Below are positions 1 to 45,453 of a stretch of DNA of 45,453 bases, piece by piece. Source of the DNA: Kalymmatonema hyalinum WJT4-NPBG1 (GTDB taxonomy: Bacteria > Cyanobacteriota > Cyanobacteriia > Cyanobacteriales > Nostocaceae); NCBI GenBank assembly GCA_019359075.1, contig JAHHIB010000069.1, positions 1 to 45,453 of the forward strand, written 5' to 3'. Each line of letters begins with the position of its first letter. Position 1 is the stretch's first letter. A program made the position numbers and the translations under genes. The notes below the pieces were generated by a model, which did not search any database, had not been told where the DNA came from, and was given only the letters and a program-made list of their open reading frames with translations.

Positions 1-126
1 AGTCGTCAATGATAGCATAGACAGCAATTGTTTCATTTAACATAATTCCCCTCCGTTTTTCTTACTGGAGGGGATTTTATTATCTTTGCGATCGCCTTCT
101 CAAATAACTAGCAACTTGGGTTAATA
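1..126 (-). mobile_element. 5' end of an insertion sequence (left copy)
   Basis: Bases 5-126 are the exact reverse complement of bases 45332-45453. The shared unit holds a terminal segment (ACCCAAGTTGCTAG), a HIP1 octamer, a GC-rich hairpin and the first 14 codons of a transposase that reads out of the window on the minus strand (ATG at 41-43, peptide MLNETIAVYAIIDD). From memory this start resembles cyanobacterial IS982-family transposases, but that is only a recollection. The element is cut by the window edge. Confidence 0.75.
48..73 (-). promoter_or_regulatory. Hairpin that hides the transposase ribosome-binding site
   Basis: CCCCTCC at 48-54 pairs perfectly with GGAGGGG at 67-73. On the transposase strand one arm of the stem is the Shine-Dalgarno-like GGAGGGG, ending 4 bases before the transposase ATG. 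Folding would block translation. This is a known way for IS elements to limit expression from transcripts entering from outside; its use here is inferred. Confidence 0.55.
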
Positions 127-1091
127 TGTTTTCTAGACTGATGATAGCGGTTGCAACCACAGTGCTAATGATTGTGACCTCTTGTAGCTTTCCAACGATA
201 GCACCAGGCAAAAGTGCGATTGCTCAAGTGCCAGGTGTCTATCCATTCAAGTTAGGTGATTTCAAAATTACAGTCCTGAGCGACGGCACACTCCCCCAAG
301 ATTTACATACGCTGCTGTCGAATACGAACCCAACAGAAACCGATCGCCTGCTTCAGAAAAATTTTCTGGCTAATCCTGTCGAGGCATCAATTAATGCTTT
401 CTTGATCGACACTGGAGATCAACAAGTACTCGTGGACACGGGAGCCGGAACTTTTTTTGGTCCAAAACTGGGCGGCAAGCTTCAAACATCGTTAAAGGCA
501 GCAGGCTACACGCCTAACGAGATTGATGCAATCCTCCTGACTCATATTCATACCGATCATAGTGGGGGGCTGGTCGAACAGGGGAAACGGGTGTTTCCCG
601 TCGCCACGCTCTATGTCGGCAAGCCAGATGTCGATTTCTGGTTTGATCGAGCGAATGCCACGCGATTCAACGTTGCTGAAAAGTACTTTGACGAAGCCGC
701 GAAAACTGTCAAACCTTATTTAGATGCAGGCAAGGTGAAATCGTTTTCTGGCAAGACAGCCCTTCTACCGGGAATCACCGCGCATCCCACACCCGGACAC
801 ACTCCTGGTCATAGCTGCTATGTGGCGGCAAGCAAGGGCGAGAGCATCGAGTTTTGGGGCGATATTGTTCACTTTGCTTCGGTGCAATTTCCCAAGCCAG
901 AAATTACAGTTGCTTATGATGTCGATGCCAATGCTGCTGCTGCACAACGTAAAAAACAGTTTGCGAGAGCGGAAGCATCCCGAATTTTGATAGCAGGCGC
1001 ACATTTGCCCTTTCCCGGCGTTGGACACCTCCGGGCAGCAGATCAAGGTTATGCCTGGGTGCCAGTGGATTACCGCTGGCGTGAACTCTAA
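126..1091 (+). CDS. Secreted MBL-fold metallo-hydrolase (lipoprotein)
   Basis: This 321-aa protein has the metallo-beta-lactamase fold. The metal motif HIHTDH lies in THIHTDHSGG, followed by a His in GHTPGHS, an Asp in FWGDIVHF and a His in AGAHLPFPG. It begins with a hydrophobic signal peptide ending in a lipobox-like VTSC (Cys20), so it is probably a membrane-anchored lipoprotein outside the cytoplasm. The substrate cannot be told; relatives include lactonases and other hydrolases. The ATG abuts the end of the left IS, so the native promoter and ribosome-binding site were replaced by IS sequence. The signal peptide looks complete, so the coding region is probably whole. Confidence 0.85.
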   Translation: MFSRLMIAVATTVLMIVTSCSFPTIAPGKSAIAQVPGVYPFKLGDFKITVLSDGTLPQDLHTLLSNTNPTETDRLLQKNFLANPVEASINAFLIDTGDQQVLVDTGAGTFFGPKLGGKLQTSLKAAGYTPNEIDAILLTHIHTDHSGGLVEQGKRVFPVATLYVGKPDVDFWFDRANATRFNVAEKYFDEAAKTVKPYLDAGKVKSFSGKTALLPGITAHPTPGHTPGHSCYVAASKGESIEFWGDIVHFASVQFPKPEITVAYDVDANAAAAQRKKQFARAEASRILIAGAHLPFPGVGHLRAADQGYAWVPVDYRWREL

Positions 1092-1102
1092 AGGATTCAT
1101 AG

Positions 1103-1213
1103 CAATGTGAAATGGGCGCTGAATGTTTATACGCCCATTCAGAGGTCAGTAGTGAAGCAGATATTAAAGCGTTAGTAGAGAAGACGATTGCTACTTATGG
1201 CAAACTCGATTGA
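1103..1213 (+). pseudogene. Relic of a short-chain dehydrogenase (middle part)
   Basis: A 37-codon frame with no start codon contains GAECLYAHSEVSSEADIKAL, continuing VEKTIATYGKLD. That is the beta3-alpha4 region typical of classical SDR oxidoreductases (...TDVSSEADVKALVE...YGKLD), just before the NNAG motif. It ends at TGA directly after KLD. No nucleotide-binding or catalytic YxxxK part is present, so it cannot be functional. Confidence 0.6.
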
Positions 1214-1240
1214 GTCAAACGTACTACACAAAGGAACACC

Positions 1241-1642
1241 ATGAATCAGCCCAAGTTTTTTGTTACTCCCGGTTATGGCGAATACATGCTGAATGAATTG
1301 TATTTCTCGCAAGCGGTAAAAATTGGCGATCGAGTGGAGACATCAGGACAAGGCGGCTGGGATGACAATCTGCAAATTCCTGAATCGCTCGCAGACGAGA
1401 TTGCTCAAGCGTTTCGGAACATAGAGCGAACCTTGGCGACTGCTGGTGCGGGTTGGGAGCATGTTGTCCACATCAATTCTTACCATGTTGGCGGGTTTCC
1501 CCCAGAGGTTAACAATGTGATGGTCAAGCTATTTCGTCATTACATGCCCAACCATGCCCCAATTTGGACAGAGGTAGGAGTTGCAGCTCTTGGACTGCCA
1601 ACGATGCGTATTGAGCTCCGCGTTACTGCAATTGTTCCGTGA
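1241..1642 (+). CDS. Rid-family (YjgF/YER057c/UK114) protein
   Basis: 133 aa, the usual length for Rid proteins, which form trimers. RidA members deaminate reactive enamines/imines; other subfamilies have other or unknown roles. Family features are the central GQGGWDD segment, AFRNIERTLATAGAGWEHVV, and the end MRIELRVTAIV with the conserved Glu. The Arg that RidA deaminases need (in the PARS-like motif) is replaced by Trp109 (APIWTEVGV), so classical imine deaminase activity is unlikely. A purine-rich AAAGGA site precedes the ATG. It lies just upstream of an oxidoreductase and 1.5 kb from a second Rid protein. Confidence 0.85.
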   Translation: MNQPKFFVTPGYGEYMLNELYFSQAVKIGDRVETSGQGGWDDNLQIPESLADEIAQAFRNIERTLATAGAGWEHVVHINSYHVGGFPPEVNNVMVKLFRHYMPNHAPIWTEVGVAALGLPTMRIELRVTAIVP

Positions 1643-1749
1643 GTTTTGCACAAGCGGCAACGGGCTATTGCGAAGTTAGGGAGTTACCTCCGCTGAGTGG
1701 TATCGAAATCCTGTCACTGTTAATTCTAAATCAAGGAGATCTGGCACAG

Positions 1750-2718
1750 ATGGAATCTATGAAAGCAGCCGTATTAACTGCGTTTGGTGATGCTGAGAAG
1801 TTTGAGATTCAAACTGTTCCCACACCAACACTGAAGGCGAATCAGGTGTTAGTCAGAGTTTGTGCAACCTCGATTAACCCGATCGACTACCAAACTCGTC
1901 GTGGTGATTACAAGGAACTGGTTCGATTACCCGCTATCCTTGGAGTCGATGTTTCAGGGGTGATTGAGGCAGTTGGAGAAGCCGTAACCGACTTCAAGGT
2001 GGGAGATGAAGTGTATTACTCGCCGCAAATTTTTGGAGAATTCGGTAGCTACGCTCAGTATCATGTGGCTGATGCAGCGATTGTTGCATTAAAGCCTGCA
2101 AATCTATCGCACATTGAAGCAGCTTCTTTTCCGCTTGCAGGCGGAACTGCTTGGGATTGTCTAGTGACTAGGGGCAATCTACAAGTTGGTGAAACAGTTC
2201 TCATCCATGCGGGTGCGGGTGGAGTGGGTTCGATCGCAGTTCAACTCGCCAAAGCGATAGGGGCATACGTTTTTGCGACGTGTAGTTCTAGAAACCGAGA
2301 TTTCGTGACAGAACTGGGCGCAGATCGGGTGATTGATTACAAAAATGAAGATTACGTAGAAGTCATTCGTCAAGAAACAAATGGACTGGGTGTGGATTTA
2401 GTTCTAGATACGATCGGCGGAGAAACAATTCAGCGTAGTCTAGAAATCATTCGTCCCTTCGGTAGGCTTATAAGCATTGTAGACATTGCAATACCGCAAT
2501 CGCTTCTTGAAGCATGGGGCAAGAATCTGACGATTCATTTTGTTCTTTCACCCCAGTACCGAGCAAAATTAGAGGCTTTGACAAAACTCATCGAGCGTCA
2601 TCAGCTTCGCCCAGTGATTGATTCAGTATTGTCTTGGGATCAGGTCGTTCTGGCACATCAGCGTCTAGAGCAGGGAGGAACACGGGGCAAAATTGTGCTG
2701 AAGTTTACAGAAAATTAG
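1750..2718 (+). CDS. NAD(P)-dependent quinone oxidoreductase-like MDR enzyme
   Basis: A 322-aa medium-chain dehydrogenase/reductase of the zinc-free quinone-oxidoreductase type. The N-terminal GroES-like domain (residues ~1-125) includes the substrate-side motif SINPIDYQTRRG. The Rossmann domain carries the nucleotide motif HAGAGGVGSIAVQLAK. Catalytic and structural zinc Cys sets are absent. The frame is open back to 1639, but the ATG at 1750 is chosen because AAGGAG lies about 10 bases upstream and the protein then begins like the family (MKAAVLTAFG after three residues). The substrate is unknown; quinones or enoyl/enone compounds are typical. Confidence 0.88.
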   Translation: MESMKAAVLTAFGDAEKFEIQTVPTPTLKANQVLVRVCATSINPIDYQTRRGDYKELVRLPAILGVDVSGVIEAVGEAVTDFKVGDEVYYSPQIFGEFGSYAQYHVADAAIVALKPANLSHIEAASFPLAGGTAWDCLVTRGNLQVGETVLIHAGAGGVGSIAVQLAKAIGAYVFATCSSRNRDFVTELGADRVIDYKNEDYVEVIRQETNGLGVDLVLDTIGGETIQRSLEIIRPFGRLISIVDIAIPQSLLEAWGKNLTIHFVLSPQYRAKLEALTKLIERHQLRPVIDSVLSWDQVVLAHQRLEQGGTRGKIVLKFTEN

Positions 2719-2806
2719 ACCAGCTTTACGGCGTTGGTAATTGCTAAACGGATCGGAGTTTGATTGTGTGCTGAAGGTCAACATTGATTGGAACAGGAGA
2801 AACAGG

Positions 2807-3015
2807 ATGATACTGCAAGACAAAGTGGCTAGTTGCTAGAGGAACATCAGGAACTGGCAGAGCAACCGCCACCCTTGGGGTATCTGCGGAGCAGCGCGCT
2901 TTTGGTGCTGCGGGCGCAAAATGGTTTTCTGCGACAAACCCGATGTAGAAGGGGAAGAAACTGCTGCTCTTATTCGCGAGACTGGAGCGGAGTGCTTGTT
3001 TTCAATCGCACAGTA
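2807..3015 (+). pseudogene. Relic of a short-chain dehydrogenase (N-terminal part)
   Basis: The pieces read MILQDKVA, then in another frame GTSGTGRATAT (the degenerate TGxxxGIG cofactor motif), then AFGAAGAK, and after one more base slip MVFCDKPDVEGEETAALIRE, continuing TGAECLF. These are the first ~55 residues of a classical SDR, broken by an in-frame TAG and at least two frameshifts. The rest of the gene is missing. A different SDR relic at 1103-1213 shares the GAECL segment. This relic fills most of the gap between the oxidoreductase and the second Rid gene. Confidence 0.7.
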
Positions 3016-3116
3016 ACACCATAAGAATCTGACAAACGGCCCTAAGAATCTGAAAGAAACCAAGCCTGGGAACTGGCTACACTCCAGATATATATGTAGA
3101 AAAGGACTTAGACACC

Positions 3117-3515
3117 ATGAGAAAGCAACTTGTGAATCCGCCACAACGGTATGATGGCAAACCACACGGATTGTCCCACGCTGTTATCGATACCGCAACA
3201 GGCACCGTCTACATCTCGGGTCAAGTTGACTGGGACATGAACCACCAAGTTTCATCCCACACCGTCGAGGGGCAACTCAAGAACGCGCTAAATAACCTAA
3301 CGATCGTCCTGGATGCTGCGGGAAGCTCCGTAGAGAGTTTGCTGAACCTTCGCATCTACATTCGCGGTGAATTTGGAGAATTCCTTGAGGATATTGCACC
3401 AATTCTCGCACAATTTCTGGCAGACTCGCGCCCCGCGCTTACTGGCATCGGTGTTGCCTCACTCGCCTCCCCAGAAACATTAGTTGAGATTGAGGCAACA
3501 GCAGCCCTTAAGTAA
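3117..3515 (+). CDS. Second Rid-family protein
   Basis: 132 aa, full length for the Rid family. YISGQVDWD matches the usual sSGQ turn, followed by VEGQLKNALNNLTIVLDAAG and the C-terminal VEIEATA with the conserved Glu. Where RidA has its catalytic Arg the sequence reads RPALTGIGVA (Leu108), so it probably belongs to a non-deaminase subfamily. It resembles the Rid protein at 1241 only at family level, so the two are not a recent tandem copy. AAAGGA lies 10 bases before the ATG. Its neighbours are SDR and AraC relics, which suggests a decayed small-molecule catabolic locus. Confidence 0.85.
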   Translation: MRKQLVNPPQRYDGKPHGLSHAVIDTATGTVYISGQVDWDMNHQVSSHTVEGQLKNALNNLTIVLDAAGSSVESLLNLRIYIRGEFGEFLEDIAPILAQFLADSRPALTGIGVASLASPETLVEIEATAALK

Positions 3516-3701
3516 TTATCTGCTTACTGGGTTGGCGAAATCCCTCCAATGGGAGAAGCATTGATCGCAGAATCAAGGTTACTATGTATTCTTCGTGTTG
3601 GATTTCTGGCTGGTGACTATTTTTGCTGCGCCAGAATCAGGCTGAAAAAAGCTAGAACGTGTTTATTCTGCAACTGCAAGCAACCGGTGAGAGCAAGCTC
3701 T

Positions 3702-4001
3702 ATGACCAGCAACCTGCTCAACTCGCTTGAACTCAGCCAACAGTGGAATAAAACGCTGATGTTCTCCAGTCGGCAAATGAACTGGAATGGCGTTTTGGTT
3801 GAGCAGTGTCAAAGTCCTGCTTCAGCTTTTGAAATGGAACTCCCTGCTCTATCCGATCACTGGCTCTACTTTCATACAGGAGATCCCGCCCCTTTAGTTC
3901 AGAAACGGGGCGATCGCTTGCATGAATCCATCCTGCACAGTGGTTTGGATGAGTCGTATTGGTACTGTTTGCATTCTTTACCGCCACTGGTGTCGCTGTA
4001 G
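3702..4001 (+). pseudogene. N-terminal fragment of an AraC-type regulator
   Basis: The frame from ATG 3702 gives 99 aa. FSSRQMNWNGVLVEQCQSP and the following part, through LYFHTGDPAPLVQKRGDRLH, resemble the start of the sensor domain of AraC-family activators. The two helix-turn-helix motifs of the C-terminal DNA-binding domain are absent, and the frame drifts into unrelated sequence near the end. The upstream part of the open frame (3549-3701) shows no family character. Judged a truncated remnant; identification rests on recollection of family sequences. Confidence 0.45.
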
Positions 4002-4178
4002 TGAATTGGATCTACAGTGCAAGGGAGATATTTGTTGGAGGTGAAGTAGGAACAAGTTTGGCAGGACATAGTTTTTAAATGAGTTGTTAATTCAGTTTCG
4101 CGGAGCGCGATTGTAAAACTGCCTGAATCTCAACTAAATTTTCAGTGAGCTTAAGCGTGATTTTGCCAGTGTAGTATA

Positions 4179-4646
4179 TTAACCATCTTTGTATTTTTGA
4201 GTTGATATGTTGTTCAATAAACCCGCGATATCTTCAGCATTAAACTTGTGTTTATTTTTAAGGCAATTAGGATATGTGGGTTTAATTAATTCTGGAGGAC
4301 ACATTTCTTCAGCCCGTCTAGATATTTCTTGAATAAGTTGATTGGTTGTACATTTTCTCAACTTAAACATTCTCTCTTTAATACTTTCAATGTCAGTATT
4401 ATCCCATATAATGATTATTTCCCCACCTAGCGCTTTGATAACATTTTCGACTGTTTTTAACTTAGACCTTTCAGGTTCTTCAAAGAATTTGCCAATTGCT
4501 GAATGATATCTTGTTGCTGGGCTATTTTCTTCTCCAGTAATCTCTGCATATTTCTTGGCTAATTTGTATAGCGTCCATCCTAAATCTTCAAGCCTGAGTT
4601 CGAGTAATTCTTTCCACCCAATATTGCTATTAAATTTAAACCACAT
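4179..4646 (-). CDS. Putative helix-turn-helix protein
   Basis: 155 aa. Residues ~17-70 (LRLEDLGWTLYKLAKKYAEI through SKLKTVENVIKALGGEI) look like a Cro/C1-type helix-turn-helix, with a conserved-looking GGEIIIIW strand after it. The remainder is charged and helical without a motif I recognise. It is transcribed divergently from parM, 178 bases away, so a role as repressor or partner of the partition locus is possible but unproven. It is AT-rich, unlike the genes to its left. Confidence 0.6.
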   Translation of the reverse strand: MWFKFNSNIGWKELLELRLEDLGWTLYKLAKKYAEITGEENSPATRYHSAIGKFFEEPERSKLKTVENVIKALGGEIIIIWDNTDIESIKERMFKLRKCTTNQLIQEISRRAEEMCPPELIKPTYPNCLKNKHKFNAEDIAGLLNNISTQKYKDG

Positions 4647-4752
4647 AATTAATTGCCATGCGTTTATTCAGGGGAAAGGAGCATAGCTAGAGTGGTAGTT
4701 TATGTTATTACAATATCTTAATAAAAAATAGGGTTTTTGAAATTTGTATAAA

Positions 4753-4782
4753 CTAACCCCCTCTCATTTACGTGTGGGTTAG
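4753..4782. repeat. Inverted repeat in the divergent parM promoter region
   Basis: CTAACCC (4753-4759) is matched by GGGTTAG (4776-4782) across a 16-base loop. It lies in an AT-rich region between the HTH gene and parM. Candidate operator or centromere element for the partition system; function inferred only from position. Confidence 0.35.
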
Positions 4783-4824
4783 ATTAGTTGTTACAAAATC
4801 ATTCGTTAATAAAAAATTTCATAT

Positions 4825-6081
4825 ATGGCTAAAACTAGCGATAAAGCTCAACCTAAGAAAATTGTTTTAACTTTAGACATGGGCGGAAGCAAGACTAAGG
4901 CGATTGTACAGGAATATCCGGAAGGAAAGCCGCAAGTTTTGTTGATGGACTCTGAAGTTGCTGATGTGGCGAAGGCTTCAGTTGAGAATATACAACCAGA
5001 AGGGCTGCCTGAATCTCGTACTTGGGTAGGTGTGGGTGGAGAATACTATGTACTGGGTACACTTGCTCGGCACCAGTTTCGGGGAATATCGCAATTGAAG
5101 GAACTTAAGTACGAGCTGGCAGTACCCAAGGTATGTGGGGCAATTTGGTTGGCGAAAGAGAAATTGGGACTGGGGAATAATGTTTCTGTTTATTTGAATA
5201 TTTTGCTGCCACCAGGGGAGACTCAAGACAAGGTTCAGTTGGAAACTCGATTGAAGGAGGTTTTTACAGGATTTGAAACTCCAGCGGGTAAGATGCGGGT
5301 GAAGATGGCTTACTACAATGTAGCATCTGAAGGAAGCGGTATATTCTTTTATCGCAGACGCACCTTGGGGGGTACTATACCTACCTCGATGTTTGTGATG
5401 GTGGGTTATCGCAATGCGAGCGCTTTTATTGTTCGAGATGGTGTTCCCAGTCGGGGAATTACTAGCGATTTGGGTATGTCTTGGCTTGTCAACAATTTTG
5501 TTGACAAAACATCAGGACTTAGTCCTGATGATACTAGTATTGTTGAGGTTTTGGTTGAGGCGGGTGCAAGTTGTAACTCCCAGGTGTTACAGAAACTTTC
5601 TCGCAAGCGCAAACCTGATGAGATCAAAGCTGATGGGGAGTCTATGTCTAAGGCTTTATTGCTTGCTAGGGATGAGTACTGGCGGGCAATGGCGAGGTGG
5701 TTGCGCTCCAGAATAGAGGATGATGTGTGCGAGTTGATATTTTGTGGGGGTACAGCTGATTACATCCGCCTTGAGATTGATGCTTATTTTGAGAAACAAG
5801 GTATTCCAATATCTTGGCACGCCGACATTGCGATTCCAGATATAGCCAGTAGCCTGGGCAATCGCATGACAGATGTAATTGCTCTGCACGAGCACATAGT
5901 GTTGGAATTGGATAGGTTAACTAATTATGAGCGCTCTCAATCTTTGTTTGATGCTCCTACGGTTAAACCTTCCTCGGTTGCTGATATTGAGGTGAAAGCT
6001 AATACCCCTACTAAGTTTGTTCCCAATTATACTCCCCGCCCTGTCCCCAAGGAGTTTCTCACGATGAGCGATAAGATTTAG
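4825..6081 (+). CDS. parM: Actin-like plasmid-partition ATPase (ParM/StbA family)
   Basis: 418 aa, slightly longer than typical ParM. The actin-fold phosphate-1 loop is LDMGGSKTKA (residues 17-26). A phosphate-2-like segment appears in RDGVPSRGITSDLGMS, and the adenosine loop in ELIFCGGTADYIRLEIDAYF. Proteins of this class polymerise with ATP into filaments that push plasmid copies apart, usually through a small ParR adaptor bound to a centromere. No ParR gene follows on the same strand: the next genes are convergent. The C-terminal ~50 residues (from about 370) are low-complexity and Pro/Thr rich. A hairpin follows the stop. Confidence 0.82.
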   Translation: MAKTSDKAQPKKIVLTLDMGGSKTKAIVQEYPEGKPQVLLMDSEVADVAKASVENIQPEGLPESRTWVGVGGEYYVLGTLARHQFRGISQLKELKYELAVPKVCGAIWLAKEKLGLGNNVSVYLNILLPPGETQDKVQLETRLKEVFTGFETPAGKMRVKMAYYNVASEGSGIFFYRRRTLGGTIPTSMFVMVGYRNASAFIVRDGVPSRGITSDLGMSWLVNNFVDKTSGLSPDDTSIVEVLVEAGASCNSQVLQKLSRKRKPDEIKADGESMSKALLLARDEYWRAMARWLRSRIEDDVCELIFCGGTADYIRLEIDAYFEKQGIPISWHADIAIPDIASSLGNRMTDVIALHEHIVLELDRLTNYERSQSLFDAPTVKPSSVADIEVKANTPTKFVPNYTPRPVPKEFLTMSDKI

Positions 6082-6165
6082 CCTATGCCAGCGTGGATGT
6101 AGAGTACTTTGAGATACTGTTTCTGTTGCAGAAGTTGAGCGATCGCTCTTGGATCTGTTGAAACA

Positions 6166-6198
6166 CAAACAGCCAGGATGTTATCCCGACTGTTTGTT
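6166..6198 (+). terminator. Probable terminator after parM
   Basis: ACAAACAG (6166-6173) pairs with CTGTTTGT (6191-6198), with an inner GGAT/ATCC stem and interrupted T-rich sequence after it. It lies between convergent genes and may serve both. Confidence 0.5.
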
Positions 6199-6209
6199 AT
6201 TTGTTATGA

Positions 6210-6581
6210 TTAGAAATTCTGTTCTACCAGTTCAGCTTCGGCATATTGCTTTTGCCGCTGTTCCCGGCGCTGCCAAGATTTCTTGTTGTGCAGCAAAAGT
6301 TCTTCCATTCCCAAGTTGAACTTCTCTTTAGCAAAAGCTAGAAGCTGTTCGATGGTGTATCGTTTATCTTCTGCTTTGCCAAAGGTGAGTTCAAACTGGA
6401 TTTTGAATGCATCTTTGTCGAATGCTTCGCCTAACATCCGCTTTGATTCGAGATAGTGGATGTCTTTAATGCTGTAGAATATTGCATTATATTTGCGTTC
6501 ATCAAAAGCATTAATTTGGAATTCACCCATTAAGGAATCGTCGATTGTGGGAAGCTGACTTTTGGTCGATTTAGCAGGCAT
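6210..6581 (-). CDS. Small plasmid protein of a tandem paralogous pair (copy 2)
   Basis: 123 aa from ATG 6581; the frame is open further upstream but that part runs through a terminator. It aligns along its whole length with its upstream neighbour at 6685-7041. Shared features are IDDSxMG near the N-terminus, a conserved Phe/Thr-Phe-Gly core (FELTFGKAED against FQETFGTVEQ), YTxEQ, FNxGxEELL and a WQRRE end. I do not recognise a described family. Both are highly charged and helical, so DNA or protein binding is plausible. The pair lies between parM and a dead parM-like gene. Confidence 0.75.
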   Translation of the reverse strand: MPAKSTKSQLPTIDDSLMGEFQINAFDERKYNAIFYSIKDIHYLESKRMLGEAFDKDAFKIQFELTFGKAEDKRYTIEQLLAFAKEKFNLGMEELLLHNKKSWQRREQRQKQYAEAELVEQNF

Positions 6582-6594
6582 ATTTATCTTCTGT

Positions 6595-6640
6595 TGAATG
6601 TTTTTTCTGTATTTATTGTGCGAATGCACCCTGTAAAAAA
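6595..6640 (-). promoter_or_regulatory. Promoter/operator dyad before the second paralogue
   Basis: On the minus strand TTTTTTACAGGGTGCATTCG is followed by CACAATAAATAC: a TTTACA-like -35, a dyad GTGC-ATTC-GCAC and an AT-rich -10. The same arrangement with a different dyad core lies before the first paralogue (7076-7104). Inferred operator, possibly for autoregulation. Confidence 0.4.
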
Positions 6641-6677
6641 AAGAAATCTCACTCGTGATTTGAGTGAGATTTCTTTT
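6639..6677 (-). terminator. Strong intrinsic terminator between the paralogues
   Basis: A perfect 16-bp stem (arms 6639-6654 and 6662-6677, loop GTGATTT) is followed on the minus strand by a run of eight T. It lies 8 bases after the stop of the 6685-7041 gene, so the two paralogues are separate transcription units. Confidence 0.85.
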
Positions 6678-6684
6678 AGATTGA

Positions 6685-7041
6685 CTAGATAACTTCTGGT
6701 TGATTGGCAAGATATTTCTCTCGACGCTGCCAGGTTTTGCGGTTGACTTCAAGAAGTTCTTCTAACCCCTTGTTGAAACGGTCGATTGAGAATTTAATCA
6801 TTTGTTCAACCGTGTACTTGGGTTGTTCAACCGTTCCAAAAGTTTCCTGAAACTTAGATTTGAATTGCTGCCATTCAGCTTTCTTCCAGTTTGTACCGGA
6901 CTTAGCTTCAGAAGATTTTCCATAAACCTCCTGTAGGGCATAGTAGACTGCCTTCAGCTTGCTTTCTTGATAGGATAGGAGTTTGTAAATACCCATTGTC
7001 GAATCATCAATTTTGGTAAGCTTTTTGGTTTTAGTAGCCAT
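6685..7041 (-). CDS. Small plasmid protein of a tandem paralogous pair (copy 1)
   Basis: 118 aa. Two in-frame ATGs lie close together (7047 and 7041). The second is preferred because AGGAG then sits 8 bases upstream, whereas it is only 2 bases from the first. Paralogue of 6210-6581 (shared IDDSTMG, TFG, YTVEQ, FNxGLEELL and WQRRE segments). The N-terminus is Lys/Thr rich (MATKTKKLTK). Function unknown; no membrane segment or metal motif. It has its own promoter-like dyad and its own terminator. Confidence 0.78.
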   Translation of the reverse strand: MATKTKKLTKIDDSTMGIYKLLSYQESKLKAVYYALQEVYGKSSEAKSGTNWKKAEWQQFKSKFQETFGTVEQPKYTVEQMIKFSIDRFNKGLEELLEVNRKTWQRREKYLANQPEVI

Positions 7042-7075
7042 AGCCATATCTCCTAATAAGAGTTATTTTTATTCA

Positions 7076-7104
7076 TATTTATTGCGCCTAAGCGCCTGTA
7101 AAAA
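7076..7104 (-). promoter_or_regulatory. Promoter/operator dyad before the first paralogue
   Basis: On the minus strand a TTTACA element is followed by GGCGCTTAGGCGC and AATAAATAT. The GCGC arms flank a 4-base core, as in the matching site at 6595-6640. The conserved frame around different dyad cores suggests a duplicated promoter kept under selection or recently copied. Confidence 0.4.
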
Positions 7105-7235
7105 TGGTCGCTATCTCAATCCCAGATGCTATCCATAGGTCTGAATTAGATAATTAGATACCAAATATTGGAAAGTGGAATTTCAGAATTTTGTGCTGAC
7201 ACTTCGGCAGTAAAAGGGTGTTAACCTTGTGCATT

Positions 7236-8124
7236 AATAATAGGGCGGGGGCTTTACTTCGACCGGGGACAATTGAAGCTGGGAGATAGTCTCCTGTTGG
7301 GATTTGCCAATATGCTGGACATGGTTGTTGAGATGGCCAGCGGTCTAGACTGGGAACGGTTGGCAGAAGCTATATTTTCAGCACGTTATGCCATTTGAGA
7401 TCAATTATATGACCCCGGTTATTCTTACACCTGCCGTCCCAACTGGGTTGATTTGGCATTGATTGAAACTTTAGCCAGTGCTAAAGATCCAACTTTGAGA
7501 GCATCTGAAATTCAGGATATTGGTAATGCGATATCTGTAGCAACGACTGAGTATTGGGATAAACTGGAGCGTTGGTTGAATAAAGTGCCACCAGATGGGT
7601 TGGATGAGGTGATTATTGGCGGGGGTGCAGCTTATCACGTTGAGCCAGAGTTGGAGATTTATTTCAACTGCTCTCCCAAAATAGAGACTCAGTACAGTTC
7701 CAGTAGGGATAGTTACGGTAGCGGTAAAAAAGTTAGAACGGAGGGATATATCCCACATTCTGCACCCTGGGGCGTCACACAGCATAATCACTGGAATTTT
7801 TCTTGTTTTTCAGCTACAAATTATGCTTTTAAATCGTTCTTTATCCGTTGATTCCAGGAGTAATGGTATATGAGATAGCTTTATCTATTTCTAAAAAACA
7901 GTAAAAACCGATTGTGACAGTTGAGGGTGCGGAATGGCGGATATATTCGTAAAGATGACAACAAACCCTTCACACCCATGATTTGAGGTGCTGGTATTGC
8001 CGAGCAAGTGAAACAAACTTTCAACCTAAAAGAAAAGCTGTTTGGGGAGCAGTGTATGTCGGCTCGACTTGTGGACTGTTTCGGGCTATTCAATTATTTG
8101 GTAGGATTGGAGGCTTCTGAATGA
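7236..8124 (+). pseudogene. Broken second ParM/StbA-like gene
   Basis: One frame reads RGLYFDRGQLKLGDSLLLGF and goes on through LDMVVEMASGLDWERL to a TGA at 7396. It continues in the same frame with LIETLASAKDPTLRASEIQD and the actin-fold adenosine loop DEVIIGGGAAYHVEPELEIY. The C-terminal helix reappears in another frame as AGIAEQVKQTFNLKEKLFGE, continuing through SARLVDCFGLFNYLVG to TGA at 8122. The N-terminal phosphate-1 loop is missing. At least one stop and one frameshift separate the parts. It is clearly different from the intact parM at 4825, so it came from another plasmid or an old duplication. Confidence 0.72.
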
Positions 8125-8225
8125 ATAGTGACCTATGTCGCGGTGGTGAGCTGGCAACGGTTGCTCCCAGCTGTACGTACCTCGCCTACCAACTGACGCA
8201 GCACGCCCAACTGATGCCCGACTAG
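8121..8225 (+). pseudogene. Possible start of the gene after the dead parM-like gene
   Basis: A 34-codon frame starts at an ATG that overlaps the stop of the dead ParM-like gene (ATGA). That is the spacing expected for a translationally coupled partner such as a ParR adaptor. The peptide (MNSDLCRGGELATVAPSCTY...) is too short to assign and may be a stub or chance. Confidence 0.25.
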
Positions 8226-8254
8226 AGTGAAGTTGGTTGTATACTTAAACCAAT

Positions 8255-9274
8255 TTATTTCGCTTGAAAGGGTGTGTATTTACCTCCCAATCCTTCCACA
8301 ATTGTTTTCGTATTGGAAATTAACGTTTTTTGATAGGTGTCACCCTCACTGCCCGAATCGCCTAATCCATCAGCAAAGAGTTCTTGCTGTGCCACTTTCA
8401 CGTTTGCTTCTTTTGCCACTGTTGAAATCAACTTAGGATTGATGCTTAACTCAGCAAAAATTGTAGGCACTTTGCTGTCTTTAATTTTTTTCACCAATCC
8501 TTTGACCCTAGCCGCTGTGGGTTTCTCTTCTGTAGAGATGCCCTCTAATGCTCCTTCAACAGGGATATTATACGCCTTGGAGTAGTATCCTAAAGCATCA
8601 TGCGTTGTCACCAGCTTACGGGATTGCTGGGGAATAGTAGCAATCTCTGATTTAATCCAAGTATCAATTTGTCCTAATTGGGTAGTGATTGTTTGGGCAT
8701 TTTTCTGGTAAAGTGAAGCATTTTCTGGAGCAACCTTGGCGAGACTTTCTTGAATAGTTTTCACCATAGCAATCCCATTTTGAGCATTGTGCCAAACATG
8801 AGGGTCAATAACCGTCTTACCATCTTCCTCAAATTTCTGAGGAGTGGGAACAGCGATTTCATCAACCCCAACTTTGGGAGCTTTATTAGAGGTAGATTTA
8901 ATCAACTTGATCAGACCAGGTTCAAAGTTGTACCCACCGTATAAAATTAGCTTGCCATCTTCAATTGCCTTACGGTCTTCTGGGGTTGGTTGGTAAACGT
9001 GGGGATCTGCTCCTGGCTTAATCAAGCAGGTCAAATCAATCGTATTCGCTGCAACTTGCTGAGCCATGTCACACAAAACTGTGTTGGTTGCTACAACTTT
9101 TAGACCTTTATCGGTGGTCGCAGTGGAAGAAGCTTGCGTAGAACTAGCATCTGGTGCAGTTGGGCTAGTTTGATTGGTTTGACTGGTGGATGGAGAGGAA
9201 CTGCAACTAGCTAGCAATCCCATAGTTAAGGCAGCAACTGCTGATTTCCAAGATTGACGCTGCGGAATATACAT
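8255..9274 (-). CDS. znuA: Metal ABC transporter substrate-binding lipoprotein
   Basis: 339 aa. A signal peptide ends in the lipobox LASC (Cys24), then comes a Ser/Thr-rich linker to residue ~55. The cluster A-I binding fold has candidate metal ligands His92 (DPHVY), His159 (DPHVW), His225 (TTHDALGY) and an acidic residue near 302. The His-rich loop of many zinc ZnuA proteins is absent. Sequence style also resembles manganese-binding MntC, so zinc as the substrate is inferred from the Zur-type neighbourhood. It is divergent from the ATPase and permease genes, with a Zur-like dyad between. Confidence 0.82.
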   Translation of the reverse strand: MYIPQRQSWKSAVAALTMGLLASCSSSPSTSQTNQTSPTAPDASSTQASSTATTDKGLKVVATNTVLCDMAQQVAANTIDLTCLIKPGADPHVYQPTPEDRKAIEDGKLILYGGYNFEPGLIKLIKSTSNKAPKVGVDEIAVPTPQKFEEDGKTVIDPHVWHNAQNGIAMVKTIQESLAKVAPENASLYQKNAQTITTQLGQIDTWIKSEIATIPQQSRKLVTTHDALGYYSKAYNIPVEGALEGISTEEKPTAARVKGLVKKIKDSKVPTIFAELSINPKLISTVAKEANVKVAQQELFADGLGDSGSEGDTYQKTLISNTKTIVEGLGGKYTPFQAK

Positions 9275-9321
9275 AATTTTTTTATCTGCTCTACAATCTT
9301 ATAATCAGATCTAGTTTAAAA

Positions 9322-9336
9322 TGATTATCGTTATAT
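9322..9336. promoter_or_regulatory. Putative Zur box between znuA and znuCB
   Basis: TGATTATCGTTATAT matches 10 of 14 fixed positions of the cyanobacterial Zur consensus TGATAATNATTATCA (consensus from memory). It lies 48 bases before znuA and 14 bases before znuC, so it could control both directions. Confidence 0.5.
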
Positions 9337-9349
9337 TGTAAAAGATTAT

Positions 9350-10096
9350 ATGTTAGAGGTTCAGCACCTAGCTGTCAATTATCGAGGTGTCAGTGGTTTA
9401 GAGCCTATAAGCTTCCAAATTGCCAACAGCCAATTAGTAGGAATTATTGGTCCTAATGGTGCGGGGAAAAGCACGATGATGAAAGCAATGCTAGGCTTAG
9501 TTCCGAAAGTTAGTGGAACTGTGCAGTATTGCAACTGTCCACTGCACCAACAGCTACAAAAGGTTGCGTATGTACCGCAGCGATCGCAAATCGACTGGGA
9601 CTATCCCATCACCGTCTGGAATGTAGTTATGATGGCACGTACACGGCAGCTTGGTTGGTTCCGCAGTCCTGGTAAAGCAGCTCAAGAAATTGTTACATCA
9701 GCATTAGAGCGAGTCGAAATGCTTGCCCTCAAACATCGTCGCATTGGCGAGTTATCTGGTGGACAGCAACAGCGAGTGTTCTTAGCTCGTGCCTTGGCAC
9801 AACAGGCAGAAATTCTGCTGTTTGATGAGCCATTTAGTGGAGTAGATAAGAAGACGGAAGCGATTATTTTTGAGGTGTTTGCACAGTTGCGATCGCTTGG
9901 CAAAATCTTACTGGTGAGCAGTCATGAATGGGGACAGGCATTGCACCAATTAGACCGATTACTCTTATTGAATAAACGCTTGATTGCCGATGGCTCACCA
10001 CAGCAGGTGATGACTCCAGAGAATTTGCATCGAGCGTATGGCACAAGTTTGCAGAATCCCTTATATCAGGATTGGGATTCATCGTTGTTTTGTTAA
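9350..10096 (+). CDS. znuC: Metal ABC transporter ATP-binding protein
   Basis: 248 aa, standard length. Walker A is GPNGAGKST, the Q-loop lies in AYVPQRSQIDWDYPITV, the signature is LSGGQQQR, Walker B is ILLFDEP and the switch His is in SSHEW. It powers import by the permease encoded 67 bases downstream and the lipoprotein encoded divergently. The QRSQIDWDYPITVWNVVMM segment is typical of manganese/zinc family ATPases in cyanobacteria, so the ion cannot be fixed from this protein alone. Confidence 0.88.
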   Translation: MLEVQHLAVNYRGVSGLEPISFQIANSQLVGIIGPNGAGKSTMMKAMLGLVPKVSGTVQYCNCPLHQQLQKVAYVPQRSQIDWDYPITVWNVVMMARTRQLGWFRSPGKAAQEIVTSALERVEMLALKHRRIGELSGGQQQRVFLARALAQQAEILLFDEPFSGVDKKTEAIIFEVFAQLRSLGKILLVSSHEWGQALHQLDRLLLLNKRLIADGSPQQVMTPENLHRAYGTSLQNPLYQDWDSSLFC

Positions 10097-10163
10097 TTGG
10101 TCGTTGGTTGATCCTCGAATCTCAATAATATAACCACTAATAACTAATAACTCTTTATTCTCC

Positions 10164-11042
10164 ATGTTGACCTTGCTGCTGGAACCCCTAAGTTATGAAT
10201 TTATGCGGAATGCGCTCGTTATTGGCATTCTGGTTGGTATTCTCTGTCCTGTTGTTGGTAGTTATTTAATTGTCCAACGCATGGCATTACTAGGAGATGT
10301 GATTGCTCACTGTGTACTGCCTGGACTTTCAATTTCCTTTTTCTTAGGAATTGATATTTTGATTGGAGCTTTTGTTTCTGGGATTCTAAGTACATTTCTA
10401 ATTGCCTGGATTCGCTCACAATCTCGCGTCAAGGTGGATGCAGCAATGGCACTAACATTTTCTAGCTTCTTTGCGTTGGGAGTGACACTAATTACAGTTT
10501 TGAAAAATAAGATTGATTTAGATAGTTTTCTATTTGGAGATATTCTTGGCGTTACTTCTAGTGATATTTACCGGACACTCATTATTACCTTGCTCATTCT
10601 GAGTGCAACTAAGCTGTTTTACAAAGAATTGTTATTTTATACTTTCGACCGTACAGGTGCCCAGGCAATTGGTTTACCCGTTAATGCTATTCACTTCGGC
10701 TTTATGGCGGCAACTACCCTGACGATTATTGCAAGTATGCAAGCAGTCGGTGTTATCCTCGTGATTTCACTGCTGGTAGGACCTGCTCTCACCGCATATC
10801 TTTTAGTTAAAGAACTGCACCAGATGATGGTAACAGGAGGATTGATTGGTGCGATCGCCAGCATAACGGGGGTCTACATTAGCTATTACCACAATATTCC
10901 CTCTGGACCTGCGATTGTACTGGTTTCGTCCATGCTGTTTTTGTTGGCGCTCTTTTTTAGCCCATCTGGTGGTATCTTGACTCGACCTGACTTAATAACT
11001 CATTCAGTTAGCATCTTTAGTAGGTTTAGGCGAGATAGATGA
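10164..11042 (+). CDS. znuB: Metal ABC transporter permease
   Basis: 292 aa with about eight hydrophobic segments, typical of the ABC-3 (ZnuB/MntB) permease family. GDVIAHCVLPGLSISFFLG and the later VGVILVISLLVGPALTAYLL are family hallmarks. It acts in the plasma membrane as the channel for the ATPase just upstream. The 67-base gap before it contains a short TAATAACTAATAACT repeat but no terminator, so the two genes are probably co-transcribed. Confidence 0.87.
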   Translation: MLTLLLEPLSYEFMRNALVIGILVGILCPVVGSYLIVQRMALLGDVIAHCVLPGLSISFFLGIDILIGAFVSGILSTFLIAWIRSQSRVKVDAAMALTFSSFFALGVTLITVLKNKIDLDSFLFGDILGVTSSDIYRTLIITLLILSATKLFYKELLFYTFDRTGAQAIGLPVNAIHFGFMAATTLTIIASMQAVGVILVISLLVGPALTAYLLVKELHQMMVTGGLIGAIASITGVYISYYHNIPSGPAIVLVSSMLFLLALFFSPSGGILTRPDLITHSVSIFSRFRRDR

Positions 11043-11064
11043 CAGCTGCATGGCAGGTGAAGTT

Positions 11065-11268
11065 CTATTGTGAAAGATTTAGCTTACCACTTTGTAACAT
11101 CTGAAGCGCCAAAGCACGACAACCAGGACAATCGCAGCCCAATTGGGCACTCGCTACATCCCCAACTGTTTCGCTACTGGCATCAAGGCAAAAAACTCGC
11201 TGATTTACTTGCAAAGTGCGAGTCCCAGTGGTTTGTGTCGCGCGAGTGTTTGTTGATGAAGCAACCAT
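11065..11268 (-). CDS. Small CxCxxC protein at the end of the hemB operon
   Basis: 67 aa. The ATG is 18 bases after the stop of the WD40 gene. The N-terminal third is Thr-rich. The C-terminal half, ASAQLGCDCPGCRALALQML, has a compact CxCxxC cluster that could bind a metal ion or act in redox chemistry. An overlapping frame on the plus strand exists but looks like a shadow. Position behind hemB and the WD40 gene supports a zinc-stress role, but no family is recognised. Confidence 0.5.
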   Translation of the reverse strand: MVASSTNTRATQTTGTRTLQVNQRVFCLDASSETVGDVASAQLGCDCPGCRALALQMLQSGKLNLSQ

Positions 11269-11286
11269 GCCAGGATTTTGATTTCT

Positions 11287-12363
11287 CTAACGTCGCCCAA
11301 ATCCTTGCCCCCGCGTCCCTTTTGACCAGACAATTAGCTCACCGTTGTTTCCCCCAGCAGCTAGTTGATGCCCTTGAGGATGCCAAGCGAGGCTTGAAAA
11401 TCCGTTGGGAGCACCATCGAGAACCTGAAGTAACCGTTTAGCTTTATTCCATAAGCAAACCCAGCCATCAGAAGCAGCAGAAGCTAGTATGTGGCTATAT
11501 GGTTGAAATTGAATTGATTGCACAACGTCTTCATGTCTTGGCAGAACTCGACCGTTCCACTCATCAGATTGTTTTTCCCACACAGCTATCCCTTCAACGC
11601 TAGAAGCCGCAAGCAGAGGAGCGCCTGATTTTGTAGGTATATCTGACCACGCCAAGCGGCGCAGCTTGCCTGAAAAGCCTCGCATCACCCAAGGGTTGGG
11701 GTTATTCCACTCCAAAACCTTGATGGTGCGGTCCATATTACCAGAGGCAATATATTTGCCATCGGGTGACCACGATATTACCAAGCTAGCTGAATCAACT
11801 GGCAACAAACAGGGATCATCGTCCCAATTCTCAACGATCCAAATCTTTACCCCTTGATAACCCGCAACTGCTAAACTTTCACCATTGGGATGCCAGGTGA
11901 TATCAAGTACAGAGGAATTATCAAAATTGAGAGTGGTTTCAATTTCGCCTTTGTCTGCATTCCACACCTGCACGACTCGACCCAAACTGAATGCCAGTTT
12001 GTTTGTCGTTGGACTCCACGCCATGCGGTCTACCCAAGCACGGTCATTTTTCAGAATACTAACCAGTTCTGGCTCATCTGACTGTAAACGCCAAATTTTC
12101 ACCTCACCGTTTTGCCCACTTGCAGCGAGAAATTGTGAATCATAGGAAAAGGCAAGACAGTCTACTGATTGTCCGTTTCCCTCCTGTAAAGACGTTTTAT
12201 GCAATGTTTGGTCAACACAGCATAGCATCACTTCTCCCGCAGCAGAACTGGCGGCTATTGTCTCACCATTAAAAGACCAAGCGATTGCCATCACGTAATC
12301 CGACAGCATACCTCGCCAGTGCTGCTCAAATTCGCCTTGTATCTTTGCTTTTAAACCAGACAT
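11287..12363 (-). CDS. WD40-repeat protein
   Basis: 358 aa from ATG 12363; a TTG two codons earlier is open, but the GAGG site fits the ATG. At least six WD40 blades can be seen, for example VDCLAFSYDSQFLAASGQNG followed by EVKIW, and later SLVISWSPDGKYIASGNMD. Such propellers are protein-docking platforms without catalytic residues. It starts 23 bases after hemB and is followed by the CxCxxC protein, so all three probably share a Zur-controlled transcript. Related WD40 genes in zinc clusters have been suggested to help metal delivery; that role here is inferred. Confidence 0.82.
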   Translation of the reverse strand: MSGLKAKIQGEFEQHWRGMLSDYVMAIAWSFNGETIAASSAAGEVMLCCVDQTLHKTSLQEGNGQSVDCLAFSYDSQFLAASGQNGEVKIWRLQSDEPELVSILKNDRAWVDRMAWSPTTNKLAFSLGRVVQVWNADKGEIETTLNFDNSSVLDITWHPNGESLAVAGYQGVKIWIVENWDDDPCLLPVDSASLVISWSPDGKYIASGNMDRTIKVLEWNNPNPWVMRGFSGKLRRLAWSDIPTKSGAPLLAASSVEGIAVWEKQSDEWNGRVLPRHEDVVQSIQFQPYSHILASAASDGWVCLWNKAKRLLQVLDGAPNGFSSLAWHPQGHQLAAGGNNGELIVWSKGTRGQGFGRR

Positions 12364-12386
12364 ACCCAAAAATCCTCTTTTAACCT

Positions 12387-13460
<1,074 letters not shown>

Positions 13461-13587
13461 TCATGTTTTTTGCTTCGACGTAGAACCATTGAAGATAATT
13501 ACCGTCTCCTATGAAAATAGGAAAAGGGGAAACGTAAAAGGAGAGAGATTTTCATCTGCGATGGCGGCGAGTTTCGTAACTGTGCGA

Positions 13588-14340
13588 CTAATTTGAAACT
13601 GCCTTGGTTTGGTTGACTGCAAAACCCTTACTTACTCCGTAGTAGACAGTCCTGAATTCCACTAGATTCGTGCCAGGATTGTAAAGGGTATAAATTGCTG
13701 ACCCTGGTTTTCGCCCCACATTACCTACTCCAATGACAGTACGTGCAGTCATGTTGACGGTTTGAGGAGAAGTTTGGCTATCGAGGGTAGTAACTCCTGT
13801 GGTGATGGAACCTGCTTGAAGCTGGTATTGAAAAGCTAAACCAGAACGACCACAGAATAAGTTATTTGCTTGCATCCGCATAAGGCGATCGCACATGAGA
13901 ATGGGGGAAGTTTCCGGAGTGAGTTCTTCGTCAACAGATACTGTTGTCCCGTGAATTAACAAACAATCCAATTCAAAAAAACCAAAATCAAGCGTCCTCA
14001 GCCATTGCACAGTCTGACCAGAAACACAATCCCACAACAACTTTACTGTTTCTCCTCCATATTTCGCCATCAAGTCCTTCGGTTCTCCAGTCGCACCAAG
14101 TCCATGCAAAATCAAACATTGCTCTTCCCACCATCCCTTACACACCAAAGGTTCTAATTCTCCGCGTTGGGGTTGACGCACTCGTTCCACCAATTTTTCA
14201 GATTCTCGTGTTGGTCCGACTAAATCACCGAGAATATACAATGCTTCTATCCAACGGCTCTGACGCTTAATATCTGCCAGTACAGCTTCATAAGCCGTCA
14301 GATTTCCCTGAATTCCACTTAAAATTGCCCACTTATTCAT
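13588..14340 (-). CDS. Degenerate metallophosphoesterase-like protein
   Basis: 250 aa with the layout of a YfcE/MPP-type phosphoesterase, but key ligands are gone. The first motif reads LSGIQGN where active enzymes have SDxHGN. The second, LGDLVG, is kept. The third shows no GNHD, and GHTH is replaced by CGRSGLAF. An ending with VIGVGNVGRKPGSAIYTLYN matches the family tail (NVGSVG). It is probably not a hydrolase and may bind ligand or partner. It is the last gene of the operon that includes the phosphoesterase at 14431 and the COG0523 GTPase at 15240. Confidence 0.7.
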   Translation of the reverse strand: MNKWAILSGIQGNLTAYEAVLADIKRQSRWIEALYILGDLVGPTRESEKLVERVRQPQRGELEPLVCKGWWEEQCLILHGLGATGEPKDLMAKYGGETVKLLWDCVSGQTVQWLRTLDFGFFELDCLLIHGTTVSVDEELTPETSPILMCDRLMRMQANNLFCGRSGLAFQYQLQAGSITTGVTTLDSQTSPQTVNMTARTVIGVGNVGRKPGSAIYTLYNPGTNLVEFRTVYYGVSKGFAVNQTKAVSN

Positions 14341-14344
14341 TCTT

Positions 14345-14425
14345 TCTCTGCGTCCTCCGTGTCTAGTGCGGTATGCGCGCTTGGCGCACGCTACTTTGTT
14401 AGCGTAGCGTCTCCGCAGGAAATAC
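14345..14425. repeat. Cyanobacterial dispersed repeat
   Basis: The gap between the two phosphoesterase-like genes contains gcgcgcttggcgcacgctac and then gttagcgtagcgtctccg, GC-rich palindromic units of the kind scattered in Nostoc-type genomes. It can fold strongly and may weaken read-through into the last operon gene. Confidence 0.5.
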
Positions 14426-14430
14426 GTATT

Positions 14431-15243
14431 TTACCGAGTGCAAACATGAGTTGGATCATCCGCCCGTTCTGCAAACTCTAATCCACGCGCCAAACGCCAA
14501 GCAAAAATAGCAGGTAAGCCCTTTTCGATAATCGCTCTTACAGTTTTCTGATAATCGTAAGGCACTTCCCGTAGTGTGACTTCTTGAGTGTCAGTGTCAT
14601 AAATCACATAAGTAGCATTCGGTCGCCCATGTCGGGGTTCTCCTACTGAACCCACATTGACAATTCGCTTTAAAGATGCATGAAAATTCGTTTCCTGTTC
14701 CTCTGTGCCCTCACTTCTGACACGCACGTGTAACTGACCTGAATCCAAGGTACGGACATAAGGCACATGAGTATGACCGCAAAATAGCACATCTGCCTCT
14801 GTGGAAAGTACTCGTTCTAGCGCCACAAAAGCATCGAGTTCTGGTAACAAATACTCGTGGTTGCTGTGTGGGCTACCGTGAACAAAAGCAAGGTTTCCCT
14901 CACGCAAACTGTGGGGTAATTGTATCAGGAATTCGCGATTTTCTGGATGAATTTCCTTGTTTGTCCACTCGTGAGCCAATTTTCCCCGTTTCTCGGCTAA
15001 CAAAGAGGGATAACTGCAATCGCAAGCATTTAGCCCTTCAACAATATCTTCATCCCAGCAGCCAGCGCAAGTGGGAATATCTAAAGAGCGAATTTTGGCA
15101 ACGACTGCGTTCGGATACGGACCATATCCCACTAAATCACCAAGACAATAAATTTTTTCGCATGAGTGCTTGTCGATATCTAGCAGGACAGCATCTAACG
15201 CTTCAGAGTTACCATGAATACATGACATGACCGCTATTTTCAT
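14431..15243 (-). CDS. Metallophosphoesterase family protein with altered metal motifs
   Basis: 270 aa of the calcineurin-like phosphoesterase fold. Motifs in order: MSCIHGN (residues 6-12), GDLVGYGPYP (35-44), GCWDED (61-66), FVHGSPHSNHEYL (120-132), CGHTHVPYV (155-163), then NVGSVGEPRHGRPNATY. In normal enzymes the first is SDxHGN and the third GNHD, so a bridging Asp has become Cys8 and an Asn ligand Cys62. Its start overlaps the upstream GTPase gene by 4 bases (ATGA), implying coupled translation. A phosphatase or nucleotide phosphoesterase role is possible; the changed site makes activity uncertain. Confidence 0.82.
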   Translation of the reverse strand: MKIAVMSCIHGNSEALDAVLLDIDKHSCEKIYCLGDLVGYGPYPNAVVAKIRSLDIPTCAGCWDEDIVEGLNACDCSYPSLLAEKRGKLAHEWTNKEIHPENREFLIQLPHSLREGNLAFVHGSPHSNHEYLLPELDAFVALERVLSTEADVLFCGHTHVPYVRTLDSGQLHVRVRSEGTEEQETNFHASLKRIVNVGSVGEPRHGRPNATYVIYDTDTQEVTLREVPYDYQKTVRAIIEKGLPAIFAWRLARGLEFAERADDPTHVCTR

Positions 15244-16031
15244 ACTCCTGCCTCCTCAAGTAAGATTTGTTTTACCTGTTGTTGGTATTGCCAAATTTCA
15301 GCTGACGACAAGCAACAATCTTGTAAGGTTTGTTGTATCGCTGCTTCATCCAAGTTTTGCCCCAACACTTCTATACCGCTAAAACGCTGTGGTTTTCCTT
15401 CTAAATGACGCGGTAGGTCTAATTCCAGAAAATCGGTTGATGGTACACCCAAGACAAAATCAGCGTAAAGACTTCGCCCATCAGCAACATCAAAAATCCC
15501 CTTAGCACGGGTGACTTTACCGTAAGCGCCATGAGTCATTTCGTACCAAAACTCATCTAAACTGTCTTCGTCGATAACTTGACCCGTGGTTGCCGTACGC
15601 CACACTTGGATAGTGGTAATACTAGTATCAATGGCTGTACCTGGGACAACTTCCTCTGCCCAGGAGTGCCATTCAGAATCTTTGAAGGTTGGTGGCAAGA
15701 CCGCAACTGCACGATATGATAAATTATCCAGTATTTGCGCTACAGCATTGAGTTCTAAGTAAAACCCCAGTTCGATATAGACAGCATCTGCTGTCGCTAG
15801 CTGGTTGAGAAACTCAACTTCTTGTCCATCGCTAAAGACTTTCACGCTAGGAAATTCCGTTTCCAAGCGCGTTTTATCAATGGGAACAGTCCCAACACTA
15901 GGGCTGAAATACAATATATTTTCATTTCTAACGCGAGATTCTTCTTCTCGCTTAGCCATCTGTTGGGAAATCCAAGTCGTTTTGCCACAGCCAGCTAGAC
16001 CAGCGACAACAGTCATTTTGGGTACATTCAT
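15240..16031 (-). CDS. COG0523/CobW-type GTPase
   Basis: 263 aa, shorter than typical COG0523 proteins. The P-loop GLAGCGKTT lies at residues 11-19. Unlike the copy at 21112 it lacks the CxCC metal motif and a His-rich stretch, and the NKxD motif is not obvious. A C-terminal CobW-C-like part is suggested by FSGIEVLGQNLDEAAIQQTL. COG0523 proteins deliver metals to enzymes using GTP. A Zur-like dyad (TGATAATAGCTATTA) lies 8 bases before the ATG. The next gene overlaps its stop. Confidence 0.72.
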   Translation of the reverse strand: MNVPKMTVVAGLAGCGKTTWISQQMAKREEESRVRNENILYFSPSVGTVPIDKTRLETEFPSVKVFSDGQEVEFLNQLATADAVYIELGFYLELNAVAQILDNLSYRAVAVLPPTFKDSEWHSWAEEVVPGTAIDTSITTIQVWRTATTGQVIDEDSLDEFWYEMTHGAYGKVTRAKGIFDVADGRSLYADFVLGVPSTDFLELDLPRHLEGKPQRFSGIEVLGQNLDEAAIQQTLQDCCLSSAEIWQYQQQVKQILLEEAGV

Positions 16032-16038
16032 AAAATAA

Positions 16039-16053
16039 TGATAATAGCTATTA
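16039..16053 (-). promoter_or_regulatory. Putative Zur box before the COG0523 GTPase
   Basis: TGATAATAGCTATTA: the left half is a perfect TGATAAT and the whole matches 11 of 14 fixed positions. It sits in the 33-base gap between the flavoprotein gene and the GTPase gene, so it may act as an internal promoter site. Confidence 0.45.
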
Positions 16054-16064
16054 AAAAGACAATC

Positions 16065-17318
16065 TTAAGCACTTCTAAGGTGTGAAAAAGCGATACTCGG
16101 CTTAACAATTGCTGGAACAATCTTCTCACTCGCCATTCTCGCCCCTGATAAATTCCGCGCCGTTGGTCCTACTTGTAAAGCTGCTAACCCACCCATTAGG
16201 AATAATTCACAACCCGGAACACGCAAATATTCATCCAAAACTGGTAAACCATTAACTATTTTGATTGGGTAAGCTTCTAAAACTTCTTGTAATAACGTCT
16301 CTGATGTAACATCAAATTTACTGCCAGTGGAAAGCCAAATTCTACTGTACTCATACTGACTACCATCACTACATTTTACTCGCCAACTCTTACCCAACCA
16401 CTCGGCTTTCAACACTTGACAGTTTTCATCGATTTTAAGATTACCTTTACGTACTTCTCGTCGCATTTGCATTCCCATTGCTGGTGTCATGGAACCGCCG
16501 TTACGCGCTTGCATAATCATATCAAAGCGCTTTTGGTAATCTTGTTGAGCAAAAAATCCCTTCAGATACTTTGGTCCTAACCAACCTGGTTCGGCATCAA
16601 ATAATTTTTCTTGCAACTGTCGCCGCATCATCAAGTGGATTTTTGCGCCACGAGAAATAGCACCGACTGCCAAATGTCCACTCGTCAACCCACCACCTAC
16701 AATTAATACTCTTTCACCCATTAAGTGCAACTTCCGTAAATCCACAGAGTGTGAGTGGCAAAGTCTATCTTGAGGATACCCCGACTCTATCTGATTTAGC
16801 CACTCAGGTATTTGAGGTTTACTGCTACCCGTTGCCAGTACCACACGCCGCGCCATAATTGATTGTCCATCTTGCAACCAAAGACGCAGGCAAGGACGAA
16901 TCGAATGAGGTTCAGGTTCAATACGTGTGACATCAAGGGGAATCACTTGCTGCTGTAACGAAAAGCGGCGAATGACATCCTGACAAAAATCCTTAAATAG
17001 CTGAGTTCCCGGTAAGTCATAGGGAGGAAATAATTCACTAGAACGAGATTCAGCAAATTTGCGCAATGCAAAAGGATTGGGGTCGGGATGATGGACAGCA
17101 GGTGAACGTAAGTGGGGAATTTCCAAAGCGGCAAATTGTTGCTGCCAACGACTCATCCACATACCACTCTTGTCAAACACCAGAAATTTGCCCCGTATAG
17201 TTTGTCGTTTTTGCAGCAAGTGAGTTACCAATGTTAGGGCACCAGGACCAGCACCGATGATTGCTAGGTTAGTTTCAGTAAGTAATTTAGTAGGTAAGGA
17301 TGGTGGAGTGGAAAACAT
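16065..17318 (-). CDS. FAD/NAD(P)-binding flavoprotein
   Basis: 417 aa. Two Rossmann motifs are seen: IIGAGPGALTLVTHLL near residue 20 for FAD and VLIVGGGLTSGHLAVGAISR near residue 205 for NAD(P)H. VVLATGSSKPQIPEW is the family's linking ATG motif. The architecture is like N-hydroxylating or Baeyer-Villiger-type monooxygenases and related oxidoreductases; the substrate is unknown. Located between zur (divergent) and the COG0523 operon, with an almost perfect Zur box 17 bases upstream of its ATG. A link to metallophore synthesis is conceivable but not shown. Confidence 0.78.
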   Translation of the reverse strand: MFSTPPSLPTKLLTETNLAIIGAGPGALTLVTHLLQKRQTIRGKFLVFDKSGMWMSRWQQQFAALEIPHLRSPAVHHPDPNPFALRKFAESRSSELFPPYDLPGTQLFKDFCQDVIRRFSLQQQVIPLDVTRIEPEPHSIRPCLRLWLQDGQSIMARRVVLATGSSKPQIPEWLNQIESGYPQDRLCHSHSVDLRKLHLMGERVLIVGGGLTSGHLAVGAISRGAKIHLMMRRQLQEKLFDAEPGWLGPKYLKGFFAQQDYQKRFDMIMQARNGGSMTPAMGMQMRREVRKGNLKIDENCQVLKAEWLGKSWRVKCSDGSQYEYSRIWLSTGSKFDVTSETLLQEVLEAYPIKIVNGLPVLDEYLRVPGCELFLMGGLAALQVGPTARNLSGARMASEKIVPAIVKPSIAFSHLRSA

Positions 17319-17334
17319 CTCGTCTGGGTTATGA

Positions 17335-17349
17335 TGATAATAATTATCT
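17335..17349. promoter_or_regulatory. Zur box between the flavoprotein gene and zur
   Basis: TGATAATAATTATCT contains the perfect palindrome GATAAT-A-ATTATC and matches 13 of 14 fixed positions of the Zur consensus. It is the best such site in the window. It lies between divergent genes and could mediate zur autoregulation and flavoprotein control. Confidence 0.7.
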
Positions 17350-17408
17350 TAATCACTTGGCAATATTGTAAAGCCAATTCCTAAGTCGTTACCTAATGGT
17401 CCTTCTAC

Positions 17409-17810
17409 ATGAGTAGTATTGGTGTCATAACTGGACTAACTCGCCATCAACAGAGCATTTTGAGATTGCTTGAGAAACTTAATTTTCCAATTTCTGCTCA
17501 AAATTTGTACGTGCAGCTGCGCTTATCGAATCAACGTGTTGGGTTGGCAACAATTTATCGTGCGTTGGAAGTGTTGAAGTTGAGGGGGTTTGTACAAAGC
17601 CATACCACAGTTAATGGTGAGTCACTATACGCAAGCGTGCAGCAACACCAGCACTACGTAACTTGTCTGCACTGTGGTAAGTCAATCCCCGTAGACTCTT
17701 GTCCAGTTTGTGAACTAGAAGCTGAGTTGAAGCAATCTCTGTCGTTCAAAATTTACTATCACACTTTGGAGTTTTTTGGCTTATGCGAGCTTTGCGAATT
17801 GCGGTGCTAG
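17409..17810 (+). CDS. zur: Fur-family regulator, probably Zur
   Basis: 133 aa, normal for the family. The winged helix spans residues ~8-62 (LTRHQQSILRLLEKL, then LATIYRALEVLKLRGFV as recognition helix). The structural zinc site is CLHC (86, 89) with CELC (126, 129), and extra Cys98, Cys101 and Cys133 are present. Fur-family members include Fur, PerR and Zur. Zur is favoured by the surrounding zinc genes and by Zur-like boxes across the island. It would repress these genes when zinc-loaded. A divergent Zur box 60 bases upstream suggests autoregulation. Confidence 0.83.
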   Translation: MSSIGVITGLTRHQQSILRLLEKLNFPISAQNLYVQLRLSNQRVGLATIYRALEVLKLRGFVQSHTTVNGESLYASVQQHQHYVTCLHCGKSIPVDSCPVCELEAELKQSLSFKIYYHTLEFFGLCELCELRC

Positions 17811-17868
17811 CCGTAGCGTCAGCCATAGCCATTGCAAACAGATTTGATATCAGCACCTCAAGAGATTT

Positions 17869-19569
17869 CTAAACGAACACAAAACTGTCACCATTCAAAC
17901 CAGAAGTCTGAATACCATTGAGAACCGCTAAGTTACTACCCTGGAAGCTAATCAGCACATTTTGCTCTTGCTGCGTGAACGTCAGAGTGTCGAAGCTTGC
18001 ACCGATACCTGCAATACCAATGACATCTTCGCCAATGGTAAAATCAGTCACGATGTTGGCAGAGCCAGGAATTTCACCGGAGGCAATCCAAAATTGATCA
18101 GCACCTTTGCCACCTGCCAATGTATTTCCGCCACCAGATTTTGCAAAGAACCTGTCGCTTCCATCCTCACCAAACACTGCATCCCCTTGACCGAGGATAA
18201 AAGTATCATCTCCTGTACCGCCATAAAGGCGATTATTTCCTAGACTTGCCGTTGCATCAACCAAATCGTTTCCTGCTCCCGCAAAGACTACTTGATTGCC
18301 CTTGTCTATACTGAGAATGTTATCACCCGATGTACCAAACTTAGCTTCACTTGCTGGTGAAGTTAATCCTTCGTACTCGGTAGAAACTAAAGCATTCGTA
18401 CCTGGAATCTGACTCGGAATTTGTACCAATTTCAGATTTTCACCATCCTCAATCCGAGCAATGACATCACCATCTTTAGTGCAAATCTGGAATTCCTTGT
18501 AGATGACTCCCTGATACTCATCATCGTAAATATCAAACTTGTAGTCATCAATATTACCAGCGACAATCAACTGATCCTTTTTCGGATCAAAATCGCCAAT
18601 CAAGACATAATCCTGATCACCCTTGCCAACGTAAAAATCTTGTCCAGCATTCCCCAGTAAGAAGCGATTTTCGCCATAAGATCCGTGATAGTGATCTTTG
18701 TCTCCCGTCCCTGTCGTCGCTGTTTTGATTGCACCAGTTTTCGGATCATACTCAGTAATCGGAAAACTCACCACGGTTGCATTACCAAGTGGGTAGAAGA
18801 AGCTATCATTCCCGACGACTCCATTGAAAAAAGTCTGCCGTCCCTCATCAATTCCGACTTTAATGAAATGATCCCAAGCCGATTGGTATTTTCCGGAGTC
18901 AATCAGTGCTTGGACATCAGGATTTGCTGCTAAGTATGCTGGCTGATTAAAGTAGGGTTGACTGTTCTTGGCATAGTAAGCGTTGTTCGGGGCAAACAAC
19001 AGTAAACCATTTTCTGTGAACAAGCCATCCGCAATCAGTTTTGGAACACCCTCAACAATACCGATGAGATCACCATTTTTGGAAATGTTAACGCTCCCGT
19101 TGATTGTTTCTAAGGTGTAGTCTTTAGGATTTCCAGCCAGATAAACCGCGTCTTCACTGGTAGGATCAAAATAGCGAATCAGTGCGTAATCTTGATCGCC
19201 ATTACCCAAGTAGAAATCCTTTGGATTTTCTTTGGCGTTGTCGCCAAGGTAAAAGACATTCCGTCCAGGTGAACCAGTTAAAATGTCGATTTCGCCAACT
19301 CCCAAGGATTCTGTTTCTACATTGATCAGTCGCGAACCCACTTCGGCGGTGTTCACCTTGACTCCAATTACAGAGGATTTTTGTCCGGAAGCTTGAACCG
19401 TGTCATTCCCATTCGTACCATTAAGGATGACACCGTTGCGTTCCACAAATTGTCCGACTTGGGTAAATTCATCGTATCCTGAAGCATACTTTCCTTCTGC
19501 AACAGCTTTTGCAACTTCCGGATTCAGAGCGAGGTAAATTGCTTCATTAAACAATGGATTCGTTGTCAT
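17869..19569 (-). CDS. RTX-type calcium-binding protein with NPDV repeats
   Basis: 566 aa from ATG 19569, chosen because GGAG lies 9 bases upstream; 17 more codons are open before it. Two copies of a ~40-residue unit (YLALNPEVAKAVAEGKYASG; YLAANPDVQALIDSGKYQSA) each precede a domain with DFYLGNGDQDY or DFYVGKGDQDY. The C-terminal third has nonapeptide calcium-binding repeats (GGTGDDTF, GEDGSDRF, GGKGADQF) and ends like type I secretion substrates. There is no N-terminal signal peptide, so secretion by a type I system is likely. A strong Zur box lies upstream, so it may be made under zinc shortage. Exact function unknown. Confidence 0.8.
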   Translation of the reverse strand: MTTNPLFNEAIYLALNPEVAKAVAEGKYASGYDEFTQVGQFVERNGVILNGTNGNDTVQASGQKSSVIGVKVNTAEVGSRLINVETESLGVGEIDILTGSPGRNVFYLGDNAKENPKDFYLGNGDQDYALIRYFDPTSEDAVYLAGNPKDYTLETINGSVNISKNGDLIGIVEGVPKLIADGLFTENGLLLFAPNNAYYAKNSQPYFNQPAYLAANPDVQALIDSGKYQSAWDHFIKVGIDEGRQTFFNGVVGNDSFFYPLGNATVVSFPITEYDPKTGAIKTATTGTGDKDHYHGSYGENRFLLGNAGQDFYVGKGDQDYVLIGDFDPKKDQLIVAGNIDDYKFDIYDDEYQGVIYKEFQICTKDGDVIARIEDGENLKLVQIPSQIPGTNALVSTEYEGLTSPASEAKFGTSGDNILSIDKGNQVVFAGAGNDLVDATASLGNNRLYGGTGDDTFILGQGDAVFGEDGSDRFFAKSGGGNTLAGGKGADQFWIASGEIPGSANIVTDFTIGEDVIGIAGIGASFDTLTFTQQEQNVLISFQGSNLAVLNGIQTSGLNGDSFVFV

Positions 19570-19689
19570 GTGCCACTGCTCCACAGGTAGATGTTTTTTA
19601 CATAACAAATAAGAGCGCATCTCAACCGAGGCGAGATGGGAACGTTCACAACACCCTTAACTTCTGTGAATTGTACCACTATTTAATAA

Positions 19690-19704
19690 CGATAATCATT
19701 ATTA
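19690..19704 (-). promoter_or_regulatory. Putative Zur box before the RTX protein gene
   Basis: CGATAATCATTATTA matches 12 of 14 fixed positions of TGATAATNATTATCA and has a clear dyad ATAATCATTAT. It is 121 bases upstream of the chosen start. Confidence 0.55.
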
Positions 19705-19911
19705 ATTTGTTTTCGGTTGTGCTTCTATTGCCACTGCCAGGTATACTTTTAACGGTGATAAGAGTGATAAGTAGGTGGGCACAAATAAGCATGACTATGT
19801 AAAGAAAAGTAAAACGTCTAAAACTCTCTTCCCTTCTGCTGTCTGCCGTCTACCTTCTGTCTTGTCTCAACAATAAATATTCACGCCTACCTACTTAACT
19901 GGGTTCTCAGG
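19705..19911. other. Non-coding gap between the RTX protein gene and hisI
   Basis: Apart from the Zur-like site just before it, this stretch shows no gene. Around 19827-19866 there is a pyrimidine-rich run of ctgtctgc/cttctgtcttgtc units of the kind found between cyanobacterial genes. No convincing hairpin terminator for the upstream gene was seen. Confidence 0.5.
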
Positions 19912-20262
19912 TTATACAAGATTTTTCACGGGAACACCATTGAAGAAACAACTCTTCACGCCAGTATGACAAGCAATACCCCCTATTTGCTCAACTTTGA
20001 GCAGGATGGTGTCGCCGTCACAGTCATAAAATAGTTCTTTGACCTTTTGGATATGCCCACTTGTGGCACCTTTATGCCACAACTCGCTACGGGAACGACT
20101 CCAGTAGTGTGCTTCCCCAGTTTCCAAAGTGCGCTGAATCGATTCGGAGTTCATCCAAGCCATCATCAGGACAGTACCATCTTGATAATCTTGGGCAATG
20201 GCAGGAATTAAGTCTTTGTCATTAAACTTAAGTTTTTCAATCCACAGTAGACTTTGATTCAT
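19912..20262 (-). CDS. hisI: Phosphoribosyl-AMP cyclohydrolase paralogue
   Basis: 116 aa from ATG 20262; a GTG four codons earlier is possible. It opens the purine ring of phosphoribosyl-AMP, the third step of histidine synthesis. The metal site is complete: DCDGD (residues 80-84), ACHTG with Cys98, SCF with Cys105. It lacks the HisE pyrophosphohydrolase domain often fused to it. No other his genes are nearby. hisI paralogues beside Zur and COG0523 genes are known in bacteria as backups for zinc-dependent enzymes, which fits the folE and COG0523 neighbours. Confidence 0.9.
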
Positions 20263-20292
20263 AAAAATTTGCACTTAGATTGAATTAAGAAG

Positions 20293-20321
20293 GTAGAGAC
20301 ACTGATAACGAGCATCTCTAC
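20293..20321 (-). terminator. Hairpin between folE and hisI
   Basis: GTAGAGA (20293-20299) pairs with TCTCTAC (20315-20321). The sequence resembles the dispersed cyanobacterial gtagagac repeat and lacks a good T-run, so it may be a processing or attenuation site rather than a full terminator. Confidence 0.4.
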
Positions 20322-20352
20322 TGACACACGCAAAACGTGAGTTGACAGAACG

Positions 20353-21003
20353 TTACTTGAAGTCAGTATTGTGCCGGATGAGGTTCATAAACTCCTCACG
20401 AGTCCGCGCATCTTCTGCAAATACACCACGCATCGCACTAGTGACAGTCCAAGAACCAGGTTTTTGCACGCCGCGCATTACCATACACATATGGGTTGCT
20501 TCCACAACTACTGCAACCCCTTGCGGTTTGAGTAAACCTTGCAGCGCATCAGCAATTTGTAGCGTGAGACGTTCTTGCACTTGCAGACGGCGTGCATACA
20601 TTTCACAAATGCGAGCAATCTTAGATAATCCGATGACTTTCCCATTAGGAATATAAGCCACATGGGCGCGACCAATTATTGGTAATATGTGATGTTCGCA
20701 GGAACTAAAAATATCGATGTCTCGGACTAGCACCATTTCATTGGCATCTTCTGTAAACACTGCACCATTAAGCAGTTCATCCAGAGATTCATGATACCCA
20801 AGAGTGAGAAATTGTAAGGCTTTCACAACCCTTTTTGGAGTATCTTTTAGCCCTTCACGGTTTGAATATTCTCCTAATCCAATTAACAAAGTACGCACAG
20901 CCTGCATCATCTCAGCTTCGGTTACCGTTGGCACCTGCTGAGTGGATAAAGACGACAACACTTCCGAAGTAGAAGTTAGTTCGGGACGCATCGATAGAGT
21001 CAT
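20353..21003 (-). CDS. folE: GTP cyclohydrolase I paralogue
   Basis: 216 aa. It converts GTP to dihydroneopterin triphosphate for folate and pterins. The zinc ligands are present: Cys102 and His105 in SSCEHH, and Cys173 in THMCMVMRG. Substrate-binding segments include the [12 protein letters not shown] start and [20 protein letters not shown]. It is therefore the zinc-dependent type IA, not the zinc-independent FolE2 often recruited under zinc limitation. Together with the adjacent COG0523 metallochaperone this suggests supply of scarce zinc to a dedicated FolE copy. Confidence 0.93.
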
Positions 21004-21056
21004 TTTCTCAGTTTAATTGGAATGTTTGACAATTTAGTTATTAGTTCAACCAAGAA

Positions 21057-21070
21057 CTAATGATTATTAG
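21057..21070 (-). promoter_or_regulatory. Palindrome upstream of folE
   Basis: CTAATGATTATTAG is a palindrome of CTAAT arms around a 4-base centre, 54 bases before the folE ATG. It is only loosely similar to the Zur consensus. Candidate operator. Confidence 0.3.
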
Positions 21071-21111
21071 ATTAATGACCAAGCGTAAAACAATGACTTA
21101 ACACTTCTTAA

Positions 21112-22191
21112 TTATACCAAACATTCATTAAGTAGAAAGCGAATTTTGCTGGTATCTAGATGTCGTCCAATCACAACCAACTGATTCTTAGGTGGAACTT
21201 TCCATTCATCTGCATCTAATTGATAACGCGGACCACTAAGTTGAAAAATATGCCGTAAGGGACTATCACTGAACCAAAGGAGACCTTTGGCACGAAAGAC
21301 ATTTTGTGGCAAGTGTTCGCCAAGAAATGTTTGAAATTTGTGGACATCAAAGGGGCGATCGCTTTGGAAAGACACAGAAACAAATCCATCATTTTCTAAA
21401 TGATGGGAGTGATGTTCATGATGATGATGCTCGTGGTCGTGGTCATGAGCATGATGATGTTCGTGCTCGTGCTTATGATGGTGGTCATGATGGTGATACT
21501 CGTGGCTCTCTTCTTCCAATTGTGAGGTATACTCATTTATTGGAGTCAAACTCACATCCAAAATTAAGGGCAACGCCACTTCACCATATTGAGTATGCAG
21601 AATTCTCGCTCCTGCTTTCACATCCTGGATAAAAGCTTCTAATTCCTCTAGCTTTTGTTTGGTAACAAGGTCAGTTTTATTCAGCAGAATCACATCTGCA
21701 TAGGTTATCTGTTTTAATGCCGCTTCACTTTCGTAATGCTCAGGAGTCAATGCTTCAGAATCGACCACAGTTATGATAGAATCTACCCTTGTTAAATCCC
21801 TGAGTTCAGTACCAAGAAAGGTCAAGATTATCGGCAGTGGATCGGCGATACCAGTGGTTTCAATCACGAGATAATCGATCCGGTCTTCTCGTTCTAAAAC
21901 TCGATAAACAGCATCGACTAATCCATCATTAATAGTGCAACAAATACAGCCGTTGCTCAGCTCTACCATATCCTCATCCATCGATACGAGCAACTGACTG
22001 TCTATATTTATGTCGCCAAATTCGTTAACAAGGACAGCAACTTTTAAGTCATGCTTATTCTTGAGGATTTGGTTAAGCAGTGTAGTTTTGCCACTCCCCA
22101 AAAACCCTGTAATGATTGTGACTGGCATTCCCCTTTTTGGGATATCTAGTATTTCAAGATTCATTTCTTTTTTCGTCGCTGTGTTCGTCAT
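21112..22191 (-). CDS. COG0523 (ZNG1/YeiR-like) zinc metallochaperone GTPase
   Basis: 359 aa. Walker A GFLGSGKTT at residues 29-37, the metal motif GCICC at 81-85, ETTG at 111-114 and NKTD at 171-174. A long His-rich stretch (about 230-264, alternating with Asp/Glu) precedes the CobW C-terminal domain. These proteins use GTP hydrolysis to insert zinc into client enzymes; the CxCC site binds the transferred metal. The adjacent folE and hisI are plausible clients. Same strand as its neighbours, 108 bases upstream of folE. Confidence 0.9.
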   Translation of the reverse strand: MTNTATKKEMNLEILDIPKRGMPVTIITGFLGSGKTTLLNQILKNKHDLKVAVLVNEFGDINIDSQLLVSMDEDMVELSNGCICCTINDGLVDAVYRVLEREDRIDYLVIETTGIADPLPIILTFLGTELRDLTRVDSIITVVDSEALTPEHYESEAALKQITYADVILLNKTDLVTKQKLEELEAFIQDVKAGARILHTQYGEVALPLILDVSLTPINEYTSQLEEESHEYHHHDHHHKHEHEHHHAHDHDHEHHHHEHHSHHLENDGFVSVSFQSDRPFDVHKFQTFLGEHLPQNVFRAKGLLWFSDSPLRHIFQLSGPRYQLDADEWKVPPKNQLVVIGRHLDTSKIRFLLNECLV

Positions 22192-22264
22192 GTTTTCTAA
22201 TTGTTTAATTCAGAGTGTAGCGGTAAAATATACATGAAACAACATTTTTATCAGGATAGGAATC

Positions 22265-22555
22265 CTAATTTAGAGTAAGTTTATCTGGATTGATTTCAGT
22301 TATATCTTCATCAGTAATTTGGAGGCGAGCGCAGAAAATTTTATCTGTCAGCATAGCACCGACCATTTCTCTTGTATAAATTTCTAGTTCAGCCTCCGGC
22401 AAAGTTTCAAATAAAAGACGTTGTTGGGGGAAAACAACACGTTCAAAGTACCAATGGGGAATATTGACAATCCGAATAATTTGAATACAGCTAGTTGCAT
22501 TCATATAACCGCAACGCTTGTATTTAGCAGGTAAAGCATCAAGAATTTGAACCAT
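22265..22555 (-). CDS. DUF1830 family protein
   Basis: 96 aa from ATG 22555. The frame is open further upstream, but that part is a shadow of the DUF1636 relic. The core MNATSCIQIIRIVNIPHWYF followed by ERVVFPQQRLLFE is characteristic, from memory, of the small cyanobacterial DUF1830 proteins, whose function is unknown. It lies between a COG0523 gene and a thrS relic, so a zinc-homeostasis link is suggested by context only. Confidence 0.72.
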   Translation of the reverse strand: MVQILDALPAKYKRCGYMNATSCIQIIRIVNIPHWYFERVVFPQQRLLFETLPEAELEIYTREMVGAMLTDKIFCARLQITDEDITEINPDKLTLN

Positions 22556-22953
22556 AACCGTACTTTCTGCTTTTAAAGCAGCTTTGAGGCGGGGGTGGAA
22601 TCCGCGCCAAAATTCCTTTTTGTAAAACATAGGATCGCTCTTGTCGTGGGACAATGCCATCAGTACTTGCAGCCGTATGGCTCACCCAGTTGGAGAATTG
22701 CTGCACTACCCAGAGGCGGTAAATCACCAAACATCAGGCTAGTTTTGTTTGATGCGGTAAAAGCAATAGCACAAGGTCGTTTACAAGCACTCAAACAGTC
22801 TGTTTCTGTCACTGGTCCAGTCGCTATTTTGGTTTCTAAATACAACTTTTGCACCGCCATCGCTAAGACGTGGGCGCAGGTGTGGCGAATTCGCAGTAGT
22901 TTCTCACTATCCTGCTCTTTCAAGTTTTGACTGGACTGGACTGAGGTGACCAT
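22539..22953 (-). pseudogene. Chimeric relic: thrS start joined to a frameshifted DUF1636 gene
   Basis: From ATG 22953 the protein begins as a threonyl-tRNA synthetase: LLRIRHTCAHVLAMAVQKLY then ETKIATGPVTE, the segment before the catalytic core. It switches abruptly to the Cys-rich DUF1636 motif DCLSACKRPCAIAF, then FGDLPPLGSAAILQL, and stops at 22660 (97 aa). The missing DUF1636 tail (DGIVPRQERSYVLQKGILAR, then IPPPP) is in the neighbouring frame down to about 22560. So a deletion fused two genes and a frameshift broke the second. An 11/14 Zur box lies 8 bases before the ATG. Confidence 0.75.
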
Positions 22954-22961
22954 ACACAAAA

Positions 22962-22976
22962 TGAGAATAGTTTTCA
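22962..22976 (-). promoter_or_regulatory. Putative Zur box before the thrS/DUF1636 relic
   Basis: TGAGAATAGTTTTCA (plus strand) matches 11 of 14 fixed positions of the Zur consensus. It covers an alternative upstream ATG, which supports the ATG at 22953 as the original start of thrS. It may drive the whole minus-strand set down to hisI. Confidence 0.5.
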
Positions 22977-23110
22977 TTATAGCCTAAAAAAAGTTTTTTG
23001 ATACAACCTGGATTTTGAAAGGCGCGTTGAATGCCCGTCTTGAAGTCCCGATAATGTTAATGGTCGCTTGTTTTTCTCGTTCCTATCCCACGGCTAGCAT
23101 ATAATCTATA

Positions 23111-23186
23111 CGTGTACACTCTAATATGTATACACATAACTATGTATAAATAGAAATATGTTGATATGTATACAAGTTAATATGTA
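23111..23186 (+). repeat. Array of TATGTATAC-like repeats before a parA relic
   Basis: Short copies occur at 23125 (tatgtatacac), 23141 (tatgtataaa), 23165 (tatgtatacaa) and 23181 (tatgtagta), with a related cgtgtacac at 23111. Several contain the palindrome GTATAC. Position right before a parA start suggests operator or parS-like sites; iterons of an old replication origin are an alternative. Confidence 0.5.
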
Positions 23187-23188
23187 GT

Positions 23189-23350
23189 ATTTTCGACATA
23201 AAAACAGTTGCTATTATCTCCAGAAAAGGTGGTGCAGGCAAAACCACCCTGGCTGTGCATCTAGCTGTTGCTGCTGAGATGGATGGCAAAGTTCCAGCAA
23301 TTATTGACCTAGACCCACCTGACTTTTCACGCTATGTGGAAAAGTCTATT
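23189..23350 (+). pseudogene. N-terminal relic of a ParA partition ATPase
   Basis: The frame reads DIKTVAIISRKGGAGKTTLA, then VHLAVAAEMDGKVPAIIDLD and PPDFSRY. That is the deviant Walker A (KGGxGKTT) and the first switch region (DxDP) of ParA. No ATG, GTG or TTG lies in frame upstream before a stop; only ATT is available. After about 50 residues the similarity ends. Judged dead or expressed only from a rare start. Confidence 0.75.
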
Positions 23351-23465
23351 TTGAGGGTTTCCCAAGACCTTATTTTTCCGTTCATTATTTTCATTAATTC
23401 AGAACTATTGAGAATAAGGCTGTGGAAAAACCCAAGCAGTTTCGTGGTTTTAAGACTTCCCGTGA
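23351..23465 (+). pseudogene. C-terminal stub of an unknown protein
   Basis: After the parA similarity ends, a different frame reads FRTIENKAVEKPKQFRGFKT then SREK and TAA at about 23473, a charged tail typical of a protein end. It may be the end of the gene that once followed parA, brought close by deletion. Low certainty. Confidence 0.25.
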
Positions 23466-23470
23466 AAAGT

Positions 23471-23498
23471 AAGCCCTGCAGGTCAGACCTGGGGCTTC
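23471..23498 (+). terminator. Hairpin after the parA relic
   Basis: AAGCCC with AGGTC pairs with GACCT and GGGCTT around a single-base loop, making a compact stem. It is followed by mixed sequence with a short T-run (ggtttt). It separates the plus-strand relic from the minus-strand SSB-like gene. Confidence 0.5.
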
Positions 23499-23524
23499 TG
23501 TCGGTTTTAGCTAAAAACTAAGTG

Positions 23525-23944
23525 TTAGAACGGTGGGACGTCGCTTAATTCTTCGTCACTATCGCTCTTGATGTTTTCCTCCAGTAATTCTTGTGCGAAG
23601 TCAGGAGTTTTTTCTTTTGTCGAGCCGAATTGTGCTGATTGAGGAAGTGTTTTCCCAGTTGGGATGAACCCTCTGATAACGAGGGTAGCAACTTTCTCTT
23701 TGTAGCCTTCGCGTTCGTTGACTTGTAAATTGATGTAACCGGTAGCTACACCTTGAGGGTTTTCCCCACTCCCTTTGATTTCTACGGCTGGAGTTCCTTT
23801 GGCGCGGTAGGAGATTTCATCTATTACCACACCATCTTTACCCCGATAGCTAAATTCAGCTATTCCGTAAGTGATTAAGCTACCTTCTTTGTCGTGAGTT
23901 TCATTGACGCTTTTGATGACTACTGTTGTGTTGGTTTCAATCAT
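23525..23944 (-). CDS. SSB-like protein with acidic C-terminal tip
   Basis: 139 aa. Residues 1-90 are rich in beta strands with an alternating pattern that could form an OB-fold (TTVVIKSVNETHDKEGSLIT; GYINLQVNEREGYKEKVATL). The end SDSDEELSDVPPF resembles the acidic tip (DDDIPF) through which SSB recruits repair and replication proteins. Lies directly downstream of a canonical SSB gene that lacks such a tip. Its role as a single-strand-DNA-binding or SSB partner protein is inferred. Confidence 0.6.
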   Translation of the reverse strand: MIETNTTVVIKSVNETHDKEGSLITYGIAEFSYRGKDGVVIDEISYRAKGTPAVEIKGSGENPQGVATGYINLQVNEREGYKEKVATLVIRGFIPTGKTLPQSAQFGSTKEKTPDFAQELLEENIKSDSDEELSDVPPF

Positions 23945-23972
23945 GGTATTGTACTTTTTTCACTAATCGGCT

Positions 23973-24003
23973 ACTCCCCAACCAGTTACTCTAGGCTGGG
24001 GAC
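23973..24003. terminator. Hairpin between the two SSB-like genes
   Basis: TCCCCA (23975-23980) pairs with TGGGGA (23997-24002); TATTTTTTG follows on the plus strand and AAAAAATA precedes on the minus strand. For the minus-strand genes it may attenuate read-through rather than stop it. Confidence 0.4.
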
Positions 24004-24071
24004 TATTTTTTGCACAGACATCTTTACCGGATAGTTTTCTCAACGCGGGACATTCGCGCACGAGACTGTCC

Positions 24072-24455
24072 TTAGAAATTAGCGTTAGCGAGGCTTGTGA
24101 TTTGTTCTTGCTCAGAGGAGGGTTTATCTTCACTGCGAGGAGAACCTAATAATTCGATTGTTTGGACAGTTACTACGGGTTTAGAGCGCATTGCACCTGA
24201 GTTTTTGTCTGTCCATCTATCAAATCCGAACTCGCCTAATATGGAAATTTGGGTTCCCTTTTTGACGTAATTTGCGATGACTTCGGCGGTTGAACCCCAG
24301 GCGATGAGGTCAAACCATAATGCAGTTTCACTTTTGTAAGGAGGTCTAACTGCAACCGAGATACTTGCTTTTACCGACCCGCTTTCAAAGTAGCGAATTT
24401 CCGGATTTTGACCGCAGCGTCCGACGATTGTGATGCGATTGAGATACTCGCTCAT
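24072..24455 (-). CDS. ssb: Single-stranded DNA-binding protein
   Basis: 127 aa. A clear OB-fold SSB domain: MSEYLNRITIVGRCGQNPEI, then the W-F-D-L strand (ALWFDLIAWGSTAEVIANYV) and KKGTQISILGEFGFDRW. It would coat single-stranded DNA during replication. The C-terminus (QEQITSLANANF) lacks the conserved acidic IPF tip, unlike housekeeping SSBs. The neighbouring protein at 23525 has such a tip, suggesting division of labour. Confidence 0.9.
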   Translation of the reverse strand: MSEYLNRITIVGRCGQNPEIRYFESGSVKASISVAVRPPYKSETALWFDLIAWGSTAEVIANYVKKGTQISILGEFGFDRWTDKNSGAMRSKPVVTVQTIELLGSPRSEDKPSSEQEQITSLANANF

Positions 24456-24684
24456 AGGATTTGTGGAATTTTCTGATACTTCGCATTTCTACTGCGTTAG
24501 CACCTGTTAGATTGTGGTTGTTTGCGACTATGTGGGGTATGGTTTCAACTTTGACTTTGCTGTTACCCTAAGGCATGGTTGAAGTGACATGGGGGTAGCT
24601 ATAATTTTTCTGATATTTTGTTTATCTATTGGTAGAAAAATTGTAGATACGGGAAATATATATGTATCAATTCATTAATTTTTT
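24456..24684. other. Divergent intergenic region
   Basis: This 229-base AT-rich stretch separates ssb (minus) from the 336-aa gene (plus). It should hold both promoters. No clear operator, iteron array or RNA gene was recognised; a weak T-rich run lies at 24609-24625. Confidence 0.4.
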
Positions 24685-25695
24685 ATGGAACCATTTAAAT
24701 TAGAAATAGACTCAATGCGATGGGCGAAGCCCCTAAGGAGGCGATCGCTTCAATCCAGATTTGTCAAATGTAAGTTGGTCATGCTCGCTCTGATGTGGAT
24801 GCAGCATGACGAAGACCAACAAAGAATTGGGAGTGCTGATTACTCGTCACCCTTACTTGTAGACAATTCTGAATGGTGGGATAGAAATGGTGGTCCGGAT
24901 GTTGAGCATTTTAGGAAGGTATCTAACACAGTTAGGATTGGTGCTTGGGATGAGGTGATGTCACTTCGTTTGGTAGACCTTCTTTCTCCCAACCTCACTT
25001 GCTTGCATGATGCTTCTTATTATGCTCTTGTGGCGATTGCAATGTATTTAGTAGATAGTGAGCTTAAGGGAAAGTTTATTAATCCTGCTGACCAGTATTT
25101 TGCGCGTAGGATAGTCTACCAAAGTCTTCAAACTGTGGGTGGGAAATATTTTCATGGAACAGATAGTTTTTCCCTAACTGGAATTGAGGACTCAGATAGC
25201 CTTATGTGGGGGTTGGCGCTGCATTATCTTGCGCTTGAGATTGCAGCTGTGGGTGGTTTTGGTATGGGTAATAGCGATATAGATGATAAAATTGAAGATT
25301 TTTTGTCAGATATGGATGATGTTGAAAGGGCTGAATTTGATATTGAACTTGGGTTTTTGGTAGATGGTTATTTTCAATGCAAACCCTATATTGAAAAATG
25401 GAATGACCGCACTGTACTCCTATCAAAATTAATCCATAGGGTAGTGTATTACGTATTTGTTGGTCATGGGTATGATGCTAATCGCCTTGATGAGATAATG
25501 TTGATTCCATTTAATTCTCGCGTCTCTACTACTTTTCAATCGTTGTTGGTTGCTGCTGTTTATAGAATTGGTTATTTTATTACTAGTTCTGGGGTTGAGG
25601 AATGGCAGGAAGGAAGAAATTGGCTCCTGCAGGAAGCTTTTTCTAACCTGTTACCCTTCTATGAACGAGGTAGAAAAGATGGTGCCAAATTGTAA
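24685..25695 (+). CDS. Unknown 336-aa protein, only plus-strand plasmid gene here
   Basis: No family recognised. Residues ~45-330 are a soluble, mainly helical protein with Trp- and acidic-rich parts (LVDNSEWWDRNGGPDVEHFR; DDKIEDFLSDMDDVERAEFD). No catalytic motif, signal peptide or membrane segment is evident. Residues ~11-23 (MRWAKPLRRRSLQ) are encoded by a dispersed repeat, so the native protein may start later, for example at the Met in VMLALMWMQHDEDQ. Faces away from ssb and converges on the 216-aa gene, sharing a hairpin. Confidence 0.65.
   Translation: MEPFKLEIDSMRWAKPLRRRSLQSRFVKCKLVMLALMWMQHDEDQQRIGSADYSSPLLVDNSEWWDRNGGPDVEHFRKVSNTVRIGAWDEVMSLRLVDLLSPNLTCLHDASYYALVAIAMYLVDSELKGKFINPADQYFARRIVYQSLQTVGGKYFHGTDSFSLTGIEDSDSLMWGLALHYLALEIAAVGGFGMGNSDIDDKIEDFLSDMDDVERAEFDIELGFLVDGYFQCKPYIEKWNDRTVLLSKLIHRVVYYVFVGHGYDANRLDEIMLIPFNSRVSTTFQSLLVAAVYRIGYFITSSGVEEWQEGRNWLLQEAFSNLLPFYERGRKDGAKL
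24717..24750. repeat. Dispersed cyanobacterial repeat inside a coding region
   Basis: The stretch beginning gcgatgggcgaagcccctaa and ending at the HIP1 octamer gcgatcgc matches a repeat type common between cyanobacterial genes. Here it is translated in frame (RWAKPLRRRSLQ) near the start of the 336-aa protein. Confidence 0.5.
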
Positions 25696-25701
25696 ATGAA
25701 G

Positions 25702-25732
25702 AAAAAATCAGGTTGATTAAACCAATCCTGAT
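25702..25732 (-). terminator. Intrinsic terminator of the 216-aa gene
   Basis: ATCAGG-TTG (25707-25715) pairs with CAA-CCTGAT (25723-25732, one bulged base); on the minus strand the stem is followed by TTTTTTC. It lies between convergent genes. Confidence 0.65.
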
Positions 25733-25784
25733 AAGACTTAATTTATGATTGCACAACTATGGCTGCGTAATAGCTGGTAGTTGT

Positions 25785-26435
25785 TTAAAACAGTGATAGT
25801 TGCGGATTATTTTCCTCTGTAGATTGATTGCTTAAGAGTGGTTTTTGCTTAAGCTTTTTACCCCATTCGTTGCTTGCACTTTTGATGACACGAGTGCGGA
25901 TATCGGTGGCGAGGCTTTCATAATCATGCTTAATTTGTTTGTAATCGATAGGTTTGATACCAATGCTTTCCCAAAGGTTATTGTAATCATAGTTTGGGAA
26001 TGGTTGGTGCTTGATAAGGGTAGTATGACTGCAATAAAGATAAACATTAGTCCATTCCCAAGACAGTGGAACCTCAAATGTGATTGGCATCATTACAGCA
26101 AGTACTTCGCTTGGCGTAGCAAGTTTCCCTACCTCCTCTTTATCTACCTCTTCTAGGATTGTATCTAGTCTATCAATTGCAATTGCTTGCCACACCCAAC
26201 TGGGAATAGCATCCCTCCATTCTCGCCCACCAGTGATTGTGGGACCAGCTAGATATTTAATTAATTGTGCATCCACCTCTGCTAGTTCTAACAAACAGGC
26301 GAATACCTTTCTATCCATTCCCATGCTGGCTAGAATCTTAAGCATCTTTTGAATGTTAGGAGTTAGTATTTTTTCTCCTTTTGATTTATTAGTTTTGATT
26401 GTTTGTTCAATATCAAACAGGCTTTGTTCTTGCAT
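25785..26435 (-). CDS. Unknown plasmid protein ending in a clamp-binding-like QLSLF
   Basis: 216 aa from ATG 26435, chosen because GGAG sits 7 bases upstream; an ATG four codons earlier contains that site. No catalytic motif recognised. It is helical in its first half (MLKILASMGMDRKVFACLLE) and Trp-rich in the middle (PLSWEWTNVYLYCSHTTL). The last residues NPQLSLF match the beta-clamp-binding consensus QL(S/D)LF, and QEQSLFDI near the start is similar. With clamp and clamp-loader genes next door, docking on the sliding clamp is plausible. Confidence 0.65.
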   Translation of the reverse strand: MQEQSLFDIEQTIKTNKSKGEKILTPNIQKMLKILASMGMDRKVFACLLELAEVDAQLIKYLAGPTITGGREWRDAIPSWVWQAIAIDRLDTILEEVDKEEVGKLATPSEVLAVMMPITFEVPLSWEWTNVYLYCSHTTLIKHQPFPNYDYNNLWESIGIKPIDYKQIKHDYESLATDIRTRVIKSASNEWGKKLKQKPLLSNQSTEENNPQLSLF

Positions 26436-26449
26436 TTTAATCTCCATAT

Positions 26450-26485
26450 AAAAAGCCGCTAGCTAGTAGAAATTAGCTGACGGCT
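26450..26485 (-). terminator. Terminator after the clamp-loader operon
   Basis: AAGCCG and TAGCT pair with AGCT and CGGCTT, with TTTTTAT following on the minus strand. It lies between the delta-prime gene and the 216-aa gene. Confidence 0.65.
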
Positions 26486-26509
26486 TGTTGGTATGTAACG
26501 ATGATTCTT

Positions 26510-27322
26510 TTAGGGTATGAGTAGGTTATCCCACACGTTTCTAGTTGATATATGTCCTTGAAATTGTTGCCTTGCTGTTCTAAATTTAGCAAGCAATCCC
26601 GTGCTTTTAGTCTTTTCCCACCAGCTTGTCTGTAGGTAGGTGAGTAATAAAGCTTGACTTGATTTATCCTGTTTACTTGTCCAATGACTCACTTCCAAGG
26701 CTGTAATTACATTTTTAGGAGGTACTTGCAGTTGGTCGAGTATGCTTTCAGGTATGGAATTTAACAAACTGTGGAATGCGATCGCGCGACCTGGACTGCC
26801 CGAACAAAGTTTGAGTATGTCTTGGTGTAGGAAGATTTTCTGATTTTCCAGAATAGTTTTTACTTCGTCAATAGGTAGTTGAGCAAATGGTACTATTTGA
26901 CACCTGCTTTTGATAGTAGTCAGTATATTCTGGGCTTGGGATGTGATAAGAATGAATATCCCTTTTCCTGGTTCCTCTAAGGTTTTGAGTAGGGCGTTGG
27001 CGGCGGCGGGTGTAATAGTGTCGCAGTCATGGATAATTACTACTTTGTGATTGCTTTCAACGGGAGAAGTTGAAACAAAGGTGATGATTTCCCGTACCTG
27101 TTCTACTCCGATAGTGAAATTTTCCTCTTGCGGGCGTACTTTCAGCATATCTGTGGTGCTACAGATGTAGGAGGCAAATAAAAGGGCGGTTTTGGTTTTA
27201 CCTACCCCTTCAACGGTGCTGGTAAATAGGTAGGCAAGAGCAGTTTTACCGCTTGCAATCGCGTTATTTAAGATAAGTTTTGCGGTATGCTGGGCGACTA
27301 TCTCGTTAAAGAGGTTGTTCAT
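26510..27322 (-). CDS. holB: DNA polymerase III delta-prime-like clamp-loader subunit
   Basis: 270 aa AAA+ protein. A P-loop-like STVEGVGKTKTA is present, as well as VVIIHDCDTITPAAANALLK, TLEEPGKGIFILITS and the arginine-finger motif KSRCQIV. This is the layout of delta-prime, which completes the clamp-loader ring and supplies the trans arginine. Shorter than the E. coli protein (334 aa). Its start overlaps the delta gene by 4 bases, so the two are translated together. Confidence 0.85.
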   Translation of the reverse strand: MNNLFNEIVAQHTAKLILNNAIASGKTALAYLFTSTVEGVGKTKTALLFASYICSTTDMLKVRPQEENFTIGVEQVREIITFVSTSPVESNHKVVIIHDCDTITPAAANALLKTLEEPGKGIFILITSQAQNILTTIKSRCQIVPFAQLPIDEVKTILENQKIFLHQDILKLCSGSPGRAIAFHSLLNSIPESILDQLQVPPKNVITALEVSHWTSKQDKSSQALLLTYLQTSWWEKTKSTGLLAKFRTARQQFQGHISTRNVWDNLLIP

Positions 27323-28272
27323 AAAGTGCAGATTTTAATGATGGTAGGGGTGAAGTTGTCAATGCCAGACTTAAGTTCGCCTTCAAGTTGGATCAGTGCT
27401 ATGAGGGTTTGTTTAAGTTTGAGGGCGCTTATAGTTTCAACTTCTTTTTTGAGAAAGTACAGCCTTTTGGGGTTATTGAGTTCGCCGAGTGTTGAGATTT
27501 TGTTGTCGGGGAGTTTTTCTTCTACCCCTGCTTTGGTAATTAGCCAAGTGCGGAAGTAACTTATGAGAGTAGCGACTATCTTGAGAGGGTGTTCGTTATT
27601 ATCTAGCAGGCGATGAAGTATTTGTGCTGCTGTATTAGCTTTACTATTTTTGATGGCATGGGCAAGTCCGGTACAACTGGTATTGTTGTTGCTAATTAAG
27701 TGTGAGATATCCTCAATATCTAGTTTTTCCCCTTGGGCATAGATAGCAAGCTTCGCGAGTTCGCTATCAAGCCTTGCAGTATTGTTTCCAATTGCCTCTA
27801 CTAAATAGCTTATGGCGGTGGGAGCAACGTCTAACGAGTGGGTTTTTACTGCTGCTTGAATGACTTTTTCTATCCCTTCTTTATCCCAACTGGAGATGAG
27901 GGGAAATTCTTCAATATCGGTATGTTGGAGTAGTGCTTTTACGGCTTTACTTCTGCCATCAGGCTTGCTTTGTGAGGTAATTAACAGTAGGTTTCGTTGG
28001 GGTATTTTGGGAAGATTTTCTTGCAATAATAAAAATATTTTATCCGGGCATTTATTGAAAATCGTTCCATCTGTAATGTGAACAATCTTTCCTCCTTCTC
28101 CGAAAGGAATTTTCATCACTTCTGTTATTGCTTGGGATATTGCTGACGCTTTGTTATCAACTCGGATGTAGTTGAATATTTCCCACTCTTGGGTAGTGAA
28201 ATCTTTAATTAATTGTTCTACTCTTTTTGACATTGAGTGGGTATCTTCCCCATAGATGAATTTTACTGGCAT
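27319..28272 (-). CDS. holA: DNA polymerase III delta-like clamp-opening subunit
   Basis: 317 aa, close to typical delta length. The N-terminal part KFIYGEDTHSMSKRVEQLIK and the domain beginning TSCTGLAHAIKNSKANTAAQ, then LHRLLDNNEHPLKIVATLIS, are hallmarks of HolA, the subunit that opens the beta ring. It lacks a P-loop, as expected. First gene of a two-gene operon with delta-prime. Confidence 0.85.
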   Translation of the reverse strand: MPVKFIYGEDTHSMSKRVEQLIKDFTTQEWEIFNYIRVDNKASAISQAITEVMKIPFGEGGKIVHITDGTIFNKCPDKIFLLLQENLPKIPQRNLLLITSQSKPDGRSKAVKALLQHTDIEEFPLISSWDKEGIEKVIQAAVKTHSLDVAPTAISYLVEAIGNNTARLDSELAKLAIYAQGEKLDIEDISHLISNNNTSCTGLAHAIKNSKANTAAQILHRLLDNNEHPLKIVATLISYFRTWLITKAGVEEKLPDNKISTLGELNNPKRLYFLKKEVETISALKLKQTLIALIQLEGELKSGIDNFTPTIIKICTL

Positions 28273-28518
28273 GGGTATATTACTAGTTTATTTTATATTT
28301 AATTGCGTTAGCCAGTAAGTGGTGGTCAATAAATATTACTTGAGACAATAGTTCTTTTAAGCTTTGGTTTTATTCTGAAAAATAACTACTAGATTTGTTA
28401 ACCTAGCAGAAGATTTTTATTTTTTTGAATCTAATTATTTGCCTGCATTTATAATGTTTAACACATTGCGTTACTCGGCGAGGATTCTTTGCATTGTTCA
28501 TTGAGAAAATTTTACCAT
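28273..28518. other. AT-rich intergenic region upstream of the clamp-loader operon
   Basis: 246 bases, very AT-rich, between the holA start and the end of the 263-aa gene. It should hold the holA promoter. No iterons or strong hairpin recognised. Confidence 0.4.
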
Positions 28519-29310
28519 TTATATCTCCTTTAAATTTACTTTCTCATTTTTAGTTTGCTTTATTACCCTGATTGTAGGATGTTCAACTGATTGATTACCG
28601 TGATAATTGCGCCAGTTATCTAACTCATTGAGGTATTGTAATATAGCAGATGCACCTGCTACTTGATATAGTGAAATAGCCGACTCCCACTCCTTCAAAC
28701 TTGCTTTTTTATCATTAAGAATTTTGATGATGGCAGTAGGAAGTTTGATTTCCTTGCCAGTATCCAAATCAAAGTGCGGTGTCGTTTCTAGAAGAAGTTC
28801 TTGTTCTGATAGAGGTACGCCACTGCTTTTAAGATTTATCTCATTTAGTTGGGCAGTGATACCTGATAGAGGTAGACTTTGTTGGGTTACACGCGTAACT
28901 TTCCCTTGGTAACTTCTCTTTTGTTTAACTACCTTAGATTTGACAACGACAGGATTTTGGGGAGTGGGTATCAAGTAAGCTTGGGGGAGTTCAAGTGATA
29001 GTTGTTCTTTGAGTCTGTAGGGTACGGTTTGTTTTTGAGCTGGGATAATCTCGTAGGAGAAGTTTGCTGTTTTTCTGGGGTCGCCAAACTTGCGGAGTTT
29101 GACTTGTAGCTTGTAAAATATATTTCCTCGAATGAGAGTATGGCTATCAAGAACTACAGGTGTAGTATGTTCCCACCATTCAATTTCAATAACCCGGTCG
29201 CCATCTAATAAGTCATAAACGTTGGTTAATCTGGCGTGGGGTTTGTCTTTCAGGAAGTTATCTAACCACTTGCGTTGTTTTTTGTTGAGTAGTGATAATT
29301 TTTTAGCCAT
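28519..29310 (-). CDS. Unknown protein coupled to the B-family polymerase
   Basis: 263 aa, starting 2 bases after the polymerase stop, so it is almost certainly translated from the same message. The basic N-terminal part (LNKKQRKWLDNFLKDKPHAR) precedes a beta-rich stretch with VIEIEWWEHTTPVVL. Further on come a Lys-rich linker and a helical end. No catalytic motif is recognised. Position suggests an accessory or processivity factor for the polymerase. Confidence 0.7.
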   Translation of the reverse strand: MAKKLSLLNKKQRKWLDNFLKDKPHARLTNVYDLLDGDRVIEIEWWEHTTPVVLDSHTLIRGNIFYKLQVKLRKFGDPRKTANFSYEIIPAQKQTVPYRLKEQLSLELPQAYLIPTPQNPVVVKSKVVKQKRSYQGKVTRVTQQSLPLSGITAQLNEINLKSSGVPLSEQELLLETTPHFDLDTGKEIKLPTAIIKILNDKKASLKEWESAISLYQVAGASAILQYLNELDNWRNYHGNQSVEHPTIRVIKQTKNEKVNLKEI

Positions 29311-29312
29311 TG

Positions 29313-31136
29313 TTAGAACAGCGTTAATTGTTTGGATCTATCTAGCATTTGAGGATTTGCTATTTGCAAGATTTCTACTCGTTTTTGGGGAATTAAATTG
29401 AGATAATACTGTGATGAATACTTCTGTGTATTTTTGATATTTTGTACACCCTGAATACTATAATAGTAGGTAACGATATCTCCAGGTTTTCCTATTTTGA
29501 GAAGTTCTTTTTCACCTTCACGAATTTTGCGAGTGATGGAAAGTTTTTCTATCGGATACTCTCCTGACAAAATCTGCGATTTGACATTTCTGTAATATTC
29601 CTCGGCGCGTAGCTGATTTTGAATGAAATGGGTTAAATATTCAACGGGAAATTCTTTTTCTAGCTTTGAGCGAGAGCGACTTCTCCAACTACCTTTGCGG
29701 ATAATCCTGCCATCTTTTAGCCACAAGAGATAGTTCTTAGTTCCTCTTTCGGGAATAAACATGGCTTCAGCGATAAACTCTAATTTGACGATTATCCCTT
29801 TGGGTAATTGAGATTGAAGTGTGGCGTATACTTCTTCTGGGTTGGAATGAGTAAAAAACACTCCATCGGTATCAACTTCTATGGGGACTGCGCCAGCTTG
29901 ATTGATTACCTCAATCATAAACTGTAGGATACGCCGACCATAAGCTGTTACCAGGGCTGCTGCTTCCATATCATTGAAAGCAAGTTCAGATGTCCCGAAG
30001 AACCCAAACTGAGAATTAGCTAAAACCTTGGTGGATTCTCTTTTTTCCTTGGCGACAATATTTCCAGTTTTGGCAAGTTGTTCCAGTCTTGATTTTTCAT
30101 TTACCAAATATTGTAGGATGCTTAACCCAATGCGATTTGTATCCTTACGAGAGGCAATCCCTTTCGACAATATGGCATTGGGATACATTGAACTAATGTC
30201 TATGTATCCAACTTTCCTATACAGTCCTGGAACAGAATACGCTATTCCCCCTTGGAATTTGTATTTGCGGTCGGGTTTAGGTTTTATCCCTTGATAGTGA
30301 TGCTCGAAGATTTTCTCCCATTTGGTACCATTACCCGCGAGGGCTAGTTGTTGGAGGTTCATTCCCGGTACAACTAGCGCTTCGTAGTAATATGAGGGTA
30401 CTAGCCTATTGGCTATGAGTTGGGTATCTTCTAAGTCGTAAGTAAGATACTCCTTAATTTTCTGCCATCCCTCACTACCGCAACCAGTTTTCCAGCAAGC
30501 TAGAATTTCCTCATAAGGGAGAACTAGTCTCGCTTGAGAGCGTAATCCCATTTCTAGGACGGCTTGTTTGAGTGACCGTCCGTTGGTAAGCTCCTTAGCG
30601 ACAAAATCCCATCTGAGAACGCAGATATAGATATCTACATGGAGGCTGTTTCGGATGAATACTTCTCGGACAGTTAGTGGTGTACCACGTACCTGGGCAG
30701 TTCGGATAGTGCGTGCTCTAGATGCAATTTTAAAGGGATGAGCGATGCCATGTAATTCGCAGCGGGTGATAATAAACGGTAGGTCAAACTCAGTTCCATT
30801 GTAGGTATAAATTACATCTAGTTTGCTTGTTTCTAGATGTTTGAGAAACGAGATGAGAATTTTGCTTTCGGAGATATCCATAAAAATGGTGACTTTCCCC
30901 ATTTCGCTCATACAGCCAATCGCATAGATGCGATTCTCTCTTGGGTTTATTCCTGCTGTTTCAATATCAACTACCAGAGTTTTGAGACTAGAGTAGGTCG
31001 AAATATTTACTGTAGGTTGCCACTGGGGTATAGGAGTGGTATCTTCCCAGAATATGTCGAGTTTTTCCTCATCAACTATAATTTTATTACTAAGTTTGGT
31101 AATAAAATTTCTAGGGTTATAACTCATAAATTTCAA
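29313..31136 (-). CDS. B-family DNA polymerase with 3'-5' exonuclease domain
   Basis: 607 aa, shorter than most cellular PolB. Exonuclease motifs: DIET (Exo I, residues 57-60), YNGTEFDLP (Exo II, 112-120), YDLED (Exo III, 233-237). Polymerase motifs: DISSMYPN (A, 313-320), KVLANSQFG (B, 370-378), EVDTDGVFF (C, 420-428). So both activities are probably intact, although motif C has Gly in place of the usual Ser. The C-terminus SKQLTLF looks like a beta-clamp-binding peptide. It is encoded with bacterial clamp and clamp-loader genes but no DnaE/PolC. Probably the plasmid replicase or a repair polymerase. Confidence 0.92.
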   Translation of the reverse strand: MKFMSYNPRNFITKLSNKIIVDEEKLDIFWEDTTPIPQWQPTVNISTYSSLKTLVVDIETAGINPRENRIYAIGCMSEMGKVTIFMDISESKILISFLKHLETSKLDVIYTYNGTEFDLPFIITRCELHGIAHPFKIASRARTIRTAQVRGTPLTVREVFIRNSLHVDIYICVLRWDFVAKELTNGRSLKQAVLEMGLRSQARLVLPYEEILACWKTGCGSEGWQKIKEYLTYDLEDTQLIANRLVPSYYYEALVVPGMNLQQLALAGNGTKWEKIFEHHYQGIKPKPDRKYKFQGGIAYSVPGLYRKVGYIDISSMYPNAILSKGIASRKDTNRIGLSILQYLVNEKSRLEQLAKTGNIVAKEKRESTKVLANSQFGFFGTSELAFNDMEAAALVTAYGRRILQFMIEVINQAGAVPIEVDTDGVFFTHSNPEEVYATLQSQLPKGIIVKLEFIAEAMFIPERGTKNYLLWLKDGRIIRKGSWRSRSRSKLEKEFPVEYLTHFIQNQLRAEEYYRNVKSQILSGEYPIEKLSITRKIREGEKELLKIGKPGDIVTYYYSIQGVQNIKNTQKYSSQYYLNLIPQKRVEILQIANPQMLDRSKQLTLF

Positions 31137-31311
31137 ACTTTACGAATTATAAATGCTAAATTGATTTGTGAAAGTATATTTACTTGACTATTTGATTTCC
31201 AACCCGGAGGGCGTATGCTAATGTGGTGGTAATGAAACTTGACTTATTTTATTGATTAAATATTGTAAGAAAAAATCTCCCCTAAAATTGGGAAAAGTGG
31301 ATTTTTGATTT
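31137..31311 (-). promoter_or_regulatory. polB leader region and hairpin
   Basis: An AT-rich gap between polB and the IS element. A stem AAAAATC/GATTTTTT with inner CCC/GGG at about 31274-31317 is followed by T on the minus strand and may be the former terminator of dnaX, now separated from it by the IS. The polB promoter presumably lies at 31150-31260. Confidence 0.4.
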
Positions 31312-31483
31312 TTATAAGGTTACGCGATAGGCACAAAACTCCTGAGTATGTGAGTGACTCAGGAACTCACATACGTCCTTAAGGCGTTTGAGTTGTAGTG
31401 CCAACGGCAATTTTAATTGCCCTCCGGGTTCAGCAGTTGCTACAAGTCGGCAGAGCCGCCCAACGCACTGCTGAACCGCGACA

Positions 31484-31888
31484 TCAAGTAGTATCGTGGT
31501 GTCTTTGCTCCTCAATATATTTTCGTATTGTTTCATTGGAAACATTCCCTGTTGTTGAGACAAAATACGAGTGAGTCCATAGAGATGGTAGCTTAAGCAG
31601 GTGTGGAAAACAGGAGCGCAAGTAGCGAGAACTTCGTCCTTTGATTGACTTGACCACTTCATGTGCTGCCACGGTGGGTGGAACATTAACCAACAAATGC
31701 ACATGGTCACTCATAATTTCTAGAGCTATTACAACCCAGTCTTTTTCTTGACAGGTTTCCCAAATAATTTGCCGTAGACGTTTCTCTACGTCACCAACTA
31801 ATACCTTTTTGCGTCTCTTTGGTATCCAGACTAGATGGTAGTTTACCAGAGAGATAGTGTGAGAATTTCTCCGGTACTGTTGTGTCAT
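31484..31888 (-). CDS. tnpA: IS200/IS605 TnpA (Y1 transposase)
   Basis: 134 aa, normal for this HUH-fold single-strand transposase. The metal motif HVHLL has His62 and His64, and the catalytic Tyr124 lies in ETIRKYIEEQ. Intact by sequence, so the element could be active. Divergent from tnpB with 67 bases between. Confidence 0.9.
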   Translation of the reverse strand: MTQQYRRNSHTISLVNYHLVWIPKRRKKVLVGDVEKRLRQIIWETCQEKDWVVIALEIMSDHVHLLVNVPPTVAAHEVVKSIKGRSSRYLRSCFPHLLKLPSLWTHSYFVSTTGNVSNETIRKYIEEQRHHDTT

Positions 31889-31955
31889 ACTATGAGATTC
31901 TGGTATATTTGACTGTAGATAAATATATCACTGTCTACGGCAAAAGGATAAAAAT

Positions 31956-33431
31956 TTGCTTCTCGGTTACGTCTACAAGTTACGTCCAAAACAGGCGCAA
32001 GTTGTCAAAATGGATAACTGGCTAGATATGCTCAGAGCAAATTACAATTGGTCGCTGGCAGACAGGATTGATACCTACCAACAGCGATTTCTTCAAGGTG
32101 AATATTGTGACATAAAAACTAAGTCAGTAGCTTACCCCTTGGTTTGTTGTGTGTGTAGTTTCGGTGCTAGCGGTGAGCCTTGGCGTGATAACGGTAAAAA
32201 GAGAAGTGCCGGAGAAATACAAATTACATCGCTTCCAGAACTTAAGAAGGTACGTCCTTGGTACAAAAACATAGACTCAACTGTTTTACAGCAAAATATA
32301 AAGCGACTCGATAAAGCTTTTGAGAACTTCTTTGACGGTCGTGGTTTCCCTAAGTTCAAAAACCGTAGCACAATGAGGTCTTTTACTTTTGCAACTGAGG
32401 TGAAACTGGATGGGAACAAAATCTATCTACCCAAGTTAGGGTGGATGAGATTTTATAATTCACGTCCAATCCCAGAGGGGTTTAAAGTTAAATCTGTCAC
32501 TGTGCGTAAAAAGGCAGATGGCTATTATGTTTCTATCAGGGTTGAGGATGTAAGCATACCCGCATTCCCAATTAAACCCAGCAATGAAATCAATACTGTT
32601 GTTGGATTAGATATGGGATTGGGCAAACTTGTTTACTGTTCCGACGGTTCAGTTATAGACAATCCTCGATTTGCTACCAACAAGAAAACTAAGCGCTTAC
32701 AACGCATTCTAGGGCGTCGTGTCTCTAGGAAAAAGAAACGCTCTCACAACAGACGTAAATCACAGCGAAGACTGTCACTTCTTCAGCACCGTATAGCCAC
32801 CAAACGAGAAGCTTATCAGTGGCAAGTAGCTAAAAAGATAGTCAATAAGAGTAGCGCTGTTGCCATAGAAGATTTGAACATTTCCGGCATGATGAAGCGT
32901 TGCAAGCCTAAATACGATGATTCCAAAGGTAGATTTCTCAAGAATGGGCAAAGCGCTAAACGCGCTTTATCTCGTTCAATCGCAGATGCTTCCTGGTATG
33001 CTTTGATTTCCAAGATTGAGTACATGGCATCATTGTCAGGAAAAGTCATCTTGAAAATCAACCCGCGTTACACCAGCCAGACTTGTATTGTTTGTGGTCA
33101 TATTGATGCTGCAAGCAGAGATGGTGAAAAATTCATTTGCACCAATTGTGGTCACGTGGATGACGCAAACTTGCAAGCAGCTAGGAACATCAAGTTAAAA
33201 GCAGTTAACGAATACGGTTTGCTGCTTAAACAAATCAAAAAGGTACGGCGGGACTTGCCGGAACCAAAACAGCTAGTACTGTTTGAAACGCCCACCACTG
33301 AATCAACAGTGGTTAAAAGGAGACAACACCACGCTCATAAGAGCAAACGTGGTGTGCCTGGGAACTTGGGACTACAGTTGGATCTGTTCTTCCAAGATAA
33401 CAACAATGGTGGCTCTGCCACCTCGTTGTGA
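31956..33431 (+). CDS. tnpB: IS605-type TnpB RNA-guided nuclease
   Basis: 491 aa. It starts at TTG, supported by AAAGGA 6 bases upstream. RuvC residues are Asp219 (GLDMGLG), Glu305 (AIEDLN) and Asp402/403 (VDDANLQAA). The zinc finger is C377/C380 and C395/C398. All catalytic parts are present. TnpB nucleases use a guide RNA from the element's right end and help keep the transposon. The tail after residue 430 carries QLVLF (439-443) and QLDLF (474-478), both like beta-clamp-binding peptides. Confidence 0.92.
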   Translation: MLLGYVYKLRPKQAQVVKMDNWLDMLRANYNWSLADRIDTYQQRFLQGEYCDIKTKSVAYPLVCCVCSFGASGEPWRDNGKKRSAGEIQITSLPELKKVRPWYKNIDSTVLQQNIKRLDKAFENFFDGRGFPKFKNRSTMRSFTFATEVKLDGNKIYLPKLGWMRFYNSRPIPEGFKVKSVTVRKKADGYYVSIRVEDVSIPAFPIKPSNEINTVVGLDMGLGKLVYCSDGSVIDNPRFATNKKTKRLQRILGRRVSRKKKRSHNRRKSQRRLSLLQHRIATKREAYQWQVAKKIVNKSSAVAIEDLNISGMMKRCKPKYDDSKGRFLKNGQSAKRALSRSIADASWYALISKIEYMASLSGKVILKINPRYTSQTCIVCGHIDAASRDGEKFICTNCGHVDDANLQAARNIKLKAVNEYGLLLKQIKKVRRDLPEPKQLVLFETPTTESTVVKRRQHHAHKSKRGVPGNLGLQLDLFFQDNNNGGSATSL

Positions 33432-33475
33432 ATTTCCCATCTTCTAGATGGGAGAGCGTCAAAAGGTGAAAAGCA
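33432..33475 (+). ncRNA. Probable omega/reRNA end of the IS605 element
   Basis: The CCCATC-TTCTA-GATGGG hairpin directly follows the tnpB stop. In related elements the guide RNA spans the tnpB 3' end and right-end hairpin, with the guide copied from the flank. Here the flank would be the dnaX end. Extent inferred. Confidence 0.45.
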
Positions 33476-33478
33476 TTT

Positions 33479-34792
33479 TTATGCAGTTTGTAATTGAGAA
33501 TCAGTTTGAAGCTTTTCTACTAGTTGTACCCATGCTGGAGCCTTTTTTCCATTAATGGGTGTAAGCTTCTGCCAGTGTTCCTGCAACTGCGCTTGTGATA
33601 GATGGGGTAATTGCTCCTTAGCCCAGTTAATCGCATCCTGAGCAGTTTTCCAATCCTTCCAGGGTTGGTAGCTACTCTTTGTGGTTGGAACTATCTCGAT
33701 AAGGGTGGCTTCCAACCATAAGTGTGCGCTTTCATCTCGCATGAGATTTTGGCGTACCATTAGGAGTGCGATCGCCGAGTGAATGTGGTTAATACTCCAC
33801 GATTTGGAGATGGTTGTAAGTTCGTTCCAAGTGTCCTCCTCTAAAAGAGTGAGATTTCTGTCATTGGGGTTGATTTTGCAGATAAGTAAGTCTTTTAGAA
33901 AGCTGACAAGACTAGTGTGGATGGTGATTGGGTGCTTGCCATATTTCATCCAATCTTGGAGAATGCCTAAATTGCCTGTAATTTCCCCCTTGGTGATATT
34001 TTCACAGAAAGTGACTAAATCATGTTCGGGGATAGTACCTGATAGTTCCCATACCCAGTTGGGAGTGATTTCCCCTTCTTCCAATAAGGTTAGTTGATCT
34101 AGGAGTTTGAGTGAGTCGCGTAGGTGCCCGTGGCAAGCTTTAGCGATCGCGGTTAATGCTGTAGGAGTGATATTTATACTTTCTTGGTGGGCAACTTTTT
34201 CCAGGTAATCTACAACTAGTGAGAGGGAAACTCTTCTAAAGTCAAACTTTTGGCAGCGGGAGATGATAGTTTCTGGAACCTTGTGTACCTCGGTAGTACA
34301 GAAGATGAACACAACATGAGCTGGTGGTTGTTCTACTGTTTTAAGTAATGCTTGCCAGGATTGCTGGGAAAGGGCATGACATTCATCTACTATTAGGATT
34401 TTGCGTCTACTCTCGATTGGTTTAAGTTGAAGGTTAGAAACTATCTCGCGGATGTTATCTACTCCTGAGTGACTGGCGGCGTCGAGTTCGGTTACATCGA
34501 GGGATGAGGAGTGAGAAATAGTCTGACAAGAATTGCACTCGCCACAGGGTTTGGTTGTTGGTTCTTGGGTTGATTGACAGTTGAGGGATTTGGCGAGAAT
34601 ACGGGCTGTACTGGTTTTACCTGTACCCTTGGGACCGGTAAATAGATAAGCTGGGGCAATTTTGCTGAGTGCGTTCGTGGAGTGACTTCCTCCTGAGAGT
34701 ATTGCATTATCCAGAGTGCGTACAATATGTTCTTGTCCAATGATTTGTGAAAGTTGCTGGGGGCGATATTTGAGATGCAGTGGTATGTACAT
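33479..34792 (-). CDS. dnaX: DNA polymerase III tau/gamma-like clamp-loader ATPase
   Basis: 437 aa, gamma-like length with no long tau tail. Walker A GPKGTGKTS (53-61), zinc module C72 with CGECNSC (C83, C86, C89), Walker B DECH (136-139), arginine-finger SRC (178-180) and sensor 2 GHLRDSLKLL. It is the motor of the clamp loader together with delta and delta-prime encoded 6 kb away. Its stop lies 4 bases from the IS605 element. Confidence 0.92.
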   Translation of the reverse strand: MYIPLHLKYRPQQLSQIIGQEHIVRTLDNAILSGGSHSTNALSKIAPAYLFTGPKGTGKTSTARILAKSLNCQSTQEPTTKPCGECNSCQTISHSSSLDVTELDAASHSGVDNIREIVSNLQLKPIESRRKILIVDECHALSQQSWQALLKTVEQPPAHVVFIFCTTEVHKVPETIISRCQKFDFRRVSLSLVVDYLEKVAHQESINITPTALTAIAKACHGHLRDSLKLLDQLTLLEEGEITPNWVWELSGTIPEHDLVTFCENITKGEITGNLGILQDWMKYGKHPITIHTSLVSFLKDLLICKINPNDRNLTLLEEDTWNELTTISKSWSINHIHSAIALLMVRQNLMRDESAHLWLEATLIEIVPTTKSSYQPWKDWKTAQDAINWAKEQLPHLSQAQLQEHWQKLTPINGKKAPAWVQLVEKLQTDSQLQTA

Positions 34793-34827
34793 ATTTGAGA
34801 GTGTTTGATTTTACAGATGAATTTGTG

Positions 34828-34855
34828 TATAGCCAGTTTTATGACTGACTATACT
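34828..34855. terminator. Hairpin between dnaN and dnaX
   Basis: GTATAG-CAGT pairs with ACTG-CTATAC (34828-34837 with 34846-34855). A T-run follows on the plus strand only, so on the dnaN strand it may be a weak terminator or RNA-stability element. Confidence 0.4.
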
Positions 34856-34862
34856 TTTTGGT

Positions 34863-36227
34863 TTATACAGCTGTTGTTTCTGGTTCTGGTTTTAGTTCTT
34901 GCTTGCGCTTGCGGGATTTTGATTTGTTTGCGGTAGGTGTATCAGACTGGGGTGTGTCTGTCACATTAGTTGTTTCATTGGATACTTTTTCTATTTCTGG
35001 AAGTTTATCCACTTCAGTAGTATTTTCTGCTGCTGTTTCATTTTCATTTTCTGGTTTTGAAGTGTCAGTGTTATATTTGGCAAGACCTTCTGGTTTCTCG
35101 AAATCTTGCACCTCTACGGGCATAATTAGTGTTAGTTGGTCAAGTAATCCACCTAAAGGAGAAATGATGACTGGTTGGAGAGGCTTGTTAAATCGGAATA
35201 CAATTTCATCGGTTGAGATGTGCTTGAGTGCTTCTTGTAGATAGCCGCTGTTTAGCCCAATACCGATATTTTCTTCTATACTGGTTTGGGTCTTGATAAG
35301 CAAAGAATCTACCGCATCCCCAATATCAGTATTACCCGTCATTAATGTTGCCTGTTGGTCATTGACCTCCCATAGGATTTTGACAATTTTGTGTTTTTTC
35401 TCTGCGAAATGGCTGATTCTTTTAAGAATTATTTCCATTCCTTTGCGTTCTACGATTAACTCGTTAGCAAAGCTATTAGGAATAAGGTGGTTAATATGGG
35501 GAAATTCTCCTTCTAACAACCTGGATGTGAGTTCAGCATTTGGCAAGATAAACTGGACAGTGTTGTTTCCAACCTTGAGGGTACAACTGCTATTTTCAGC
35601 TGTTGTCGAGAGGATTTTTCCCAACTCGGTGAGACTTCTTCTAGGAACTGTGAATGAGATCGGCGAGTAGTTTCCCTCTAGCTTGGAGGATACCAACGCA
35701 AGGCGGTGTCCGTCGGTGCTGGCGCAACTCCAATTTTCGCCTTGTAACTGGAAATGTACGCCTGTGAGGATAAGTTTGGTTTCATCTGCGCTGCAGCAAT
35801 ACAGACAAGCTTCTAAGGCAGCTTGTAGCTTTTTGCTAGGGATACTGATTTCAGTGCAGTTTTGTGTTTCTGGGATACTTGGAAAATCTTCTGGATTTCC
35901 TCCTACAATGCGACATTTCCCCGTACTATGGCTGATAACGCAGATACGTTCGCTTACTTCAATATCCAATTCGCCGCTTCCTAGATTGTTAACCGTGTCG
36001 GCTAGTAGTTTGGCGTTTAAGGCGACTACACCTGGTTGTAGAATATGAGTTATTGCTGTAGTTTTGATACTGACATTTAAGTCAGTACCAATGACGGTAA
36101 GTCTGCCTTCATCCGAAGCTTCGATTAGCAGACTTCCGAGTATGGGGTCTACTGGTCTTGTGGATATGCCGTTCTTAGCTGTTTCTAGGAGTTCTGCCAG
36201 TACAGATTGAGTAGTTGTTAGTTTCAT
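34863..36227 (-). CDS. dnaN: Sliding clamp (DNA polymerase III beta subunit) with acidic tail
   Basis: 454 aa. MKLTTTQSVLAELLETAKNG is a typical beta-clamp start, and three clamp domains end near residue 370 (QLTLIMPVEVQDFEK). The remaining ~80 residues are a low-complexity Glu/Thr/Ser tail with a Lys/Arg patch, which normal clamps lack. ATG 36227 is preferred over an open GTG at 36272 because that GTG lies inside a terminator-like hairpin. The ring would tether the plasmid polymerase and other QLxLF proteins. Confidence 0.93.
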   Translation of the reverse strand: MKLTTTQSVLAELLETAKNGISTRPVDPILGSLLIEASDEGRLTVIGTDLNVSIKTTAITHILQPGVVALNAKLLADTVNNLGSGELDIEVSERICVISHSTGKCRIVGGNPEDFPSIPETQNCTEISIPSKKLQAALEACLYCCSADETKLILTGVHFQLQGENWSCASTDGHRLALVSSKLEGNYSPISFTVPRRSLTELGKILSTTAENSSCTLKVGNNTVQFILPNAELTSRLLEGEFPHINHLIPNSFANELIVERKGMEIILKRISHFAEKKHKIVKILWEVNDQQATLMTGNTDIGDAVDSLLIKTQTSIEENIGIGLNSGYLQEALKHISTDEIVFRFNKPLQPVIISPLGGLLDQLTLIMPVEVQDFEKPEGLAKYNTDTSKPENENETAAENTTEVDKLPEIEKVSNETTNVTDTPQSDTPTANKSKSRKRKQELKPEPETTAV

Positions 36228-36254
36228 CCTGTATTTTGTCCGCGTATGACTTGT

Positions 36255-36285
36255 AAAGGTGCTAGTTGACACACAAGCACCCTTA
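36255..36285 (-). terminator. Hairpin upstream of dnaN
   Basis: AGGTGCT (36257-36263) pairs with AGCACCCT (36276-36283); TTTAC follows on the minus strand. It separates the 311-aa gene from dnaN. Confidence 0.5.
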
Positions 36286-36296
36286 AGAATTAGAAC

Positions 36297-37232
36297 TTAA
36301 TAAGGCGGTTCCTCGATTGTTGAGGGAGGTAATGCAGGTATATCGCTAGTATTTACACCTGCTAGCTGGTGATGTGTAGCTACGACGGCGGAGGTTTTAC
36401 CAATGCGGTGGCTAAATTCAGGATTAGCTTGCATGATTGTTTGGAATTCAACTTCTTTGTCTTCGCAAAAGAATTCGAGGAAATTGCTACCATCAGGGTT
36501 GGGAGATTTGTAGGAGTCAACGACTGCTACCCAGGATTTGTCGCGTTGGTTGGTTGCTTCTTTGGGTTCGTGTGATGGTATAAAGGTGGGTTGAAAGATA
36601 CCAAGGCGGTGGAATTCTTGGGATTTTTCAGCAACGGGTATACTTGCAAACCTGGCGAACGCTACCTCCAGATCGCGTTGGAATTGTTTGTAAGCTTCAC
36701 CAAATCTAGAAGAGGCTACTCCCTTGATTGATAAGGCGATTGGTTTGTTGTGGAGATTTTTATTGTTTTCATCTACTAGGTTAATTAGGTAGAACCGTCG
36801 CAGTACTACTTTTTCTTTCCCTAAAGCTTGGTACATATCATACCCGTCGCCGTACTCGTAGATACCGATAATCGCACCATTGTCCCTTTGTTCGATATAC
36901 CGGGGTGATACATCGAGGATGTGCATACGGGGTGATTGCAGGAGAATTCCCATTTCTGGAGTACCGCTGGAGAAGGTGTGCTTGTGGGTGGGTTCGCCTC
37001 CTTGCCAATCGATGCCTCCTAAGTATTTGTCTTTAACGAACAAACCAACCTTTTCTGCCTCCATATGATTGATTATCTGGCAGATGCAAATATTGCTGAT
37101 GGGAGCGTTATATTCAGGGTTGGCAAATTTTGATACTAACGTCTTTCTCTGTTCGAGATTATCTGGAATTACAGTTTGTGGTTGTTCTTTTTGTTCTTCT
37201 TTTGTGTCTGGTTTGATTGGAGTTTTAGCCAT
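36297..37232 (-). CDS. Unknown cyanobacterial plasmid protein (possibly DUF5895)
   Basis: 311 aa. A Lys/Glu-rich N-terminus precedes a domain with NICICQIINHMEAEKVGLFV, GGIDWQGGEPTHKHTFSSG and GILLQSPRMHILDVSPRYIE. A helical middle part, EAYKQFQRDLEVAFARFASI, follows. It ends in STIEEPPY, loosely like an acidic SSB-type tip. I tentatively relate it to DUF5895, a cyanobacterial family of unknown function. Lying directly before dnaN, it may bind DNA during replication; this is inference. Confidence 0.6.
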   Translation of the reverse strand: MAKTPIKPDTKEEQKEQPQTVIPDNLEQRKTLVSKFANPEYNAPISNICICQIINHMEAEKVGLFVKDKYLGGIDWQGGEPTHKHTFSSGTPEMGILLQSPRMHILDVSPRYIEQRDNGAIIGIYEYGDGYDMYQALGKEKVVLRRFYLINLVDENNKNLHNKPIALSIKGVASSRFGEAYKQFQRDLEVAFARFASIPVAEKSQEFHRLGIFQPTFIPSHEPKEATNQRDKSWVAVVDSYKSPNPDGSNFLEFFCEDKEVEFQTIMQANPEFSHRIGKTSAVVATHHQLAGVNTSDIPALPPSTIEEPPY

Positions 37233-37289
37233 AATTATGGTTCTTGAACTAGTTCAAATAACCTGTGCATTTGCATATGTTGTGGTAAA

Positions 37290-37325
37290 AAACTAAAGTC
37301 GCCTGCATTGACAAACGACCTTAAA
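37290..37325 (-). terminator. Terminator of the methyltransferase operon
   Basis: AAAGTCG (37295-37301) pairs with CGACCTT (37316-37322); TAGTTTTTTAC follows on the minus strand. It ends the five-gene operon that starts at 39871. Confidence 0.65.
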
Positions 37326-37345
37326 GTTTATTGTGGAAGTATTAT

Positions 37346-37603
37346 TTAAGTAATATCTTCTAATTCGTATGAATATTCTTCTATATACTCCTTTTCGGTG
37401 TTAATGAGATTGTGGTATGTTTGTCCCAAACGCCTGATTAATTCTTGAAGAACTAATGTGGTTTCAGTAGTGAAAGTTAGACTCACTGTTGTGCCAGTTG
37501 AATTATGTATTGCGACTGTTTGTTCATCGGGACTGCCGTAGGTTGTGACGCTACTTTCTTTTCCAGGAATAAATCTGTAAGATGTGATTGTCTGAATTGT
37601 CAT
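37346..37603 (-). CDS. Small unknown plasmid protein
   Basis: 85 aa, one base after the stop of the 72-aa gene, so co-translated. Beta-rich N-terminal half (TVAIHNSTGTTVSLTFTTET) and a helical, acidic end. No family recognised. Confidence 0.65.
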   Translation of the reverse strand: MTIQTITSYRFIPGKESSVTTYGSPDEQTVAIHNSTGTTVSLTFTTETTLVLQELIRRLGQTYHNLINTEKEYIEEYSYELEDIT

Positions 37604-37604
37604 T

Positions 37605-37823
37605 TTACCTTGTTGGATATTTTGGTTTTCTTTCCAACATTTTGTTGGCTAAATTGGTGATATTCCTCACTTTCCAACCAGCTAGTTTACATTTGGTTAG
37701 AGCATCTTCTAACTCTTGTTGGTTGAGGATTTTGTACCTGAGATGGCTCCCATATGCAGGGAATAGGTATGTAACATACTTATTTTCATCAACCTGGTAG
37801 TATGCTATGCGCTTGTAATACAT
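37605..37823 (-). CDS. Small unknown basic plasmid protein
   Basis: 72 aa. Its ATG overlaps the stop of the methyltransferase gene (TAATG). Tyr- and Lys-rich (MYYKRIAYYQVDENKYVTYL; ending NKMLERKPKYPTR), so nucleic-acid or protein binding is possible. No family recognised. Confidence 0.65.
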   Translation of the reverse strand: MYYKRIAYYQVDENKYVTYLFPAYGSHLRYKILNQQELEDALTKCKLAGWKVRNITNLANKMLERKPKYPTR

Positions 37824-38884
37824 TACGGCTTATTTATTTTGATGATCCGGGTAACTACACCTGTGGGGTTGTTTGATTGGATAAAGGCATCTTTGGGTAG
37901 AGATTCTTTGTATGTATTTCGGCTATCTAACCATGCTTTAAAATCTTTGTATTTGCGATTAAAGAATACTGACTCTGGAATTATTGCTATTAGTATTCCT
38001 CCTGATTTCATTAACTTCCACGCATGGTATATATGCTCACTTAATTGAGAAAAGGGAGGGCTCATAATGATATGTGAGTAGAGATTATCAGTTGTGTAAT
38101 ATAGAAAATCTCTACCTACTAAATTGAATCTTTTCAATTCAAGTATCTTGCGTAGAGTTGGATTAATTTCTACGACTTCTAAATTGGCTTGAGGATGTTT
38201 TTTGAATATGGATTCAGCAATGCAGCCAGAACCAGCACTGGGTTCAAGTATGTGAGAATTTTCATTAATTTCTGCTAGTTGAATTAGGTGATCGCAAACA
38301 GAAGAAGGGGTAGGGAAGAAGTCTCCTGACTTCATTCCGATGATTTCTAATTCCAGTCGGTTTAACTCTTGTTGGGTGGTATCAACCTCTTTAAGTTTAA
38401 CAACTTTCTGAATTTCAGCGATTGCAGACATAATTTCGCCTGCGGTGTAGATACTTGCACGGTTGAGAGACTTTACCCTATCTTGATAAGATTCATTGTT
38501 AAAAACTTCCTTGACTTCTTCGAGAGTCTTTGCTCTTTGAGAGATTTTGTACAAGGCTTCTACTTGGGACTTTTGGGAGATACCACGCAGCACTTCGGGA
38601 ATATTTCCGAAGAACCACATTTCGCCTATTGCAAGCAACCAAGACTGGATTGTCTGTAGTTCCACTCCTTCGGCAATAATTCCTTGGGCTATTGTTTTGC
38701 GGTGTTTGGTTGCCCGCTGTTTGTTTATAGCGGGATTGAGCTTACTGTTAATTGATTGTTGCATTGAGGCAGCAAGTTCTCGCAGTTTTGCAGCTTGCTT
38801 AGGGTTAGGAGTGTTAAAATTGAAGGTATAAAAGCTGGTGGGGGTTGTGTGTTGTGAAGTTCTTTTAAAGAGTGATAGCTGCAT
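37823..38884 (-). CDS. N6-adenine-type DNA methyltransferase
   Basis: 353 aa from ATG 38884; a GTG eight codons earlier is open. AdoMet motif I is ILEPSAGSGCIAESI and the catalytic motif IV is SPPF, a variant of NPPY/NPPF. FFPTPSSVCDHLIQLAE is the usual lead-in. A ~190-residue helical N-terminal region precedes it. The protein starts MQLSLF, a beta-clamp-binding-like peptide at the extreme N-terminus. No cognate restriction enzyme is seen, so it is probably a solitary plasmid methyltransferase. Confidence 0.85.
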   Translation of the reverse strand: MQLSLFKRTSQHTTPTSFYTFNFNTPNPKQAAKLRELAASMQQSINSKLNPAINKQRATKHRKTIAQGIIAEGVELQTIQSWLLAIGEMWFFGNIPEVLRGISQKSQVEALYKISQRAKTLEEVKEVFNNESYQDRVKSLNRASIYTAGEIMSAIAEIQKVVKLKEVDTTQQELNRLELEIIGMKSGDFFPTPSSVCDHLIQLAEINENSHILEPSAGSGCIAESIFKKHPQANLEVVEINPTLRKILELKRFNLVGRDFLYYTTDNLYSHIIMSPPFSQLSEHIYHAWKLMKSGGILIAIIPESVFFNRKYKDFKAWLDSRNTYKESLPKDAFIQSNNPTGVVTRIIKINKP

Positions 38885-39185
38885 TTTCTTGCAAATCCTT
38901 AAGCGCACATTGAACGATGAGAGATTCTTCAGTATCCCAGGCTTTAACTTCCCAAGGGGTAGGGAGTCGTTCGCTTGGGCGAACTATAGCCTGAGAGCAT
39001 TTGTCCTTACGAATTATCCAGTTTTGAAAGGTTTTGGCTTTTTCTTTTGAGTCAAACCCAAAGTAAGTAGTTTTCCTCACTCCCATAGGGCTGGTGATGG
39101 TGGCGACTCGTGGGGATAAGATGTTGAGTGTCCAACCATCGGATGTAAGTTCAACTTTTTTGACTTTAATTTGGAGCGAGTTCAT
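38865..39185 (-). CDS. Small unknown plasmid protein
   Basis: 106 aa, overlapping the upstream nuclease-fold gene by 4 bases and the methyltransferase start by 20. It contains VKKVELTSDGWTLNILSPRV and AKTFQNWIIRKDKCSQAIVR. No motif recognised; strict coupling suggests a shared job with the methyltransferase or nuclease-fold protein. Confidence 0.65.
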   Translation of the reverse strand: MNSLQIKVKKVELTSDGWTLNILSPRVATITSPMGVRKTTYFGFDSKEKAKTFQNWIIRKDKCSQAIVRPSERLPTPWEVKAWDTEESLIVQCALKDLQENAAITL

Positions 39186-39871
39186 AATTCGACTTCAGGA
39201 ATTGCTGCTAAATATTCTTCAGTTGATATTTCTTTTGCGAGCCATTGATCATGTGCTTCTTGAGGAGTTAAAGTATAGGATGAAGATGTTTCTTTCGGAA
39301 AATCTTCTACTTCGGCTAGAAATGGTAGAAGTGTGGCTTCTAACCTTTCTTTGAAAGCCAGGTGTTTTTCTTTGGAATAGGTAAATTGGTAAACATCACC
39401 CGTGTTAACGAACAGATACACTAAACTAATGTCTTCTGCTGATAATTGAGTTTTCTCATAGAGCAGGAATAACCTGAGTTGGGTGTGGAATGAATTTTCT
39501 AGTAACTGAAATTTTGATGGTTTTTGAATAGTCCAATCTAGTCCAATTATCTGTTTTTCTTGATGAATGATTAGGTCATAGTTAGCATATAGTAACTGTG
39601 ATTTATAGAGATATTGTGCCGAGGCATTCCATTGTTTGCTGCCAGGAATATCAAGAAAGGGTTTGGCTGCTTCTACCCACTTGTCTATTTGAGGGTATGC
39701 TTTTAAGAAGAGTTCTACAGGTAGCCCCAATCCAATCTGCTGCATGATGAGGTGAAACTCACCGCCGAGTTTTTCGCCTTGGCTAATTGGTGTTGTGCGT
39801 ATGTTGTTTTTGGATGAGTTTTTGTTTTCCCACTCAAGTTTTTCTAATAGGCTTGGATTGAATCTGTTCAT
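39182..39871 (-). CDS. RecB/Cas4-like PD-(D/E)XK fold protein, catalytic Lys missing
   Basis: 229 aa. It follows cyanobacterial PDDEXK_1 proteins: GGEFHLIMQQIGLGLP (the GxxxH motif), YANYDLIIHQEKQIIGLDWT, then QLRLFLLYEK. Asp99 and Asp112 fit the two acidic ligands, but the usual D-W-K reads Asp-Trp-Thr (114). It may therefore bind DNA without cutting. First gene of the operon running to 37346; an intrinsic terminator of the PRTRC operon sits just before its ATG. Confidence 0.65.
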   Translation of the reverse strand: MNRFNPSLLEKLEWENKNSSKNNIRTTPISQGEKLGGEFHLIMQQIGLGLPVELFLKAYPQIDKWVEAAKPFLDIPGSKQWNASAQYLYKSQLLYANYDLIIHQEKQIIGLDWTIQKPSKFQLLENSFHTQLRLFLLYEKTQLSAEDISLVYLFVNTGDVYQFTYSKEKHLAFKERLEATLLPFLAEVEDFPKETSSSYTLTPQEAHDQWLAKEISTEEYLAAIPEVEL

Positions 39872-39875
39872 AATA

Positions 39876-39910
39876 AAAATCTGTCCTGAGTATTTTTCAG
39901 AACAGATATG
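39876..39910 (-). terminator. Terminator of the PRTRC operon
   Basis: ATCTGTcCTGA (39879-39889) pairs with TCAGaACAGAT (39897-39907), then TTTTTATT on the minus strand. It ends the operon after the E1-like gene, 27 bases past its stop. Confidence 0.8.
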
Positions 39911-39935
39911 TGTTAACTCTTGTGGTTGTTTTTAT

Positions 39936-40769
39936 TTAGACGAGATGATATTTCCGAAGGTTTGTAATTGTGGTTTGGATGCTGCGACAGGACATAGTAA
40001 TTAGGTTGAAATAGCTAGCAAACTTGGTTATTTTTCCTGCTAGTGTTAATTCTAGAAGGTATTGAGATGCGATAGCTGATGTCATGCGGTTTATGAATAG
40101 AGTTTGGTAATTCAGTATTTGAATTTCCGCGCATGAGAGTTTATTGCTGCTAAGTTCTTCAGGCTTTGGAATTAGCAGTTCGGGATGCACCAGCGCTGGG
40201 GATGGTAGATGCTTCCAGAAAGAGGGATTGTCTGCGTTATCCGAGGCGCTTACAATATCGAAGTCAGCGTGGCTTCCCAATAGAACTTGTCCGGAAATGC
40301 TTGTGTTACCGCAGTCCAGCCAGAATAGATCAGCTTGCTCGCGGCTGTTGCTATATTCTAGACACGAGTGAATTTGCGTCCTGGCGGCGGCATTGTCTAC
40401 GCAGCCGATGATAACCGTGAGGGTATTCCATCTGTATTTTTCTACATGGTTGGGGGAGAACCAATCTGAAATTGCTGTGACTTCTAGCCCATATTTAGCA
40501 CTACATCTGGTGGCTAGACACTGTGCTTTGGGCAAACTTATCTCTGATGGTTGGTAATTTTGGCGTGCAATATTTTTAGTTTCGACGCTATCTCCATCAA
40601 TGATGGTGAGGTTAGCCTTTTTCTCGTTTTGCTGTAGCTGTAGTATGAGACGGCAAACATCTTCTGCGAGGTATCCTCCTGTGCCACCAGCCCCCACTAA
40701 GATAAAATCTACTTTGCCGTGGGGATGGGGGAGAACGGGTAAGAAAATTTCTGTATCAATTTGTATCAT
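39936..40769 (-). CDS. PRTRC-type ThiF/E1-like enzyme
   Basis: 277 aa Rossmann-like adenylating enzyme of the ubiquitin-activating (E1/ThiF/MoeB) superfamily. The nucleotide loop is GAGGTGG (26-32). IIDGDSVETKNIARQNY supplies the Asp, Asn, Arg and Gln of the ATP site, with Lys81 after it. VDNAAAR is the usual downstream motif, and Cys153 in LDCGNT is the candidate thioester cysteine. It would adenylate the C-terminus of the Ub-like protein at 42790. It overlaps the JAB gene by 4 bases and is last in the operon. Confidence 0.85.
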   Translation of the reverse strand: MIQIDTEIFLPVLPHPHGKVDFILVGAGGTGGYLAEDVCRLILQLQQNEKKANLTIIDGDSVETKNIARQNYQPSEISLPKAQCLATRCSAKYGLEVTAISDWFSPNHVEKYRWNTLTVIIGCVDNAAARTQIHSCLEYSNSREQADLFWLDCGNTSISGQVLLGSHADFDIVSASDNADNPSFWKHLPSPALVHPELLIPKPEELSSNKLSCAEIQILNYQTLFINRMTSAIASQYLLELTLAGKITKFASYFNLITMSCRSIQTTITNLRKYHLV

Positions 40770-41338
40770 GACTCAAATATAAAATTGGGGTCAATTTCAA
40801 AGAAGTGGTTGTACACCCCCAAGCGGGTATATATAGTGGGAGTCGTATTCACTGTCCCGATAATTCCGAATATGCGGAACTTTCCTGACTCTTCTTGGTT
40901 GTCCTGGCATGAGGGGGTCGCTTTCATACAGCCGTGGCTATGTACTTCAACCAATGCTTGGCTGTATTTGAAATTTATTGTTTCTAGCGATCGCACATGG
41001 GTTGGGGATGCTTCTTGCAGTGGAGTATGATACCACCAAATATTATTCTCAACTCCCAGGTAAAAGAGGATTTCTTGATGGGGATTAACTTGTGCAGCAT
41101 TGATAATGTCTGCAATGATGCTTGCTGGAACTTTCGGTACATTTAATTTGAAATAGGGTTGTATTTGTGCCAATCCTGGTATCTGGGTATGAGCGATTTG
41201 CAGGCAGATTTCAAGTTCTGGGCGGTGCGATCGCGCATAGACTCCATCAGCTGCAAGCCAGTATTCCTGAAGCTTTTGGCTGTAGGGAGTCAGGTTGTGA
41301 CTGATGGCATAGTTATAACTGATGAAGGGGTTATTCAT
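40766..41338 (-). CDS. PRTRC protein A-like JAB/MPN metallopeptidase
   Basis: 190 aa from ATG 41338, which overlaps the stop of the preceding gene; another ATG nine codons earlier is open. The JAMM zinc site is VEVHSHG (Glu131, His133, His135), then Ser143 and Asp146, followed by GKFRIFGIIGTV. JAB peptidases cleave after the C-terminal Gly of ubiquitin-like proteins, to mature them or remove them from targets. Flanked by E2-like and E1-like genes, so its substrate is probably the Ub-like protein of the same operon. Confidence 0.82.
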   Translation of the reverse strand: MNNPFISYNYAISHNLTPYSQKLQEYWLAADGVYARSHRPELEICLQIAHTQIPGLAQIQPYFKLNVPKVPASIIADIINAAQVNPHQEILFYLGVENNIWWYHTPLQEASPTHVRSLETINFKYSQALVEVHSHGCMKATPSCQDNQEESGKFRIFGIIGTVNTTPTIYTRLGVYNHFFEIDPNFIFES

Positions 41339-42029
41339 GTTGAAATATATACCTACATATATCATTGGGGGTTTTGATTCTTTGATAGTTGCTAGTTACT
41401 AATTCCTTTGCTGGGAAGGATCTTGTACCTTGCAGGCTGATTAGTAGGTTGCAGACATTGTGGAGGTGTGATTTGCACTTGTTCTGGCTGAAGTCTTCGT
41501 TGAAAGGGCTTCTCCAGAACAATTCCCAGGCTTTATTGATTGAGTTTGGATTGCAAGCAGGTGGAGTATTTCTGCCGAAGCAAATTCTATTTGAGTCATC
41601 CCAAATATTTGGTAAGGGTGCCTTGTATAATTGACAATCCTGCTTGAAGGTTTTTCCTTTAATTGCCCACAGGTAGTAGCTGCTGTTGCAGCCAGCGAAT
41701 AGAAATGCTGGCATAGGAATAGTTATCGTTTTGTTTTCTTCTGAGGTTTGTATTGAGACTGAATATTTTTGGGGCGGGTAAAATTGGATAACACCTTCTC
41801 CAGAGGGTGTTTTTTCCCACCACAGGGTATTGGGAGATAGCCATCCAGAACTTACAGTTTTAGTTGTAAATGCCTTTTCTACTGCTTCGGGTGAGAGAAA
41901 CTTGTGTTGTGTTTTATTACCCTCTTTTTCTACTAGTACAAACTGTCCTTTAAGAATGATGAGATGCCCTAAAATTTCCTGTGTTGGAATGTTTGATAAT
42001 ATGGGTTGGGCGTTGACTTCTGTATTCAT
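41331..42029 (-). CDS. PRTRC protein B-like E2-fold protein
   Basis: 232 aa. The segment LYKAPLPNIWDDSNRICFGR matches the PLPN...GxxCxG active-site region of PRTRC-B proteins, which are considered E2-like, with Cys150 as the candidate catalytic residue. Residues ~70-125 form the beta-sheet part (VIQFYPPQKYSVSI; TITIPMPAFLFAG). It would accept the Ub-like protein from the E1. Overlaps both neighbours, so translation is coupled. Confidence 0.78.
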   Translation of the reverse strand: MNTEVNAQPILSNIPTQEILGHLIILKGQFVLVEKEGNKTQHKFLSPEAVEKAFTTKTVSSGWLSPNTLWWEKTPSGEGVIQFYPPQKYSVSIQTSEENKTITIPMPAFLFAGCNSSYYLWAIKGKTFKQDCQLYKAPLPNIWDDSNRICFGRNTPPACNPNSINKAWELFWRSPFNEDFSQNKCKSHLHNVCNLLISLQGTRSFPAKELVTSNYQRIKTPNDICRYIFQHE

Positions 42030-42748
42030 GCAGCGGCTTTATTCCAGATTGTTACGACTTTTTTTCTATGAGTTACTGATGCTTCTATCCAGTCTGCTAA
42101 CTCTTGAAACTGTTCTAGCATCATAGTAGCTTCTTGCCATTTATCTGCTAGTAGGATGATATTTTCTTCACTCCATTCCCACCAATATCCGGTTTCGTAG
42201 GTTGTATCTAACCAAATGTTTCCCGTTGAATGGTCGAGAATCATGAGGCTAGTTACTAAATATTTGATAGGTGATTTGAACTTTTTACAGATTTTTACAA
42301 GTTTTTGAAAGTTTATATCTTCGTCGCTTGTTAGGTAGTCAGGTTCAAACCCAAATTCTTCTTCCCAGTATTTCAAGCTGTATCCATTGCCCATAAGGGA
42401 AAGTAAAAATTTTTCGCTCATCTCTAAATCTTCAAAAGTCTCATTCCACCATTCAAGTTTTTGTGGTAATATAACGATATTTTCATATTCTTCGTATGCT
42501 TCGATTTCATCAATAAATTCAACGGGGAACAAGTTGGAATTTACTAGCTGAATAAATTCAATTTCCCTGTCTGAATATATGCAATTAGGATGTGTTTTTG
42601 TATTTAAGGGTGTTGTTGATTCACTCCACTGTTCTGGAAATAGTTTCTGATATAAGCTGAGTAAATTTGCTTTCTGAGATAAGTTTTCCAGATAGATGAT
42701 TGTTTCTTTGCAGGTGATGGGTATTTTAAATAGTTCTAGTGATATCAT
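42026..42748 (-). CDS. Unknown protein in the PRTRC operon (position of protein F)
   Basis: 240 aa. It starts after a small hairpin and overlaps the E2-like gene by 4 bases. Acidic and Trp-rich: QKLEWWNETFEDLEMSEKFL; YETGYWWEWSEENIILLADK. No family recognised. In other PRTRC loci a protein called F lies between the Ub-like and E2-like genes, so this may be its counterpart by position. Confidence 0.6.
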   Translation of the reverse strand: MISLELFKIPITCKETIIYLENLSQKANLLSLYQKLFPEQWSESTTPLNTKTHPNCIYSDREIEFIQLVNSNLFPVEFIDEIEAYEEYENIVILPQKLEWWNETFEDLEMSEKFLLSLMGNGYSLKYWEEEFGFEPDYLTSDEDINFQKLVKICKKFKSPIKYLVTSLMILDHSTGNIWLDTTYETGYWWEWSEENIILLADKWQEATMMLEQFQELADWIEASVTHRKKVVTIWNKAAA

Positions 42749-42760
42749 GATTTTGAGATA

Positions 42761-42781
42761 TGCCGCTATATAGTAGCGGCA
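42761..42781 (-). terminator. Hairpin within the PRTRC operon
   Basis: TGCCGCT (42761-42767) pairs with AGCGGCA (42775-42781). No T-run follows, so it is more likely an attenuator or mRNA-stability element than a true terminator. Confidence 0.45.
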
Positions 42782-42789
42782 TTACTTGA

Positions 42790-43212
42790 CTACAGTACGG
42801 GATAATTGCTAGGTGCAGGGGGTTGTTGCCTGAGAGAGCTAAAAACTTTGTCGATGTATGTTTTCCAGCTTTCTCCTGTTTTGATTGTTTGGTTTATTTT
42901 TCCCTGCATATCAATTAAAACTTCCAGGGTTAGTTGATTTTTGATTTCTAGAAGTTTCAAATTCCACGCTAATTCAAATGCCGGGTTAATTTGTTCGGGT
43001 GCTAACTTGAGTTCAGTGATGCAATTGCCCTTAGTTCCAGCGCGTTTAATTAGCCTTATTTCGGTTGTATCTCCTTGAGTCTGTCTGGTGATTTCGGCAT
43101 TGGCGTACTCTGGGAAATAGGTAGTGATTGCTAATTTTAGCTTTTCGTCACTGATTGCTGTTTCCTCTGGGATAGGTACTTGCTGCCCTTCAATAATGGC
43201 GATGTAATTCAT
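42790..43212 (-). CDS. PRTRC protein C-like ubiquitin-like protein with extension
   Basis: 140 aa. Residues 1-62 follow the PRTRC-C pattern: a short strand, IPEETAISDEKLKLAITTYF, PEYANAEITRQ, then EIRLIKRAGTKG, a small beta-grasp-like domain ending in Gly62. Known members mostly stop shortly after this GTKG (from memory). Here ~78 helical residues follow. The Gly62 end is where E1 activation would need a free carboxylate, so the JAB peptidase of the operon may have to cut there. Starts 6 bases after the 145-aa gene. Confidence 0.72.
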   Translation of the reverse strand: MNYIAIIEGQQVPIPEETAISDEKLKLAITTYFPEYANAEITRQTQGDTTEIRLIKRAGTKGNCITELKLAPEQINPAFELAWNLKLLEIKNQLTLEVLIDMQGKINQTIKTGESWKTYIDKVFSSLRQQPPAPSNYPVL

Positions 43213-43218
43213 AATTAT

Positions 43219-43656
43219 TTAGAAAAGTGAAAGTTGTTTTTTGTTAGATTCGGCTTTTTGATAATCTTTAGGTAATTCTCGCTGTTGTACTTGTCTTGTT
43301 TGGTGAGAATTGCTGGTAGTATTTATTGCATTTTCAGCAGTTTCTATGATTTTGGGTAGTACTTCTTCCAACTCTCGAATGCAGTCTTTGATGGCTGGTT
43401 GTGAAATTATTTCCTGATAGTCGATAGTTTTGATGACAGGTGGTGCGTTTCTGATACCAATTGATAGGATGGCTTGTCCTTCTTCTGGATGAATTTGGAT
43501 GGTTATTAGATAAGTTTTGGTTTTTGGAAGGTTGTTACTATCGCCTTGCTCATAAATTTCATCATCTTCTTCTAAATTATTATTGTTATTAGGATTAAAA
43601 TCACTACTGTAACTAGCTTCGGAGTTAGTTACACTTTCTTGGTTTTGATTGTTCAT
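43219..43656 (-). CDS. PRTRC operon protein ending in a clamp-binding-like QLSLF
   Basis: 145 aa from ATG 43656, which overlaps the primase stop (ATGA). An Asn/Asp/Glu-rich N-terminal tail (residues 1-45) precedes a compact domain, TYLITIQIHPEEGQAILSIG then IRNAPPVIKTIDYQEI, which resembles by position and pattern PRTRC protein E. The end SNKKQLSLF matches the beta-clamp motif. It links the primase, the Ub-like operon and the plasmid clamp; the exact role is unknown. Confidence 0.65.
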   Translation of the reverse strand: MNNQNQESVTNSEASYSSDFNPNNNNNLEEDDEIYEQGDSNNLPKTKTYLITIQIHPEEGQAILSIGIRNAPPVIKTIDYQEIISQPAIKDCIRELEEVLPKIIETAENAINTTSNSHQTRQVQQRELPKDYQKAESNKKQLSLF

Positions 43657-44609
43657 GAAAGGTTGGCAAATTTTACGAGGGTACGAATGGTAATGCCCGT
43701 TCTGCGGAAAGACTGCCATTTGTAGGCACACTCTCCTGGTTTGTATTTGGGTGACAGCTGACTCCATCTGTCCCAGGCATCAAGTAAGATAGGGCTGACT
43801 GACTTGAGTGCCATTCCAACTTGAATCCAGGTTGTGTAGTCCGAAGCGAATCGGGGATGGATAACTTCCAAGAATGTGAGTGCAGCTTGAATATTGGTTT
43901 CGATGTTTGGGTATAAGTTGATGTACCTGTCTACCTTATCTCTGCGGTTGTATTTTTCTTGTGGAAGACTGATTAACCTTGCTTTTTCCTGCTTTAATAA
44001 CATTTGGGCTATTATCCAATCTGGTGCGATCGCAACTTGCTTTTCTTGAGGACTGCAACCGGAAACCCACTGGTAGTATCTCCCTTCTGGGTGGTAGGAA
44101 GGAGGTAGAACTGAGGCGTGGTTTTTGCCCCTAAACTCCAGATTTGATATTTTGCTGGAAATAATTGGTTTATGTCGGGGTACTAGATAGAGAAACTGGC
44201 ATTTGTAATTGCCTCCAGAGGTAAAGGCGACTGTAGGTGGCAGATACGTGAGTGCGCGATCGCATAATTTTTGGGGAGGAATCTCTTTTATTTCGTCCTC
44301 TTCTAGCTTTTCAGTGACGATGAGTATTTGACCCCAGGCACGTGGACCATCGCAGTCGATAGCGATAATATGTCCTTGGGGTTGGTTATCGCCACAGACA
44401 ATAGCAACCCCGGTGACGCATATATACCTTTTCCCCGACCAAATCTTGCATCTAGTACGAATGAGTTCGGTTTGCAGCTGTTTGGGGGAATAAGTTTTAT
44501 GTTGCCATTGTTTTCCTCCCAGAGGGCGTTTGCCGAAGGTGGGTACAATTCGCCATATATCGGGTAGTGTTTCCAGGGACGAGATGATTTTACGTGCCTG
44601 GGCGTGCAT
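43653..44609 (-). CDS. Prim-pol type primase with PriCT domain
   Basis: 318 aa. The archaeo-eukaryotic primase-like (bifunctional primase/polymerase) core has IAIDCDGP (Asp85, Asp87), SGGNYKCQF (131-139) and LEFRGKNHASVLPPSYHPEG (157-176). A PriCT-2-like domain follows (residues ~245-318: SDYTTWIQVGMALKS, then YKWQSF). There is no helicase domain. It could make primers and may initiate plasmid replication. It is the first gene of the transcript that continues into the PRTRC genes. Confidence 0.82.
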   Translation of the reverse strand: MHAQARKIISSLETLPDIWRIVPTFGKRPLGGKQWQHKTYSPKQLQTELIRTRCKIWSGKRYICVTGVAIVCGDNQPQGHIIAIDCDGPRAWGQILIVTEKLEEDEIKEIPPQKLCDRALTYLPPTVAFTSGGNYKCQFLYLVPRHKPIISSKISNLEFRGKNHASVLPPSYHPEGRYYQWVSGCSPQEKQVAIAPDWIIAQMLLKQEKARLISLPQEKYNRRDKVDRYINLYPNIETNIQAALTFLEVIHPRFASDYTTWIQVGMALKSVSPILLDAWDRWSQLSPKYKPGECAYKWQSFRRTGITIRTLVKFANLS

Positions 44610-44685
44610 GATTTCATTCGATTTTTACGAGTTAACTTCGCTAGCTATATGCATAAGCTTTTGATAGTGGTTGATTTTATAGTGT

Positions 44686-44715
44686 TGAGGCAAGTAGTTA
44701 TAACTACCTGCCCTA
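44686..44715 (-). terminator. Terminator before the primase gene
   Basis: GGCAAGTAGTTA (44689-44700) and TAACTACCTGCC (44701-44712) form an almost perfect palindrome with one G-U-type mismatch. It sits 7 bases after the stop of the truncated 44720 gene. Confidence 0.6.
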
Positions 44716-44719
44716 TGTT

Positions 44720-45334
44720 TTAAGCTAATCTTTGATTAAGAGCATTTTCCACTTGATAAGTTCCAAGAGTGCAGTTTGCATAGAGTGGGAATATAGGGAA
44801 TTCAGGGTAGTTATTCATGGTTTTTGTGACCCTGCATAGTACCATGACTCCTTCCCTCCCCTTTTTCTCTTGATTGTGATAGTACCTGATGACCTCGAAC
44901 TCATTGTTACCTGCTTCAAACTTGCTTCCTGCGTGCTGAGAGATAGCTTTTTTCCAGTTAGGTTGCCAGATCATAAGAGTATTTATTGCCATTGACCGAA
45001 CAACGGGATTATCAAGCTTAGTAAGTATGTTTGGCAGGTAATTACACTCTTGGGTCATAACTTCTCGGGCATAATTTACCAGCCAATACTCGGCTTCTTT
45101 GAGGAGGCTTTTTGATTCAATGGTTTGGCATACTTCATGGTGAACTTTAGACATTAAATATGCTCTTTGCTCAAAAACCATTCCATTTGTTCGCATTTTT
45201 AAATCTGATGGATAATCAATCATTAAATCAGCTAGTTCATCGCTGATAGCAGGTAAAGGGTATTGAATCTTCTCTTTCTTGAAATTCGGACATATTTTAA
45301 CTTGATACCCTAAACTGACTGCATGATTAACTAT
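44720..45334 (-). pseudogene. Unknown plasmid gene truncated at its start by the terminal IS
   Basis: The first ATG in frame is at 45223 (167 aa). However, the same frame stays open and protein-like upstream to the IS junction: HAVSLGYQVKICPNFKKEKI, then QYPLPAISDELADLM just before that ATG. So the 5' part of the gene was removed by the IS. The remainder (EYWLVNYAREVMTQECNYLP; MAINTLMIWQPNWKKAISQH) shows no family I know. A shortened protein could still be made from ATG 45223, but no good ribosome-binding site is seen there. Confidence 0.65.
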
Positions 45335-45453
45335 TAACCCAAGTTGCTAGTTATTTGAGAAGGCGATCGCAAAGATAATAAAATCCCCTCCAGTAAGAAA
45401 AACGGAGGGGAATTATGTTAAATGAAACAATTGCTGTCTATGCTATCATTGAC
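45332..45453 (+). mobile_element. 5' end of an insertion sequence (right copy)
   Basis: Exact reverse complement of bases 5-126. It holds the IS terminus, the hairpin CCCCTCC (45385-45391) / GGAGGGG (45404-45410) that covers the ribosome-binding site, and the first 13 codons of the transposase from ATG 45415. The element runs out of the window. Since both copies point outward with their 5' ends inward, one single IS cannot close the window into a circle. Confidence 0.75.

Follow-up and report, generated by a model that had tools for sequence, protein, structure and literature searches.

The DNA analysed here (the window) is the entire contig JAHHIB010000069.1 of Kalymmatonema hyalinum WJT4-NPBG1, 45,453 nt in length, in which an earlier note had singled out the span 26510-36227 as pairing a B-family polymerase with bacterial clamp machinery. 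The gene calls in the window come from profile searches (Pfam, NCBIfam, PHROGs), and these place the core genes holB, holA, polB, dnaX and dnaN all on the minus strand. The features are as follows.

24072-24455, minus strand: ssb (PF00436; TIGR00621 above cut-off)
25785-26447, minus strand: Y220, ending in QLSLF (codons 25788-25802), a putative clamp client
26510-27322, minus strand: holB, clamp-loader δ' subunit (PF13177, E 1.3e-33; NF005638, 253 bits, cut-off 230)
27319-28272, minus strand: holA, clamp-loader δ subunit (TIGR01128, 175 bits, cut-off 80)
28519-29310, minus strand: X263, a conserved protein between polB and holA (homologues in 40 loci)
29313-31127, minus strand: polB, B-family DNA polymerase with 3'-5' exonuclease (Pfam, AlphaFold2, Foldseek)
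29316-29330, minus strand: the QLTLF codons at the PolB C-terminus, a putative β-clamp-binding motif
31484-33431: IS200/IS605-type insertion between dnaX and polB (PF01797, PF01385, PF07282)
31484-31888, minus strand: TnpA of this element
31956-33431, plus strand: TnpB-like gene of this element
33479-34792, minus strand: dnaX, clamp-loader ATPase, short and γ-like (TIGR02397, 406 bits, cut-off 250)
34863-36227, minus strand: dnaN, plasmid-encoded β sliding clamp (TIGR00663, 247 bits, cut-off 138)
36297-37232, minus strand: DUF5895 protein directly upstream of dnaN (PF19247)
37823-38884, minus strand: DNA methyltransferase-like protein beginning MQLSLF (motif codons 38867-38881), a possible clamp client
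39936-42029, minus strand: E2-D, JAB and ThiF genes, a PRTRC-like cassette within the same block (PF14460, PF14464, PF00899)
43219-43767, minus strand: Z182, ending in QLSLF (codons 43222-43236); the listed ORF overlaps the adjoining prim-pol
43653-44609, minus strand: prim-pol primase with a PriCT-2 domain (PF09250, PF08707)

The β clamp, δ, δ' and SSB named in the earlier note are thus all encoded, with profile matches above cut-off, and so is the prim-pol, which gives the sole PF09250 match in its own genome; ssb and prim-pol lie outside the span singled out. The IS200/IS605 element and the gene at 28519-29310 went unmentioned there. At the limits used, X263 has no match in Pfam, NCBIfam or PHROGs, and neither Y220, whose structure model is of low confidence (pLDDT 62.3), nor a shared protein of 2.6 kaa, scanned as two pieces, matches a Pfam family. 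The true start of Z182 is probably further in than that of the listed ORF. The methyltransferase-like protein has weak matches to MTS and N6_Mtase and strong ones to PHROG methyltransferases, and the DUF5895 gene adjoins dnaN in most relatives. Finally, the PRTRC A, B and ThiF models all score below cut-off (50.8 against 101.8, 61.6 against 131.45 and 136.2 against 144.75 bits), and the cassette would accordingly seem related to PRTRC, short of membership.

The plasmid clamp, 454 aa long from its ATG and carrying a low-complexity C-terminal extension, matches all three Pfam DnaN domains. Its loader ATPase has a Walker A motif, GPKGTGKT, and an SRC motif; in two Calothrix the former reads GAKGTGKT, and the dnaX ORF of one locus (L003) is without its start. 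Where the earlier note had spoken of tau/gamma, the gene itself is there, but the protein seems to be of the short, γ-like kind. Namely, its 437 aa align to the 680-aa chromosomal frame only up to residue 370, and no τ-domain model is found among the best 25 of 28 Pfam matches. Could these genes simply be recent copies of host clamp genes? The identities to the same genome's chromosomal copies (dnaN 35%, dnaX 44%, holA 35%, holB 32%) argue against this, as does the DnaN FastTree, rooted on E. coli alone, in which 31 chromosomal cyanobacterial clamps form a group (support 0.917) that excludes the 14 plasmid clamps but takes in five from another contig class.

As for the polymerase, the ATG at 31127, which gives 604 aa and lies 3 codons inside the listed TTG ORF (31136), is the likelier start. 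PolB scores 47 bits with DNA_pol_B_exo1 and 29 bits with DNA_pol_B (cut-off 23 in both cases), and its exonuclease, polymerase and KxY residues are invariant in 16/16 aligned PolB sequences. In particular, these are D57/E59, N113/F117/D118, Y230/D234, D313, K370/N374, D422-T-D424 and K467-N-Y469, sites that we take to be Exo I-III and polymerase motifs A, B and C. The AlphaFold2 model has a pLDDT of 89.2, mostly below 50 in the tail (597-607), and Foldseek matches it to archaeal B-family polymerases as the closest fold, while a BFVD fold search returned general viral B-family polymerases only. By residues and by fold, then, this is a B-family polymerase with a proofreading exonuclease, and the short PolB with exonuclease of the earlier note stands. 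Its nearest sequence relatives are from Nostoc/Anabaena phages, at 39% identity. Because the phage matches include Nostoc and Salinibacter PolBs that Kazlauskas 2020 (PMC7544198, in the part accessible) placed in the bacterial G3 group, the plasmid PolB would likewise belong to G3. The label "archaeal/phage-like" is loose: its archaeal half suits the fold, but the nearest sequences are phage ones of a bacterial group.

Since the window is a contig without a terminal repeat (no exact one of 16 bases or more was found), the absence of DnaE or a helicase was read from complete relatives and not from the window itself. Of 18 cyanobacterial plasmid records, 13 were taken as complete plasmids, AP018264 (L018) and AP018182 (L021) were treated as loci, and H3, H8 and H10 were left out. 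The combination of polB, dnaN, dnaX, holA and holB, for which the earlier note had suggested searching, is found in all 13 complete plasmids (178-395 kb), in the order dnaN-dnaX-polB-holA-holB, and each carries dnaN and one PF09250 match for prim-pol. A DnaE or PolC gene on the same plasmid, which that note had set against its own reading, was sought by profile search in these plasmids and found in none (PF07733, 0/13), nor was PolA (0/13) or a DnaB-type helicase (DnaB_C, 0/13), the last in agreement with the note's failure to see one. No helicase or initiator was recognised for the module, and the one PF07733 match in the window's own genome lies on contig C165.

More broadly, among 31 genome loci, 27 have both dnaN and dnaX in the vicinity of polB; in a 28th, L013, there is a second dnaN at a greater distance, probably still on the same contig. 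Contig ends truncate two of the 31, L028 and L032. The L030 copy is chromosomal and incomplete; that genome carries the full set on its plasmid (L045). Relatives whose PolB is as little as 43% identical still have the arrangement, and dN/dS against the nearest plasmid is 0.155-0.271 in 9/9 module genes tested, so that the grouping is not due to chance. What is more, when four divergent plasmids are compared, 23 ORFs of the Nostoc one (C052) have matches in all three others, including prim-pol, dnaN, dnaX, polB, holA, holB, ssb, ParA and ParM, and the module adjoins partition genes in several plasmids. PLSDB typing of the 13 gives 10 conjugative, 2 mobilizable and 1 non-mobilizable. Since the complete relatives are plasmids, mostly typed conjugative, and the phage PolBs compared are without the tail described below, a phage or prophage was rejected.

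Some observations on polB, however, count against the replicase reading proposed below. Three loci (L003, L034, L023) share 82-83% PolB identity with the window but only 51-55% dnaN identity: PolB has been exchanged between plasmid lineages. The distance comparison covered 37 loci with all five genes above the length limits, with L036, L039 and others excluded. In Trichormus variabilis ATCC 29413 plasmid C, an IS5-type element splits polB after about residue 264, and the match table has the same split in the 0441 record; at least one plasmid lineage thus persists with its PolB interrupted. In a separate genome search that gave matches in 12 genomes, 7 of these had partial or interrupted polB copies. 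Is the module dead, then? The dN/dS values and the intact motifs speak against it, despite the interrupted copies.

PolB ends in QL[ST]LF, the consensus β-clamp-binding peptide, in 44/44 cyanobacterial loci reaching the C-terminus, as would be expected of a Pol II-like, clamp-dependent PolB; among five intact copies from the separate genome search, one (L083) reads QLSIF. The residues of the receiving cleft are kept in the plasmid clamps with few substitutions, and chromosomal clamps have an almost identical cleft. Across four plasmids and the window, Q[LM]xLF within the last nine residues occurs in only 13 of 1413 ORFs: polB (5), Z182 (3), Y220 (2), a methylase/helicase-like protein of 1.7 kaa (2) and one other. 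Y220 ends in Q[LMT]xLF in 32/35 homologous loci, the other 3 being altered or truncated ORFs, and Z182 ends in QL[ST]LF in 5/8 records with that place in view. At the methyltransferase N-terminus, 29 homologues read QLSLF (5) or QLSLL (19) or are without the region (5). Tails of this kind are also seen where no clamp genes are linked: 5 of 14 viral-contig relatives have Q[MT]xLF, and two Deinococcus plasmid PolBs end in QPGLF, with no dnaN on either plasmid; the PolBs of Nostoc phage A1 and of Dfl-JY23, the two phage ones compared, are without a QLxLF tail. Because QxxLF tails occur without linked clamp genes, the tail is no proof that PolB's partner is the plasmid clamp.

The gene set in 13/13 relatives and the clamp-binding peptide of PolB uphold the pairing proposed in the earlier note, and we consider it fairly probable that the module is a plasmid-specific replicase, with PolB standing in for Pol III α on the β clamp. 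DnaX, HolA and HolB would assemble into a short γ-type loader that places the plasmid β clamp onto primed DNA. PolB, supplying polymerase and proofreading exonuclease in place of the C-family α subunit, would be tethered there by its disordered C-terminal QL[ST]LF tail, and would bind the plasmid clamp rather than only that of the host. Primers would come from the prim-pol, SSB would cover single strands, and unwinding would presumably fall to host DnaB or a yet-unrecognised plasmid protein, with the whole used for plasmid copying. Y220, Z182 and perhaps the methyltransferase are further putative clients, two or three proteins in all. The wider claim is evenly balanced in our judgement: that a lineage of large cyanobacterial conjugative plasmids swapped the C-family replicase for PolB while keeping, and carrying, the bacterial β clamp and loader, and gathered plasmid-specific clients (PolB, Y220, Z182, methyltransferase) around the QLSLF peptide.

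PolB might instead serve on the clamp as an accessory for plasmid repair or damage tolerance, with host Pol III copying the plasmid. E. coli Pol II, a B-family enzyme, bears the same kind of tail, according to the accessible part of PMC3716654. The split polB of Trichormus plasmid C fits a non-essential role, and the Deinococcus plasmids have a relative without dnaN; on D. deserti plasmid 1 a DnaE is encoded as well. However, a repair polymerase would need no clamp, three loader subunits, SSB and prim-pol of its own, and this set stays together with partition genes in four divergent plasmids; we thus regard this reading as unlikely, if the most serious of the alternatives. Less likely still is that the module acts after conjugation, in synthesising the second strand or establishing the plasmid in its recipient, and not in vegetative copying. 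Conjugative plasmids often bring SSB and primase, and 12 of the 13 relatives are typed as conjugative or mobilizable, but we know of no precedent for a clamp with full loader in conjugative transfer, the module adjoins partition genes, and one plasmid is non-mobilizable. Finally, it is very improbable that PolB works mainly on the chromosomal β clamp, with the plasmid clamp and loader serving other clients or competing with host machinery, for although the near-identical clefts, the tails without linked clamp genes and the recombination of polB between lineages with diverged clamps would suit this, polB is tightly linked inside the clamp/loader operon in 13/13 plasmids.

In the view commonly taught, bacteria use DnaE or PolC on β, and archaea and eukaryotes PolB on PCNA. 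If the plasmid-specific replicase is real, it would show that a replicase can be swapped without giving up the clamp system, the two being joined through a short linear peptide. The module would then offer a small protein set on which to study how a clamp is chosen, how one polymerase replaces another and how far a plasmid is independent of host Pol III, and it could supply proofreading polymerases that are clamp-dependent and compact (about 604 aa).

How does this module compare with known systems? Chénard et al. had published the plasmid PolB in 2016 (PMC4916379), naming those of Cyanothece 7424 pP742402 (L036 here), A. variabilis plasmid C (L039) and Nostoc 7120 pCC7120beta as related to phages A-1/N-1; they are of the same polymerase lineage. 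The accessible portion of that text contains no instance of the words clamp, sliding or DnaX, and our literature search found no report of the clamp-and-loader partners. The mix that struck the earlier note is indeed a conserved plasmid module, but a PolB on the β clamp has a precedent in E. coli DNA polymerase II, also of the B-family with a C-terminal QLxLF motif (QLGLF, as read from NC_000913), whose tail peptide was crystallised in the β-clamp cleft, with QL[S/D]LF as consensus (PMC3716654, as far as available). Pol II is a chromosomal repair and translesion enzyme on the host clamp, whereas the plasmid PolB, at 604 aa, shares an operon with a clamp and loader of its own, on a plasmid that carries no α subunit. 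With the bacterial DNA polymerase III holoenzyme the module shares bacterial-type β, DnaX, δ and δ', but a C-family α is found in 0/13 complete relatives and DnaX is short. T4-type and archaeal replicases set a B-family polymerase on a ring clamp by way of a tail peptide. The plasmid module resembles them in combining B-family polymerase, ring clamp, loader and tail peptide, but its clamp and loader are DnaN, DnaX, HolA and HolB rather than gp45 or PCNA and gp44-62 or RFC.

Gene content and a coupling motif, taken together, give good support to a conserved plasmid-encoded module of PolB, β clamp and clamp loader, and service as a replicase is the likeliest reading of this module, one towards which we lean with moderate confidence. 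The five replication subunits named in the earlier note all match curated models above the cut-offs, and lie in a minus-strand block of the window, which is the whole of contig C60 (45,453 bases), one of 174 in an 8.4-Mb genome. In the order of transcription, the block comprises prim-pol, Z182, two unknowns, E2-D, JAB, ThiF, a weak PD-(D/E)XK match, a small unknown, a DNA methyltransferase-like gene, DUF5895, dnaN, dnaX, an IS200/IS605 element, polB, X263, holA, holB, Y220 and ssb (Z182, X263 and Y220 being unknown proteins). Three features are placed as follows:

44609-43653, minus strand: prim-pol, first of the block in transcription order
31484-33431: IS200/IS605 insertion between dnaX and polB, its TnpA and TnpB-like genes transcribed divergently
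4825-6081: actin-like (ParM-type) gene

In relatives, the dnaX-polB gap or its vicinity is occupied by different insertions, such as a methyltransferase or a transposase. The E2-D, JAB and ThiF genes (39936-42029) adjoin the replication genes and are PRTRC-like, with scores below the model cut-offs; E1/E2/JAB operons are listed for Anabaena (PMC1779556). The products of these genes might conceivably modify replication proteins. The same contig also encodes an RTX-repeat and a WD40-repeat protein (17869-19620 and 11287-12369), as well as a metal-related block (8255-22660: ZnuA, ABC ATPase, ABC-3 permease, ALAD, two CobW-type proteins, GTP cyclohydrolase I and DUF1830) that looks like a zinc-limitation set.

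The combination for which the earlier note had proposed a search of plasmids does recur. Namely, the order dnaN-dnaX-polB-holA-holB is found in 13/13 complete plasmids (178-395 kb; unannotated holB assigned by BLAST), with polB split in one, and PLSDB types 10 of these plasmids as conjugative, 2 as mobilizable and 1 as non-mobilizable. The closest plasmid relative of the window is Brasilonema octagenarum pBOCT1 (PolB identity 92%). Family searches of the 13 whole records, which give matches in control genomes, found dnaN in 13 and a single prim-pol in each; DnaE/PolC, whose presence on the same plasmid the earlier note held to speak against a hybrid replisome, was found in none of these relatives, and neither were PolA or DnaB_C. 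Of the plasmids scanned, only those of Gloeothece and Calothrix have SF2 helicases with MZB domains close to the module. In the window's own genome, the single DnaE match lies on C165, the chromosomal clamp on C20 and the plasmid clamp on C60. Both dnaN and dnaX lie within the fetched flanks of polB in 27/31 genome loci; of the exceptions, L013 has a second dnaN beyond the flank, probably on the same contig, L028 and L032 run into contig ends, and L030 is chromosomal and incomplete, the full set being present on a plasmid of that genome. When four divergent plasmids are compared, Nostoc C052 has 23 ORFs that match in each of the three others: 12 in a single 17-kb block, taken as a group, and prim-pol, dnaN, dnaX, polB, holA, holB, ssb, ParA, ParM, a 2.6-kaa protein that matches no Pfam family and a DUF6753 protein. 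The replication module is therefore part of the plasmid backbone. PolB of this kind is present in 12/386 genomes sampled from the whole phylum, of which 5 have it intact and 7 have partial or interrupted copies, and in 27/72,556 plasmid records (18 cyanobacterial, 9 Deinococcus). Incomplete copies on chromosome-size contigs (L030, L085, L087, L090 and L091) suggest past integration of PolB plasmids.

PolB itself is a complete B-family polymerase with a proofreading domain, and no fragment. Its start is most likely the ATG at 31127, giving 604 residues. Across 14 cyanobacterial and 2 Deinococcus proteins, the exonuclease residues D57, E59; N113, F117, D118; Y230, D234, the polymerase motif residues D313; K370, N374, G378; D422-T-D424, and also K467-N-Y469, are invariant. 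The AlphaFold2 model (mean pLDDT 89.2, pTM 0.82; residues 597-603 and 605-607 below 50) finds archaeal B-family polymerases at the head of the Foldseek list against the PDB, over the whole chain (query TM 0.57-0.73 among the best 50 matches), and a profile search agrees. The plasmid DnaX has the Walker A, zinc-type cysteines and SRC motif (two Calothrix plasmid versions keep GAKGTGKT and have SRA for SRC), and is 437 aa long versus a 680-aa chromosomal frame, 370 residues aligning at 44% identity; such a short DnaX would suit a loader for which contact with Pol III α is unnecessary.

The window PolB ends in QLTLF. A C-terminal QL[ST]LF is present in 44/44 cyanobacterial loci reaching the end, window included (L045 has two extra residues; the 45th locus, L032, was left out because a contig end cuts polB), a count that reflects conservation among kin, down to 43% identity to the window PolB, and not 44 independent events. 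In the even draw of 386 cyanobacterial genomes, the 5 intact copies end in QL[ST]LF (4) or QLSIF (1). On the clamp side, the receiving cleft is conserved: N320, Y323, M362, P363 and H175 are present in 14/14 aligned PolB-plasmid clamps, G174 is S in 3/14, R176 is K in 3/14 and R152 is K or R. The 31 chromosomal cyanobacterial clamps closely resemble these at the cleft. G174, H175, R152, M362 and P363 are named as clamp positions, and QL[S/D]LF as the β-clamp-binding consensus, in PMC3716654.

Several observations weigh against a role as replicase. On Trichormus variabilis plasmid C (L039:9028-11733), an IS5-type element splits polB between the exonuclease ORF (matching residues 19-264) and the polymerase ORF (298-607), and hits to the 0441 record fall into identical pieces. 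There, PolB may be dispensable in the strict sense, or else its two halves may function together as a split polymerase. A PolB relative and DnaE, without dnaN, are found on D. deserti plasmid 1. Neither a replicative helicase nor an initiator gene was recognised for the module plasmids, 7/13 complete records having a PLSDB rep cluster.

As to origin, the closest phage relatives of PolB are from Nostoc, Anabaena and Dolichospermum phages (~39%; 7/19 phage records with coverage of at least 80%); the two of these that were read lack the tail. The phage and plasmid PolB group was already described by Chénard 2016, whose text never uses the words clamp, sliding or DnaX (PMC4916379), and Kazlauskas 2020 placed Nostoc and Salinibacter phage PolBs in group G3 (PMC7544198). 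Our search, which covered open-access literature, yielded no account of a plasmid PolB accompanied by a β clamp and loader encoded alongside it. Two Deinococcus plasmid PolBs have a QPGLF tail and 5/14 viral-contig relatives Q[MT]xLF, with no linked clamp genes in the stretches covered; judging from these sequences, clamp-type tails predate the module. L069, an 89.7-kb viral-collection contig, has a 38% PolB relative ending in QTSLFDV and no match to the window clamp genes within 17.8 kb. PolB moves between plasmid lineages, as discordant identities to the window show (L003: PolB 83%, dnaN 51%, holA 48%; L015: 74%, 86%, 78%). This mobility is consistent with a short-peptide interface, and it also implies that close adaptation of PolB to a single clamp is not required. 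A second contig class (L122-L126; G103:C2, G074:C10, G078:C21, G072:C18, G064:C2) has a long divergent dnaN (frames of 497-592 aa), with dnaX and holA nearby in 2/5 and a PIF1/RecD-like helicase in 3/5 as scanned; each of these genomes has its single DnaE match on a different contig.

PolB may not be the only clamp client. A scan of 1413 ORFs of at least 90 aa from the window and four plasmids gave 13 with Q[LM]xLF in the last nine residues: polB (5), Z182 (3), Y220 (2), a 1.7-kaa protein that weakly matches methyltransferases and helicases (2) and one other. A clamp-type motif is found in 32/35 loci for Y220, which adjoins holB, and in 5/8 records showing that place for Z182, which adjoins prim-pol. 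The methyltransferase-like protein is a less certain client, since its N-terminus among 29 homologues reads MQLSLF in 5 and MQLSLL in 19 (region absent in 5), and QLSLL differs from the consensus. The internal QLRLF of the PD-(D/E)XK-like protein (27/29) may be structural.

A close known parallel is E. coli Pol II, a peptide of which, ending in QLGLF, has been observed in the clamp cleft (PMC3716654). Read directly from sequence, the E. coli K-12 Pol II gene has the tail QLGLF, where the window PolB has QLTLF.
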